From positions 1 through 64,000 of the forward strand of contig JAKSYS010000083.1 in NCBI GenBank assembly GCA_022925895.1: 64,000 nt of DNA, given 5' to 3'. Positions within the stretch are counted from its first letter, which is position 1. The number at the start of each line of letters is the position of its first letter. The position numbers and the translations under genes were made by a program. Of this stretch, positions 1-64,000 are shown piece after piece. This DNA is from Fragilaria crotonensis. Taxonomy: Eukaryota; Bacillariophyta; Fragilariophyceae; Fragilariales; Fragilariaceae. The notes under the pieces are model-generated. The model was not told where the DNA came from. It did no database searches and saw only the letters and a list, made by a program, of their open reading frames with translations.

Positions 1-443
1 AAGTACAATGTACGTGCACCGGGTACTACTACTGGTACCAGTTTTGTTTCCGAGTATCCGAGTGCACACTTCTTCACGGTGTGCGGTAGTGGAACGATTG
101 CAATTGTGTGCAAGTACTGAAGTACCAGGTGTATCAGAGACTACAGTACAGTCCCAGTTTCTCGACACAACCTCTCGAGGTTTTGTCGCGCAGAGCTCTC
201 CCTCCGTCGCCCCTCTGCACTTGCCAACATCAGTCCCTCCCTCCGCGCAACTGCTGTCATCGAGCTAATCTCTAGTTGAGCCATCCTACTCTTCGCAGTG
301 GTGGTGCCGAGCAGACAGCAGGCAGCGTTACCGTCTCTGTTTCCTCTTTGATTATCTTCGGCTATACGATACTCTCAATACCAAGAACGCTAGTACTTTG
401 CTGTTGTACCAGTATCCAACTATTCCGGTAGCAACTTGTGGCG
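1..443. other. Upstream spacer, GTAC-rich
   Basis: No convincing gene. The first 150 bases contain seven copies of the palindrome GTAC, like several other spacers in this window. The rest is probably promoter and 5' leader of the plus-strand gene that begins at 444. Confidence 0.5.
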
Positions 444-1784
444 ATGGACGATGCAGTGTGGTCAATGGGAGTACAAGTAGCATCGTCAGATGCTGCATCC
501 CGCAAGCGACCGAGGTCAACATCGCCGGCGGTGGTGGCACCTCCGTCGAGGCGGACAGCCGCACCCGCAGCCAGCGGAGGACATCCAGCTACCCAAGAAT
601 TGGTTCAGCATCTGCAAGATCCCGATCAGGTTAATCAGGCTCTTAACACTTTGATGCAAATGACTGCGAACCATGAGATCAATTTCACGCTGGACAATGA
701 CGAAGCGCTGCTTCAAGCATTAGTTGACTTGATTCAATATGAGAAAGGAGAGGATAATCACATTGATTCCTTAGATGATCTGATTCCTGTGAATGCCTGG
801 AAACTCATCACAAAGCGACCGACATTTCCCCTCTCGACGCTTCCGAGATTGCACGCTGTGCTGGTCATCTTCCGGAACATCTCTTTTGTGGCGGCAAACC
901 TGCGCCCAATGACGCACGAACTCTCCGTGATGGCACTTTTGATTGACTGCCTCTATCTCGATACCTCCGACCTACTGGTCTACGCGGTCTTCACCCTCGT
1001 CAATTTGGCGCCCGTGTTGGATGTGACTGGTCATAGATTGCTTGCCGACAAGCTCTTCCTCGACACGGCGAGGGAGCTCCACACCATGGGATGGGGCGGT
1101 CTTCAGGTGGCCAAGCAGTTGGATGACACGCACCAGGTCAGCGTTGATAAGGAAGTTCTATGGGAACGCACCCATCAATACGTCAAACAGGTTTGGCACA
1201 TGTTCGCAGCGCTCCATCACGTGTTGGTCTCGCCGCGAACTCCTAGACCTGTCTTGATGATGGCCATGGAATGGATGCGAGAACTCCTCGAACACCACAC
1301 TCCTTCCGCGGACCTTCCCAGCATGCACGACATTTTTCGCGATATGCCCCAAGACATGATGCAAAAATTGGTGGACTGTCTCTGGATTCCACGTTTGGGA
1401 CCGGATTCCTTGGATTATGTCAACCCCATTTGCAATTTGGTCAGTCGTGTGTCAACTCTCAAGCTCTTTATGGGGTACGATGCCACTGTAGACACGGAAT
1501 TGCGAGACCGCGCGCTTGAGGTTCTGCAGCCGCTCCTGGCCGTCGGCCTGTCCCTCCCGGCCACGCCAAGACTATACAATGCCCTCGTCCCGTGCCTCAC
1601 TACCAAGGTTGGCCGCAACGATGCGCAAGCGTTGGCAAATGGTATTTTCAAGGCGTTGGGGAAGATCAAAGAACACAGGGATGGACTCCATTATGTGCAA
1701 GGGCGGTTGTTGGTGATGGCGAGCAAGGATGCAAGAATCGCCCAAATGGCACTTAATCACTTGTTCACGGAAGAATTGAATTGA
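444..1784 (+). CDS. BAF250/ARID1 C-terminal-like armadillo protein, probable SWI/SNF chromatin-remodelling subunit
   Basis: A 446-residue uninterrupted frame. I start it at the ATG at 444; the frame also has a GTG six bases upstream. After a basic, Ser/Pro/Ala-rich N-terminus of about 50 residues the protein is a run of helices. Segments near residues 140-200 (VLVIFRNISFVAANL, VFTLVNLAPVLDVTG) and near the C-terminus (EHRDGLHYVQGRLLVMAS) resemble the C-terminal armadillo-like domain of BAF250/Osa/ARID1. In other eukaryotes that domain belongs to SWI/SNF remodelling complexes and acts in the nucleus. No ARID DNA-binding domain is present, so this is a stand-alone version of the C-terminal module. 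The assignment comes from remembered family patterns. The protein could instead be a divergent Rsc9/ARID2-type subunit. The stop lies 36 bases from the end of the convergent kinase/PP2C gene. Confidence 0.62.
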   Translation: MDDAVWSMGVQVASSDAASRKRPRSTSPAVVAPPSRRTAAPAASGGHPATQELVQHLQDPDQVNQALNTLMQMTANHEINFTLDNDEALLQALVDLIQYEKGEDNHIDSLDDLIPVNAWKLITKRPTFPLSTLPRLHAVLVIFRNISFVAANLRPMTHELSVMALLIDCLYLDTSDLLVYAVFTLVNLAPVLDVTGHRLLADKLFLDTARELHTMGWGGLQVAKQLDDTHQVSVDKEVLWERTHQYVKQVWHMFAALHHVLVSPRTPRPVLMMAMEWMRELLEHHTPSADLPSMHDIFRDMPQDMMQKLVDCLWIPRLGPDSLDYVNPICNLVSRVSTLKLFMGYDATVDTELRDRALEVLQPLLAVGLSLPATPRLYNALVPCLTTKVGRNDAQALANGIFKALGKIKEHRDGLHYVQGRLLVMASKDARIAQMALNHLFTEELN

Positions 1785-1820
1785 GGACTGACGCAATTGG
1801 TTATTTAGTTTACAACGACC

Positions 1821-4800
1821 TTACTTGGGTGTTCTACCGGTAGCCCGATTCTGGTCCTTGTTACTATTCAAATCCGTGGAGTGGCTGCCGACAATCGTTC
1901 CGGACACCGAAACTCCGATGTTGTCCGTACTCCCTCGCACGTATGCCTCTTGCGTCAACCGCTCGGCCGCTTCCTGAAACGCTCCACCTTCTTCCCACCG
2001 GTTTCCTTCTGATAAACTATAAGCCTCTAGTACTTCACTCACCATGTCAACGACTTCTTGATTGCTCATGACATCCCATAGACCGTCTGAAGCGAGAACC
2101 ACGAAGCATCGTTCCAATCCGCAGCTGTCGTTCAACTCTTCCCGGGTCATAGCAACCACAGACGGTACACGGGACAAGTATTTGGACAGATTCGAGTCTC
2201 CAATCGACCTGGTAATCACGAGCTGTCCATTGACACGGTCCACTCCATTCGGAGACTTGGTCACAGTTCCACCTCGTCCAATCACCAACTCCCTTTCAAT
2301 CGGGTTTGAGGCAACGTGGTTATCAGTGAGCTGCACAAATGACAACTTCCCACGCTCGTCCTTGGAGGACATGATGGCCCGGGAATCTCCCACACTGGCG
2401 ATCAATACCACGTGGTCATTTAGGTATATAATGGTTGCCGTGGTTCCGCTTTGATCCATGACACCGACCGGTGCAAAGGAAACGGCTTCAAGGAAGTTGC
2501 GATGGATTTCTTCGAATATCCCAGTCATCTTCTTGGCTGCGTCTGCCTTCCAGGTCGACACGTACTTGGATTCGGCTGATACATTGGCGAAGCGACTCTG
2601 TAAAATGCCATAAATCACGGACGCGACATATTTGGCAGCGAGATTCCCCGTGTGGCCGTCAAAGACGCCAAAGAAATGATGGTCGGGATGCAACTGAACG
2701 GCGTGAAAGTCTTCGATTGTCCTTCGCCTTCCTTGGATATCGCAGTACCCTGAGAAGGGGTGCTCCGGCAGAAGTACGTGCGCATTGAGACATGATGGGA
2801 GCTGGCTTCGGTCATACGTACAGAACTTCGCATGCTTTCTGGAGTTGGCATGAGCATGACAGGATTTCCAGTCAGTGAAGTTTCGGCCACATTTCGGACA
2901 AGTAAATACCTCGACCATGTCACTGCCTTGTATATCCATCCGTGGGTCTAGCATCAGTGATTCGAGCGCATTTTGAGCTGTCGGGATCAGTGAATGTTCT
3001 TTCAGATCCAGTATTGTGAAGAATGGATGCAGCAAAGCTTCGGATGGGGTGTATCTCTCCAACGGATCCCAAGCCAAAAGCTTCCAGATAAGGTGCAACA
3101 GAGGATCCGCCGAAGAATCAAATCCGATTCCAAGAGGATCGCGGGCTCGCAACGCTTGATGAAAGTCCTTGATAGTACAGGATTCTCTCACCATCGAGGC
3201 TCTGTGAAGGGGGTCGCCATCTCGCATTGGCCATTTACTGGAATCGCCTTCGCTGGACGCTTCTGGGGCAAAGATGCAAAACTGACTTAACGCTGCGAGG
3301 TACAATGCCCTTTGGATGTCTTCTTGGCTAGCCCCATGCTTAGCCATGCGGTTGGTAAGGAGGACTGTCGTTCGCTGGTCAACAGAAAAGACATTGGGTG
3401 TACCGAGAAGCAGTTCCAGCGCCAAAACGCCGATGCTCCAAGAATCATAACTTTCTGGCTTGTCCGAATTAAACGGAATCCAAGAATTGCCAATGAGCGC
3501 CTCGGGTGGAGAGTACTCTTGCGTTTGTTCGTCCATACTAGGTCCCTTGGCGTATAGGTTTTGATCAGAGAAACGATCCCACGCACTCGAGAAATCGCCT
3601 ATTACACACTCAATCTTGGCGACGTCTGCATCGAAAAGGTCCAAATCCAATATGTCAACGAAATCAACATCAGTCTTGCACATGACGTTCGATGGCTTGA
3701 TATCTCGATGCACAATACCCATACCTGCCAATCGAGCGGCCGACTCCAAGATTTGACGTAGCACTTCTCTCATGAGGGCTCGACCTGCTCTGGGGTCCAC
3801 ATGTTTGTGAGGTTGGCGCCGTTCCCTCGGATTCGGTGAGCCAACGGCTGCAACGGACGTCTCATGCCCCGCGTTCTCGTTCTCAGACGGGACTGTTCGA
3901 TTGGTGGCTGCCATGCGTAGCTTTCTCCAAAAAGGGGAATGCTGGAATAGCACGAAGCCACCTGCGGAAGAAACTGGCTCATAGATGTAGGAACGCAGGG
4001 AAGATCCTGCATCTTCGAAAACAATCCACAACTCGAGGGTACGTTGCCCTGGAACTTGACGGAAGAAGTGATCCACGTATGTGGTAAAGAGTGAGCTCGC
4101 CCGACTGACTTGTCCTAGAATATTTCCAAAGTATATTTCCCGGAGACCAGCTTCTAATAGATCCATACCATGTTCTACCTTGAGCCGTTTCAAAATGAGC
4201 GGCCTTTTCGGATCACAAACCCGGGGTTTGTCCCCTGGAGCACAACGGCGACGGCCCCTCCACACATCACCATGGCTACCACCTGCAAAGCCCCGATCTC
4301 CCATGGCTTCGTAGAGTGTGGAAGACGACGATGCCGGTCGTTGTCGTGATCCCATAAAGACAAACCACCACTTCCACCATGTGGATGGAATCACATTCAA
4401 TGCCAAGGGACCTGGGGCTTTGACTTCAATACTGGCGATCGTCGAAGATGTTTCAGTATTCGACGATTCCTCTAATTCTTTGGGTAGTATATCGTATCCC
4501 CAAATCAGCGCTGGGGTATACGCATAGTCTGACGCATGTTTGGGAGTCATTCCCAGTTGTGGAACCAAAGGTCAAGTAATTCATAATTGGTGGTCCCCAA
4601 CATGTCATCATCATCGTCTGAAGGATCATACGGGGTCGTTTCACAGCGATCCACAGGATGCACTTGGATCGTCATGCCGCGGTAGGGTTCGCGGTTGCCA
4701 ACTTGTACGGTTGGATCATCGCTTCTAATCTCCAAGCTCCATTCTTGAGGCACATCGTGTCCCATCCGACGGCAGTGGCGTTTCCAATCATGACGAGTCA

Positions 4801-5011
4801 AAGGAGGAGGGCGATTGTGCTTCCGTGACAACTGATGTAACATCTTTACAATGTTACGGCGATGTTGACGTATTATGCTTTCTTTCAGAGGAGTGATGTT
4901 GGCTGGGCTGTCATCGGCGTCATTTTCTGAAGTTGTCCTGGATGATGCAACTGTTAATGTTGTAGGGAATATGCAAAACAGAAGAAACACTACTCGCTTT
5001 CTGAAACTCAT
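1821..5011 (-). CDS. Signal-peptide protein kinase / C2H2 zinc finger / PP2C phosphatase fusion (one frame break)
   Basis: The frame opening at 5011 begins with a signal-like N-terminus (RKRVVFLLFCIFPTTL) and runs about 150 residues to a TGA overlapping an ATG at 4550 in the next frame. Adding one A at 4550-4551 joins both into a 1063-residue protein. Downstream come a kinase domain with a glycine-rich loop (GFAGGSHGDVW), HRDIKPSN, DFS in place of DFG, and SPPEAL; then a C2H2 finger (CPKCGRNF...HAHANSRKH); then a complete PP2C domain (VFDGHTGN, SGTTATI, SVGDSRAI, LASDGLWDVM, STDNIGVSV). Kinase and phosphatase on one chain is rare; plants have one kinase/PP2C-like family. The catalytic motifs look intact, so both activities are plausible. 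The substrate is unknown. If the upstream frame is a separate gene, the kinase/PP2C part is 909 residues from 4550. The joined model is an inference. Confidence 0.72.
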
Positions 5012-5544
5012 TCTTGTGGAAATGGATGACGACGGCGGTGATGCTTCAAGATGAAATCAGCATGGTGGATGTAAATGGAAGACTAATGCAGACGCCAGTA
5101 TAGATTTGTTGATGTTGTGTCGTGAGTTGTGTGGGACGAACGGCGCACGGCACGAGGACGAGTTGCGTTTTGAAGTCTGTTGCTGTGTTGCTGTGCCTGT
5201 GCTCTTGGGAACAGTACAACAGTACAATACCCAGTACTCGCCAGATACAGTACTGCACCTGGTACACTGTACCGAGTAGACCTATGCTCCGCCTATCCTC
5301 ATTCCGACAGTGGTGGTAGTAGGAGGATGTAGCCGGTAGTAGTACAATATAGGCATATAGGATTACAGGCTACTGAGTACTAGTGTACTACTACTGGAGT
5401 ACCGTTCATGGTAGGAGTGTGGTACTGTACTACCCGGTAGTGCTTGCGCACGGCGTTTCCAGACCATTTATTCCCCATCACAGTCGTCGTCTCAAAATCA
5501 CCTTGGAGATTAACAATAGGAGCGACCGCACTATAACGTAAACA
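5012..5544. other. Divergent promoter spacer, GTAC island
   Basis: Spacer between the divergent kinase/PP2C gene and AK6. No gene seen. Between 5213 and 5430 there are 12 GTAC palindromes, where fewer than one is expected by chance. Confidence 0.55.
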
Positions 5545-6385
5545 ATGAGTGATTCGGACCAAGAGCAAGTTGAGATTGACGGTACAAGTCCAGCCACCCG
5601 AAGGAGACCTTTCATTCTCCTCACAGGGACTCCTGGGGTAGGCAAGACTGCCACGGCGTCGTTACTCATGGTACGTTCATGAATGTAACGTTAAACCCTT
5701 GTCGTCTGTCTCCACTCTAGAGCAGTTTTGACAAAGAGGCTGTGAGGCAGGATGATCCAGTGGTTGATTGTCGCGTGCACTCTCGGAAAAACATTGGACA
5801 TGGTCTCCTTCTCATGCCATTGATTTCTTTTTCAACACAAACCCTCTTCTATACTGCGCTTATCATCGTTTTGATCGTCTTCACTGGTCCCTCGACAACG
5901 CTCTACCTACTGTATAGGAAAAAACTGGTTTCGAGCACATTTGTGTCGGAGACGTGGTACGGGAACACAAATTTTACGACGGTCGTGACGACGAATTAGA
6001 TTCGTACTATCTTGATGAGGACAAACTGCTGGATCACCTAGAGGTAGTATTCAAAGAACACGAGGACACGGGCATCATTTGCGATTATCACGCCTGCGAA
6101 TTGTTCCCGGAACGGTGGTTCGATCTGGTGCTGGTATTGCGTACCAGTACGAGTGTGCTGTTTGATCGAATGACGAAACGAGGATATTCGGACTTGAAAC
6201 GAGACCAAAATATGGAGTGTGAAATCATGCAAGTCGTGCTGGAGGAAGCCAAGGAAAATTATGCGTCAGAGATTGTGCACGAAGTTACCTCAGATACCAT
6301 TGAAGATATGAATGCTAACGTTGAAAGAGTGCAAGCGTGGATTCAACAATGGATTTTGGATCAAGAAAAGGGGCACAAAACGTGA
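5545..6385 (+). CDS. AK6: Adenylate kinase isoenzyme 6 (hCINAP/Fap7 family), two exons
   Basis: Exon 1 is 5545-5670 and ends after the P-loop GTPGVGKT (residues 28-35). The intron is 5671-5917 (GTACGT...TATAG, 247 bases). Exon 2 is 5918-6385. The spliced protein has 197 residues, against about 172 in human AK6; the extra is an N-terminal extension. Across the junction the spacing from P-loop to the HICVGDVVRE motif matches the family exactly. Further family motifs follow: YYLDEDKLLDHL, IICDYHACELFPERW, LVLRTSTSVLFDRM and CEIMQVVLEEA. AK6/Fap7 is a nuclear and cytosolic ATPase/adenylate kinase needed for late maturation of the small ribosomal subunit, acting with the uS11 protein. The intron phase and the family match make this one of the surest calls here. 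Confidence 0.93.
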
Positions 6386-6914
6386 AATAACAACTGAACT
6401 GGCATCGTTTTTTAAAGTATCAGATCCAACTTTCAATGATAGAATAGCAGCACTCCAACGTCGCCGATTATCCTGAGTGTTGTCCACAGCAGAATTTTCC
6501 TTGTTGTTCCACCAGAAACCTCCTCCCTAGTCGTCATTCTTCCTTGTTTACGTCTCAAGTTAGCTTTGTTTCTCCTTCGATTGCGCAATCTCCTTTCGCA
6601 CCAAAACGAACCAAAGGCCAAACACAACCACGTGGAAAGCAAGAGCCACGCCCAATACTATTTGTATTTGGAAAGGCAAACCATCGATGGCAGATAGAAA
6701 ATTCACCATTTGATTTTTATCTGCGATATGTGTGTGAGACGTATTGGCTTATGGCAGCAATATTTGTGTCAGGCGTCAAGCAAGCAGTGAATGATAACGA
6801 CGAAATAAAGATTGTACTGAGTGTGTTTACACAAAGTGAAAGCCTTCGTTGGTGTGGGTTTTGTTGTCGTGTGTCGAAATTAGAAATCGGTATGCTGTTC
6901 GCAAGTCGCAAGCT
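6386..6914. other. Intergenic, nothing recognised
   Basis: Between AK6 and the inverted-repeat element. It includes an open frame of about 124 codons (6544-6918) without a recognisable domain or family motif, which I do not call as a gene. Confidence 0.4.
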
Positions 6915-8385
6915 CTAGTGTCTAAACGCCCGGGGGGGTTTCTTTAATTAACGACAAAGTTGTCTTTTTTTAAAGATGGGCATTTTCGTACGTTTTGCAA
7001 GACGGTCAGTGTACACATTGTACCATGAACAACACAAAATTTAACATCGACAATGGCCGACCACCGGCATCAATATCATCACACATCTAGTGCTAGATTC
7101 ATCAATGATCAATTATAACCTATTCATTATTAACTGTAGAAGCTTTGTAGGTGGGTCAGAATTTGTAACTTTTGTTTTCTGGTGCAGAATCCGAATTGTC
7201 GTGGGAACTCAAAAGCATGTTCATACCGGGAGCACTTGAGCTAACCAAAGTCCATTTATCTCCTGTTCTATCACTGAGTCCATGAAGAAGCAGAGCTTCA
7301 GGCTTCTCTCATTGTTGGTCATGGGTAGTTGTGTAACAACAGCTGCAGTTTTCTTCGTCTCCTGGCTGTCCTGTCGATGCCGCTAGTATGAGTACTTCTG
7401 ATGCCAGCACTATTGTCTCACTTCATCTTGGTTTGGCGGCAATGAATGTTGTGTTGTTGTGGCTGTGGTGGCTCATTTGTAGCAGAATTCCGCGACGCGG
7501 AAACACTGTTGGATCATAACGCGAGAAAGGAATGCTCCTCGCTTCGAGTTCATCGTGCCCTGCTGCTGCAAAGCATTCAACATCATCCCTGACAGTCACC
7601 ATATGTATTCTTTTTTTGTTTACCACATTTGCAACAGAGTTATGGTTGGTGACGATTAATGTCATCGGGTTGAACTTTGGACTGGATCACAACAAACTCG
7701 GTACCACTTTCGAATCGGCATTTTTGCTTCCAGCAATGCGGTATCTGGGAGCTCAGAGGACAAGTCAAACATCACCTTTTCTTCCAATAATACAACAATA
7801 CAAGGTATCGGGTCATCTGGTTGGATTTGCATGGTCAATACAAGCGCTATACGCAACAAACGAAGTGAGAAATGGGGTGTGAATGAAACAGTGCCGGATG
7901 ACAAAAAAACTCGACTGAAATTTGTTCTCACAACTCAACAAATAACAAAAATTAGAGATTCTCGCCAGCTACATACCTTTTGTTTAAAGCACGTTCAAGA
8001 CAATTGCACTGATGCGTTATGGCTCAATCAAAATCAAAGATGATGAAGTCGATGCATGAATTGAGGCCTCATACGACAAGATTTTGTGTGGCCTGCGTAG
8101 GTCATGTACTATACATCCGGGGAAACCGTGTTATTTTTGCACCTAAAAAACCCGTGAAAAATTGGATCCAGTTTTACGTTCATGAACATAGGTCAGGAAC
8201 TATCGCTTACTAAGACATCCCCATTTGGCCCATGAGGTTTAACTCAATGGAGAACACGTTTACCGTGTTAATTTTGATGTACAAGGTGAAATGAGGAAGT
8301 TGAGTAAGGACCGAAATTGATCTTTAATTAAAGATTTTGCCAGTGGGCCATCTTTAATTAAATACAACGGGCGTTTAGACACTAG
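6915..8385. mobile_element. Non-autonomous DNA transposon with 18-bp terminal inverted repeats
   Basis: The sequence CTAGTGTCTAAACGCCCG at 6915-6932 is repeated perfectly in inverted orientation at 8368-8385, giving a 1471-base unit. Copies of TCTTTAATTAA lie near the ends (6941, 8321, 8351). The interior has no credible gene. Because CTAG is itself palindromic, the outermost TA may be a target duplication, as in Tc1/mariner elements, with the true terminus starting GTGTCTAAACGC. The superfamily is an inference; the inverted repeat is seen directly. Confidence 0.72.
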
Positions 8386-9351
8386 TAGTGGTGGACAGTT
8401 GTGGGTTAGTTGTTGTTGTGCCGTTTTGGAATTGTTGTTTTTTATTCGCAACTCGCAGCTGGTGTAGGCTGCTCGTATACTAGAGTACTGGAGTACTTGT
8501 ATGGAGTATATCAGTATATCGTATCAATACGACTACCGGCTACCGGTAGAGCACACTGCTTGATGAGGGAATCTGTCAGCCGGTCATAGGCGACTCTTCA
8601 ACTCCATCTGCCAGCTGCTTTCTTTGGTTTTCGTTCCTATTCCTGTCAACGTAGATCAATCCTTGCAATAAACAAGTACAGAATTATCCATTGGCCAAAC
8701 TTTGAACGTACGCATATGTAGTACGTAGTGCTACAGGAGGGTACCGTTCTGTACTTCGTGCGAGATGTCACAGCGAAATCACAAAACGATATTTGCAACG
8801 ATTCAATTCCATCACTACGTTTCGGTGAAATGCCAGAATTTCCTCGTTTAAACGTTGATACGTGCTGATCCTCAGAAGACATAAATACGTTGAATGGAAC
8901 TTCCGAACGGAGGTACTACTATGTCATACTCGAAGTACCCTGGGTGCTATACAACGCAGGACTCTGGACTGCCAAGTTCCACGTAGTTGTACGTGGCACT
9001 TGAACTTTGAACTAAATACGCAGAATGTCCGCTTACGTCATTCATGGTTCCACCTATGACAGATTCGGACACCTGAGTACGCCTGAGTTTGTTTCAAATC
9101 GAACCAATCGGAACGCTTCAACCAATTGAAAACTCGGGAGTACCATAAAAAGACCGCATCGTGAATAATGGTGACACATAAACACACATCGCAGACGGAC
9201 TTCTTGCGAGTTCCGAACCTTTGGGAGGTGCCGGTACGATAGGACAAAGCAGAAGGAGGCCATGATAAAGTATGTTACAGAATTATCATCACCTGAAATA
9301 GCAGTATACTGGAGTAATCAACAAGCATGAAGGTCGTGCCCTCCTCCACGA
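8386..9351. other. Intergenic, GTAC-rich, no gene recognised
   Basis: About 970 bases between the inverted-repeat element and the 3' end of the heat-shock-factor gene. It contains AGTACT/GTAC-rich stretches near 8480-8530 and 8700-8760. Short open frames on both strands have no family features. Confidence 0.45.
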
Positions 9352-10460
9352 CTACCTTGTGTCAAATCCGTTCCGTGCAGCCTGTAACGCTGCTGATATT
9401 ACGTTTGCATTCAGTGTTGGATTCAGAAACGAGGTGGGGTACATGGAAGTGTGTGTCAGCGCGGAAACTTCTGGCGCCGCAGCGGGGTTTGCTTGAATCA
9501 ATGCTCGCATGGCTGCTTGTACCACAGACCGAGTGTCGGCGAGCGCCAAAGGTCGACCACCATAAGTGTAGGCTGCTGGACGAGATGCTTGAATCAACGG
9601 TCGTCGCGCCTTCCCGTCTGGAATAGGATCTTTAGCAAAGAGAGAGGGGTCCACAGGTCTCTTCTTAAGGGGCTTCGACCGTGGGAACTCTATCACTGGC
9701 TGTGACTTCTTACGTTTGGCACATTTCATTACCTTGAGTTTGTCACAAGTATAGTCCTTAAAGAAGCTCTATCAAAGCAGAATATGTTAGATGGTAGTTT
9801 GAAACCTTATCAGAGGTCCCTTGATCAAGAACTTACCTTATTGAACCACGCACCCTCGTCAGGTCCACTGGCCACCCGCACAAAGTTCCAACGAGTGAGT
9901 TTTCGTGTGAACGACGTGTGTACTTTGTCGCCTTGCCGAGGTATCTGGGAAGAACGTTCTGGACAAACAGCGTCCGATCCATTACCAGAAAGGCCTTGCC
10001 ATGGGGGGGAGCCATGCGATCGCATCCTGATTCTCTGGATCCGAAAGAATTTCCTTCAGCTGCAAATTAAAAACAACCAACAGGTCAGAGAAGAACAGTG
10101 TCACACGAGGCAATCGACCTACTAGATTTGATCGCAAGCGTCCATCGCGTCGTGAACAAGCCAAAATGAATCACGTACCGTCTCAGGAAATGTTTTCGCG
10201 GTAACGCTACCGGTGCAATGGTCGTCGTCATGATCCGACATTGGTCGACAGTTGAGTCGTTCGTGGGAGTCGCCAGACGGAACCTGCGCTGTCACTTGGA
10301 CCGCCTTGGCGTTCGGCAACGGCTGCTGGCTCATCATCACGTGCGGCTGGAGAAGGAGAGGGGCTTTGTGTCTAGGAGTATTGTTAACAATGCTGTGTTC
10401 AGAGTACAGGATGGCGAGGTGAGGCGTAGAACTGTTCATTGATTTTGCGTGTTGTCGCAT
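9352..10460 (-). CDS. Heat shock factor (HSF-type DNA-binding domain), three exons, two frame breaks
   Basis: Exon 1 is 10460-10179, exon 2 is 10059-9837 and exon 3 is 9768-9352. Introns of 119 and 68 bases have GTACGT/GCAG and GTAAGT/TAG borders. Reading across them gives an HSF domain: KTFPET joined to LKEILSDPENQDAIAW, then FVQNVLPRYLG, SFTRKLTRWNFVRV, GPDEGAWFNK joined to SFFKDYTCDKLKVMKC. Two spots in exon 2 break the frame by two bases each. One is a C7 run (minus strand; G7 at 10003-10009) where 5 fits. The other is an ACACAC (GTGTGT at 9916-9921) where ACAC fits. With both corrected the product is 305 residues. HSFs bind heat-shock elements and are strongly expanded in diatoms. The tail is short, with no clear coiled coil. 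The start at 10460 is the first ATG in frame; 10439 is possible. This is either a gene with sequence errors or a recent pseudogene. Confidence 0.8.
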
Positions 10461-13372
10461 GTGTGGAAGTGGTGACAACAGAATGACTTGCGTCTTCCGT
10501 CTTTCGCTGTGATTTCGTTCGTGTGGTCAGCTTCAAACGGCATGAGTTGGCGAACCATGATTTACTGTCGTTCTCGTGGAAATGTACAGAAGCGATACTG
10601 CTGAAACCCCTTCCAGTGGATTAACTACTGACGTCTGCCAGGTGTCGCGAATTTTCCAGGATAAAGACATCAATGTGCAAGAGCACAAGTACCGGTATAC
10701 GCATTTATCCAATTTAAAAAAGGGCAGTTCAAGGGGCACACGGTCCCGCAGACTGGCACATGACTGCATTGGGACCATGGGTGTGTCATTCGGTAATGCA
10801 GGCATCGGGAAAGGTCAAACCGATACTACTCTTAAATTAGGCAGACCCGGGTACACCCACGCAAAAGTTGAAGCACGTTCAAACTTGATACTGCAGGGAA
10901 CGTACACATAATTAACGCATTTGCAGGGCAAACTACATAACTGAGAGGAGAAGCTTCGTCCTCACGTCCTCTCACTGGAGACTGGAGGAGATGGATTGGC
11001 CGGAGAGCGACAACAGTAGACAGTAGACTCACTCTCTCCACTTGCAAGTAGTAGTAGCGTACATGCAATATACAGTACGTCCATGTTCTGTATGATACAA
11101 ATATCCGTTCTCCTGACAACGTCACGACCTCGATATCCTTACGTGTTGTAAACTCTCTTAGTAGTAGAGCACGTACTGTATAACTGTATATCTGGAAGTC
11201 TGGAAGTGACAAGGTAGACTACAGTACTCCAGTACACGCTATCAGGCCCAAGGGTTATGACGTTATGACTTTCGGTGGTGTGCCTAAGATACAATCATGT
11301 CTCCTTGTATCAAAGATAAAGAGAGCTGTCCCGGTTATAATACATAATACATAAGTGAATTCCCTGCATTTTTTACCACTAAAAAATGCAACACTTGTTG
11401 GCGTGCTTAACATTCCTGCTGCTGGCATACTGCTGTTATTTCACATTTGCCATGTACCATGTTATGAAGAGCAACTTGTACTGGAGGAGGCAGGCTTTGT
11501 GTCACCAATGACACTGCCATTTCTATTGGAGCAGCAGTTGAAGTACAACTTGAGCATTCAAGGACTCAAGCGCGAAACAGCAAAAGAAAATGTGGATCAG
11601 ACATAGAGGGCATGATTGTTGTCATTTTAAAACCTACAAATAAAGTGGCGGATTGTTTGCGGATTGTTTGCGGACTGTTTTGAGTTTGTTCTCATGTTTG
11701 TCTGCTGCAGAGGAAGGCACCCCAATGAAGTTCTTCCATACGTTCTTCCATACTTGTGACCATGATATAATTTATTTGAGTTGTCAGTTTTCCATGGTCC
11801 TTCTTCATATGCCAGGTACTGGCTGAAAAACGGACAGACCATCAGCACACATTTGTGTATGTGCAAAGTACATGATGCGCCACATGAACTTCTTCCAGTT
11901 GTTTGGCAACATACACGTGATGCTGAGTAGCTACTCCGAGGACCTCGGATAATACCTCTGCGGTCTAAGCAGCCATGAAACCACATCGTATTCTTTCCTT
12001 TCCCCCGCATTGGATAGTGCCCTCCTACAATCCAGTAAACGACCGAGCGAGAAAATGAATCGTATGCATTGCAATCAATGCATAAAAATATGGTGTGCCC
12101 AATGTCCAAACAGCATTGGGGTACATGTTGGCATTTGTCACCTTGTTTGCCTCTAATCGATTGCGTGCTTCATCTGCTCAGTACATCTATTGCATGTAAG
12201 TCATCATCAATCAATTACTACTACACTCTTCACTGGCTAGTATTCCCAACTGCTGGTATTCCAGCACCTCGTCATGTCAAATAGTCAACCCTGATGGCAT
12301 CACTCCTTGGACTTTGTCAGCACTACAGCATAATGAACAACAAGAATATACACGTGCAAGAAGGGAGTTTTTAGGCTTTAGAATCATGAGCTATCAAGAA
12401 ATGACAATTTAGTACTTACCACCCAACAATTGTCGACATTATTGATGAATTCAGGTAAAATGGTATTCAAGATTGAAGTGCAGCCAGGTGTTGGTGCTGC
12501 AGATATTGGTAACAGTGGTGGACAGGGGCACGACTGTACAGACAGCATCTGTCTGGGATGTACTACTCTGAGTACTGCAGAAGATAGGCTGAAAACTGTG
12601 GCTGCTAGGCATGCTGTTGTACAGTTGCTGGTGAGAACAGTGCAGGGATTCAAAACTAGTAAGTGAAACAATTTTGCAATTTCTTACCTGCAAGGTTCTC
12701 CTTGCCCGAGAAGCTGCACAGATCATCAAGCTTCACTAGAGGCCTGTGTAGTTAACAATCAAGAAGGCCATGGGCAAGATTCCTTTAGTGCTCATGCCTG
12801 ACATTGTGAACAATTTGAATGACCTGGTGATGAAAATGGAGTTGCTTCTTGAGAACAAGTAATAGTAGTCATGCAAACAACAGCCAAGGTGCATCACAAT
12901 GATTGGGATGTTTCCAGCATGTTGGCAAAGTGCTAGTTGAACAGGAAGATGATAAAGAAATGAGCACAGAGTACAAGTAGAAGGGGCAGGTACCCATCAC
13001 AGCAACCCATGATGTGAACCTGCCTTGCGCTGAAGATCTGAAATGCCTTTGTGGAAAATGGTGGTGCTGCATTCCATTGGGAACTGTGCCTTTGACAACA
13101 TCATTGTTGTCATGGTCCACCAGCACATACAGTTATTGAGGTCGTCCCAGCAGCAGGAAGCATTGATGACATAGTAGAACTATTCTCCAACAGCAAAGAT
13201 AAATAGTGGCTGCTGTTGCGTAACAGCCTGTAACTAGTTCTTTTGTTGCAGTATTGCAGTTTTACTTTTCATTTGTCAAACATGTATGATGATGAGAACA
13301 TAACTGAGAAACAGAATATGAAATTGAAACAGCACACAACATGACAAGAGGACTGCCACCATGTGAACCCTC
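10461..13372. other. Gene-poor repeat-like region
   Basis: Nearly 3 kb with no recognisable protein. The longest frame (minus, 11627-12109, about 160 codons) has no family motif, and neighbouring frames show only scattered open fragments. A short tandem of GCGGATTGTTT units lies near 11648-11680. The composition is patchy and the region abuts the left terminus of the large transposon. It may be an older, decayed element. Nothing here can be named. Confidence 0.4.
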
Positions 13373-13426
13373 CATCAGAAGGTGGGTTTTTGTATCACTG
13401 ACAATATATGTTAACTATTTGTTAAG
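13373..13426 (+). repeat. Left terminal inverted repeat of the large transposon
   Basis: A 14-base terminal block (CATCAGAAGGTGGG), then a 19-base insert absent from the right end, then a 21-base subterminal block that matches the right end with one mismatch. Confidence 0.8.
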
Positions 13427-13907
13427 AAGTTGTAATATGTTGCTTGAAGTCACGTATATGTTATCACTATTTGTATGTATTTAGTCATTCTATACTGCGA
13501 CATTTCTCAGAGTCATATACTGTGGCAAAATATATTTATATTAAACCAATGTGTGTTACCTAGTAGCATCTATGCGTATAACTTACCTTAACAGTTGCAA
13601 ATGTAACAATGTTTCTCTAAACATTTTTACTTTATACTGAATACATGTGGTAAGAGTATCGCATGTGGCTCATTAAATTGTTTGTTCTGAACAGACTCTA
13701 GATATTCATACGCCATATACATTTAAGCCATGTTTTTACGACCATCCATTGTTTGGTATTGGTTTGCGAAATTTTCAAGCTTTTGGTTTTGGGGGAGACG
13801 AGCATTTTATGAACCAACCATTTCTTGTCTCCTTCCAAATATACGCTTACGTGGGAACAAAATTGTGATATTTTGTCTTAACTCCACACACACTCTCATC
13901 CAACAAG

Positions 13908-16900
13908 ATGGTAACACCTGATCATTGTACGGTTTGCAACAAGAGTTTCAAGAGACTTTTGCACCACCTTAATCAGAGTTTGGCATGTAAATCTCATTAC
14001 ATGGCAAGTGACAAAGCAGCAACAACAGTGCCCTCCATTGTATCAAACATCGGCCACGTGAAAACCGGTAATTTGTTGCAAGGTGGTACTTCTCGCACTT
14101 TCCGTCCAAATTTGAGTTCTCCTTTGTCCGATGGATTGCTTCCAGTATTGGAGAGTGGGGGAATTGCTGGAAAGGCCGACGATGAGCTGCGTGTTGAAGA
14201 TGTCAACGAAGTCGATGACTACATTATGTTTGACGACGACGGTATTCCCGAGCAAGGCGATGCTGACGATCAAGACATTTCAGAAACTGAATCGGAGGAA
14301 GGTCCTGATCTCAGCGTTTTGGATTTGTACTTAAAACTGTTCGCTGCGAGCAAACCCGCTCGGTCTTGCGCGTTTTCTCGGGAGGAAAGAGTCCAAATTG
14401 AGTTGTTGCAGCTTCTTAGGGATCTGAAGTGTCCTCTCAAAGCATTCACCCTAGTACTTAAGTGGGCTGCTAAATCAAACGGGAGCGGCCATTCATTCCG
14501 TGAGGGATTTCAACCAACTCGTGAGAAGGTGATCGCAAATTTATTTGAAAGGTACAACATGAAAGGATTAATCCCGAAAGAGAAGAAATTGTACCTGCCT
14601 TATACACAGAGGACCGTCTCGTTGATATTCTTTGACGCCAGTGAAGTATTCGCATCGCTACTCTCATGTCCCACGCTCAATCAAGATGGGAATTATTTCT
14701 TTGACAAAGCAAAGGATCCATTTGTTGCACCAGAAACATCATCCCACGTGGGTGACATCCACACAGGCCGTTGCTACAGAAAGACATACGACGCCCTGAT
14801 TAAGAAGCCTGATGTCGACATGCTCCTCCCCTGTATCATGGCAATGGACAAGACATACATCGACATGGCAGGCAGACTCAGATGGAGCCAATAACAATCT
14901 CTCATGGTCTTCTGAACCACTCAATACGTCGGCTCCCAATTGCCATGCGAATCCTCGGATACATCAATCACAGCACCCCGCCCATCTCCCTTCAGATTCC
15001 GAAATAGATGCCGAGTTCAATGCACCCGCTGACTTGCCAAAGGGGACCGCCCGTGTTGAAGACCCGCTTCGGTGCCCCAAAGACGTAAGTTGGTCAACGT
15101 TAATCCTGAACGAGACACACATGCAGATCCAGTTCATCCTAGAGGAATCCGGTTTTTGAGATTACAGAATCATGGTTTCCGATGGGATCTTAGCTACAAT
15201 GGAAAGATCCACCCCGTCGTGTTCCACCCGTATGTACCCTTCATCATCGGTGACACAGAGGGCACGACCGTCTTTGTGGTCACTACACCGCCCGATTTTC
15301 ACAGATACAACAGCTTTGTCGCATCTGCGAATGTCCCACGTACTTGAGTGGTTATTCCAAGTCCAACTTTCGCCACCGTGTTCCCAAAAATCGATGCTCT
15401 TGTGAGTAAGGGCCACACCGTTGAGCTCCAGTTGCTGTCCCAGAACTATCTTAAGAATGGATTCGCTGAGGTTAGGTTTGGTCTCCACAATCAGCGCGGA
15501 ATATTTGGAGCCTGCCCAGGCGAAATGCTCCATTTGATTTCCCTCGGTTGGTTTAAATATTGCCTGCAGGCCTTCTCAGCCCAAGCTGGTCCCAATTCAA
15601 ACGCATTGAAACAATACGATGTGCTGTGCGCTAAGTTGGGCAGATCATTGTCCAGACAGAGCGATCGCGACATCCCCGAACGAACTTCCCAAGGGGTTTT
15701 CATCAGGATCCAATCTGATGGGGCACGAGATGACAGGGTGTCTTTTAGTCACATTATTTGCACTGCACACCACCTACTTCCGAGGCATCTTCGAGGTTGG
15801 GAAAAAGGTAGCTGTAGTAGGGGATGACCAGAGGTTTCGTTATGAAAACCACATTCAAGATTGGATAGGAGTTGTTACATCTCTCCTGGTGTGGCACCAA
15901 TGGATGAAACAACCGATGATGTCAAAGAAGATGGTCAAGCGTTCGCACACCTGCTTGCAGTGGCTGATGCGTGTTGTCGCCGAAGTGGCGCCCGTCCAGG
16001 AGCAATGGGAAACAATACGATCAAGACGCACTTGGTACTGCATCTGTGCGAAGACATCCTTGACCACGGTGTTCCCGACAACGTGAACAGCGCCTACGCT
16101 GAGTCAGCTCACATCCCACTCGCGAAGGCGACATCCCGAAACACACAGAAGCGAGCCATATCCTTCACAAAACAAGCAGCCAATCGCTATACTGAAAATT
16201 TAGTCATTTCACTCGCTTCTACAGACGTAGAGAATGACGTCAAACGCAACGTCGACAGCAGTGCAGCTGACGTTGACACCCGCTCTCCGATGGTAAGGGT
16301 GGTCGTCGTTTTTACCTTGCATGGGAGGAAGGCAATGAACGCGCCACATTTCGCTGGACTCGCCCGCGCTCCGGAGACAACTTGGAGATGGCCCATCTTT
16401 CGCACCGAGTAACGGCCTTTCTGAGTCGACATTGCCTGCCCAAAATGCCGAAGGGAGAGCTCCCATGCTTCACGTCCTTCAACGACGAGGACGGCAACAA
16501 TTACCGCGCCCATCCTTGCTACGACGGCAAGGCATGGAACGATTACGCGATGATCGAGTGGGAAGGGTACCCACAACCCGAACCGGTGTTCATCCACACG
16601 TTCGTTGACCTCCGCGGGCTTCCGAAGGAGACTCCATTGACATCAACTCGAATGGACAGACAAAATTGACAGCCGGGTTGTACGCCGTCGCCCACTCCTT
16701 CAATCCAGTTGACGAAGGTGACCTCAACACACCGAACACCCTCATAGGTCATTATACCCCACATTTCCATTCCTTTAACGACAGACATCCAACCCTCTTC
16801 CTGGTGGATGTTGAGTCCATAAGGTCACCGGTACTAGGTATTCCAGATGTTCAATTTGGAGTGAAACCTCCAATGAACGAGCGGCATTACCTGTTCCTGA

Positions 16901-17292
16901 TCCGTCGCAAAGCAGAGTGGCCCCGTGCGTGGGATTCCCTCATAAACAGGTGCCACCATGATTTGGAACATGACGTCGACGATGACACCTGGTTTGAAGA
17001 GGAGTATGAGAAAGACGAATTGATCAACCGCCTGCCAAGTGGTAGGGAAATTTACAGTGTCAAGACCCCAGAAGACTTCGCTGCGGAGGTAGCCGCGGAA
17101 AAAGCCGAAAAGGTTGCCACCAAGAAGAAGAAGGAGCACGCCGCCGCAGAGAAAGCATCCGCGAAGGCCGCGAAGGCCGCCGAAAACCCAGGCAAGAAGT
17201 CGAGTGCCCCAGCGTCCACCGCACAACGTTTGGCGGGAAACTTTAAACGCAAACGGGTGGCCCCAGCGAAGACGGGTAAGGGTAGCCAGTAG
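13908..17292 (+). pseudogene. Plavaka-like DDE transposase, multiply frameshifted
   Basis: The first frame (13908-14894) opens with a zinc-finger-like CTVCNKSF...LACKSHY and an acidic linker. It then reaches LLPCIMAMDKTYIDMAGRL, which resembles the region holding the first catalytic Asp in Plavaka-type transposases. A base is missing at about 14880; the other frame continues MEPITISHGLLNHSIRRLP. Further pieces follow in changing frames near 15000, 15280, 15690 and 15870: FGACPGEMLHLISLGWFKYCL, FPKGFSSGSNLMGHEMTGCL, KTHLVLHLCEDILDHGVPDN and TQKRAISFTKQAANRY. The tail (16666-17292) is Lys/Ala-rich and basic. Together they give about 1,100 codons in one order with no missing block, so the gene decayed recently or carries sequence errors. 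The stop lies 21 bases from the convergent oxygenase stop. The family name is from memory of motif patterns; a related KDZ-type family is the alternative. Confidence 0.68.
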
Positions 17293-17313
17293 GCAGTCCC
17301 CAAGTGTTGTCAG

Positions 17314-18648
17314 CTAGGAAACTCCGCAGTAGTAGTAGAACCAGTAATCAAAGTTGAACATGTTTACTTTTTGTTTCTTCGGTATCTTGTATCGTCCACC
17401 AACCTCCAGGTCAGCGAGTTGCACCTGCCAGCCACCGAAAGTCAAGCTGTCACCGGCTGAACGTCCATCTCCCTTCCGTCCACCCACGCAGGGTGTTCCG
17501 GCACTCACCGCCACGTTTGGTTTTCGAGAACCAAAATGCAGCTCACCACCACCGCCACCAACGGCTCCGTCCTCCCGCCCGTCCGCACGGGACGGCGAAT
17601 CACCAACATCACGCTCCCGTTTGCCAGAACGGAATCGCCGCACGGCATCGGAACCTTCCGAACACAGCGGCAGCCCGATGTCAAGGAGCTCGACAGCCGC
17701 CTCCTCAGCAGACGCCAACCCGCCGGCTTGCCAACCGGGCTCCGTGGCCGCGGCACCCCCGGCTTCAACCCGAGGGCTGCCCCTCCGGCGGGGTCTCCTC
17801 CCCCTCTTCTTTTGTCGCTTCCTGCTAGCTCTCTTCGAGCCAGCCGGAGAGGGCGCCCCGGGGGGACAGTAACCGGCAGCACACGAGGCCCGTCCAGCCT
17901 TCACAATTTTCTCCTTTGCAGCCGTGAACGTTCCGTAAAGATGGTTCCGGAAGGAAGAGTCCCTCCCCCTGGTCACAAACCCGAATTCCTTCCCATCCGG
18001 ACAGGAAACAGACGTGCAGTGTCGGACAACTCTGCCATCCCAGCTGATGGCCACACCATGGCCAAGCTTCACCGCCATGCCGTGGAACTTGGTTCTTCCA
18101 TCTGGTCTTACGCCGTGTACGTTGGGGAGAACGAAGTACCAGTTCTCCCCACAGCCCGGCACTTCCTCGGTCCACAAACTGAAACCTTGCGAGGCGTCGT
18201 TCACGTCAAAGTGCGACGAATTCCCGAGGTTGACGCTCATGTCCACGGTGTACCCAACCCGTTGGCGACGTTCCAGCATCTCCATTCTCTCCCGAAGATT
18301 CTCACGCACGTTACCGCGATTGTAGTTGACGACGTCAACGTCACAATTGTCATCGTCACCGTCATCGTTGTCGTTGTCGTCGTCACAATCGACAACGTTC
18401 CCATCACCAGCACCCCCGCCGTTGACCGTCGGAAGGACGACGCCGTCCATCGGCGAAACCGGACTCAAACCGGAGTTCCCCTCGGTGTCCCTTACAACGG
18501 AGTACACCTGCGGGAAGCAACGACTCCCAAGGATCGCCAAGTCAACCTTCTTCTTCCCAGCCTTCTTCGTCCCAACCTTCCGTTCCCCATCCCTCCCGTC
18601 CACGACCACCTTTTCCACAGCATCAACGCCACGTCGATCGGGCGACAT
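17314..18648 (-). CDS. Putative 2-oxoglutarate/Fe(II)-dependent oxygenase encoded by the transposon
   Basis: An intact 444-residue frame from an ATG at 18648. The first 130 residues are low complexity, with a basic stretch and an Asp/Asn-rich run. Residues 130-245 look like the core of a double-stranded beta-helix oxygenase: SSHFDVNDASQGFSLWTEE gives an HxD pair (H146, D148), WYFVLPNVHG is a central strand, and KLGHGVAISWDGRVVRHCTS supplies the distal His (H197) followed by Arg (R206/R209) suited to 2-oxoglutarate. A very basic Arg/Gly/Pro-rich tail follows and may bind nucleic acid. TET/JBP-type oxygenases are known to travel with KDZ and Plavaka transposons in fungi, so modification of DNA bases is a reasonable guess, but the sequence does not prove it. 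A longer frame on the opposite strand is its shadow. Confidence 0.66.
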   Translation of the reverse strand: MSPDRRGVDAVEKVVVDGRDGERKVGTKKAGKKKVDLAILGSRCFPQVYSVVRDTEGNSGLSPVSPMDGVVLPTVNGGGAGDGNVVDCDDDNDNDDGDDDNCDVDVVNYNRGNVRENLRERMEMLERRQRVGYTVDMSVNLGNSSHFDVNDASQGFSLWTEEVPGCGENWYFVLPNVHGVRPDGRTKFHGMAVKLGHGVAISWDGRVVRHCTSVSCPDGKEFGFVTRGRDSSFRNHLYGTFTAAKEKIVKAGRASCAAGYCPPGAPSPAGSKRASRKRQKKRGRRPRRRGSPRVEAGGAAATEPGWQAGGLASAEEAAVELLDIGLPLCSEGSDAVRRFRSGKRERDVGDSPSRADGREDGAVGGGGGELHFGSRKPNVAVSAGTPCVGGRKGDGRSAGDSLTFGGWQVQLADLEVGGRYKIPKKQKVNMFNFDYWFYYYCGVS

Positions 18649-19786
18649 CGGGCTCTCTCCTGCTTCCTGGCAGGTGAAGGCCGCGCAATGCCTGTTCCAA
18701 CCTCACAACAACCAGCCACAGAGGATGGTTGTCGCGAGCGCGCGCTCTCCAACAAAGACAATCAACACGCAATCCTGGCGTGGACTATCTATTTGTTGAA
18801 AAGTCAGCGAGAACTATCCGACGGCGACGTGATGATGTTGCAACAAACAACCAAAACAAGAGTACTTCATGAGAGTACTCTGTCATCAGATTGTGCTTTT
18901 TTGGTGTCACCATTCACCAAAGGTACTAAAAAGCAGCAAAATCGACGTACTGTAAGTACTATGGCGAATGTAGGGCATTTTGCACCTGGGACTTCTTTCC
19001 AAGACCTCTAAATGCAGCATATATATGTTATTGATGTATATAACATTGAATTACGTTATATACACATCCATCGATTATAATAAAATTATGTATTTAGTTA
19101 AATGAAAAAGTAATTACAGTACATAGCATTTTCATGTATAGATGATACATTCGTTTCCCAGGACAGGACTACATACTGGTACAGGTACACTATACTGCAC
19201 CAGTACGTAGCAACAAATCAGTACGAACGCAAAAATTTAATGCTTGCTCAATACATGGATGTACATATATATGTAATTTACATCATGTATGCATACGCAC
19301 CACGACACCTTGAATGATTACCAAGAACTAGCTGCCGGTATAAGAACACTGGTGTTGCATACTCCGAGTACGACAACTACTGGTAGTGAAACAAGATTGC
19401 GAGTACGTCAACGCAAAAACAAGACTGCAGTGATCATCATGTCATAAATAATTTTATAGTCACACATATTCATACAAGTATATAAACGGAAAATGTGGGA
19501 AGCTAAATAGTGAACATGTAAGTGCATTTAAAAAAATAAACGACTTGCACATGTTTTGTGAATATAAGTAGTAAGCGATACATTTTTTGTATAAGTCATG
19601 TACAGGTAGAAAATGAACAAACAGGGACAACTCATACAATTTTGAAAACTGGTGGGAGATTCAAAATCCCAAATTCATCACCCAAAATTACAAGTCGTCT
19701 CATACTTGCTGCAAATTGATACAACCACTGAGACCGCTATTCTAACCCTTGCTTGCTTCTTCTTACATTTTGATTCATTCGTCCTC
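18649..19786. other. AT-rich internal spacer of the transposon
   Basis: It separates the divergently transcribed oxygenase and accessory genes, so it probably contains both promoters. Around 19015-19065 a near-palindrome of ATATATGTTATTGATG/TATATAACA type is visible. No gene recognised. Confidence 0.45.
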
Positions 19787-21527
19787 ATGCCGAAAACATC
19801 TCCAACTAAGCAACCTTCAGTGGCTAGTACTCGGACCACGCCTCCACGCGCGACCAAGACCAAGACGAAGAACGCCGAACTTGACACACCGACAACAAGA
19901 GCCAAGAGGAATGAGATGGCGGCACAGCAAAAGGCTGAAGCTGCTAAAGCTGCTAAAGCTGCTGCTAAAGCAGCTGCTAAGAAAGCAGCGGCTAAATCTG
20001 CGGCTAAATCTGCGGCTAAATCTGCCGCTAAATCTGCGGCTAAATCTGCAGCTAAATCTGTTAAAGCATCGACGACTGCAGTTAACCCGGACCCACCAGT
20101 GCAGATCGCGACAGCAGTTAACCCAGACCCAGTGCAGATCACTGCAAAGGGACGCAAACGACGTGTTGTTCCTCCTCGTGGTAAGAAGAAGAGGAGGAAA
20201 GTGGCACCAAAAAAGGTGGTGGTGGTGAGCAGAAGGAGCGCTCCTGAGGAAATTGATGACTCCTCTTACTCAGTTGAAGAGGTTGACGATGAAGAGTTTG
20301 AAGAGGTTGACGATGAAGAGTCCGAATCAGATGATGACAGGGAGGATGAGGGGAAAAGTAATGCGGGTGATGACAACAACGTGGTGACACATGACATGTC
20401 AGATGATGACGACTCTGTTCTCAGAATGGATCAGTTTGTTAGAGATGTCGGGAAAACAGCAATGGATGCAAGACGACGTCTTGGTCAGGAGTTGAACCAC
20501 TGTGCCCAGGAAGGCGCGGAGGATCCTCCAGATGACAATGATACTCCAACGGCGAAGAAGAAGGTGTCGTCTACGCATGTTCAGCACGATGATTGCGATG
20601 ACAATGAGTCCAATGCGCCGCCACGAGAAGAGAAGCACGTGAGAAATCGAATTGTGATATACGTCAAAAACGAGTTGTTCCGTCGATGTAAGTTTGTTAA
20701 CAGTCCAGTAATGTTCCGAAGGGCGTTTCGAAAGGTGCTTGAAATCGAAAAGCCAAAAAAATCATTTCCTTTTTCAGTTGACATACGAGAAATGTTTCAA
20801 TACAGCGTTGAACCAGAAAAGGAGTACGTGTGAACAAGCTGGTCTCAGAATTGTTCGGGGCGCAATCAATAAGGATTTCAAAAAACGCGGCGAAGACTTC
20901 TTCACGTTTGAAGAATTCTGTAAGCTTAGGACAGCAACAACAGACAGGGAGAAAAGGGCCTTCTTCTTCTTCTTCAATAACTTCTTGGAGTGTGTATGTG
21001 GTGCAAATGCGTGGAGAATCGCGAAGAAAACAATGCTTGTATCGGAGGCGCGGCACAGCGACAATTCGAAAATGGTAACAACAAGTGACGAAGCGTTTGG
21101 ATTGTTGCTGATTGACAACTATTTGGAAAAATGGAAAACCGGCACGGAGTTGGTTGACGAAGACAACCCAACGGAAGCAGATGATGGGCAGAATATGACG
21201 ACGAAGAAAACAAAGAGACAAGCGGGAAAGTACACTGAAAAGAAAAAAGGAACCTGCAAGTATGGTGGGTGGAGCGATGACGGAATAAGACAGTTCAATG
21301 CACTGCGCATAATGGTTAAAGAGAACAGGGCATGCCCGCAGTCAAAAGACATGGAACGTGAGCTGCTGGCATTCTGCAGGACACGGGCAGGATTGAAGAA
21401 TGCCCGTGGCGATGAGCGGCAAGAACAGCACGACGGTACTGGTGCTGACAACAATGCATTGGAAACAGCGGTAGCAAAGGTACCTGTGGAGGCAGCATGG
21501 GACTCGGATGACGAAAATGAGTCGTAG
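19787..21527 (+). CDS. Transposon accessory protein with AAKS repeats and acidic middle (one frame break)
   Basis: The ATG at 19787 starts a basic N-terminus with histone-H1-like tandem AAKS units (about residues 60-90) and clusters of Arg/Lys. A strongly acidic segment (VDDEEFEEVDDEESESDDD) follows, then a globular part. The frame ends at 20833, but the next frame carries on from about 20778 with LTYEKCFNTALNQKRSTCEQ and stays open to 21527. Removing one base from the A7 run at 20755-20761 gives one 579-residue product. The C-terminal part contains EDFFTFEEFCKLR, a hydrophobic patch with FLECVCGANAW and KYGGWSDDGIRQFNAL. I do not know a characterised relative. Its position inside the inverted termini suggests a role in transposition or DNA binding. 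A 90-base GTAAGT...CAG candidate intron (20688-20777) keeps the original frame and does not explain the break. Confidence 0.6.
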
Positions 21528-21924
21528 TTGCTTGTGATTGCGACAGCTGCTGCTGGCAGCCATAGTTCATTAAATGCATTAAAATGGTGAATGTTATGAA
21601 AACAAATGGCTAGGTTGATACAATGTATGCTGAAATGAGAACACCGCAATGCGTAAAGAACAAATATATATGGTGACTTGGCAAAATATATGTCCAAGGT
21701 ATAGCATGATATCGCCATATGTGATTTTTTATAACTATTTCATTTAAACAAATATGTTGACAAACTATTTGATATGTAACAATATGTGTCACATTGTGAA
21801 TACAATATTGCACCTAAATTGTGAAAAGATACAATATATGTTTGAGACAACATATGTGTTAGCCACTTAACATACATGTGCAGAACTTGCGATAGGGATG
21901 TCATTATCCGGTAACAATTCAAAG

Positions 21925-21959
21925 CTTAAAAAATAGTTAACATATCCCACCTTCTGATG
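21925..21959 (-). repeat. Right terminal inverted repeat of the large transposon
   Basis: Inverted copy of the left end: the 14-base terminal block and the 21-base subterminal block are adjacent here, without the 19-base insert seen on the left. Confidence 0.8.
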
Positions 21960-22546
21960 TCCTCTTTCCTACCAAATTAAAGAACTGCAGGATTACTCGC
22001 CTCTCATTCAGGTAGGACCGCTGGGGCATGGTGCTGTATCAAATGGTATGGAGGAGTATTGATTAAATTGATAACAAGCAGCACCAGCAGCATGGTGTCA
22101 AAAGACGATACTACTGCTAGATGTGGAGTGCTGGTACTACGACTAGTACACCAGCAATCACTTTAGTCTATTGGGTCATTTGTTTCGGTGTTTTAGAGTT
22201 TAGTGTTTCAGCTTTCAGGCTTGTATGCGTAGTGTTGATATGTTGACGCATTTGTAAAATGTTGACCATTTTTTTGTTTTCTTTTTTTTCCATTTAAGGA
22301 CAATCCTAAGCAACAAAAATGTATGTTCGACTGTCGATCCGAGGATTCTGGATTCCCATGGTTTGACCAATTGGATTACGTTTGGATAACTTGAATTCTA
22401 CTATCAGCATACCTGGTAAAAGTACCGGACTCTCCTAGTAGTAGTAGTCGTACAAGGAGTAGTATAGTGGAGATCAAATATATCATGGATGTATGTTTGC
22501 ATATCTATTTATTTGTTTAAAGTTTAAATTCGAAACAAAACCCACC
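21960..22546. other. Intergenic, nothing recognised
   Basis: About 590 bases between the large transposon and the gag-like remnant. It contains several short GTAC/AGTA-rich stretches (22080-22150, 22410-22460) and a T-rich run near 22265-22290. Confidence 0.4.
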
Positions 22547-22991
22547 ATGGATATTTGGGATGACGACTACATTGCCGAAGCAGTGTTGTTGATTATGCAG
22601 GATTCTGACACTACTGACACCTCTGACTCTGACAGTGATTCTGACTTTGACACTGACTCCTCTGACGATGAGGATGAGTATGAAGCACTTATAACTTCTT
22701 ACTATGCTTGGCGTATTAGATATCTGAATGGAATGGCGCCAAATGGACCAGTCGGCGTCATTGCGACCGAACCAAAGACCAAGATAGTCAATGGCAAGCT
22801 GTATCATTTCTGCATGAACCATAACAAAGGAAGGGGGGGCGTGGGTGGTTCATCACCCTACGAAATGCAAGAACCCGCGCCACAAACCTGAAGAACCCGA
22901 GACCGAACATCAAGGCACGAAACGCTCACTCGCAATGGCTTTCGAAGCCGAACAGGACGCAGCTGCCGACGATTTCTCCGACGAGGAATAG
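22547..22991 (+). pseudogene. Small gag-like protein with a Cys/His zinc motif (retrotransposon remnant?), one frame break
   Basis: The ATG at 22547 begins an acidic protein with Ser/Asp dipeptide repeats (SDSDSDSDFD). The C-terminal half has KIVNGKLYHFCMNHNKG. One base too many in the G7 run at 22833-22839 breaks the frame; in the next frame AWVVHHPTKCKNPRHKPEEP follows, ending at 22991. Corrected length is 147 residues. The pattern C-x2-H-x(about 12)-H-x4-C after a KxVNGKxYHxC lead resembles a zinc motif seen in gag proteins of algal retrotransposons. No protease, integrase or reverse transcriptase lies downstream, so this is a remnant or a captured fragment. Function uncertain. Confidence 0.45.
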
Positions 22992-23425
22992 GAAATAGGC
23001 CAAGACGATGTATGCAGTTCCTCGAGAGGAGGTTGAATCTCAAATGACAACAGCAAAGTCGCAAATTGGATGTTCCAGGGTACCAATCCATTCGGACCGA
23101 GCGACTCCTCGCGTCCCAAAATCACTCCGATGAAACGACCACTGACATGTCATGTGGCGATGATGCGATATACTATTACCGTAGCATAGTCTATTTCCTC
23201 CAGAACACTAGAACGACTACAACGTACATTTTTTCCTGGTGTTGTGTAACGTACAGCATGTGGCGCGCTCCAATCTAACCAACGTAAGGATTGGTGCGTG
23301 AGTCGCCCCTTTGCTTTCAGCGAACACTTAAATATTCTCGACGGCCAGGAGCAAAGCGTGATTTTGCGAATTAGCATTGTTCATTTACAGCGTTATCATA
23401 GCACATGCGCGGTTCACCACCAACC
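22992..23425. other. Intergenic, nothing recognised
   Basis: Spacer downstream of the PNGase gene (minus) and the gag-like remnant (plus). No gene or structured repeat seen. Confidence 0.4.
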
Positions 23426-24952
23426 CTAATAGGAGGCGGCGGTCAAGTTAGTAATCCTTTGTCGCAGCAGCTCGGCGGTGGATGCAAGGACGGCGTCGAA
23501 TTCTGTTGTCGATTCCTCTCGCCTTTGATTGATGGTCTTAATGTCATGACTGGTGTATTTTTTCGTTAAATCTTCAATGGCAGGAAACCGATTTGGTTTC
23601 ATTTCCTTCGTGTTTGGCGGCGCGTAAAAGCCAAGAATATATGTTTGTTGTTTCCCCCATTCCTCGTACAGCAGTGGTTTGTCGACGGCAGCTTCGCATG
23701 GGTCAAGATGAATCCATTGATTGTTGTCAAGCAATATCTCAGTCCATACGTGGTCGGCCCAATCGACAATCCATCGGGCTTCGTGACCGAGACTAGAGAG
23801 CATACGATACAGGAGCATGGAGTATTCGCCGCATCGTCCTTGGCGTTTGTCGAGGACGGCCTGAGCCTTGTTGAATCGAGGGAAGCGAGTAAACGATTGA
23901 CACTTATGACATTGGTATAGCTCGGTGCGTCCCGCTTTGCCAGATATCTCGTCCTCAGAAGGGAAAACATATCCGAGGAAACTGCCCTCGTCATTCTCGT
24001 CGTTGTCCTTGCGAGCGTCCTCCTTGTAGGAACTGCCGCACGATCCGCATCGATCATAGTAGTAAGGGTATTGTGATCGAAACCATTCAAGAAAGTGTTG
24101 TAGAATGCGATACTGTTCGACTCGACCTTGTTGGTGAAACGACGTGGCGATCAATTGATTCGTTTCGTTGTTGCCGTATTCACGAAACAGCCAGTTCTTG
24201 AGCGATTCCTTCGTTTCTTCTTTTTCGTCAACCAAGATACCATAAAAGCGATCGGCATAAAGATGTAGCAGGTCGCGGAATCCACCTCGTTTCTCTTTCG
24301 GCTTGTCGGCGTCGTCGCCGCGATGTTTGTCACTGTCGTAGACAGTCATGAGCTCGGTGCGATCGCACAACAATTGTCGTGTTTTCCACTTTTCTCGCAA
24401 AGACTCTCGAACCGTTGGTGAGTTCTCCATTTCCTCTTCAAATATAAGCTCCGTCTTGGCTGGTCGACCCAAAGTATAGTTGATCCACGCTTCAAAGCGT
24501 CGCCTGGAAACGTTGAGGCCGGAATACGTTTCTTTAGATTTTGGATCCTTGTAGGATAGCAGCATCGATTTTCTTCGCTTTTTCTTCTTTTTATCTTCGT
24601 CAAGCTCTTCTGCTTTGTCGTCTTCATTGACTTTCGCCATCATGGCCTCGGAATTAAGCTTTAAATGTACGCTCTGCTGGAGTGTTGTCATGGTTGTTGT
24701 TGTGATGCTGGCGTCCTCCGCCGTGGACAACAAGGACGTCGATCGTCGTTGCGTCCACGCCAACCACAACGGAACAGACATTATTCCCGGACGTGAACGA
24801 GGATTGTATTCCAACGTGACATTCCTGTCTCGATGAATCATCGTCCGTCGATTCATCCGTTGGACCAAGTGGGAGAATGGCATGGCACGGGTGGTTGCTG
24901 TTCGTGTCAACGCACCGATAAGGAATAATGAAATTCGCAAAAGAGTCTTCAT
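23426..24952 (-). CDS. Peptide:N-glycanase (transglutaminase-fold), with N-terminal signal-like segment
   Basis: An intact 508-residue frame. The transglutaminase-fold triad is visible: Cys374 in QGRCGEYSML, His401 in DWADHVWTE and Asp417 in WIHLDPCE. Upstream, CGSC (302-305) and CHKC (348-351) are the two CxxC pairs that bind zinc in PNGase. These are hallmarks of PNG1/NGLY1, which removes N-glycans from misfolded glycoproteins exported from the ER. The family is normally cytosolic. Here the protein starts with MKTLLRISLFLIGALTRTATTRA, which looks like a cleavable signal peptide, and residues 110-130 are Lys-rich. The N-terminus suggests the ER or a membrane-bound location, unless the true start is internal (for example Met24 or Met33). 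No PUB or C-terminal sugar-binding domain is evident. Confidence 0.85.
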   Translation of the reverse strand: MKTLLRISLFLIGALTRTATTRAMPFSHLVQRMNRRTMIHRDRNVTLEYNPRSRPGIMSVPLWLAWTQRRSTSLLSTAEDASITTTTMTTLQQSVHLKLNSEAMMAKVNEDDKAEELDEDKKKKKRRKSMLLSYKDPKSKETYSGLNVSRRRFEAWINYTLGRPAKTELIFEEEMENSPTVRESLREKWKTRQLLCDRTELMTVYDSDKHRGDDADKPKEKRGGFRDLLHLYADRFYGILVDEKEETKESLKNWLFREYGNNETNQLIATSFHQQGRVEQYRILQHFLEWFRSQYPYYYDRCGSCGSSYKEDARKDNDENDEGSFLGYVFPSEDEISGKAGRTELYQCHKCQSFTRFPRFNKAQAVLDKRQGRCGEYSMLLYRMLSSLGHEARWIVDWADHVWTEILLDNNQWIHLDPCEAAVDKPLLYEEWGKQQTYILGFYAPPNTKEMKPNRFPAIEDLTKKYTSHDIKTINQRREESTTEFDAVLASTAELLRQRITNLTAASY

Positions 24953-25517
24953 TTTTTAAGTTACTAAGGCCATTCGTTGGATTCTTGGTAATGGAGGAGC
25001 TTGGATTGTCAACAGAAACAAGTGAAAATGTCAACCTCTGAAGCGTTGAAATCAGGATCGTTGAAGGTTGAAGGGAGAACAGTGCATATGCGGCATGCAA
25101 CGTGCAGAATGCTATGGGTGTCGGAATTGACCAAAAGAACATCACGAATTTCGGCAGGCCAGGCTGACCCGGAGCGGAACTGCCTATCCCAGAAGATCAG
25201 AAGATATTGCACATTGCACACAATGAGACGCAATGACGGGTGACGGAAATACGCTATGACATGTGAAACTCGCTACTACAGTACTTGCCAGTACCGGTGT
25301 GGTATAATAATCCAGTACAAGTATCGTAAAATGCATTAGTACCATGTACCGGCCCCTTCTATCGTTGCATATGCCCCCTTGTTAAGCGCTAAGGTCACGA
25401 AGCTATATCCACGGTCGTCGATAGGGCAATGCCAACATCGTAACTAGGAAGTACTTGTACTACCGGTAGTAGTTCTCCTGCAGACTGTTGATAACACAAT
25501 ATTAATATTTGTGAAGT
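24953..25517. other. Intergenic promoter region of the PNGase gene
   Basis: Spacer between the two minus-strand genes. GTAC/AGTACT motifs are dense from about 25275 to 25475. No gene recognised. Confidence 0.45.
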
Positions 25518-27643
25518 TTAACTTGAAAGACCCAGCATCTTGGATCTTCCTGACACTTCGTACTTTCCATACTTTTTCCACTTTTCAGCGGCTTTAACAG
25601 CCTCCTTTGGTTCCGGAAGACGGTGCCAAATGTTCAAGTCCTTTAGTTGTACCGGTACTCCTAACTTGCCTTCACTGTTCGCCACCTGTTGTCCATCATC
25701 AGCACCATTGATGCCAACATTGCCGCATTGATGCAAGGTCCCATCGAGTCCAACAATCAATGCATGGACGTAGCCACATTCAACATCAATGGCCTTGATC
25801 GGAGCACCAGACTTTGGGTTTGTCAGTTGGACGTGTCGGGGGATGTTCACTATGCCACTGGTTTCTCCCAACCCAATACGACCTCCGTCAGCTTTACCCC
25901 AAGAGTAAACCTTACCGTCCGTCGCCACAGCCATGCTCATGTCAACACCAGCGCTGATTTGCATTATTTTAATGTTCTCATTCACTGCATGGAAACATAA
26001 GGATTAGCAATGAACGAGGTCATTAAATTGTCAGCACACAATGCGATCGTTCGCAGACTCACCAAACTCCATCACTTTCATGGGATACATGTGAGAGCAG
26101 TTGTCTCCGTGACCGAGCGCCCGGTGACTCCAGAGCCGCACGTGTAAACGCCACCGCTATCGTCCAAAAGAATGGTGTGGCGATGTCCAGCACTGGCTCC
26201 CACAATCTTAACACCTTGCAATGAGTCAATCAGTTTGGGAATGCATTGGTCGCTAGCATCGTCCAAGGTCATGTTGATCATGTCCAGGTGTTCTTGGAGA
26301 GCTTCTTGTTCACGCATTTCGCGGACAGCCGCCAAATCTTCGACACGCGGTGCCGCTGCCACAGCTCCCTCAAATCCAACATCATCGTCCAAGTCTCCAC
26401 CGGCCAAGTTCGTGTCTGGGTCATGCTCATAAGGAGTGAACGACCGACCCAAAACGCCATACCGACCAAAGCCCATGGACCAAACTTCTCCCTCCTCCGT
26501 GATTGCCAGAGTATGTCGGCACCCACATGCCACAGATAAGACACACTCATCTTCCAATCCACCTTTCTCGACTTGTTTCGGACTCACTTGCGGTCGTTTG
26601 TCGGCATGTCCTAGCATTCCTAAAAATCCGTCGCCGAACGTGAAGAGGTCACCATCGGAATTGACTGCTGCCGAGTGAATTTCTCCCGCAGACACGCACG
26701 TTATACGCATCCCATTAAAGAATGAAATGTAGGTCGGCTTGATGTAATCTGGAAGTTGCTTGGCTCCGCTGTAACCATGTCCCAGTTGTCCATAGCTGCC
26801 ATTTCCACAACTCAAGACACGCCCGGTGTCTGTCAAAAAGAGGGAATGTGCCACTCGGACAAGACCACCGCCCGCCGAGACTTGTACCACACGGACGCCG
26901 TATCCCAAACTTCCAAAGAGACGTTCAGGGTGCGCAACATCATCGCGATGGCCCGTACCAAGCTGACCGCGACGGCCAACGCCCCAGGCGGCAGCTCCGC
27001 TTCCACCGGGTCCAGACAGGGTGCCATCACCTCCAATCCGAGTGACAGAATGTTCAGGAGAGCACGAGGCGAATCGACCATTGATGCAAGTGGGGAGTTC
27101 AATCGGCTTTTTTGGGTTGCCAGTTTTCAAGTGGCAGTAGCCACGTACACCTTCTTCCAAAAATCTCGCGTACCCGATGAACTCATCGCAATCACCTCGT
27201 CCTTGAGACTTTTTCTGTTTACGGGTGACGACTCGTTTCGTATCACCACCTCCATACGATGCCTCCACAATGGCCCGTGCCTCCGTCTGGTCAGGACACA
27301 AGCTCGTGTGCCTCAATCGGTCCGCAATGTAGTCGAGTCGCGCCTCGGCGAGAGCATAATTCCATGTTTGGCATGTGGAAATCACACATCCCAACTCCCT
27401 TGCGGACAAGAAGGTCCAAATTTGTCTGACGGCCACTTCTGGAAGATCAAGAATCCAACATGTACCGTCACTGCCGCTGCTTTTGTTCGCATTGGCGTCG
27501 GCCAAGGCAGCTTTCCGTGCGGCTTCGGCCGCATCGGCACGTGCCTTTTCCTCTTCCTTGGCTCTCTTTTTGGCCTCTCGTTCTTCCTTCTTGCGGGCCG
27601 CCGCCAGTTGGCGTTCAGCCTTTTCTTCTGCGGATCGTGCCAT
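25518..27643 (-). CDS. F-box / RCC1-repeat protein, two exons, one frame break
   Basis: Exon 1 is 27643-26063, the intron is 26062-25985 (GTGAGT...GCAG, 78 bases) and exon 2 is 25984-25518. The N-terminus is a charged Ala/Lys/Glu helix (residues 1-50), followed by an F-box-like segment ([17 protein letters not shown], 63-100) and RCC1 blades such as [52 protein letters not shown] and [14 protein letters not shown]. One base is missing in the GGG/CCC run at 26120-26122: the frame reads VTGRSV and stops, while the shifted frame reads [13 protein letters not shown], as expected of an RCC1 blade, and leads into the donor site. The corrected protein has 682 residues. F-box plus RCC1 suggests a substrate-recognition subunit of an SCF ubiquitin ligase; the target is unknown. 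Confidence 0.84.
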
Positions 27644-28334
27644 TTTTCTTGTGTCTTTTGAGATTTACTATCTAATGTTGTGATGGTTGTTCGACTTTGG
27701 CAGTGCCTACAGTGAAGGCAGATTCGAAGCGAACTATGTGCACGGAATCTCGTTGGGGTGTGTTTCGTGGACGACATCCATTCCTTTTTCCGTACTCACA
27801 TTTCAGTGTTTCCTATCCTCGTGTGTCGTGTGCGCCTGTCCTTCCTACTCGGAGTCGTATATGCCAAAACTTGATGGAGGTGCACCCGTACGTGGAAAAA
27901 TATGGTACCTTGTACTTGTACACTGGAAGAGAACAAATGATAGAGTGCATTGTGGACTCCAGTTTATGTTGTACTGTACTCGAAGTACGTTGTACCTATG
28001 GCATCGAGTATAAGCGTACGGGGCAAAAGAACTTCAGTACTGTAGTACCAGGTACCGTCGTACAACAGTACTGGCGTACTCGACAGTGGACTCTTGCAGT
28101 GCAATCCATCCTATTGTGAAAGTATGGGTTTTTAATGCAATACTTTATACCACCACGTAGGGAGGCGGTAATGAGTGCTGTACATGTAATTAACACGAGA
28201 TACGCTTGCTAGAATACGCTGAGTTGTTTACTGTCATGTTTTTCGCTAGTATGATGTTCGACAAGTACAGACATGTGTATACAGATCCATGCGGATCACA
28301 TGTCATGTCGCTTCCAACATGTAAATATTTAAAA
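27644..28334. other. Intergenic, GTAC island
   Basis: Upstream of the F-box/RCC1 gene and downstream of the Crypton. GTAC palindromes are dense from about 27970 to 28080, with AGTACTGTAGTACCAGGTAC-type runs. No gene recognised. Confidence 0.45.
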
Positions 28335-30579
28335 CTAAATTCTGAGATTGGGATTCAGGGTCCCATCGTTCTTTTGCTTTCTGATTCTGTTGATGATTAT
28401 TGTGACACTTGTCTGGTGTCCATAGATAGCATAAATGCTATCAATTGCTGCATCTGCAGTCATTCCACCACGCACTAAACCCGAAATAATCCGCCAAATC
28501 ACGAGTCGGCGGTGGTACTTGTACTTGCTCTTTCCACCCCTTTCCCTGCTAGTAAACAACCGAGCTGCCTTCCTCCTCCAATTCCGACTTGGTACTCCTG
28601 CCACAGTTCGAACAAATTGCGAGTTGGGCTCAGAACTGCTGGAGCTGCGCCCACTCCATTGAGTGTGGCGACCGCATCGACAGCCATGTCGTCATCATTG
28701 CCGCCCGTCGCCCTCGTCCTCCCTGTGCCACTGTACCCACGGGACCCCGTAAACCTGGTTGCAACGCGATCCTCCTGATGTTTGTATTCACCATAGTAAA
28801 GCCTTTGCGCGTTTCGACCCTATCAGCCATTTGGTTTGATCGCAACTCTTGAATCTCGCGCCGAATCTGACTCGCCAATGACTGAACTGCCAACAACTGC
28901 GCTGCTAATCCGCCAGCTGTTGATGCCATACCTCCTACCCCCCTTCCGCCAGTGCCACCGTTTGCAATACCAACGACTCCTCCCATTCCATCCACAACAC
29001 TTCCATTTTCATCAAGAGAAGGAATGATATCAATATTCACACAACCCTCGTCGCCCGTAATCACCACTGGCACTCTCTTTATAGGATTGTAAAAAGGACT
29101 GTTGCAATCGATTCCAGGATGCAAAGCCGATACGATTTCATTCCACTCAAGTCGAATCTGATCCTTAATGACCGTTGGAACGATCTCGTTTGCCGCATCA
29201 TAAGGTGAGTAAATCATCCAAAGCATTGCCTTACCAAGCACAAGCGACGCATCCTCTGACAACACCTTTCGAATATTTGGAACGACGTTGCTGAGGATGA
29301 AAGTCTTAAGCACAGGTGTCAACCCGGCGTCTCCAGCGCCAGCACCAACACCAGTAGTCGTCGCCAACAACTCATCAGGGAATAGGTAATAGCACGGACC
29401 GCCAATACACAACTTATCAGCAACCTTCGCGTCAGGAAAGGGCAATTCGACATCATCGTAAACATCTGAAACCCGCTTTGCCAACTTCCAGCGCCCGCGA
29501 ATGTCCTTATCATCCTTGTTTATTCCAGACCGTCGCACATGCGTTGACGCGAACTTACGAATTGAATGACTTCCCAATTTATCGTCGACAACACCACCAG
29601 CGAATTCGTCCATTCTGAATATTTTAGTAAAAGCATTGCCTGCAATCTCTTTTGATTTCTTACCTCCAGCAGGGACAGTGTTGTCGTTAGTAAAAGCAAA
29701 CACATAGGGGGAAAGCAAAGCATTTGGATTCGATCGAGCATGTAACTCCAACCACAAAGAGAGACAAGTGAGTACACAATATGTCGTATCCATTGCACCC
29801 AACACAATCTGCCACGGAGCATCTCGTTCCTCGGATACATTTTTCGACCAATTCATACGTGTCTTCAAAGCATTGGGATAAAAATCGTGAACCTGGATAT
29901 TTTCAATCAACACCTGTGTCGTATCGTCGATGCGGCCAATCATGTGAAACTGAAATTTTGTTAGACAGCTCAAACCATACTTCCATAGAAAGCTAGCATT
30001 GTTGCTCTGAAATATATGCTGCATCTTCTGAAACTCTTCTCGTGTTAGTGGACGTTTGACCTTTGAAGCCTTACCCTGCTTCCGGACCTCCTTTTTCTTC
30101 ACACGCCTGATAAGACTGTTCACTTCAATCGATCGTGTAGGATTCCCTTCGTTACGGCCCGACACCCATGCAGTCAAACGATCAGGCATAAAGAATGAAA
30201 GGGCCTTCTTCCAAAGCTCAAGGGAACTACTACGGCACTCTGTTGGGTTTGCATCTAAAGGAGGGTCAGGGTCATCGAAGGTTTTCACATTCATCCAAGC
30301 AACTACATCATCAGGTGTCAGAGCTCGCAATTCACCCTTTGTGTACTGGCGTTCCTTCCCATAATCAACTCCGTGGAAAAATGACATCAAACTGTCAAGG
30401 GAGGACTTGTAATCCAGTGCCACACCCTGAAGGGGTGGCACGGTGCTCGCAGCGAGTTCGTCATCGTCAGCGTAGGACACCATTTTTTGTGATCGACTCG
30501 TGTTCTCTGATCTTGTACGAAGAAATGCAAATTCTGACACACAGTCTGCTGGTGCTGGTGGATACCATATGGCATACAT
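28335..30579 (-). mobile_element. Crypton-like element: single tyrosine-recombinase gene, two frame breaks near the C-terminus
   Basis: The main frame is 30579-28630; the first ATG is at 30579 and a second likely start is MVSYADDDEL at 30483. The recombinase core has a helical N-terminal region (RPLTREEFQKMQHIF), then LGSHSIRKFASTHVRRSG, matching the HxxR box, then GRWK and VSDVYDD, where the catalytic Tyr is expected. GGPCYYLFPDEL follows. Two single-base losses (CCC at 28704-28706, and about 28570-28580) shift the frame; corrected, the protein continues with a DNA-binding-like end (NLFELWQEYQVGIGG, RKAARLFT, KYHRRLVIW) to 28335, 748 residues in all. The latter resembles the GCR1_C-type domain of Cryptons. 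Cryptons move by recombinase-catalysed integration and leave no inverted repeats; none are seen here. Confidence 0.75.
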
Positions 30580-31061
30580 ACGTTTACCACGTACTGCGCA
30601 CCTCTCTGCCTCATCTTAAAGAGTGGTACAAGTGGTACTAAGGGGCTGTGAAACTCTACCGAGGGTACCACTTAGTGGTACAAGATACCTAATTCAAGTG
30701 TTAGTATAAAACCACGTGACCTACTGCAAAATACCCTACATTTTGAAATGGTATGCCAAACGTATGCTGAAAGTACGCATACGACACTTGTACACCTGGC
30801 CACGAGAAAATACCATTGTAGTGGTATTTCAGGGATAATGTACGGGTAGCCCGTGCCAGCGCACTCAAACTTCCATCCGACAACGAATCTAGCGACAAAA
30901 CCGAAGAACGACACCCATGGCACATGATTCTCATCGATTTCTCAGTGCATTTCCGCAGAGTTGACATGCTTCGACTTTGTTGATTCACCAGAGACGAACA
31001 ATCATTAGTCCGTCATCCGTTTTATTTGATTTCATTCATAGGTCATCCCAAGTCACTACAG
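30580..31061. other. Intergenic, divergent spacer
   Basis: Between the Crypton recombinase (minus) and POLH (plus). It contains a GGTACAAGTGGTACTAAGG-type cluster near 30625-30690. No gene recognised. Confidence 0.45.
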
Positions 31062-33394
31062 ATGCAGGGAAATGAAGATTACGATCGTCGTGTCGTTCTG
31101 CATTTTGATGTCGATGCCATGTACGTGGCGTGCGAACGAGAGTTGAACCCTGACTTGCGAGGTGTTCCCGTTGGTGTATGCCAGTAAGTGAAACGGATCC
31201 GGTTCATGATGATCGGCTTCATCGTGTAATGTGTTGTTGTTCTTGTCAACTTGTCATTGTTCTGGATTCGGTTGTCATCGTTAACAATATGCGGAGATCA
31301 CAATGCAAGCGTCACTAACTCGTGATTGTAAACCATGCAATCTCCCTCTAAGATACAATCCTTTCGGAAAATTGCAAGAAACGAGTGCTAATGACGTTGA
31401 TCGACGCGTCATCATCCGGAATGGGACCATTCAATGTCACGACGACGCCAACGGGTCCTTGATAGCCGTCTCGTACGAAGCACGAGCTGCGGGAGTCAAA
31501 CGCAACGATCGAGGATTGGATGCAAGAATCAAGTGTCCCACCCTCACGATTGTTCAGGTTCCAGTCAAACGTGGCAAGGCAGATTTGTCGCTCTATCGGA
31601 GTGCCAGTGATCGAGTCTTTCAAGTACTCATTGATTCTATCGTCCAGTCCAAGTCGAATAATCCTACTCCGAGTTTAGTACAGGTAGAAATCGCCTCAAT
31701 CGATGAAGTCTATCTGGATGTCACCGACCTGTGCCAATTCATTTTGAACGATCAACACCATGATTGGGATTGCATCATATCAGTGGCCTCCAGTGTCACA
31801 ACGGTGGGTGGCATTGAGACCATGACCCAGGCGGCACATGTTGCCAATGCTCTCAAGAAGGATGAAGTGCGGAAGGGGTCAGCATGGCAAATCCGCGACA
31901 CCACGACCACACTGGATCCAGGTAGTTTGGAATGGTGGAATCGACGTCGAGAGGGATGGAACAATGGAGAACAAATGTTGGCCGTGGGGGCCTACTTGGC
32001 GGCAAGGGCTCGTGCGGCCATTCTAGATGCCTTTGAAGGTGTCTATACTCTCTCTGGAGGAATATCGTCCAATAAGACACTTGCCAAACTAGCGTCGGGA
32101 TTGAAAAAGCCGAATCGACAAACGCTGATACATCGAGGCAACCCAGTGGCTCTCGAGAACTATTTTATCCCCTTCCGTTGGATCGAATTCGTGGATTAGG
32201 GGTAAGCTGGGTGTCATGGTCGGTGAGAAATTGAATGTCACAACGCTGGGCCAATTGGCCCAAGTTTCCCTTGTGACGTTGACCAGTACCTTCTCAGACG
32301 ACATGGCAAGGTTTCTCTATGATATCGGAAGGGGTATTTGCCGGGATGCCGTGACGACACGGACTAAACCGAAGAGTATTTCCTGCGGCAAAACTTTTCG
32401 TGGCAAGTTGGCCATTACGGATTCTGAAAGGTTAAGAAAGTGGACCGAAGAGCTTTGTGAGGGCTTGTTGGAACGAGTCTCGGCTGATCGAGACCAACAC
32501 AATCGAATGCCGAAATTGTTAATGACAAGTATACATTTCAACTCGTCGGATAGTCATGTGTCCAAATCTGGCATGGCTCCGAGAAGTCTGGAATCCTTTT
32601 CCAAAGTTTGCGTCGATCTGATGGAAAAGCTAGCTGCTACGAAACCGGACACCCCTATTATTGGACTTACGGTTGCTGCAACCACCTTTGTGGATGTCGC
32701 CAAGGGGTCTGCCTCGATCACTGCAGCCTTCAATCGCACGGTTGCATCTGATAGTATCGGCTTAAGCAATGTATGCAATCCCCCAATGTCTGACCATGAA
32801 TCGAAACGAAGTGTCAAGCCAGCATCGGCCATGGATCAATGGCTGCAAAGTCAGAGCGCTGTCGACGAGAAGAAGGCGACGGACTGCAGAACAGTTTTCT
32901 CGAGCGTTGTCTCGCAAAAGGCAGATCGTCCAGGAGGGACGATACAGCGATTTCTGTCAAATCATTCTTTGACATCGCCCAGTAATGACTTGATGTGCGC
33001 TGATCAAGACATTGACCCGGAAGTCTGGAGGGAGTTACCGGAGGACGTTCGAATATCCTTGCAAAAGGAATGGGAAGCGATACCGCGGCGTCCGCTGCAA
33101 GCACGCCCGTCTGTTGCTTCGATAGCCAAGCGAACGTCACAAGCGAACTTCACGACAGCGCACGACATTGATCCAGAAGTTTGGAATGAGCTCCGGAGGA
33201 AATTCGATCATCGCTGCGCCGAGAGTTTGGAAAACAATCCAAGAAGGCTAGAACAGGGATTGCGTCTTTTTTCGTTCCTACCGAACGATGATGGATCATG
33301 TAATCGTTGTTTTGGAGCATTCGTTAAGAATATGAAGCGTAACAGGTTGGAGTACAAGTACTCCATTTACCACATTCCGCCTGTCGAATGGTGA
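31062..33394 (+). CDS. POLH: DNA polymerase eta (Y-family, Rad30), two exons, two frame breaks
   Basis: Exon 1 is 31062-31183 and carries VVLHFDVDAMYVACERELNP. The intron is 31184-31352 (GTAAGT...CTAAG, 169 bases). Exon 2 opens in frame with YNPFGKLQE, then SLIAVSYEARAAGVKRN, ASIDEVYLDVT (catalytic Asp-Glu) and SGGISSNKTLAKLASGLKKPNRQTLI. One C is missing at 32169-32172 and one G at 32199-32202. Across them the three frames spell LPLDRIRGLG and GKLGVM, the conserved helix-hairpin-helix region, which rules out an intron there. The corrected length is 721 residues. The C-terminus has a PIP-like GTIQRFLSNH and two ubiquitin-binding motifs (IDPEVWRELPEDVR and IDPEVWNELRRKF). Pol eta bypasses UV lesions at stalled, ubiquitinated PCNA. 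The motif set fits eta better than iota or kappa. Confidence 0.86.
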
Positions 33395-33857
33395 TGTCGT
33401 TCACAGCTTTCTTCGCTTCCCTGTTGTTCCCACTTCCCACCATCACAGAAAAGTCAAAACTTCCCTCCGACCTTTTACTCTGGGAGCGTACTGTTGGATA
33501 CAGAAGTACTGGAGTACCAGTACCTTGTAGCTTGTACATAATGCATTAGGGTTCTCCTGTGCCGGTACGACGTACTTCCTGCATCGCGTAACGGTATCGC
33601 AGTAGAATACTTCCTACACAGTAATCAGGGTACTCCAGTACGGCGAGTGCAACACTTCGAGTGCCAAGGAGCAAAAAGCACATCATTCACACACATGCTC
33701 GTTGCGAATCTCGAGGGTCGCACGTAACACTGTTCAAAGAGTTCCCAATTGGCGATGAGGGTCTATGATTAATGTGTCATTGTGCTTTCCCTTCCCTATT
33801 CGTCACCTTGCCTTAACTAAACCTCATGTTGATTCCGAACGCTTTCACATATAACTC
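33395..33857. other. Spacer between the two translesion polymerases
   Basis: About 460 bases with several GTAC motifs (33500-33640). It probably contains the REV3 promoter. No gene recognised. Confidence 0.5.
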
Positions 33858-36800
33858 ATGGGCGTCTTGGATGAAAGCGAGAACCATACTCCTTTCTCGT
33901 TGTCAAATGAGGACAACCTTTCATTGGATCACGACGCCACGCCCAATAGCGCAGGCTTTGCAGCTCCGTATCATGATGACAACGAGCTGGATGACGAACT
34001 TCCCTTCATTTCAGTACTCAATATTGTGATAGATCATTGTATGGTGGATCCAACTCCCATGGAACCAAAGGAATTTGAGAAGCGACAAAAGGTGCCCGTC
34101 CTTCGTGTCTTTGGTCCTGTTGTTCGTGGGGGGAGCGACGAAGAACCGTGGCAATCCTGTTGTCTGTACATCCACGGTGCATTTCCCTATCTTTTAGCAC
34201 GCCCCGTTGCGGCAGGTCCCGACGGCTCGTCGACGGCAGTTTCGGCTGGAGAAGGATATGTAGATTGGGATTCGGTCCAGTCAGTGAAGGCAATCACGTC
34301 CCAGCTGACGGACACTTTGGAAAGCATGATTCAAGAGTCCTTGGAAGGATCTCCTTCAGTCAACAGCGCAAACAAGGCTCGTCCTACCAGGATCATTCGA
34401 TCGATATCTGTAGTGGTGGGTAGAGGATTCTACACCTACTGTCCTGGCCCTGCAGCTCCCTTTTTGCGTGTTGAATACTACGACCCCAAATTGCGATGGA
34501 AAGTTAAAATGATGCTCGAACGAGGTCTCGATCTACCAAAGAGTTTCCATCCTGATCCAGAGCAATACGATCAACATCTGCCGAGTAAATCCACTACAGA
34601 CGCACTCACCTTTCATTGCTACGAAGCACACATTCCGTACACCATGCAGTTCTTCAAAGACTGGAACCTCGCCGGGATGTCCTACATCCATCTCTCTCCC
34701 GGTGGAAAATTTCGAACACCTCTTCCCAAGAGCCATCGACCTCGCACCAAGATGGTTTCCTCTCTTCCCCTTGCAAACACCTTTGTCCAAGACAATACTG
34801 ACGCGGATCACATTTGGCAAGTCTCAGCTTGTTGCAAATCTCTGAGTTACGACAGTCGGGAAGGAAATCACATGCGTCAGTCCTCCTCTGTGGAAGATTC
34901 AAGTCAAGAGTCCAACACGATGAGGCGAGATCCCGTGTGGAGCAAAAAAGAAACAAGTTGCGACCTGGAGTTTGATTGCAGTGTCGACCAAATCATGAAC
35001 ATTCGCACGGTCATGATGTCCAAGAGTGGCGATAATTCGGTTCAGTGGAGAGCAGTTCCGTCATTGCGTGAGATTTGGAGGCAGGAACGCCGACGCATGT
35101 CGCTGTTGTTACCACCTAAAGATGATTTTTTGAGTCAGCCAGAGCATCCAGCAGCACCTCCATTTACGCTCAACGTTAAGCAGGACGCCTCCGTTCCTGG
35201 GACAAGACTTGCCGTCTTGGGTATGAAAAAACTTATGCGTGTCAGTCAAGGATTGGAGCAAGAATTCAATCGCGCCATGAAGCAAATAATTCATCGGTAC
35301 TCTGCGCAAGTCCTTCGGGCGGACCAAATGTTGTCAGCACGAAAGCAATGCAACCCACTGTTGAACAGTGTTGCCCTTACCCAAGACTCATCAGGACCCG
35401 ACGATGCCGATGCCCTGGACGCACTCGCAGCACTGGGTGGTCAGTTCGGACAAGATGCTGGAGTTTCAGAGAGCCAAGTTGGTCACTTGGCAGACGTTCC
35501 GTCTTTATCACAGATTCCTGACGACGAATACGAAGGGAGTGCAGTTCTCTTCAGTCAGCGAGTCGACAGGGGAGAAAGCGTGGAAGAGAGTCAATATGAG
35601 CATGTCGAGGACTACATAGACCCAAGCACATTAGCTCCCTACGACGATTTTGAAGAGGACGAAGAGGAGTACATGGATGAACATGAGTTTGAGCTGGCAC
35701 TGACAATGCTTGAGAACGGCATTGCGAGAAAGGAGTCACATAGCACGACATACCCTCCCAGCCACTCCCAGCTGGAATCTGTTGCCTGGAGCAAGGCGGA
35801 CAGCTCTGATGAAAGCGGAGGTGACGATGAGCGGGAGCCAGTATTGAATGCAACCACTCCAATTTCGAGGTGCTCTTTACCGCCGTCGATGCCAGCCTCG
35901 ACTCCTCCCTCGACTTCCAGTCGTGTCGTAACCACTCGAATCGCCGGCACTCTCTTCGCCCCAAGCATTCTCCCGCCGTCTAGAGCACAAGTCGAATCAA
36001 GGGAAGTTACTGGTACCACGACTCGTTGTCTTTATCAACTCGAACGTCATAGGTCTGCACCAACGTGGTTGATCCACACATCCCGATACATGGCTCTGCG
36101 TGAAAATCTACTGACTCAAAAATTGGTGTCGCCCACTTGGGGACCGCGTTGGACCGAGGGAAGGTTCATCATCACCTCAGTGGCGAAACCTCCGTCCCGG
36201 TTTGAAGTCGAGTCATGGTTGAAGAAACAGGCTCGGAACAGTATCACAAAGGAAGTCTCGTCGTCAAAGCCGGAATCAAAGCACGTTGGATGTGTATCGA
36301 AACTAACGGGGGTGCAATTACAGATAGACGACAATTCCAGACAGTTGACAGCAGCGATGACCACTAATCGGAAACGACGGCGCGTTGAGTTCAACGGCGC
36401 AGTTCAAGAAGTAGAGCAAGTCGAGTGGTCGACAAGTCAACCGGTGCCTTCTCAATCTCAGTCGTGTTCTCAGAAAGATACTGCTATAAGAGCAGACGGG
36501 GGATTGGACTCGCTTTCAAAGGTTTCTAGTCCAGAAGTAGGAAACCCTCAATGTGGAAACGCATTGTCGTTCCAGATGACTGGTTCTGCCAGCAACAGTG
36601 AATCGCAAGAATCAGCACAACCTCTAGATGGAATCGGGCAGCAAGGTGGAAGGATATTTGTTGAAGGTGGGGGTGGCCTGAAGACCAAGACTAAAGCTTC
36701 ACCCAAGCGTTCAAATTTCGACGGTCAAGTGACGAACAAGAAATCAGGGATTTCCTCTCTTGATCTGCCCAACCCGCTTACGATAATGTCGATCGAGATA

Positions 36801-39800
36801 CATGTCCAATGCCGTACTGGTAGGGCTGGGGTCAGTGATTCAAAGGAAGTTGCGATGAGGCCTAACCCAGAAAAGGATAAAGTTTCGGCGGTAGTGTATG
36901 TCTACGCAAGGGATCCTGGGGGTGGCGAGGCTATGCAGTTCCTAGAAAAGGGATGTGTGTTTGTGCCATCTGAAACCGAGTTGAGAGGAGCTCCATTTGA
37001 AAACAATGTTGCAAGTCAACTCTCGAAGCGCATAGAAGCGTCACTTCCTCGTGTGACGATGGGGGTACATTCAGACGTCACCTTGGAGGCGGTTCGCGAC
37101 GAGAAGCAGCTCATGCTTCGCTTTGCGTCGATCGTTAGATGGAAAGATCCTGATATGCTGCTGTCATGGGACTCTCAAGGCAGTGGTCTTGGGTACATCA
37201 TCGAGCGAGGGTGCATTCTTGGAAGTCCGTCAATGCCTCGACGAATTCGCCAAGTAAAACAATTTCAACGGACGTCGATATGGCGCGTCTGCTTGGGAGG
37301 TTTCCAACCGCCAAACAGACCAAGGATAATAGTGCCAAATCTTTCTTTGTTGGGAATAAGGCAGAGGTCGACCGCAAGGAAGTCGATAAATCCAAAGGTG
37401 TGCCCGATGTTGTGGATAATAAGCATCAATGGAAAGGGAGTGGTCTTGGGGCCGAATGGGACGAAAGAGTTGGTCCGGGTGTCGCTGCTGCGTCCATTGT
37501 AAGTCTTCTGATTTGTTTGCTTGTTGGTTTGTTGAAAGCGAGAACTCACATAATTTGAAGGTGGGACGACTGGTATTCTCTGGGTGGAAGCTGGTGGCCG
37601 AGGAGGTTAAACACCCGAATTCGTCGTATTTGCCTGCAATGGTGACAACCGTTCTCGGAAAGAGAATTCCTTTCCACGATGATATCGTACTTACCGACTG
37701 GTATGCTCGCGATTCAGGTAGGGAAAGGTGGAGAACGATTCACCATCGATTGACCCAGGCCGTTGCCAGTCTACTCATGCTCGATGGGCTGGACATCGTC
37801 GGCCGAGCAGGCGAGGCTGCCAGGCTTAGCGGAGTGGAATTTTCGCAAAGTTTCCCTGGAATCCGAGGGTCGCAGTACAAGGTCGAAGGTGTGCTATTGC
37901 GGGCGTTGAAAAGCATTCAGTCTGACGAACGCGGAAACAAGAAAGGCGAAGTTAAGACTCCTGGACACCAAGTGCAAAGTCTAAGTAGCGAAAGCAATTC
38001 GCAGACACAAAGCCCGTGGAAACTACGACGAGGTATTGAATCGAAAGAAACGGCTTGTGTGAGTCCTATTCACAATATATCAGATCGATGCTATTTTTTT
38101 TACTCCCCTGGAGTGAATGATACAAACAATCAAGAAGCGCTGGAATGCCAGGCGTTGAATCTAGAACCTCAATCTGGCATTCAAACAGATCCTGTCATCG
38201 TTTGCGATTTCACAGCCTTGTACCCTTCTTTGGTGATCGCATACAACCTTTGTTACTCCACCATTGCAGGGAAACTGGACTACCACAGTACGAGGAGTGA
38301 AATGAGGCGTGAAGGACGCACAACGGGAAAACTGGGCCCCTTTCTGTACTCTGAACGACGAAGTGCGACTGTACTTAACCATCACATCAAATCTCTTGCG
38401 GATAACGAGAAAAATGGAATGAATACTGAGGAAGACGAAAAGTACTACAAAGACAGGGCGTACGCTGTACCAACTGGTTCTATCTATATCTCCGAGAGCG
38501 TTCTGAGAGGAGTCTTACCTCAAGTTCTCGATGAGATACTCAGCACTAGGCCATGCTCAAGAAGGCGGCGAAGCAATACAAAAGCTTGTTCTAATCTTTC
38601 ACCCGCCGTCTTGCGTCAACTTGAAGCCCGTCAGCTGGCACTCAAGTATGTTGCCAACGTAACCTATGGTTATACGAGTGCCACTTTCTCTGGGCGCTGC
38701 GCCATGCCCCTGCTGGCGGATACAATTGTCGAATGTGGACGTCGGACGCTCACCAATGCAATGAACTTAGCAAACGAATGGGGAAGAGACAAAAGTGGGC
38801 GATGGTACGGAGCAGAGGTGATTTATGGTGACACAGATTCTGTGTTTGTGAAATTACCCGGTCGTACGGTTCGAGAGGCCTTTGAATTTGGAGAGCACTT
38901 CTGCAACGTCGTGACTGCTTCCAACCCTCCACCTGTGCAGCTTAAGCTTGAAAAGGTGTATCTTGGCTCCATGATGCAAACCAAGAAGAAGTATTGCGGC
39001 ATGAAGTTTGAGTCGAAGGACCAAAAGAAGCCAACGTTCGAAGCCAAGGGAATTGAGACCATTCGAAAGGATCAATGCGCCCTCACACAGAAGGTCCTTC
39101 GGAATTCACTGGTCACACTTTTTCGCAGTGGTATTGATGACGTTAAATCGTACCTCTTCAGGCAGTGGGCGTTGATTTTGGCGGGGAACCTACCTGTTTC
39201 AGACTTTATCTTGACTGGGAGAGTTCGCAGCAAATACCGAGGCGGTCGAGTTGGTCCTGTACAAGCCGCCTTGGCCCGTCGATTATCAGAAGCAGATCCT
39301 GGACGGGTCGTTCGCGCAAAGGAGCGGTTGGCTTATGTGATTGTTGCTACTCCAGGCGTGACCTTTCGCCTCCGTGACTGCGTGTTGACACCGATGGAAC
39401 TACTCGAACAATGGGATGCCTTTACCATTCACTCTGCATATTACATTACCAAGCACGTCAATGCTGCTCTTCAACGATGTCTCGGTTTGGCTCCGTACCA
39501 TGTTAACGTGAGTGCTTGGTTCGAGTCGTGTCCCAAACCCCGCAAGAGGATCCATCATTGGCCCATTACGAGAAGCGGTAGTAACGTGATGATATCGTCG
39601 TACTTTGGTTCGGATATCTGTTCCCTCTGCGGCAGAAAGTGCCGAGCTGAAGGCAGCGCTCGGGCTGTCGTGTGCGCCGCATGCCGCAAGGACTCGGTGG
39701 AGGCGGTAACAACGGCCATGTACCGCTTGAGCCAAGCTCAAAGGGAAAGTAATTATGTTGCTTCTCAATGTTCCGCGTGCAATGGATGCTTTGAAGATGC

Positions 39801-39999
39801 ATCAACCTTTGCCGTGATGAAGGGAAATGCGTCAACCACTCGTTCTTCCTTGTTGGTCCAAGTGAAGACTACTCCAGGTATTGTTACACCCATTGCGAAT
39901 TGCACTTGTATAGACTGTCCGACGACGTTTGAAAGGCACCGCCTCCGTGAGGCTGAATTGGAGGCGCAAGCAATTTGCAAATCACTAGATTTAATTTAG
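33858..39999 (+). CDS. REV3: DNA polymerase zeta catalytic subunit REV3 (B-family), two exons, one frame break
   Basis: Exon 1 is 33858-37498, the intron is 37499-37560 (GTAAGT...GAAG, 62 bases) and exon 2 is 37561-39999. The N-terminal REV3 block is clear (VPVLRVFGPVV, YLYIHGAFPYLL-like, EAHIPYTMQFFKDWNLAGM), then a long Ser-rich insert, then an exonuclease-like region (IMSIEIHVQC, LLSWDSQGSGLGYI). One base is missing near GG at 37221-37222, after which the frame continues DVDMARLLGRFPTAK to the donor site. Exon 2 has polymerase motifs A (DFTALYPSLVIAYN), B (LKYVANVTYGYTSATFSGR) and C (VIYGDTDSVF). The C-terminus has two Cys clusters (CSLCGRKC...CAAC; CSACNGC...CTCIDC), the zinc and iron-sulfur sites. 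Corrected length is 2026 residues, close to plant REV3. It extends mismatched primers during lesion bypass. Confidence 0.92.
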
Positions 40000-40624
40000 C
40001 TCAAGGGCGACGTCCCTCATTCATCAAATTAGTACCTCTTGTGCTCAATGGACCCCGGTTCATGGCATCATCTCTTGCCCCTGGGTACGACTGAAATTCG
40101 AGAATTCTATCGAGGAAACATCTCCGTCGTTATTTTCACCAACTTGTGCAGTGCCCGGATGTGATGAGCGCTCTACACACTATGCATTCGTCTGTGAAGA
40201 AAGGCAAGACGTGCGAGTGACACTTCCACAGATGTATGCACTGATTTACGCTATAGGGTGACTTGCTGCAGTGGTTTACTTCTGTTATGAAAGGATATGT
40301 TCTTTCATTCATAAATAGTAATATCTGATACACTTTTCAGCCCTCGCCAGGCTTCCGCATTCATCTCTCGTGATAATACTCCGAGTACGCAAGGTATGTT
40401 TTTCGCATGCAAAGAACTATGGTGGTGCGATGCTTATAAATTGTTGAAGAAGTTGATTCGATGACATGAATGACACGGATAATCGACTTGCACAATAAAT
40501 TACACATCGATTCAGAACCCTCGGACTCAAGACGCTAATGAAAAGCGATTTATCACAGTAGAAGAAACAGCAGAAACCACCTTGAAGCATCACATGGTAC
40601 CACGGCAGTTGGTGGTACGCAAAA
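40000..40624. other. Intergenic, convergent 3' ends
   Basis: Between the REV3 stop and the 3' end of the minus-strand glycosyltransferase. No gene, repeat or structured RNA recognised. Confidence 0.45.
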
Positions 40625-41822
40625 TTATATCCAATTCCAATTCACTTCGAGCGTATAGTTTATCAGATCGGCTGTCTCGGGTGTCAAGATCCTGGATGTC
40701 TTGAAAAATATCACCTCATCCAAGGACGGGATTCTTCCAAAATACTCGATCAGTGGTTTGCCTAACCAGATATCACCCAGAGTTTCGTTGGCGTACTTAT
40801 TCAAACAATGTGTTTTGTTGAGCCCAAAAAGGGTTGTAGGTCGCACGACAGAAGAGATCCCATATCCGGCTTGCACAATGAGTTCACTCAACTTGATCTC
40901 GTACCCCTCAATAATCTTGTACTGAAAGGTATGGAAATCCAAGCCCAAATGATCCTTTCGTTTCGTACAATCGTATATTGCACCGCCGTCCATAACAATC
41001 TGTAGCCCTTCTCGGTCCATGGCATACATCATTGACTGAACATGAGGGTGAAGGTAGGCACAGTTCATGGTGAGGCCCACCATTTTGACTCCATCTCGGA
41101 GTTTTTGTAGAAAGACGCTCGTCCAGGGTCGGTTGGCCCATTGCGGAGACGGACCCGTGACGCCGCAATTAATGTACACGAAATAGTTGTAGTACGCAGC
41201 AATCTTGGTGTTGTTGCGATTCGTCACTACCGCGGGACGGTCAGATTGTTCCGTATATTCAATGGCGACGCGTACCGAGTCCAGATCCAAACAAGAATTG
41301 TTGCGTGCAATCAACTTTACATAGTTTCCGTAGTTGCGATGGCATTTGTCGTGCAATTCGTCAATTTGCGTTTGATACTTGGACTTGACAACTTCCGTCA
41401 CGACAAGCAGGGTATCTTGGGTTTGGCAATGAATGCCGTGTCGTAAAAAGAATTCAAAGTTAAGCCGATACAGTTCCATCTTGTTATGTTTCCACGAGAT
41501 TTTTCAGGCTTGATATTCGGGTCCATCAGGTCGGTCGGCCCTGAATAAACAACAAGGATTTTATCAAAGTTGGATCTGAAGTAAGTGTCTGCTGCGTGGT
41601 GGACGTTTGTGTCTGATTGCCCTTACTCATCTCCGTTTCTGTCATGTTTGGAGTCTTGACCTGAACGGTTTGTTCCACCGGAGGCGAGTTTTCGGACGCA
41701 GCCAAAGCGGAGTCCATTAGACGTGAGGCACTCCATAGATTTTCACTGATGGACACTGTATACACCAGCGAAAGAATCACACAGACAATGATTGGAACGA
41801 GAAGATGATTCGTTTGCATCAT
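40625..41822 (-). CDS. Type II membrane glycosyltransferase-like protein (two frame breaks)
   Basis: The frame from the ATG at 41822 encodes a membrane anchor (HLLVPIIVCVILSLVYTV) and a Ser/Thr/Gln-rich stem, and stops at 41526. A second frame runs from 41479 to 40625. A third, short frame bridges them. One missing C (GG at 41529-41530 on the plus strand) and one missing A (TT at 41481-41482) join all three into 399 residues. The lumenal part has LNFEFFLRHGIHC, a YFVYINCGVTGPSP box, WTSVFLQKL, VGLTMNC and LDEVIFFKTSR. This resembles poorly characterised glycosyltransferases related to rhamnan-synthesis RgpF proteins. A Golgi role in making surface polysaccharide is likely; donor and acceptor are unknown. 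If the joining is wrong, the 284-residue frame alone carries the enzyme domain. Confidence 0.66.
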
Positions 41823-42307
41823 TGCCTGTTTGTTAGATTCTTGGAGATTTCATGTCTTACGTCTTACCTCATTCCAGTATAGAGTATAGCGCACTATTTA
41901 CTTCTCACTTTTCAAGTCATCGAAAATCCTTACATAGTGCCTGCGCTGCGCTCGTCAATAACGGAATCCGGAACTCCCAGGAACTCAAAACGATACGTAT
42001 AGAACCTGCGCATGCCATGAGCATCTCAGGAAAGTTAATCTTGTCGTTTCAATTTCAACTAGACTATAAGAAACACGAATACAGATATATGCATGGGTAT
42101 AAGCAGTCGTGAATACCTTGCATATTGGATGTGTATCTTAAGCCATGTTTTTAAAAGGGTCACACAGGTCAGAGGTCAGGCTCCCAGTTGTCACACTTCG
42201 AACTCCTGAATTTCGTGTTCGATGCAATTCCCATCAGTCTTGCACCTCGCACTTGCATTCTTGACTATTCTCATTTCTCAATATCGACACACAAAGAAGA
42301 CACTTCC
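41823..42307. other. Divergent spacer
   Basis: Between the glycosyltransferase (minus) and the orphan at 42308 (plus). An open frame extends upstream of 42308 to a TTG at 42188, but it lacks an ATG and is more likely 5' leader. Confidence 0.45.
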
Positions 42308-43663
42308 ATGTATCACTTCAAAACAACCCCCTTTCGTGGGCCCCAGCCACGATCGTTGTCCCACGATAGTGACTTTTCTGGGCGTCCGGATGACAGCACG
42401 GGATCTCCCGAGACGAATGGAATAAAAATTGCACTTCAGGAGGAACGCAGTCACGATAGGGCACAGAAGCTGCAAGCTCTCTACGAATTAAGTTCCGACA
42501 AGGATTGTTCCTTGAACAGGAATGCTGATTTTCGAACGATAGCTGCCGCCCCAATATCACTCAAGTCTGTCTCACCAAAAGAAGCAGCCGCTGCTTTTCA
42601 AAAGAGAGAAATCATGTCTCGTGATGGTCTCCAGAACAGTGACAAATCAAAACGTCATCATCACCACGAGAAGGTCCAAGCGATGGCCACGAGCAGTCAG
42701 TCAAAGAGTGGAATCGTGACACCCCCAGCATCCGAGAGCCCCCCAGCGACGAGTTCAACACGAACCTCCAAAGGATCGTCCCCTACAACAATTCCAAAGA
42801 GCCGAAGTATGGATCACCCCGAACGCCATGTTGATCGTCACAGGCAGATTCGACGGACTGGTTCCGAAGACATGGACGTTCCCAGTCTGGCGGAAATCCG
42901 AGTTGACGCTGATCATCCTTTCCATCAACAAGGGCGCACCTTGGGCGTCCAAGATAATCCGGTGCCACTTCCAAGTGAAACATCGAATCCACCGATTGCT
43001 CGTACCAACCTCGGTTCCCTTCATCGAGGTAGCTCCAAGAACGCGCACGACTCCGCCATGACGCCATCCGTTCAAAAATACGCAGGATCTTCATCAACAA
43101 ATGGCGATTTTGGTATACCTCGCAACTACACCATGGATGATGGTGATGATGATGGGGATTCAAACATCTTGTCCATCCGCCGCACAGGTTCTGGGGGTCT
43201 CATCCTGCAAGACAAGGAAGCCTACTACAGAGTCAAGGCGTTGGAATTGCAGTCACGATTGGAAAATGCCGATAATCGCGACACGAGTCTCAACAGCCAT
43301 GCCGTGTTCCATGCACATGAGGATCATCATCATCGTCACCATGACCACCACGAGCACCATGGGCACTTTAGTGCCGCCCTAAAACTCTCTGAATCCATGT
43401 CTCCCCAAGACGCTGCAGCTGTCTTTCGACTCCGGAAGCAACAGTATGTAGAGAAGCATTCGAATGACTCTTCAGATCCACTTTTGACAAGCCATGAGCG
43501 AGAGGAGAAGGAGAAAGAACTTGCCAAGGTCAAGGAGTCACTGGAAAAGGCAGGTGGACCGCCACTTGCTCGATCGCCGTTTCGTGTCCATCAACAAAAC
43601 ATTGCACCACTGGATTACCAACCGTCCAACGGCGTACTGTACGATCTCCCCACATTGTGTTGA
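42308..43663 (+). CDS. Orphan Ser/His-rich protein with a duplicated about 50-residue unit
   Basis: The first ATG in frame is at 42308; the product is 451 residues, with no signal peptide or membrane segment. I do not recognise a family. The protein contains the same unit twice. Near residues 55-105 it reads KLQALYELSSDKDCSLN...SVSPKEAAAAFQKRE; near residues 310-395 it reads LELQSRLENADNRDTSLN...SMSPQDAAAVFRLRKQ. The second copy carries a long His-rich insert (HEDHHHRHHDHHEHHGH). The linker between is Ser/Pro/Arg-rich and probably disordered, with acidic MDDGDDDGDSN. The His run might bind metal. The duplicated S-x-S-P-(K/Q)-(E/D)-A-A-A-x-F box is the best handle for finding relatives. Function unknown. 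Confidence 0.65.
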   Translation: MYHFKTTPFRGPQPRSLSHDSDFSGRPDDSTGSPETNGIKIALQEERSHDRAQKLQALYELSSDKDCSLNRNADFRTIAAAPISLKSVSPKEAAAAFQKREIMSRDGLQNSDKSKRHHHHEKVQAMATSSQSKSGIVTPPASESPPATSSTRTSKGSSPTTIPKSRSMDHPERHVDRHRQIRRTGSEDMDVPSLAEIRVDADHPFHQQGRTLGVQDNPVPLPSETSNPPIARTNLGSLHRGSSKNAHDSAMTPSVQKYAGSSSTNGDFGIPRNYTMDDGDDDGDSNILSIRRTGSGGLILQDKEAYYRVKALELQSRLENADNRDTSLNSHAVFHAHEDHHHRHHDHHEHHGHFSAALKLSESMSPQDAAAVFRLRKQQYVEKHSNDSSDPLLTSHEREEKEKELAKVKESLEKAGGPPLARSPFRVHQQNIAPLDYQPSNGVLYDLPTLC

Positions 43664-44141
43664 GTTCTTACCTCGCTCTCTAGTAGAATGACAGTCTACA
43701 ATATTACTGGAGCATGAATAAATGACTAACTATATAATGCATGAACCTTGGTTTGAACTAATCGCCTCCGAAGTTATCTGTGTGTGAATATGTTTGCAAT
43801 TCCTAGAGCCATCAAGGGTATGGAGAATGTCGTGGTGTGAATCTGAGAGTGCTCGGGTGTCGGCCAATGTAATGGAATCGTCGCAGCCGTACTAATTTAC
43901 AGGGTGCTCGCGGCGTAGCAACGATAGCTTTCAGTGTGAGGAAGGGGTGAGGGACATCCTTGATGGCGCGAGGTTGGTGAGTGAAACGCAGGAGTCCAAA
44001 AAACATATATGATGGGGAAGCTTGAGATCAGTCGCACATAATGCCTTAGTGGTTGACAGATTCTTCAACTCTTTGAAACATCATCGATGAGCGAGAGCGC
44101 AAGCGAGGATGACGTGTGCTTGTAAGAGACGTGATGTTAGT
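43664..44141. other. Intergenic, convergent 3' ends
   Basis: Spacer between the orphan (plus) and the homeobox gene (minus). Nothing recognised. Confidence 0.4.
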
Positions 44142-45370
44142 TCACTGTGCGTAACCAAACAGGCGGGCAGCCTCTTCGAGACTTGGGAGAGCATCATCTC
44201 TGAAGTGAGGAGCATCTTTGCAGGCGTCTCGCCAAGTAGTTGGAGCTTTCCTTCGGACGCATTTTGATCTGTCCACGTCAGCAGGGTCGCAGGATTTCTC
44301 AATCTTTTCTCTCTTCCTTTTAGTTGGTGTGACAGGAACAAAGCGACAGGGGGCAAGTGGTGTCTCTGTAAGGAAAACCCTAAGAAAATGCTTCTTGATT
44401 CGGACAATTTCCCCGTCGCGGCGACTTCGAACCTTTCAAATTTGAGAAATTGTTAGTGGATGCCAGCATCGCAAAGCAAGTCGGATGTTGATATGCTTAC
44501 CTTCTTGCGATCCGTAGCCATATCCTGCGGGAACGCATAAGCCATCATCGTATTCCGATACGACCTAATGACTCGAGATGCTGGAACATTGGATAGGATG
44601 GTGACATCCTCAATCGATGGAGTTCCTCCATTCAATGGTCGCAAAATGTGAACGTCAACACTTTCAGTGCGGATGACATCTCCGGTTGATTCGTCGTACT
44701 CGTCAGTGACCTCGTTCTCTTGCTCTTCGTTGGAGTCATCCTCGCTGCCGTTTTCATCTGATCCCGATGAGGATGCATCACTGACAGTGCGGGGGAGAGC
44801 GGAGGGAAATGTTGAGAATGCTCCGGTTCCGACAGGAAAACTCGGTACTGCAGGGGCCACTGGCACGCAGGGGACAGCAGGTGTTTCTTGCTCAATAGGT
44901 ACGGGGAGGGTCATATCGAGTGTGAAGTACGGAGTTGGGGCTGGTTGCTGTACAGCATCGCAGGCTGGTCGCTCAGATCCCGGGCTTACCAGATGGGTGG
45001 TAGTAGAAGGTGTGACTACAGCGACAACCTGCACTTGAGGTTGGTGCTGCAGACGAGCCTCAACACGGGGTTTCCAGAACCTCTTGCGGTTGTTAACAAA
45101 CCAGTTGGTGAGTTGCTTGAGCTCGATTCCGGTGTCGGACATAATTTGAGCCTTTTCTTGCTCAGTGGGGTAGGGATGAGCGACATGATCGGGGCTCATC
45201 ATCCAGGCCTTCAGATACTCAACGGTTTCTGATGGAAGGGACGATGATTTTCTTTGTGATGCTTTTCCCTTAAGCGAAGACGTCGTAGAGCTTGTCGAAA
45301 CGGAGGAACTGCTTCGAGCACGTCGAGATGAAGGGGAGTCCATAGGTCCTGTTTCAACGTTGGTTAACAT
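44142..45370 (-). CDS. TALE-class homeobox transcription factor, two exons
   Basis: Exon 1 is 45370-44501 and exon 2 is 44432-44142, with a 68-base intron (GTAAGC...AAAG). The 386-residue product has a homeodomain at residues 43-103. It has the three-residue TALE loop (HVAHPYPTEQEK) and recognition helix QLTNWFVNNRKRFWKP, with Asn at the DNA-contacting position. Ser-rich flanks precede it; Val/Pro-rich and acidic (EDDSNEEQENE) segments follow. Unspliced, the frame ends shortly after DRKK; spliced it continues through a basic segment (VRSRRDGEIVRIKK) and ends with LPSLEEAARLFGYAQ. I prefer the spliced form because phase is kept and 96 further codons are open. The start is the first ATG (45370). 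TALE proteins act as nuclear regulators and, in algae and plants, often in life-cycle control. Confidence 0.86.
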
Positions 45371-47241
45371 GTTTAGTACAGTTGCAGTCAATCAATCAAT
45401 CAAAGAACCCACAAGACTGCTGCTGGAATGAAAAAAAAATGCAATATGCACCGAAAGATAAGTGAGTGCAGCTCATGACATCATCTCATTGGATGAAAAC
45501 TGATGTGTGTCGGAAGAAGTGCATGGCTTGCCAGTGGTGCATGTACAAGATTTTCAAAAAGGAACCCGGAAAGTTGAACTAACTGGGACGTCAGCGAATT
45601 CTGCGATTAAATTAGCAATACAAACACGGGTAAATTTTCTAGGAGAACGAAAGCCATTTGCATTGACGTTTGAAGTATCTGGCCTTGTCATGAAAGGGAC
45701 GACATCATCACCTAATTTCGCGCGAAGGCCGTGCGCATCACTGAAATCAGGTGACGTGTGCCGGCCGACTGCTGCCAGCAAACTTTGGTCAGTGCGACAC
45801 TGACAATTTTTGAGTCACCCATCACCCTATCACCCATCAAGCAAAAGTTCCGAATGGCGAAAACTGCGTTTCACATCAGTTTCTCGAGCGGTACGATCAA
45901 TGAAACAAGCAGGCAACGATATCTCAACATTACAGCCAATTGCAATTGTAGTTCGTAGCGGCAGGCGGAATGCAAGCCGATGCGCACACTGCCTCGCAAC
46001 TTACCACGAGAGTGTTTTTTATTCTTGCGAACGTAAAAAGTGACCTCTATCAGATCGGATTTGAAATGCGATTTTTTTCAACGTAGAAATCAAAGCGAAA
46101 TGCTATGACGTATCCACTCAAAACCTGAAGATTTCATGCCCATCACATCAACGTCGGCAGAACAAATCAAGAAAATGACGATATGCGAACGACACATGGT
46201 GCGCAAAGAGAGAGCAAACGAATTGGAAAGCAATCAACGTCATGTCAAATCGGTTTCTATTGGAAAGGTGGAGCACTGGTATCTTGCAAGTGCGGCAATG
46301 ACAAAATTGGTTTGGCAATTTACTTCGTCCGAATCATATCGACATCCATAGTGCGGATACCTTCTACGCCCTTACCAGTTGAGGAATGCCACGACTTAAT
46401 CACGCATGAGTTCTCGAACACATGGATTCACCACTCGCGTGGGACTGGGCCGTCGTTACCGTCGATGTCGAAGAAGAACAAGTTTCGTCAATGTAGCATG
46501 TTTCGAGTGAGACTTGTGACCTACCTCTTAACCTTCAAGAAACGTGTACTCCGTACTGGTAATACGTGTAGCTGATAAGGAGCGCGGTTCAATCACTTCG
46601 TCGAAGCAAGAACCATCCCACCCGAAGGATGTTTGGTTTTTCAGTTGAGGAATTGATGTCATTCCACTTCGGCACAATCGACTTCCGTGTACTCGGAGCT
46701 CTGTAGCAATTGATTTTGATGGGCCGGAACCTCGGAACTCCGTCAAGCGCCATCCTCCTGTCATGTTAGTATGATATACATGTAGGTATGCATACTTGTG
46801 TGTCATACGGTGGACAGCTTTCCCGCCTCGACCTCTAGGCACGATTTAAATGTGGGTCGGAAAAAACATGTTCGCGTCGAAATAAGTTGGCTAACAAATG
46901 ACGACGACCTGGTGACGTACGCTGTCAGTGTAATAAGTTGGGGTTCGGATAAATGTCGCACTGTTGGATTCTTCATACAGCCATTGCTTCGATGCGAACC
47001 CTTAGTTTTTGGCATATTTCAGGAACAAAATGCGTACTTGACGCCGATCCCACTGTGATACCACAATGGTGACTGCTGAGCGCGATGCGCAAGGAGATTT
47101 GTCCCAATGACACCGTCCATCACTCAGGCTTCAGACCTGACTACGGCGATTACCAGTAGTGAAAGGGTACATAGTAGGGGTTCATGCACTACGGCTTAAT
47201 TCATCGATGGACATCTCTCCTTAATCAGATCGAATCACCTA
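45371..47241. other. Long intergenic region, nothing recognised
   Basis: About 1.9 kb upstream of the homeobox gene and downstream of SNU23. Several frames of 70-130 codons occur on both strands (for example 46183-46575), but none shows a family motif. It may hold the homeobox promoter and regulatory sites. Confidence 0.4.
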
Positions 47242-47973
47242 TCATTTCTTCTTGGCGCTGCCACCAAATCCAGAGAAACCCATCATAGCAGCCATATCCG
47301 GATCCATGTACGCCTCCTCCTCATCTTCTTCTGTTGGCTCGTCAACTTTCTTCTTGCGCTCTTCCCGTCGCATTTTACGAGCTTCCTTCAGTCGGCGCAG
47401 CTCCTCATCTTTCGCTTTCACTACATCAGCCGCCGACATAGTTTCCATCGCATCCTTAGCTTTTTCTCGTTCTTTGATTAGATGGTTTAGTCGATCTTGA
47501 ACTTGGTCTTTAGTAGATCGCTCAACCCTCATGGTATACCCGAGGTTGCGTTGATGTTTGCGTCCATTAATATGATCCAGATAGGTATGCGAATCCTTCA
47601 AGAAACAGTCACACACTTTGCAATGCCATCCCACTCCCGTTTTTGTCACGCCGTCGCTGATACTCCCCGTCGATGTTTTCGTGGCGGCCACTGCCGAAAC
47701 AATTTCCGTGGACCCAACCTTGGAATCAATTTCGACCTTTTGTCGTCTGGCCTTGAGGAAGGCTCGGTCGGACTTCTCCGGCCCTGCTGCACCCTCGACT
47801 GCAGGAGTAAATTCTTCCTTGTCGCCAGGATCGAGTGGACGCTTCACCCCCACTGTCGGTGCCACCGTTTCATCTTGGGCTGCGCGAGCCGTGGCTTTGG
47901 CGGCGTAGGCTTCCTTGTCCCATTTCCGTCGTTCCACATTGGTGGCTTGTTTGTATTTGAGATCCTGTGACAT
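47242..47973 (-). CDS. SNU23: SNU23/ZMAT2-like U4/U6.U5 tri-snRNP zinc-finger protein
   Basis: An intact 243-residue frame starting at the ATG at 47973 (MSQDLKYKQATNVERRKWDK). The N-terminal segment with the RRKWDKEAY motif is typical of the family. A matrin-type C2H2 finger follows (WHCKVCDCFLKDSHTYLDHINGRKHQRNLG), then MRVERSTKDQV and a long charged helix, ending in a GFGGSAKKK tail. This order and size match ZMAT2/Snu23, a component of the pre-catalytic B complex of the spliceosome that acts near the 5' splice site. Expected location is the nucleus. No intron. Confidence 0.92.
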   Translation of the reverse strand: MSQDLKYKQATNVERRKWDKEAYAAKATARAAQDETVAPTVGVKRPLDPGDKEEFTPAVEGAAGPEKSDRAFLKARRQKVEIDSKVGSTEIVSAVAATKTSTGSISDGVTKTGVGWHCKVCDCFLKDSHTYLDHINGRKHQRNLGYTMRVERSTKDQVQDRLNHLIKEREKAKDAMETMSAADVVKAKDEELRRLKEARKMRREERKKKVDEPTEEDEEEAYMDPDMAAMMGFSGFGGSAKKK

Positions 47974-48524
47974 GATTGTATTCAAAAGATGCAAGGAGGC
48001 AAACGGCACAAGCGAACGCAGTATTTATCAATCCATTGTGTTCCATGTCATGTTGTTCATACCGTTACATGGAGGGCGGTGTTGCGAATGGCAAATGGGG
48101 TTTGCTGAGTCTCGGTGGGACGATGACGGACGGACGGGATATTCTCACATCGACTGGCTACTGTCTACTCCCTACTGTCTAAACTACCGGTAGTATCATA
48201 CTGCAAGTTGCGGTCATTCTCTTTAAACACAAAACTTGTTGACAGATGGAAGCGGCAACGTAAAGGAAAAGAAATTTATTCTGAAAGGACGATCTGTAGT
48301 ATATGTGAAACCTAAAAGAATCGATGTTCTGAAACGTCATAGATACCATATGAGACAAAGGAATAATTTCCCTTTATATACGAAACAACGAATGATTAAC
48401 AATAAATGTCGAATTTCAGTTTACTTAAGGATACAGCCTAAAATCTCCATGTACAAGACGACTGCAATCCAATGTACGAGAAATAGATTCAGAAAAAGAT
48501 ATGTCTGAATCCGAAGTTGTAGAG

Positions 48525-48714
48525 ACGGAATCTGTCTAATCTCTTAAGTGAAACCTCTAAAGTTTTGTCTAATGTCTAAAGTGTTTTACGGAATCTCTCT
48601 AATGTCTAAAGTCTTTAGAGAGAATGAGACTTTAGACAAAACTTTAGAGGTTTCAAGAAATGTTTAGAGATTCTGCAGATTCCGTCATGACCACGGACGA
48701 GTTTCCACGATTCC
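48525..48714 (+). repeat. 190-base internal repeat, copy A
   Basis: Contains CCTCTAAAGTTTTGTCTAA and, further on, the complementary TTTAGACAAAACTTTAGAGG, so a transcript of one copy could fold into a hairpin. It ends with TCCGTCATGACCACGGACGA. Confidence 0.75.
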
Positions 48715-48903
48715 AACTTAACCAGGTTTTAGTACAAAGTGACCATGGTGCGGTAATTCTCTCTAAACATAAATTTCGTCTCGTGGCTTCTACATACAAT
48801 CAATACTACGAAGAGATGCCTAGACAGAGATTATCGCACCTTCCACGGTCATTTCGTGCTAACTTGGGTAAGTTAACATCGTGGAAACTTGTCCGTGGTC
48901 ATG

Positions 48904-49094
48904 ACGGAATCTCTCTAAACTCTTAAGTGAAACCTCTAAAGTTTTGTCTAATGTCTAAAGTGTTCCACGGAATCTCTCTAATGTCTAAAGTCTTAAGAGA
49001 GAATGAGACTTTAGACAAAACTTTAGAGGTTTCAAGAAATGTTTAGAGATTCCGAAGATTCCGTCATGACCATGGACGAGTTTTCCACGATTTC
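48904..49094 (+). repeat. 190-base internal repeat, copy B
   Basis: Direct copy of the unit at 48525-48714 with a small number of differences (for example CATGGACGAG for CACGGACGAG). The same internal inverted segments are present. Confidence 0.75.
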
Positions 49095-49383
49095 AAAAAG
49101 ACCAATGCCTGTCGTACTTAGGATTCCCAACAGCTTCCACGGAAGTTTTAGGTGTCATCCCTTGTAAACCAAAATAGACTTTTAATCATTCGTTGTATGA
49201 ACAACCCGTAGAAATTGTTCCTTTGTCTCATAATGATATTAGTTGTGACATTGCAGACATGAAATTTAATTTCTTTCTCTGATATGACAGATCGTCCTTT
49301 CAGAACAAATGTCGTTTTCTTTTCGGATGTCGCTTCCATCTGCGAACAAGTTTTGTGTTTAAAAGAGAATGACCGCAACTTGC

Positions 49384-49931
49384 TGGAGTACCCCGAGTAC
49401 CAACTATCCCGTATCGTCTACTGGTACAGTCATGTCGATTTTCATTGTTGGTCCTGCCCCACAAATCTTGGCCTTGTTGCCTATTGAGCTCCGAGCATTC
49501 GAGCAAAGTACAAAGTGTGTACTCCCTGAGCTACTCCGTAGTCTGGAGAGTGTGACATACAAGCACATAAGCATATAAGGCACGTCATACAAATACTCCC
49601 ACCAGTTGCAGCATGTATTCCCGGACCAGCTATGCTCAGAGCTCCGAGAACCGCACAAAGTTCAGCAATTTGCTAAGTCGGTTGTTTCTGTTTCATGGCA
49701 TTGGTACTGGTGCCACTGGTACTGATCCTGACAATGCAAAGCAAGTATAGCACACTCCAACTTGGCCTGCTGGACTGAGGCGGAACCAAAATGTTGCAGA
49801 AGGACACGAGTAGCCGAGTCCGACAAAGTTGAGATCTGCCGTCAAGGCCGAACTGTAGTTCTGCCAACGGTGTCGAGCCACGCATGACAGAAATTCATGC
49901 TTAATCGAGAATTGCGAGTATGGTTCCATGA
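49384..49931. other. Intergenic, nothing recognised
   Basis: Between the fold-back element and the 3' end of the fucosyltransferase gene. A few GTAC motifs (49388-49520). No gene seen. Confidence 0.4.
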
Positions 49932-51211
49932 CTAGTTCCAGTCCAATGCGAACTGTGACGTGCCGGGAGTATCAAGCATCATAAAGTCGTTCGATCTGGA
50001 TCCCTCATGAATTGGGCCCACCTATCAATCGCAGCCGTTAGGTAAACGCTAAACAGGAACCAAGAGCTGCCCCGCAGACTTACCAGGACACATTTGTGTA
50101 CCACACACCAATAAAGAACTTGGCTGTCGCCATGGCATAAAGTTCGATGAAGAATTTTGAGTAATGAGCGTCGGTATCCTGCGAACGAAACCGGCAGAAA
50201 TTAGAGTTGGACAATTCATGAAATACCTTTGTCCAAGATCCTGTGAATCAAGGCACCTACCTTTTGGCTCCATTTAGCCATATCCGCTAGAGCAAAGCCA
50301 CCATGGCCAACTGCCTGTTGCTCCCTATCGCACTCGCTAACGAATCGCCACGACGGTCGCAAATCCCGGAACTCCTTCATGGCTGTGCAATCGTCCGTCG
50401 CCACAAAAATAATTGGCACTTTCCCACCAAAATGACCAGGAATCACCTGCTCTGCTGTATCAATATACTGTTGCATCGTGGCAAAGCTAAAATTCTCTTG
50501 ACTCGCCTTGTCTCCTCGTCGTACAGAAAACGTCATGAATTCTTGTCCTTGAATGTGATTTGCCAATCCGGCGCAGGTTTCCTCTCGAATGCGAGGAAGC
50601 GGTCGCCACATGCGCCGCATCATGACGCGTTTGAGTAAGTGTCCCTCAATGTTGGGATAATGGAGCGAGGCAATGTTGTCCACCTGTCCGTACATGCGGC
50701 GATTGCGAAACATCTCCCAAACGACTTTCCAATCGCGGATATCAATCTTTTGGTTCTGTTTGGCTGTCTGGACCACATTGCTGTTGTATGGAAGGCCAAT
50801 AGGTTCGAAGTAACGATTGATGAGGGAGTCGAGTGATTCTCTGGGATCCTCACGTTTGAGCAATTCGGATTGGGATTCGTCCACGAAGAAGCATCGATTT
50901 TCTTCAAAGGACAGGATGACTCCCAGCAAAAGCATTTTTAGAGAATTGGTCAGACCACCATATAGAGGAAGTGAGTTTATCACAGTCTTATCAGTGCATG
51001 TATCATACGGGAGGGGAGGAAGAATGGGAGGGCTGCACCATTCTGCGGCAGAGCCGGGTAGGTTAAATTTGAGCGCCTTTGGGGTTTCCTCCGTCGTCCC
51101 CAATAGCCTGCGACGAATTCGAAATGAATGCTCATCGGGCAATAGTATCACAAGGATTGCCAATAACAGAGCCAAGAGAGGGAGAGACCAAAGAAGGCGA
51201 CGTGATTCCAT
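49932..51211 (-). CDS. FUT8/NodZ-like fucosyltransferase, Golgi type II membrane protein, three exons
   Basis: Exon 1 is 51211-50261, exon 2 is 50178-50084 and exon 3 is 50021 to 49932. The introns are 82 and 62 bases (GTAGGT/GCAG and GTAAGT/TAG). The ATG at 51211 starts a short cytosolic tail and a membrane anchor (LLWSLPLLALLLAILVILL). The lumenal domain shows FSVRRGDK, equivalent to the HVRRTDK box of alpha-1,6-fucosyltransferases, then IIFVATDD, RFVSECDRE and, from exon 2, FIELYAMATAKFFIGVWYTN. Exon 3 ends with NDFMMLDTPGTSQFALDWN if one base is missing in GGGCCC at 50014-50019; uncorrected, the frame ends at 49979. Corrected length is 378 residues. The likely role is fucosylation of N-glycans or other glycans in the Golgi. 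The exact linkage cannot be told. Confidence 0.74.
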
Positions 51212-51590
51212 CGTGACCGTTGTATGTGGGTAGATGAGGGTCGGTGGGCATTGTCCCAAACGACCCAAAGGGTGCAATGTCTGTTGACACTCGTTAGAGT
51301 CACGAGTCCCGAAATACTCGTCGCCTTATCCGAAAGCCACAGTATTTTGCTTCTCGTGCACTCACAACATCCATTTATGATGGCGGTGCAACACGCACTT
51401 CGCACCTCAGACACGCAGGACCATCACCTGATTCTCTGATTGTGGATGTGACAGTGGATACAGCAGGTTTCAGTTTTCAGTTGTGCAGTAACAGTGGAAC
51501 AACTGAGGCCATCATGACGGCAAGAATCTTACTCTCTGGTATCTAGCGTACTTCATACAACCCAGGCTGCTCGCTTCCACTGTCATCACC
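51212..51590. other. Bidirectional promoter region
   Basis: 379 bases between the divergent fucosyltransferase and bestrophin genes. It should contain both promoters. No distinctive motif was recognised. Confidence 0.5.
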
Positions 51591-52648
51591 ATGATTGTTC
51601 GTTCGGCTCGGCAGCATTCCATCCATTTGTTAACTGCTTGTCAGGGTTCTGGTAAGAAGAAGTTGCACGATGTATGTAGACACTCACATTCCACATTTCT
51701 AACGGTGGTAATCCTTGTTAAAAAGTGATCCCTGCCATTTCGTCCAAGGTTTTCGTTGCGGCATTAATTGGACTCCTGGCGAAGCTTCTGGAGGAGGGTT
51801 TATTGGGAAACGAGCCCAACCCGCCCTACCTAGAGATCTCTTTCGTCCCTTTCACTGCGTTGGGAGTGGCAATTTCTCTCTTTCTCGGTTTTCATAACAA
51901 TGCTAGCTACGATCGATGGTGGGAGGCCCGTACGTTGTGGGGTGCCCAAATTATTTCCGTCCGCAACATCATTCGCTTCGTTTTGGGATCACTCGTGCAA
52001 GACGAAGAGGCACCACCCACGGACGACAACCACAACAAACTGTGGCGTCACGATGTCATCCGTCTGTGCATGGCACAAACTCACGCCTTTCGAGCCCAAA
52101 TGCGACCCTACTGTGTCATGGACGGAGACAAGCAAGCCAATCAAGATCGGGATCGGTTTCTGACGGAACAAGAATTAGCTATCGTATCAGTATCGCCGAA
52201 TCCAGCCAATGCGATTTTACACGAGGCAGCAAAAAAAGTGGGAAGGGCTCATCGGCAGGGGCTCATTGATACGTTTTCCATGATACAGTTGAGCAAACTC
52301 ATTGATCGCCTGTGCGATATTCAGACAGCGTGCGAACGAATACACAACACCGCCCTGCCATTAGCCTACTCTCTTCTGGTACATCGGACGGCAGCCATCT
52401 TTGTTGGACTCGCTCCGTTTGCAATGGTAGGTAGTATGGGGTGGTGGACGCCACTGTTCACCGCTGTTCTGGCATATACATTCTTCGGCCTTGACGAGCT
52501 GGCTCGTCAGATCCAAGAGCCATTTGGAGACGAACCGCAGTGCTTGGCACTGTCGGCCATGTGCCGTACCGTCGAGATCGATGTGAGCGAGGCGCTTGGT
52601 CTGGAAATACCTCCCAAGTTGTCGCCTTCCCTGTCAGTGCTCATGTAG
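51591..52648 (+). CDS. Bestrophin-like anion channel (UPF0187 family), two exons
   Basis: Exon 1 is 51591-51651, the intron is 51652-51725 (GTAAGA...AAAG, 74 bases) and exon 2 is 51726-52648; the product is 327 residues. The junction gives MIVRSARQHSIHLLTACQGS joined to VIPAISSKVFVAALIG. Family hallmarks are SFVPFTALGVAISLFLGFHNNASYDRWWEAR, then HxxxFRAQMR and a C-terminal pair of membrane helices (AAIFVGLAPFAMVG, LFTAVLAYTFFGLDELA) ending in IQEPFGDEPQ and SAMCRTVEID. This is the short, bacterial/plant-like bestrophin form, which makes pentameric chloride or bicarbonate-permeable channels. Algal and plant relatives sit in thylakoids. No obvious plastid presequence is visible here, so location is open. 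Confidence 0.87.
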
Positions 52649-53490
52649 TTCCCTAGTTACACCGTGCTGGATGGGTTCACCATTCTATATCGCATTGGCA
52701 TGTTTGTCGATTACTGAACCAAGAGGGCGCGGTACTGAAGATCGAAGCAATTCAAGTGTATGCCCCTAATGGAAGCGTGCTCCTGACTTCTTGAATCATC
52801 CTCGCGATACAATGAAACCTTCCAACGACTCCCCAAGTCGATTATTCTGCTTAACCCCTTCGATGATTCATGAGCCATTGCAGGTGACCCACTATGCTTG
52901 GCTCCTAAACTAACTGACCCACTTTAGATCCTGCCAGATCGGTGTGAGCGTATGGCCTTACTCGATACGGCCCTGGTTCTTGACAATTGACGTTGACCGA
53001 TATGGATCGAATTGTTCCAGACAACTTGACGTTTGCCACTGTGCTTTTGGTGGTCTTATTGCATGGCGTTGTGTTTGGCAACCAAGCACTTTTAATGAAA
53101 AGGTATGGCAGCCCTGATGCGGCTGCAACAATTATTTCAAGCAATGGATAAAGCAATAGTATTGTTATTCCCTTGCATGTATAAGCCAGTTTGAATTTTG
53201 GAGGGCATGGACACACTTTGGTTGTGTCGACGAATGAGTTGATTAGCAGCAACTTCGTGAGTTCATGAGTGGTGGTATCAGAAACATCCGTTCTTGCGTC
53301 GACATCATGACGGCACCCTTGTTCAGATATTGAATCGAGCTCCGCAGATAATGTTACTGAGTACTGGAGTACTTTTATCTTCAGCTATGTCCAATGTGTA
53401 TAGAATGAATTGTAATTTATGATTTATAAGGTACTGCACAGGATGTGTAAGTGCAGGATCGGCAAGCGATCTGTATGTAGAGACATTGTA
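52649..53490. other. Intergenic, convergent 3' ends
   Basis: About 840 bases between bestrophin (plus) and the ankyrin gene (minus). No gene or repeat recognised. Confidence 0.4.
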
Positions 53491-55343
53491 TTAATTGTGA
53501 ATCGACGAGACCAATAAATGGGGCGCCCGTCGAAGGAGATAAAAGCAAGAATCCAGATCGGAAATTGCGGCTTGCTGGAAAGGATATAGACCTGTAATGG
53601 GATCCCTTCGTTCTATAGACTCGGGATGGTGTGCAAGGAGTTTACCGACAACATCCAAACGGCAAGGTGACGATGCGAGGCCCAAGGCATAATGAAGAGG
53701 CAGACGACAGGATTTGTCATAGATTTTAGTGCCCTCGGGGAAAGAATCAAGCAGCATATCCACCCAGAAATTATTCTTGATCGATTTCGAGTCAATCTTG
53801 GTGGACGAATCACTCCCTTCATGATTCATCAGAGCGTAGTGCAATGGAAGACGACCCTTCGCATCGCCTGTTTGCGTTTTCTCCTTATGCATCCAGTGAA
53901 AAAGTATCAGAAGTGGTAAGGGCAGAGTCGGGCCGCCGCTGACGCCGGCAAGAGACGACGCAGCATGCAGAATGTATTCCCCTCCGGTGATCGCGGTGGC
54001 ATTGTGAGCCATCTGGACAACGAGGATGATTCGGTCTAGAAGGGCCCCGAAAAAAGAATGTATCTCTGCTTCCAGTCATGACTTGATTCACAGCCTTGTG
54101 AAGGAGATTACGATACATGCCTTCTTGACTGGGTGATTGGCAACGCAGCCCGCGTTCTTCCAAGGGGTAAAATGTTCGCCGTTCGTACAATCCGCCTCCA
54201 CCTTCAATGTGCCTCATCCACTCCAAATCGACAGCCGTATATCCGGAATAATTTGTGGACCATAAGAGAGGGTGAGGGCCTTCTTCTGGCATTGGGACAA
54301 CTTCTAGCGACTTTGTGAGTATCAACGTTAGTATAGGCATGGGCGATCCACAGGCGCAAGCGACGTGAAGAGGGAGATCTCCAAACACATTGCGACGAGA
54401 TAGCATGCCGCGGCTCTCTTTGGCTTCCAGCAGGAGCTGAATGAGCGGAAGTTGATCTCCCAAAATTTCGCAGGGCAACATGCAGTACGCTGCACCCTGA
54501 TGATTTGGAAACGTCGTTAATCCGAGTAGGATTCTTAAGAAGAAGATGCTTGGTACATTCGAAAATAGCAGTGACAGTGGTCGTTTCTTTCCAAGTTCCA
54601 TATCCAGGACTTCTTGACAATGATAGCAGGCGAATGATCGGGGATGCTGTACGCGACTGGTTCTCAACGACATCAACGTAGCAACGAAAGAGTTTTACAT
54701 TCAATTCGCAGGGGTCTAGATGTAGTCTCATTACCAGATGATCAATCGGAGTCAGTCCGCTTGTGTCATACATGGAAACAGCGAAGAAGTCTTGGTCAAC
54801 TTCTAGAAGAGCACGCAAGTGTTCGACTTGGCAGTTGGGAGAATGAATTAAGTCTCGCAGAGGGTTGCACCCTTTAACTTTCTGAGACGTGACGAGCTGT
54901 TGTGGAGAGGCCTTCAGAAGCGCGCGCATCAGATTCAATTTGACATCACTTGACGCTACAGAGGCGCACACAATCCCTAATGCGGTTTGTTCGTAGAGAT
55001 TAGATTTTCCTGCTGTGTCCTCCTTAATTGATGCAAGGCTCCGATCCCGTTTCCAGGGATGACCTGAATTGTCGTCCCCTGATTTCTTCACGGCGATGGG
55101 GACAGCCTCATGGGCATGCGTTTCACATCGCAACAAGACTTGGTCCCACTTATCCTGTCGACAGAGCGAAAGAAGTAGCGGTTCTGGCGGTGGGACGGGA
55201 GCGTCAAAGCTTCTCCGCTTCACCGGCTGCCTGCTTTGGGTGATATGTCGAACCCCGTGGCCGTTCTCGTTCACCACAATCGGATGAGGAATGAATGGGA
55301 TGAAAGTTGGGCGACGTAGATCATTCATATCGGACCATTCCAT
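53491..55343 (-). CDS. Ankyrin-repeat-like protein, two frame breaks
   Basis: Three overlapping frames read as one protein. The first starts at the ATG at 55343 (MEWSDMNDLRRPTF) and includes TALGIVCASV, GCNPLRDLIHS, LTPIDHLVMRLHL and CSVLHVALRNFG. One extra base in the run at 54459-54465 leads to the second, with LPLIQLLLEAKES and NVFGDLPLHVACACG. One extra base in the A6 run at 54050-54055 leads to the third, with GRLPLHYALMNH, CRLPLHYALGLA and LYPFQQAAISD. The corrected length is 616 residues, with six or more degenerate ankyrin units of the (D/G)xLPLHxA type. Such proteins are numerous in diatoms and serve as binding scaffolds. There is no catalytic domain, signal peptide or membrane helix. 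Partners unknown. Confidence 0.72.
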
Positions 55344-56542
55344 AAAGCGAATGTGAATTGATGTGTCGCGGCCTTACGGGAAGATCGAAAAAAGAAAGCA
55401 GCAAGGGGCTTGGAATGTGTTTGTGGATCTTCTCGAATATAGTGGAATAAAAATGCAGAACATTTTTATGTCCATACATAGCAACATATCGAGCATCAAT
55501 CACAAAAACTCATGAGCTCATGAGAGATCGCATGCGTTGAAAATTTTAGTAGGTTCGCCAAAGGAAGATTCTTGGGGTGATTTCAGCGATACCAAAAACG
55601 AAACCCCTAACTCTAACCATTCGTTGGTGCTGGGAAGCATGTGACGTGTGAGGTTTGACGGCTTGACACAGTGACACAGTGACACAGTGACAAGTAACAA
55701 TTGAGGATGGATACTATGCACTATGCATTATGCATTGTGCATTATGCATCATACATACAAACATGTACTCTATTGGCTAGGTGTACTCGAGCGACCATTT
55801 CCTAGAGCTCAAGTCTTACGAAATGGCCTTGTCTCTTCTACTAGAGAAGACAATAGCTAGCTAGAATATACAGGCAGGAGATCATGAGACCTCATCTCGT
55901 ACTCCGAGCCAGCGTTCAAAATACCAGGTAGACACCCTACAAATCAATAACACTTCAAGATTACCTTGTACCCCGAGAGGATGTTGCCTTCTTGATTACG
56001 GATATTTCGAAACGTGCATAAGCAATGTTAGCAAAGAGCAAACGTGGTCTCGGGCCGAATTTTACACCGGAGGCGGTCATAGTATACCGGTGCAACTTCT
56101 AATGCAGTTATCTCAGAATTGATCCAGAGTGGTCATGCGGGAAACGACCTGCGCCCCGTCAATGAATCTGCCAATAACAACGATGATGGCAACTTAAAAC
56201 TGGGTTGAATATGAAAAATGGAAGCTCATGTTCCGTTGCAGCTAATGTTGGCAGAAGTGAACGCAAAGCAAGAGGATATGGTAGTGAGAGTACGACCTCC
56301 AAGAAATCAAGAGACAACAAACCCAAGAAATGCGAGGATACGGCGACCGAGTTGTGGACCACTCGCAAGGCAAGGAAGAGACCCTGCTCTTGACCAAAGC
56401 AAAGCGCTGCCTTTGTAGGTGGTCCAGCTGATCGCACGTCAACAAAGGATTCGCGGTCATCCCCTCTCCCAATCGGCCATCGACGTCCAGTTTCCAGTCC
56501 AGCGACAAATAAATTGTGCGAAGACATAATTCTCTGTTATGA
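55344..56542. other. Intergenic region with short tandem repeats
   Basis: About 1.2 kb with no recognisable gene. It contains TGACACAG repeats at 55664-55692 and a TATGCATT-type run at about 55715-55750. Confidence 0.45.
55664..55692 (+). repeat. Short tandem repeat TGACACAG x3.6
   Basis: Three perfect 8-base units and a partial fourth, in non-coding sequence upstream of the ankyrin gene. Confidence 0.8.
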
Positions 56543-58374
56543 CTAGTATTGTGGCAAAGAATCCTTCGAGTGCCTTTCGAGATTGGATCTTGCCTTGTCC
56601 CCTGACCTAGCGCTGTTCCTGGACCGACTGCCCGAGGATCGTGCACTCATCTTACTCGCCCCACCACTGGCGCCTCCCGAACTACTTCCTGATTCTGCGC
56701 TCACCGTACTCAGTCGGCTGGTGCTTCGGTCACTCACAAATGTTCGATCTGTTTCGTCACCACGATTCAAACACCTGGCAGTGCCTGTGATGCCGGGGAT
56801 GAAGAAGGCCGCTGACGAGTGGCCGAACTCAGAATCACTAGTTGCTTGCGTCGCCACTGTGCCATCTGACCCCTCCAGATGACGAAACTTGTTCCCAGAC
56901 ATGCGAGAAACATAGGAGCTCCCACCTGTTGTGGTACTACGTAACGACGAAATCCTACGTGGGCCCTGTTCCATGCGTATCGGGTCATAGATGTGCTCTT
57001 GCAGAGACGACGTCCTACGAAAGCTCGAGAGACCCACCAACGACTGGGATCTCGACGGATATGACCACGAGCCAGACTTCTCCCTGTATCGTAACTTGAG
57101 TTCGTCGTGGACAGTCGACTTGTCGGCAGTCCAGGATGATCGCGAGTAGGCGCGAGGAGCGACCTGTGGGACACAAGTATACAGCTCTTGGTGGAGCGGC
57201 ACTCGGCTGTCACTCTCGTAGTTACCATACTTGTACATGAGGGCACGAGAGCGAGACGGAGGCTTGAATTTTTTCTTTAGCTCCATGTGGAGAGAATCCT
57301 TTCTCTTGGGTGGAACTGGCGAACCGTTTTCGTTGAAACAGTCGAAAGGGCTTCGAATTTTTTCGCCATTCTCCTCCGTGTCAACAGAATGATTCTGATC
57401 ATTCGAATCTTCGCCGAAGTTAGCTGGTGCGTCGGGCTTGTACTTTTCGTCGCTAGAACAGCGTGAGTGATTGTCATTCGTTGGCTCGTTCCTATGAGAT
57501 CCAGAGTGATGAAAGAGTTTGCTAGCCCCCCAACTGGACGGAACTGGTGATTTGGATCCCGGAACATTCCGACCTTCACATCTGACATCGAAGTCCAAGT
57601 CCAACGAATTTCTGCGTGATGCAGAACGCGAATGCTCTTCAGATTCACACTCAAAGCTGGAGCGAGAGTGGTCAGCGCTACGACGAGTATCGTCGTCAGA
57701 TGAATGGCGGCGTGCACTGACATGTAACTTTGGTTCAACTGCATGCAACAAGCGATCGTCGGCAGACAGTCGTCGCGAGGTTTCCATAGATTTTGGGACA
57801 CTGTTTCGTTTCTTCCTTCTACTCTTCTTCTTGAGTTCTTCCAAGACACTGGACTTGGTTGAGCCCAGAAGACCATAGTCATCGCGGTACGGGGAATGCG
57901 TGTTGCGGCGGCTTGAACTTTTCCTCCGAATCTCGTCGAGAATATCCTTCTTTGTTATCTCCAATCTAGCTTTGCTATCGCAATCGAACTTCCCATCGGC
58001 GGCATACAGAGAGTTTCTATTGTCAGGGCTTCTGAGTTTGGTGCTCTGTTTCAGCTCTTCCTGCAGTTTCATGAACTCCTCGTTTGAACTTTCAAGGCGC
58101 GCAGACTCAGTATGCCTACTACTAGATTTCTTCTTTTTCTTCTTCTCCTTTTTCAATTCCTCCAAAACTGACCTCATATCACCTTGGACACTGTCTCCAA
58201 GGTACGACTGAGCCCAGCTTTCACTGACCGCTATCGACTTGATCTCCCCGTGGAAGGCCGTAACTTTTTCTTTGGATAATCGTACATACTTGCGGTATCT
58301 CTTCGCCTCGAAATCGCCGTCCTTCTCAATTCATTGTGGAGAGCGCTAATGTCTCCTATTGGTATCGACATCAT
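56543..58374 (-). CDS. Orphan Ser/Arg/Lys-rich protein with recurrent ELKK-type motifs (one frame break)
   Basis: The ATG at 58374 starts MMSIPIGDISALHNELRR. One A is missing in the run at 58265-58269; with it the frame continues KVTAFHGEIKSIAVSESWAQ into a long open frame to 56543 (610 residues). Without the join the protein starts at 58177. No known domain. A short motif recurs about seven times, far apart: SALHNELRR, SVLEELKKEK, DILDEIRRKS, SVLEELKKKS, SLHMELKKKF, TVHDELKLRY and SLQEHIYDP. Each is a short amphipathic helix with Glu-Leu/Ile, usually followed by basic residues. The linkers are Ser/Arg/Asp-rich and probably disordered. This looks like a multivalent binding protein, perhaps for actin, membranes or another repeated surface, but that is a guess. 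Confidence 0.64.
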
Positions 58375-59016
58375 AGAGTGCAAATATCTTCAGTGTGAGA
58401 AGCGACCAGTGACCCCGCTATCTTTCTGCACGATGGAATGATGGAATGACGACCCAATAAAGCAATGGTGCGGATGACTTCGACGGAAACGTCAAGAAAT
58501 ATTCTACGATGTGATCGTTCGTGATTTAGTAAAGGTGAGATTCAGTACCTGGTATGCGAGTATGTACCTGAACATTATGATGCATACACATATATATATA
58601 CAGTATGTATAATATGTGGAGTATCATAGAACTCCAGTACAAGTACTGCGATTACCGCTACAGTAGCCACCTCCAGTAAGCGCTACAGTAGCCCATGTAT
58701 TACATATATCATATTCATACTTGAGGACTACATGCAGTGGATGGCTCAGTACATACATTGTACGTTCTCATCGTATTTATACATATGCATGTATGCTGTA
58801 CACGGATTACGTTTACCATCATGTGCTCGGATCTCGGATTATTTATAACATGTAACGTTTCGTTGTTTACTGTTAAATTTGAAACGGATGCTCCATAGTA
58901 TTGCGGTACGTTGAGTGGTAAACCCAAGAATAAAGCGAACGAATTGCAAGTATCGTCATCTCTCCGAACCATCACGTTCCATTTCAACAAGTTGCTTTAG
59001 TCGACCAATTCCGGCG
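58375..59016. other. Divergent spacer
   Basis: Between the Ser/Arg-rich gene (minus) and the epimerase-like gene (plus). It has ATAC/GTAC-rich low-complexity sequence at about 58560-58760, including a TATATATATACA stretch. An open frame continues upstream of 59017 to a GTG at 58915 but without an ATG. Confidence 0.45.
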
Positions 59017-61494
59017 ATGTCGACACCGGCGCAACGGCGCCATTCTCAGGCTGCAAAGAGGCGTTTACCATGGTATTATGGTCTTTCAAAACCTGTCAAG
59101 ATGAGCAGAGTGACGATGATTGGATTGATAATGGGAGCAATGTCGGTTAGCCGCATGTTTTCCGACTATCCTTCCAGGCACTACGTTTCGGTTGTAAAAC
59201 GCGACAAGCAACATCGCCGTGAACCCTTTGTGTTTGTGTCAGCTCCGATCACCATTTCCTTAGAAGTTGAGGATTGGGAAGTAAAGCGGCTGGAACGACG
59301 GAAACGAACACAACCGCCCAGAAAACACAGCGGGAATGTCATCCAATATGAATTACTCCTGCAGTCAGCGAATCACACCGTGGAGCCTGATTGGAAAATT
59401 ATTGAAGGATATCATCATGCCATATGTGGTAGACACGCTAAAGCTGCTGCGGACAAGATCCCACACCGCTACCCCCAGGAACTGCTTTTGGATTCAAGGG
59501 CTCGGGTAGTGATCACGAACATCTTGAGTTCAACTGGAATGCATCTAGCGCTGAAGCTCTCGAAGGAATGTGGTGTGAATGCGATCCTCGGTATTGATGC
59601 CTTTCTACCGAATACTCGTCGGAATCGAGTCGACCTAATGGAGCGTTACGCTATGCTCAAGAGAAGGATCCCTGCCTTGCAAAAGCTAATATCGTCCTAC
59701 CCAGGCGTGTTACCAAGGTTGGACGTGGAACGATTGTACTCCTTTCGGGCGACTCATATCATACACTTGATTCCAGACTATCTTCACGGTGAAGACAATC
59801 AACTGTATCCTCTTCGAGACAAAATGCAAAGCATGGAGCAACTTCTGGACCTGATACGACATACCGAGTCAAAGCCTCACTTGCTATACGCCGGCCCAGA
59901 TCTCGTGTACGAGCAAATTTTGGCGGCACACTACCATGCACACTACAATCTTCATTCTATAGGTTTAGAAATGCCTCATCTTTATGGGCCTTGGGGACAG
60001 GCGGGGTCGTGGGCCTGGAACGCTGCTGAAGGCATCGTCCGCCGACGCAATACGACACACGCTCAAGCAGGCACTCTTGAAGACAACGCGCCTTTCCTGT
60101 ACGTGGAGGATGCAGTTGACGCTATAATTGCCGCAACACAGTACGACAACGGCGTCGTGGTTCTTGGAGTAACATCCCACACTACGAAGAAGTCGCTGAA
60201 GAAAGTTTTTACAAATTTCGCCAATACGACAAAACAAAAACAATTTGACCCTGAACGCCACTGGCAGAATCAGATCCATTGGATGCCTGAAACACAGCCG
60301 TTGGCTGGCGTTCAGAGGCTCGTTTCTTGGCACTTCTCAAACACGCATCCATATGGAAGGGGTGATTATCAAAGAAAACTACCATCATCAATCAAGGAGA
60401 ACTTTCACTATCAGTTTCCGTGTGCGTCAGAGTGTTCCATTCCGGGCTCATGCATCCCGACAATCTATGACGAAGTTGCCCGCACTTCGCGCAAGCTTAC
60501 CAAGGGCTGCAAATATGTTGTCTACATGGTGGACCTATCGAGCAACGCGACAACTTTACCGCAGGCCGTCAACATACCACCAAATTACACGTCGTACGTC
60601 TGTCAAATCGCGTTCGTATCCCGATCAAGCAAAGTTGGCCGGAAAAAAGACAGACATCGTGGTTGGTCGTTGCTTAGTGTAGCGAAGGACGTTTCAACAA
60701 TGACTGAGGCTGAGTTCATGCTTCCCAAGCTTTCTCCTAGCCTTTTTTTCGACAAAACTGTCGCGAAGGCCATCTTCGTGAATCCAAATACATTTTCACT
60801 CCCTGACGGACCCGGTCTCATTGCATTCAGTCGCTCGATCGATGCTTCCTCGCGTGTTGGCAAGAATAAACCGATACGGAGATCGGGAACTGACATTATT
60901 CGTTGGGAATTGGATCGTGGGAAAGCAGCACGACTAGTAGTGTTCTTGGGTCACGAAGATCCTCAGGTGAACACATATGAATCCTTCACCTCCCGAGTGA
61001 AGGTCATTGCCGATCGCGACGGAGCGCGTTCATCGAGTCGGCAAATAAATCAGGTGCAGTTTTATGAGCACGCTGCCCACTTGGTTCAGAGTACTGAAAG
61101 TCGGCGACTGGACGAGTTGCGGCCTCCGTACTACAAGAATTTTCCGTTCCATTTTTTACAATCTAATATGGTTGTCCATGATTTGAGGGTTGACCAGGCT
61201 CGACTATTGCGGTGCGAGTGGTACGATGAACAAGTTTTTTGGGGAGTGCGCCATCTTGAAGACGTTTCTTTGGGATTCGTGCTAGCGAAACGACGAGTAC
61301 GAGGTCAGCATGGGCCTGACGAAGGTGGGTGGACGCCTCTAGTAACTCCGGTAGACGATGAGATGGAAGTTGGAGATCGCGTTACCAGCTTTGGGGGAGT
61401 AGAGCTGTTTGTGCGGGTGCTTCCTCGTCCCTTGAGTGCACTGGAGGCAGAGAAGGAGGTCATCGAAGACGAAGTAGAGGAATCACCAGAATGA
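59017..61494 (+). CDS. Membrane-anchored, degenerate NAD-epimerase-like protein with a large C-terminal domain
   Basis: I start at the first in-frame ATG, 59017, giving 825 residues. Residues 31-47 form a hydrophobic segment after a basic N-terminus (a type II anchor). Residues about 160-460 follow the extended short-chain dehydrogenase fold of UDP-glucuronate epimerases: VVITNILSSTGMHLAL, ILGIDAFLPNTRRNRVDL, HIIHLIPDYL, LLYAGPDLVYEQILAAHYH, LEMPHLYGPWGQAG and VEDAVDAII. The glycine-rich nucleotide loop (GxxGxxG) is reduced to NILSSTG, and the catalytic YxxxK has no Lys after VYEQ. The enzyme is therefore probably inactive or altered. The remaining 360 residues are not a domain I know. The likely place is Golgi or another endomembrane, in a scaffolding or sugar-sensing role; this is an inference. 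Confidence 0.72.
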   Translation: MSTPAQRRHSQAAKRRLPWYYGLSKPVKMSRVTMIGLIMGAMSVSRMFSDYPSRHYVSVVKRDKQHRREPFVFVSAPITISLEVEDWEVKRLERRKRTQPPRKHSGNVIQYELLLQSANHTVEPDWKIIEGYHHAICGRHAKAAADKIPHRYPQELLLDSRARVVITNILSSTGMHLALKLSKECGVNAILGIDAFLPNTRRNRVDLMERYAMLKRRIPALQKLISSYPGVLPRLDVERLYSFRATHIIHLIPDYLHGEDNQLYPLRDKMQSMEQLLDLIRHTESKPHLLYAGPDLVYEQILAAHYHAHYNLHSIGLEMPHLYGPWGQAGSWAWNAAEGIVRRRNTTHAQAGTLEDNAPFLYVEDAVDAIIAATQYDNGVVVLGVTSHTTKKSLKKVFTNFANTTKQKQFDPERHWQNQIHWMPETQPLAGVQRLVSWHFSNTHPYGRGDYQRKLPSSIKENFHYQFPCASECSIPGSCIPTIYDEVARTSRKLTKGCKYVVYMVDLSSNATTLPQAVNIPPNYTSYVCQIAFVSRSSKVGRKKDRHRGWSLLSVAKDVSTMTEAEFMLPKLSPSLFFDKTVAKAIFVNPNTFSLPDGPGLIAFSRSIDASSRVGKNKPIRRSGTDIIRWELDRGKAARLVVFLGHEDPQVNTYESFTSRVKVIADRDGARSSSRQINQVQFYEHAAHLVQSTESRRLDELRPPYYKNFPFHFLQSNMVVHDLRVDQARLLRCEWYDEQVFWGVRHLEDVSLGFVLAKRRVRGQHGPDEGGWTPLVTPVDDEMEVGDRVTSFGGVELFVRVLPRPLSALEAEKEVIEDEVEESPE

Positions 61495-61521
61495 ACTTAA
61501 TTTCGCACATGAGCATAGTCT

Positions 61522-62822
61522 CTACACTTTTACCTTCGTTTTCTTCTTCGATTTTTCCTTCGCCTGTTTCTCCAGGAGCGCTTGCTGAGCTTCCAACTTT
61601 TCATAGTGTTGTTTCGTAAGACTGTAGAGCAAGACACCGGAAATCCCAACAGCCGCACCGACGCCGGATTGAAAGGAAATTGGATTTCGGAACACCATCA
61701 CGGACGCCACCATGATGAACACTCTCTTCATCGTATTGCCGACAGCCAATGTGACAGGGTGGACGTTGGAGAGAGCCAGGTACATGACTTCGTTATTAAG
61801 GTAATGAAAGAGTCCGGAGATAACAATTTGGCGAGCCAAAACTAGCGGTGACGTTGTCTCCGTTGCTGTCTTCCAGATGCCAAGGAAGGACGTTCCTTCG
61901 AGACCCAAAAAGACTGGTACTGATACGAGGAAAGCCATCCATGTGACGAGCCCAAAGAGATTGGCTGACGTAATGTTTTCGCCGATTGGGTTGGACATTG
62001 CAGTTTTGCTACATACCGCCCGGAGGGCAAATGCCACGTTGGACGCCATGGCAGTATAAAAAGCCAACCATGAAAAGTAGCGTTCCTTCAGACACGCGTA
62101 ACCGACACCCGCAACCACTGGAATGAGTGTCGCGTACACTTGCGGTTTCATCCATTTGCCCAACATGAGGGCCGACACCAGCGCAGAGAAGAAGGGCTCG
62201 AGCGCCTTGACAATGTGAGTAAAAGAAACGGGAGCCGATTCCAAAGCAATCATGGTGAAGATTTGACCAAATGCATGGAAAAATCCAATTTGAGTGACAG
62301 CATATTTACCAGCCTTTGTGAGCGTGGGAGGAGCGCGCAACCCAGTGGTCCAGAGGAAGGAGGAATACAGTGCGCCCACCAGGAATTGCATGGAACCGAC
62401 AGTGGACGGTGCTGGTAAGACATTCAGAACTTTTTTGTTGACAACTGAAGGGGCAGAAGGAGGGAGGGGTAGGTGCGAGGTCAGCGGGGACGGTGAATTT
62501 AATACAAGTACCAGGCAGGGGTCAGAGGTGGTGCCATGCGAAGGTACGTACTGTTGTAGATAACGTTCAAGGCATACCACAGAGAAAAGTAGAAGCCGAT
62601 CTTGAGCCGTTGAACAAGAGCAGACGGTCCTGCGCCTCCTCGAATCGCCAGTTGCTCATCAATAAGAGCGACAAGGTCGACATCCCGTTGTTTGTGGGGA
62701 AGTGTTGAGCGTTGATTCGACGGGGAAACAAGGGGACTCAGAGGCTTTAAGGTGCGAGCCTCGGTAGACGATGATGCTGCAATCGCTAGCGCGACACAGT
62801 ATACTGTCGTGATGATCTTCAT
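61522..62822 (-). CDS. Triose-phosphate/phosphate translocator family transporter, two exons
   Basis: Exon 1 is 62822-62552, the intron is 62551-62445 (GTACGT...TTCAG, 107 bases) and exon 2 is 62444-61522; the product is 397 residues. The junction restores the family signature FSLWYALNVIYN joined to IVNKKVLNVLPAP. Other hallmarks are ALESAPVSFTHIVKALEPFFSA, FALRAVCSKTAM, YLNNEVMYLALSNVHPVTLAVGNTMKRVFI and a Lys-rich cytosolic tail. The first 22 residues (MKIITTVYCVALAIAASSSTEA) look like a signal peptide, as needed to reach one of the four membranes around a diatom plastid. No classical ASAFAP phenylalanine is seen, so an outer plastid membrane or other endomembrane is possible. The protein exchanges phosphorylated C3/C5/C6 compounds for phosphate. 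The 3' end is 27 bases from that of the convergent epimerase-like gene. Confidence 0.88.
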
Positions 62823-63406
62823 AGCAAGGGTTTGTGAGTGTGAGTTGCCTCCTGTGTGTTACCTTCACAATAGTTGAAAGTCTTGAATCATGCCAATGTC
62901 AAATAAACAGATTATCGGTAGCCTATTGTGATGTCAGAGTGTCGCAAAGTCGCATGTCTACGCGTGTCGCGTCTACCTACTACACTGTACCATCAATGAT
63001 GCCAATCAACAATCTATACAAAGTAGCACCAAGTACAGTATTCACGTCTTTCTCCAAACGTGCGTCGATCGTCGATCCCAAGCAACAGCACGCCATCACC
63101 AGAGTTTTTTGTGCGGTGTTGAGAGGAGCACCACTCCGAGCCTCGGCCGGAGGCCGGAATGACGGCGGAAGTTGTGACAGGGGAATGTGGAATTTAAACC
63201 GGACCGATTTCGTCATAAGGGACTATTTGATGAGAATTCTGAATTCTCCGTAGGCCCAGTATCTAATGTACAGTGGCTTCAAAAAGATCCAAGTCACCCA
63301 CGGAACATGGCGATCCGCATACCCGTCATGCTGGCATCAAGAAGGCAGCAACATGAATCATAAATTGCAACTGCATCGAAGTTGAACCTTCGAAGTATTC
63401 AACGCC
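62823..63406. other. Divergent promoter region
   Basis: Spacer between the translocator (minus) and glutamate dehydrogenase (plus). Open frames here (for example 62834-63253) lack any family motif and are not called. Confidence 0.5.
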
Positions 63407-64000
63407 ATGTTGGTCCTTCTGAAACGAGCATCCACCAATACCGCTAGACTCGGCGCCGTTGCTCGAGCTTTCTCTAGTGCTGCCCCAGATCGTACTGCCT
63501 CCAGTAAAAGATCGCTCATCACCACAGAAGAAGGCGTTCATCAAACGATGACCATCTCGAAAGAGTGGAGAAACAAACCGCTCTTCCGTCGACAGGGCGA
63601 TGTTCGCTTCAAGACCGGTCTGGAGGCAGCCAACTTGTTGGTTGGCGAAGCACAACGCCGTGACGATCACGAACATGAGTTTATCAATTCTCTCCGCTCC
63701 ACCATGCAATGCCTTTCTCCCATTTTCGATCGGAACCCCAAGTACGCTTTCGTCGCTAAGCAATTGATGGAACCAGAACGCTTCATTCAATTCCGTGTGG
63801 CCTGGATTGATGATGTCGGTGTTGTCCGTATGAATCGAGGCTTTCGAATCCAATATTCGAGCTCGATCGGGCCGTATGAAGGCGCTTTGCACTTTGGAAC
63901 GCACGTCAACAGCGCGGTGATCAAGGCCGTGGGGTTTGATACTGTCTTTTCAAATGCTTTGACAGGTTTTGACCTTGGCGCAGCGGCAGGTGGTTCTGAC
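63407..64000 (+). CDS. GDH: NADP-type glutamate dehydrogenase, N-terminal part, runs off the window
   Basis: Open from the ATG at 63407 to the last base (198 codons, no stop). The N-terminus is Arg/Ser/Ala-rich without acidic residues (MLVLLKRASTNTARLGAVAR), which fits a mitochondrial presequence of about 30 residues. Then come FINSLRSTMQCLSPIFDRNP, the FRVAWIDDVGVVRMNRGFRIQYSS strand region and GPYEGALHFGTHVNSAVIKAVGFD. The glutamate-site block FSNALTGFDLGAAAGGSD closes the visible part. These match hexameric bacterial/fungal-type NADP-GDH, which makes glutamate from ammonium and 2-oxoglutarate. The open frame on the opposite strand (63326-63904) is its shadow. Confidence 0.92.
   Translation, partial: MLVLLKRASTNTARLGAVARAFSSAAPDRTASSKRSLITTEEGVHQTMTISKEWRNKPLFRRQGDVRFKTGLEAANLLVGEAQRRDDHEHEFINSLRSTMQCLSPIFDRNPKYAFVAKQLMEPERFIQFRVAWIDDVGVVRMNRGFRIQYSSSIGPYEGALHFGTHVNSAVIKAVGFDTVFSNALTGFDLGAAAGGSD

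Follow-up and report, generated by a model that had tools for sequence, protein, structure and literature searches.

Some PlavakaB transposons of Agaricomycetes carry genes for TET/JBP dioxygenases (Kojima 2025, PMC12730594). In fungi, TET+ Plavaka elements invariably end in CATCA..TGATG, and their TET/JBP proteins are assigned to the PE type, in which HxE replaces HxD (PMC12730594). Fungal TET+ transposons are thought to remove the chemical marks that silence them, and in rust fungi a further type, PU, is common to seven transposon lineages (PMC12730594). Other chromatin-related cargo includes the Vandal anti-silencing protein in plants and a SET methyltransferase in MuDR elements of Phytophthora (cited in PMC12730594). 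A Plavaka-type element of an alga is also on record, the EnSpm-Plavaka of the green alga Auxenochlorella, and the passage that describes it mentions no oxygenase (PMC12633428). CMD1, a TET homologue of Chlamydomonas which makes 5gmC, and NgTET1 are algal and protist DNA-modifying enzymes and are not described as transposon parts.

Here we describe a similar element in the alga Fragilaria crotonensis. On balance we favour the reading that it is a deleted copy of a PlavakaB-like transposon encoding three proteins, a DDE transposase, a DNA-mark oxygenase of 740-800 aa and an accessory factor, ORF3. It shares with the PlavakaB of Agaricomycetes the CATCA..TGATG ends, a 2-bp target-site duplication (2-3 bp in the fungi), a Plavaka-type DDE transposase and an internal dioxygenase or dioxygenase-like gene; it differs in that its host is an alga whose light-harvesting proteins are diatom-like and that its protein has HxD, is 740-800 aa long, gives no Tet_JBP profile match and has ORF3 alongside (fungal features from PMC12730594). 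As with the rust-fungus PU type, one oxygenase-like family occurs in several unrelated transposons of a genome, but here it is carried by two lineages of Plavaka type and by a MULE, whereas the carriers named in the abstract on the fungi include no MULE/MuDR (PMC12730594). The Vandal and Phytophthora MuDR elements are likewise non-fungal MULEs with genes thought to affect silencing, although they carry a regulator or a histone methyltransferase and not an oxygenase-like protein. With CMD1 and NgTET1 the family shares the HxD..H iron-site logic; no similarity to either was detected in PDB profile searches.

The element and its copies

The stretch of DNA analysed (the window) is 64 kb long and contains one cut-and-paste DNA transposon insertion at 13373-21959. 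Its features are as follows.

13371-13372, no strand: left target-site duplication, TC, a 2-bp match as in 15 of 16 testable pairs
13373-13386, forward: left terminal inverted repeat, CATCAGAAGGTGGG, exact match, from junction comparison
13406-13426, forward: left subterminal 21-nt inverted block, 95% complementary to 21925-21945
13908-14894, forward: start of the transposase, first 328 aa in frame, with an N-terminal Cys/His stretch and the first conserved Asp (AMDKT)
14895-17292, forward: remainder of the transposase gene in several frames, the breaks in which may be assembly indels
17314-18648, reverse: oxygenase-like gene, C-terminal remnant of 444 aa, from the ORF and the alignment of relatives
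17890-18543, reverse: core of the putative 2OG-Fe(II) domain, with H146 and D148 (HxD), H197, R206, R209 and H210, from alignment
18550-18600, no strand: junction of a ~1.44-kb internal deletion common to the copy C39, from copy alignment, position approximate
19787-20833, forward: N-terminal part of ORF3, basic AAK/SAAK repeats followed by an acidic stretch
20739-21527, forward: conserved C-terminal part of ORF3, from the ORF and relatives
21925-21945, reverse: right subterminal 21-nt inverted block, pairing with the left block
21946-21959, reverse: right terminal inverted repeat, exact match, from junction comparison
21960-21961, no strand: right target-site duplication, TC, from junction comparison

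The inverted 14-base ends, the subterminal 21-base block and the three genes lying wholly inside one pair of ends, as read from the ORFs in the window, had been proposed in the original prediction and are confirmed. At up to two mismatches the 14-mer has one further match in the window, at 29196 with two mismatches. The exact 14-mer is found at 44 places in the assembly, from which 17 converging pairs of 3.1-18.8 kb are possible; at up to one mismatch it has 86+74 matches, against 2+2 for a reversed control pattern.

Other copies in the genome have identical boundaries, as had been expected. The CATCA..TGATG termini are present in the window and 16 further pairs, and also in the relatives C529, C124 and C137. 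The window junctions read TC/CATCAG...CTGATG/TC, a 2-bp target-site duplication, and equal 2-bp duplications occur in 15 of 16 testable end pairs (C538 left out), the single miss being C367 (CA/GA) at a contig end. A related copy, C1, has mismatched flanking dinucleotides (CG/CA). The duplications read from the flanks of further relatives are CA in C529, TA in C124 and TT in C137, and CATCAGAAGGTGCG is present at both ends of C529.

The transposase ORF in the window matches the Plavaka domain (PF18759) with an E-value of 5.6e-4 and 19.7 bits, against a curated cut-off of 26.3; the transposases of C529 and C30 match it above the cut-off (E 1.1e-7 and 2.9e-7). The second lineage, represented by C137, had no hit in a Pfam scan. 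D327, D466, H733-x3-H737 and E757 are invariant in all four aligned transposases, including the second lineage, which is 24% identical, while CxxC is present in the three sequences of the window's lineage and absent from C137. This is the pattern of the CMCT clade (D, D and E, with C(2)C and H(3-4)H lying after the second D and before the E), the catalytic residues being assigned by motif. The N-terminal Cys/His stretch is zinc-finger-like by eye. Of the suggested likeness to Plavaka or KDZ transposases the first part stands; KDZ is not supported, the Pfam scans giving no KDZ match and Plavaka being the sole transposase family matched by ORFs of the element. The ends, the 2-bp duplication and the transposase domain all appear to fit a PlavakaB-like element. 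ORF3, two overlapping frames in the window and a single frame of 571-585 aa in C30, C529 and C538, is probably a DNA-binding or accessory factor.

The locus had been described as an 8.6-kb element. It is one transposon, but five relatives are 9,996-10,093 bp long, and the window element is therefore a deleted copy and not full length. In a further relative, C529 (10,124 bp), each of the three genes reads through as one open frame (1155, 741 and 578 aa), the transposase gene included. A stretch of ~1.44 kb is missing from the window copy, and with it most of the N-terminal part of the oxygenase-like protein; C39 has the same deletion at a different insertion site. In a shorter copy, C29 (6,243 bp), alignment columns 2785-6609, where the oxygenase-like gene falls, are absent. 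The window copy differs from its close relative C251 by 7 substitutions and 33 indels, 29 of them of 1-2 bp; the older pair C21/C393 has 88 substitutions and 42 indels. Because indels so far exceed substitutions against C251, the small indels of the window copy are read as probable assembly error and its frame breaks as untrustworthy, and we set aside the broken genes as a sign of decay. The shared ~1.44-kb deletion, unlike the small frame breaks, is kept as real. The window copy has moved recently and carries an internal deletion. A REV3-like host gene in the same window is also split across two frames.

Carriers of the oxygenase-like gene

The 62-Mb genome contains at least 132 oxygenase-like loci, together with at least 107 and 40 loci of two Plavaka-type transposase lineages (T1 and T2) and at least 60 MULE loci, after merging of neighbouring matches. 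These counts were made from 89 of 106 matches listed for the oxygenase-like query, all 68 for the C124 protein, 96 of 105 for the MULE query, and 107 of 128, 71 of 71 and 114 of 151 (the listing of these 151 being incomplete) for further genome searches; the listed matches left out were extra fragments of loci already entered, nearby matches were then merged, and all genome locus counts are lower bounds. Possible second-haplotype contigs inflate them, C76 and C137 matching each other past the element ends. The MULE query was an ORF of C707, with Peptidase_C48 above the cut-off and DBD_Tnp_Mut below it, and a MULE match here means a relative of this ORF.

A Plavaka-type transposase lies within 8 kb of 85 of the 132 oxygenase-like loci listed. 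In 83 of these 85 the gene is downstream of the transposase in the opposite orientation, where about 4.9 would be expected by chance, and this fixed arrangement bears out the view that the genes are kept as a unit. Independence of the oxygenase from the transposase, which was to count against that view, is seen in part: for 47 of the listed loci no transposase of Plavaka type lies within 8 kb. A MULE-element protein lies within 3.3 kb, in divergent orientation, at 16 of the 132, and 27 have neither match within 8 kb. Seen from the transposases listed, the usual arrangement within 8 kb is found at 64 of 107 T1 and 19 of 40 T2 loci, another arrangement at one T1 and two T2 loci, and no oxygenase match within 8 kb at 42 and 19 loci respectively. 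A first count of 66 of 107 without one was revised to 42 after the C124 query was added, C124 having a divergent oxygenase-like gene in the usual slot which the first query missed. At least one transposase locus without the gene is a deletion derivative (C29).

MULEs are recognised by a MuDR/MULE transposase, long terminal inverted repeats and a duplication of typically about 9 bp. At C334, one of the 16 loci beside a MULE-element protein, the oxygenase-like gene is located inside a MULE with a 488-bp terminal inverted repeat (98.4% identical) and the 9-bp duplication TTATAAATA; PF03108 and PF10551 match below the cut-off and Peptidase_C48 above it. A MULE family of this genome carries the gene as well.

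The oxygenase-like gene is under purifying selection. For the four pairs whose dS is under 1.2, its dN/dS is 0.09-0.29 (0.29 for window/C393, 0.09 for C334/C707, 0.19 for window/C30 and 0.22 for C30/C34), and outside two close pairs pS is 0.58-0.86 and pN 0.10-0.32. Open frames of at least 600 aa, with a match free of stops, are found at 18 of 89 loci. Thirteen PF00145 matches in the host are candidate cytosine methyltransferases. Singleton transitions number 17 in 7828 CpG sites and 28 in 26548 other C/G sites (ratio 2.06, p 0.021), a difference not significant in the ts:tv form of the test (p 0.064). CpG observed/expected is 0.88-1.00 across eight copies, which gives no indication that methylation has driven heavy decay.

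The second protein

The full-length oxygenase-like protein is 741 aa in C529 and 801 aa in C137, with a long conserved N-terminal region and a basic C-terminal tail (K/R runs). HxD and the downstream H and R are conserved without exception, both in an alignment of 12 members (12 of 12) and in a more diverse set of 11 (11 of 11); HxD departs from the HxE of the PE type. These residues belong to an invariant block, N.SH.D..D...HxxxISWDGRxxRH. By motif, H197 or H210 is the candidate iron ligand and R206 or R209 the candidate 2-oxoglutarate ligand (numbered in the 444-aa window ORF). With H197 as the second iron ligand the D-to-H spacing is 47-49, and it is 48 in six of six phage Tet_JBP-like proteins. 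From these residues we infer a 2-oxoglutarate/Fe(II) oxygenase.

Profile searches against 2OG-Fe(II) oxygenases, proposed as a check of this assignment, did not bear it out. For eight of eight members Pfam at E up to 10 gave no oxygenase, PF12851 included, its hits across the set being to just three unrelated families; hhalign against a phage Tet_JBP-like alignment gave a probability of 0.1-0.2%; PHROGs and NCBIfam scans of two full-length members gave nothing. Three PDB profile searches gave just hits judged to be chance, among them arenavirus glycoproteins (best E 0.0022). A PF12851 search of the host genome had no match, as in 14 control genomes. None of 21 pattern matches in viral contigs and 15 in prokaryote genomes was confirmed as a relative. 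The truncated window protein, folded from its single sequence, has a mean pLDDT of 33.

The motif is generic for the superfamily, and with Tet_JBP matches absent from Pfam and hhalign the oxygenase might act on a protein (a histone, the transposase or a host silencing factor), which the long N-terminal region could contact. We regard this as unlikely, the H197 spacing being that of phage Tet_JBP-like proteins and the transposon-borne oxygenases of fungi being of the TET/JBP kind (PMC12730594).

It is just as improbable, in our estimate, that the protein is a non-enzymatic transposition protein or structural DNA-binding factor in which HxD..H provides zinc ligands or is coincidental. CACTA elements have such a second transposition protein, TnpA, and the basic tails, the constant position between transposase and ORF3 and the silence of Pfam, PHROGs and NCBIfam agree with this role. 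Nevertheless a MULE family, moved by a different transposase, has the gene too, which is therefore not bound to one transposition machinery; the basic/acidic ORF3 is the likelier TnpA-like factor, and the invariant block resembles a beta-helix metal site. That the gene is a functionless passenger spread by hitchhiking is very improbable: the deleted copies at different sites and C29 indicate that it is not needed in cis, but the substitution pattern already weakens this explanation, and the stop-free frames also speak against it, as does the gene's occurrence with both transposase lineages and in a MULE family.

Under the DNA-mark reading that we favour, the element inserts with CATCA..TGATG ends and 2-bp duplications, as the junctions display, and its second protein would be a 2-oxoglutarate/Fe(II) oxygenase whose targets are DNA marks on copies of the element itself. 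Oxidation of 5-methylcytosine or another base, for example, might let the element escape silencing. The gene would be kept under selection, and occur in a MULE family too, because it is useful to any transposon that carries it, and it may have moved between Plavaka-type elements and the MULE in either direction.

Implications

More tentatively, and at a little short of even confidence, we propose that algal, diatom-like transposons carry DNA-mark oxygenases of a so far unnamed family, separate from the PU, AG and PE types of fungi, as a portable anti-silencing module of two Plavaka-type lineages and MULEs at more than 100 loci. If the protein does edit DNA marks, non-fungal transposons would also bring their own oxidative mark eraser, and one module in unrelated transposons would parallel the report on fungal TET/JBP. 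The alga offers a testable system, with candidate cytosine methyltransferases and more than 100 candidate eraser loci, some with full open frames. Whatever its chemistry, a conserved 740-800 aa family of Plavaka-type elements and MULEs that no Pfam, PHROGs or NCBIfam model matched in these scans is worth naming.

Boundaries of the element and its relatives

The element at window 13373-21959 lies between exact 14-bp inverted ends, CATCAGAAGGTGGG, located by sequence search of the window, and its junctions read TC on either side. Exact matches to this 14-mer number 44 in the assembly that contains the window (62.1 Mb in 881 contigs), and they can be combined into 17 converging pairs. Every pair had its junctions examined, and 15 of the 16 testable ones carry the same 2-bp flanks on both sides; the boundaries of the original prediction are right and are common to other copies. 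The odd one out is C367 (C-numbers denote contigs of this assembly and the copies on them), which has CA/GA at a contig end. The C538 pair falls outside the 16 because it has one base only on its right side. In C411, C538 and C367 (assembly G000) the contig ends 1-2 bases past a terminal repeat, so these repeats are points where the assembly breaks, and the counts of copies are probably incomplete. The related copy C1 has unequal flanks (CG/CA).

Other features of the window:
28630-30579, minus strand: 649-aa ORF (ORF call)
31303-33394, plus strand: Y-family polymerase (IMS) gene, in two ORFs that adjoin or overlap
33858-39999, plus strand: REV3-like DNA polymerase gene, likewise in two ORFs that adjoin or overlap

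The two polymerase splits represent introns or, more likely, assembly indels. The 649-aa ORF has no Pfam match at E 0.01; from resemblance we take it to be perhaps a Crypton-like tyrosine recombinase. A copy of the 14-mer with two mismatches lies within its stretch, at 29196.

Five relatives measure 9,996-10,093 bp, the window copy 8,587 bp, C39 8,570 bp and C29 6,243 bp. The window copy and C39 lack one identical aligned stretch (columns 5213-6690; 1,443 bp by comparison of the window copy with C251), a deletion that cost the oxygenase-like gene most of its N-terminal part. These two copies occupy separate sites, flanked by TC and TA duplications, respectively, so the deleted form has itself moved. 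The window copy shows recent activity, with 7 substitutions from C251 over 8,561 matched bases. The same comparison contains 33 indels including the large deletion, 29 of them of 1-2 bp; this excess over substitutions suggests assembly errors, and nothing is therefore inferred from the broken frames of the window copy.

Relatives with open frames:
C529:17653-27776: 10,124 bp, CATCAGAAGGTGCG at either end, CA/CA duplication; transposase 1155 aa (plus), oxygenase-like 741 aa (minus), ORF3 578 aa (plus)
C137: frames for an 820-aa transposase and an 801-aa oxygenase-like protein, plus a third ORF; CATCA..TGATG ends, TT on both sides
C124: more distant, 11,661 bp, TA/TA flanks, 708-aa oxygenase-like frame

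The C137 transposase represents a second lineage and shares 24% identity with the C529 enzyme; the third ORF of C137 has no recognisable kinship with ORF3 (tblastn at E 1e-4 gave no match). Between C137 (L037/L069) and C76 (L072/L073) a match of about 99% continues past the element ends, reflecting either a duplicated segment or two haplotypes assembled apart. In C124 (L075/L076, concatenated 3995-6108, minus strand) an extra gene region with two ORFs (238 and 473 aa) separates the transposase from the oxygenase-like gene. The transposase gene of C40 (L046 2031-8960) is interrupted by about 6.9 kb, probably a nested insertion.

Transposase and oxygenase-like protein

The likeness of the first gene to Plavaka transposases is borne out by Pfam: PF18759 matches the C529 and C30 transposases above the cut-off and the window fragment weakly, below it (E 5.6e-4). 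All four aligned transposases keep D327, D466, H733-x3-H737 and E757. The same layout, plus C(2)C, is described for the CMCT clade in an excerpt of PMC12730594; the window's lineage has the C(2)C (3/3), but C137 lacks it. On its ends, 2-bp duplication and transposase features, the element can be classed as PlavakaB-like. Iyer et al. in 2014 reportedly tied Plavaka and KDZ transposases to TET/JBP genes.

The domain of the second protein reads GNxSHFDxxDxS...WTE...NWY...P...HGxxISWDGRxxRHxTS. HxD, the later H and R are kept in 12/12 members and in 11/11 more diverse ones. The D-to-H spacing is 47-49, taking H197 (of the window's 444-aa ORF) as second ligand, and the corresponding spacing is 48 in six Tet_JBP-like proteins from phages. 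These are related to gp2 of Mycobacterium phage Nigel, a protein that itself matches PF12851 below the cut-off (E 4.3e-6). The predicted 2OG-Fe(II) oxygenase found no support in Pfam, PHROGs, NCBIfam or PDB searches, and hhalign of the family against the phage Tet_JBP-like family was negative. A single fold prediction, from the truncated window protein with no alignment, gave no usable fold. The fungal PE type of Kojima was likewise recognised solely from predicted structures and an HHpred match at E 1.4 (excerpt of PMC12730594); its hallmark HxE is absent here. Since the motif is kept, the profiles are all negative and HxE is absent, we claim only that the protein may work like a TET-type oxygenase, which we consider about as probable as the contrary, and make no assignment to TET/JBP.

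Association of the genes and a second carrier

Merging two queries for each gene gave at least 132 oxygenase-like and at least 147 transposase loci. A transposase lies within 8 kb at 85 of the 132 oxygenase-like loci listed, where about 4.9 neighbours are expected by chance. The proposed union of the two genes holds as an arrangement, the oxygenase-like gene being downstream of the transposase in opposite orientation at 83 of these 85, but not as a strict unit: 47/132 have neither kind of Plavaka-type transposase within 8 kb. Within 14 kb, ORF3 is downstream of the transposase in the same orientation at 69/107 transposase loci, otherwise arranged at 2/107 and absent at 36/107.

Part of the 47 are members of MULE elements. 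In C334 the oxygenase-like gene is adjoined by MuDR/MULE matches (below cut-off) and a Ulp1 protease (Peptidase_C48, above cut-off); inverted repeats of 488 bp, 98.4% identical, enclose the gene set, with a 9-bp target duplication, TTATAAATA. This gene arrangement is repeated in C707 and C305. Genome-wide, a relative of the C707 MULE/Ulp1 ORF lies within 3.3 kb, divergently, at 16 of the 132 loci listed (about 2/132 expected by chance within 8 kb), and 27/132 have neither a Plavaka-type transposase nor a MULE/Ulp1 relative within 8 kb. The C40 transposase is accompanied by a second oxygenase-like gene, and a MULE match lies 2.3 kb from that gene. In a 15-row tree, the three MULE-borne genes form a clade with this second C40 gene (support 99/97); its neighbour is the C137 gene (84/96, short of the program's mark for strong support). 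Exchange between transposon types would fit this tree, which indicates no direction. Among the openly accessible papers listed, no title or abstract opening reports an oxygenase carried by a Plavaka or MULE element of an alga; an excerpt of PMC12633428 mentions EnSpm-Plavaka in a green alga.

Constraint and epigenetic setting

In the core domain dN/dS is 0.29 for window/C393, 0.09 for the MULE copies C334/C707 and 0.07-0.22 in other pairs with computable dS; outside these two close pairs, many are synonymously saturated (pS 0.58-0.86, pN 0.10-0.32). By these values the oxygenase-like gene has been maintained in working form over long times. The frame is open for at least 600 aa, with a match without stops, at 18 of the 89 loci listed. 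In C34 a eukaryotic RNA-dependent RNA polymerase ORF (L035 2396-3857, minus strand; PF05183, E 2e-18) and an oxygenase-like gene (856-aa frame, long DDNY repeat) are about 1.2 kb apart; no terminal motif was found in the 9.9 kb of sequence examined there.

A host light-harvesting protein matches FCPI-7 of PDB 6ly5 (E 7.3e-88), a diatom complex. The genome has 13 matches to PF00145 (cytosine-5 methyltransferase), some being pieces of one gene. Among eight copies, singleton transitions occur at 17/7828 CpG sites vs 28/26548 other C/G sites (2.06x, p 0.021). The ts:tv form of this test on the eight copies was not significant (p 0.064) and CpG observed/expected in them ranges over 0.88-1.00; any methylation pressure would therefore be mild. 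In the diatom Phaeodactylum, transposable elements are the sole described place of cytosine methylation, according to an excerpt of PMC12344493. An epigenetic role for the oxygenase-like protein is plausible.
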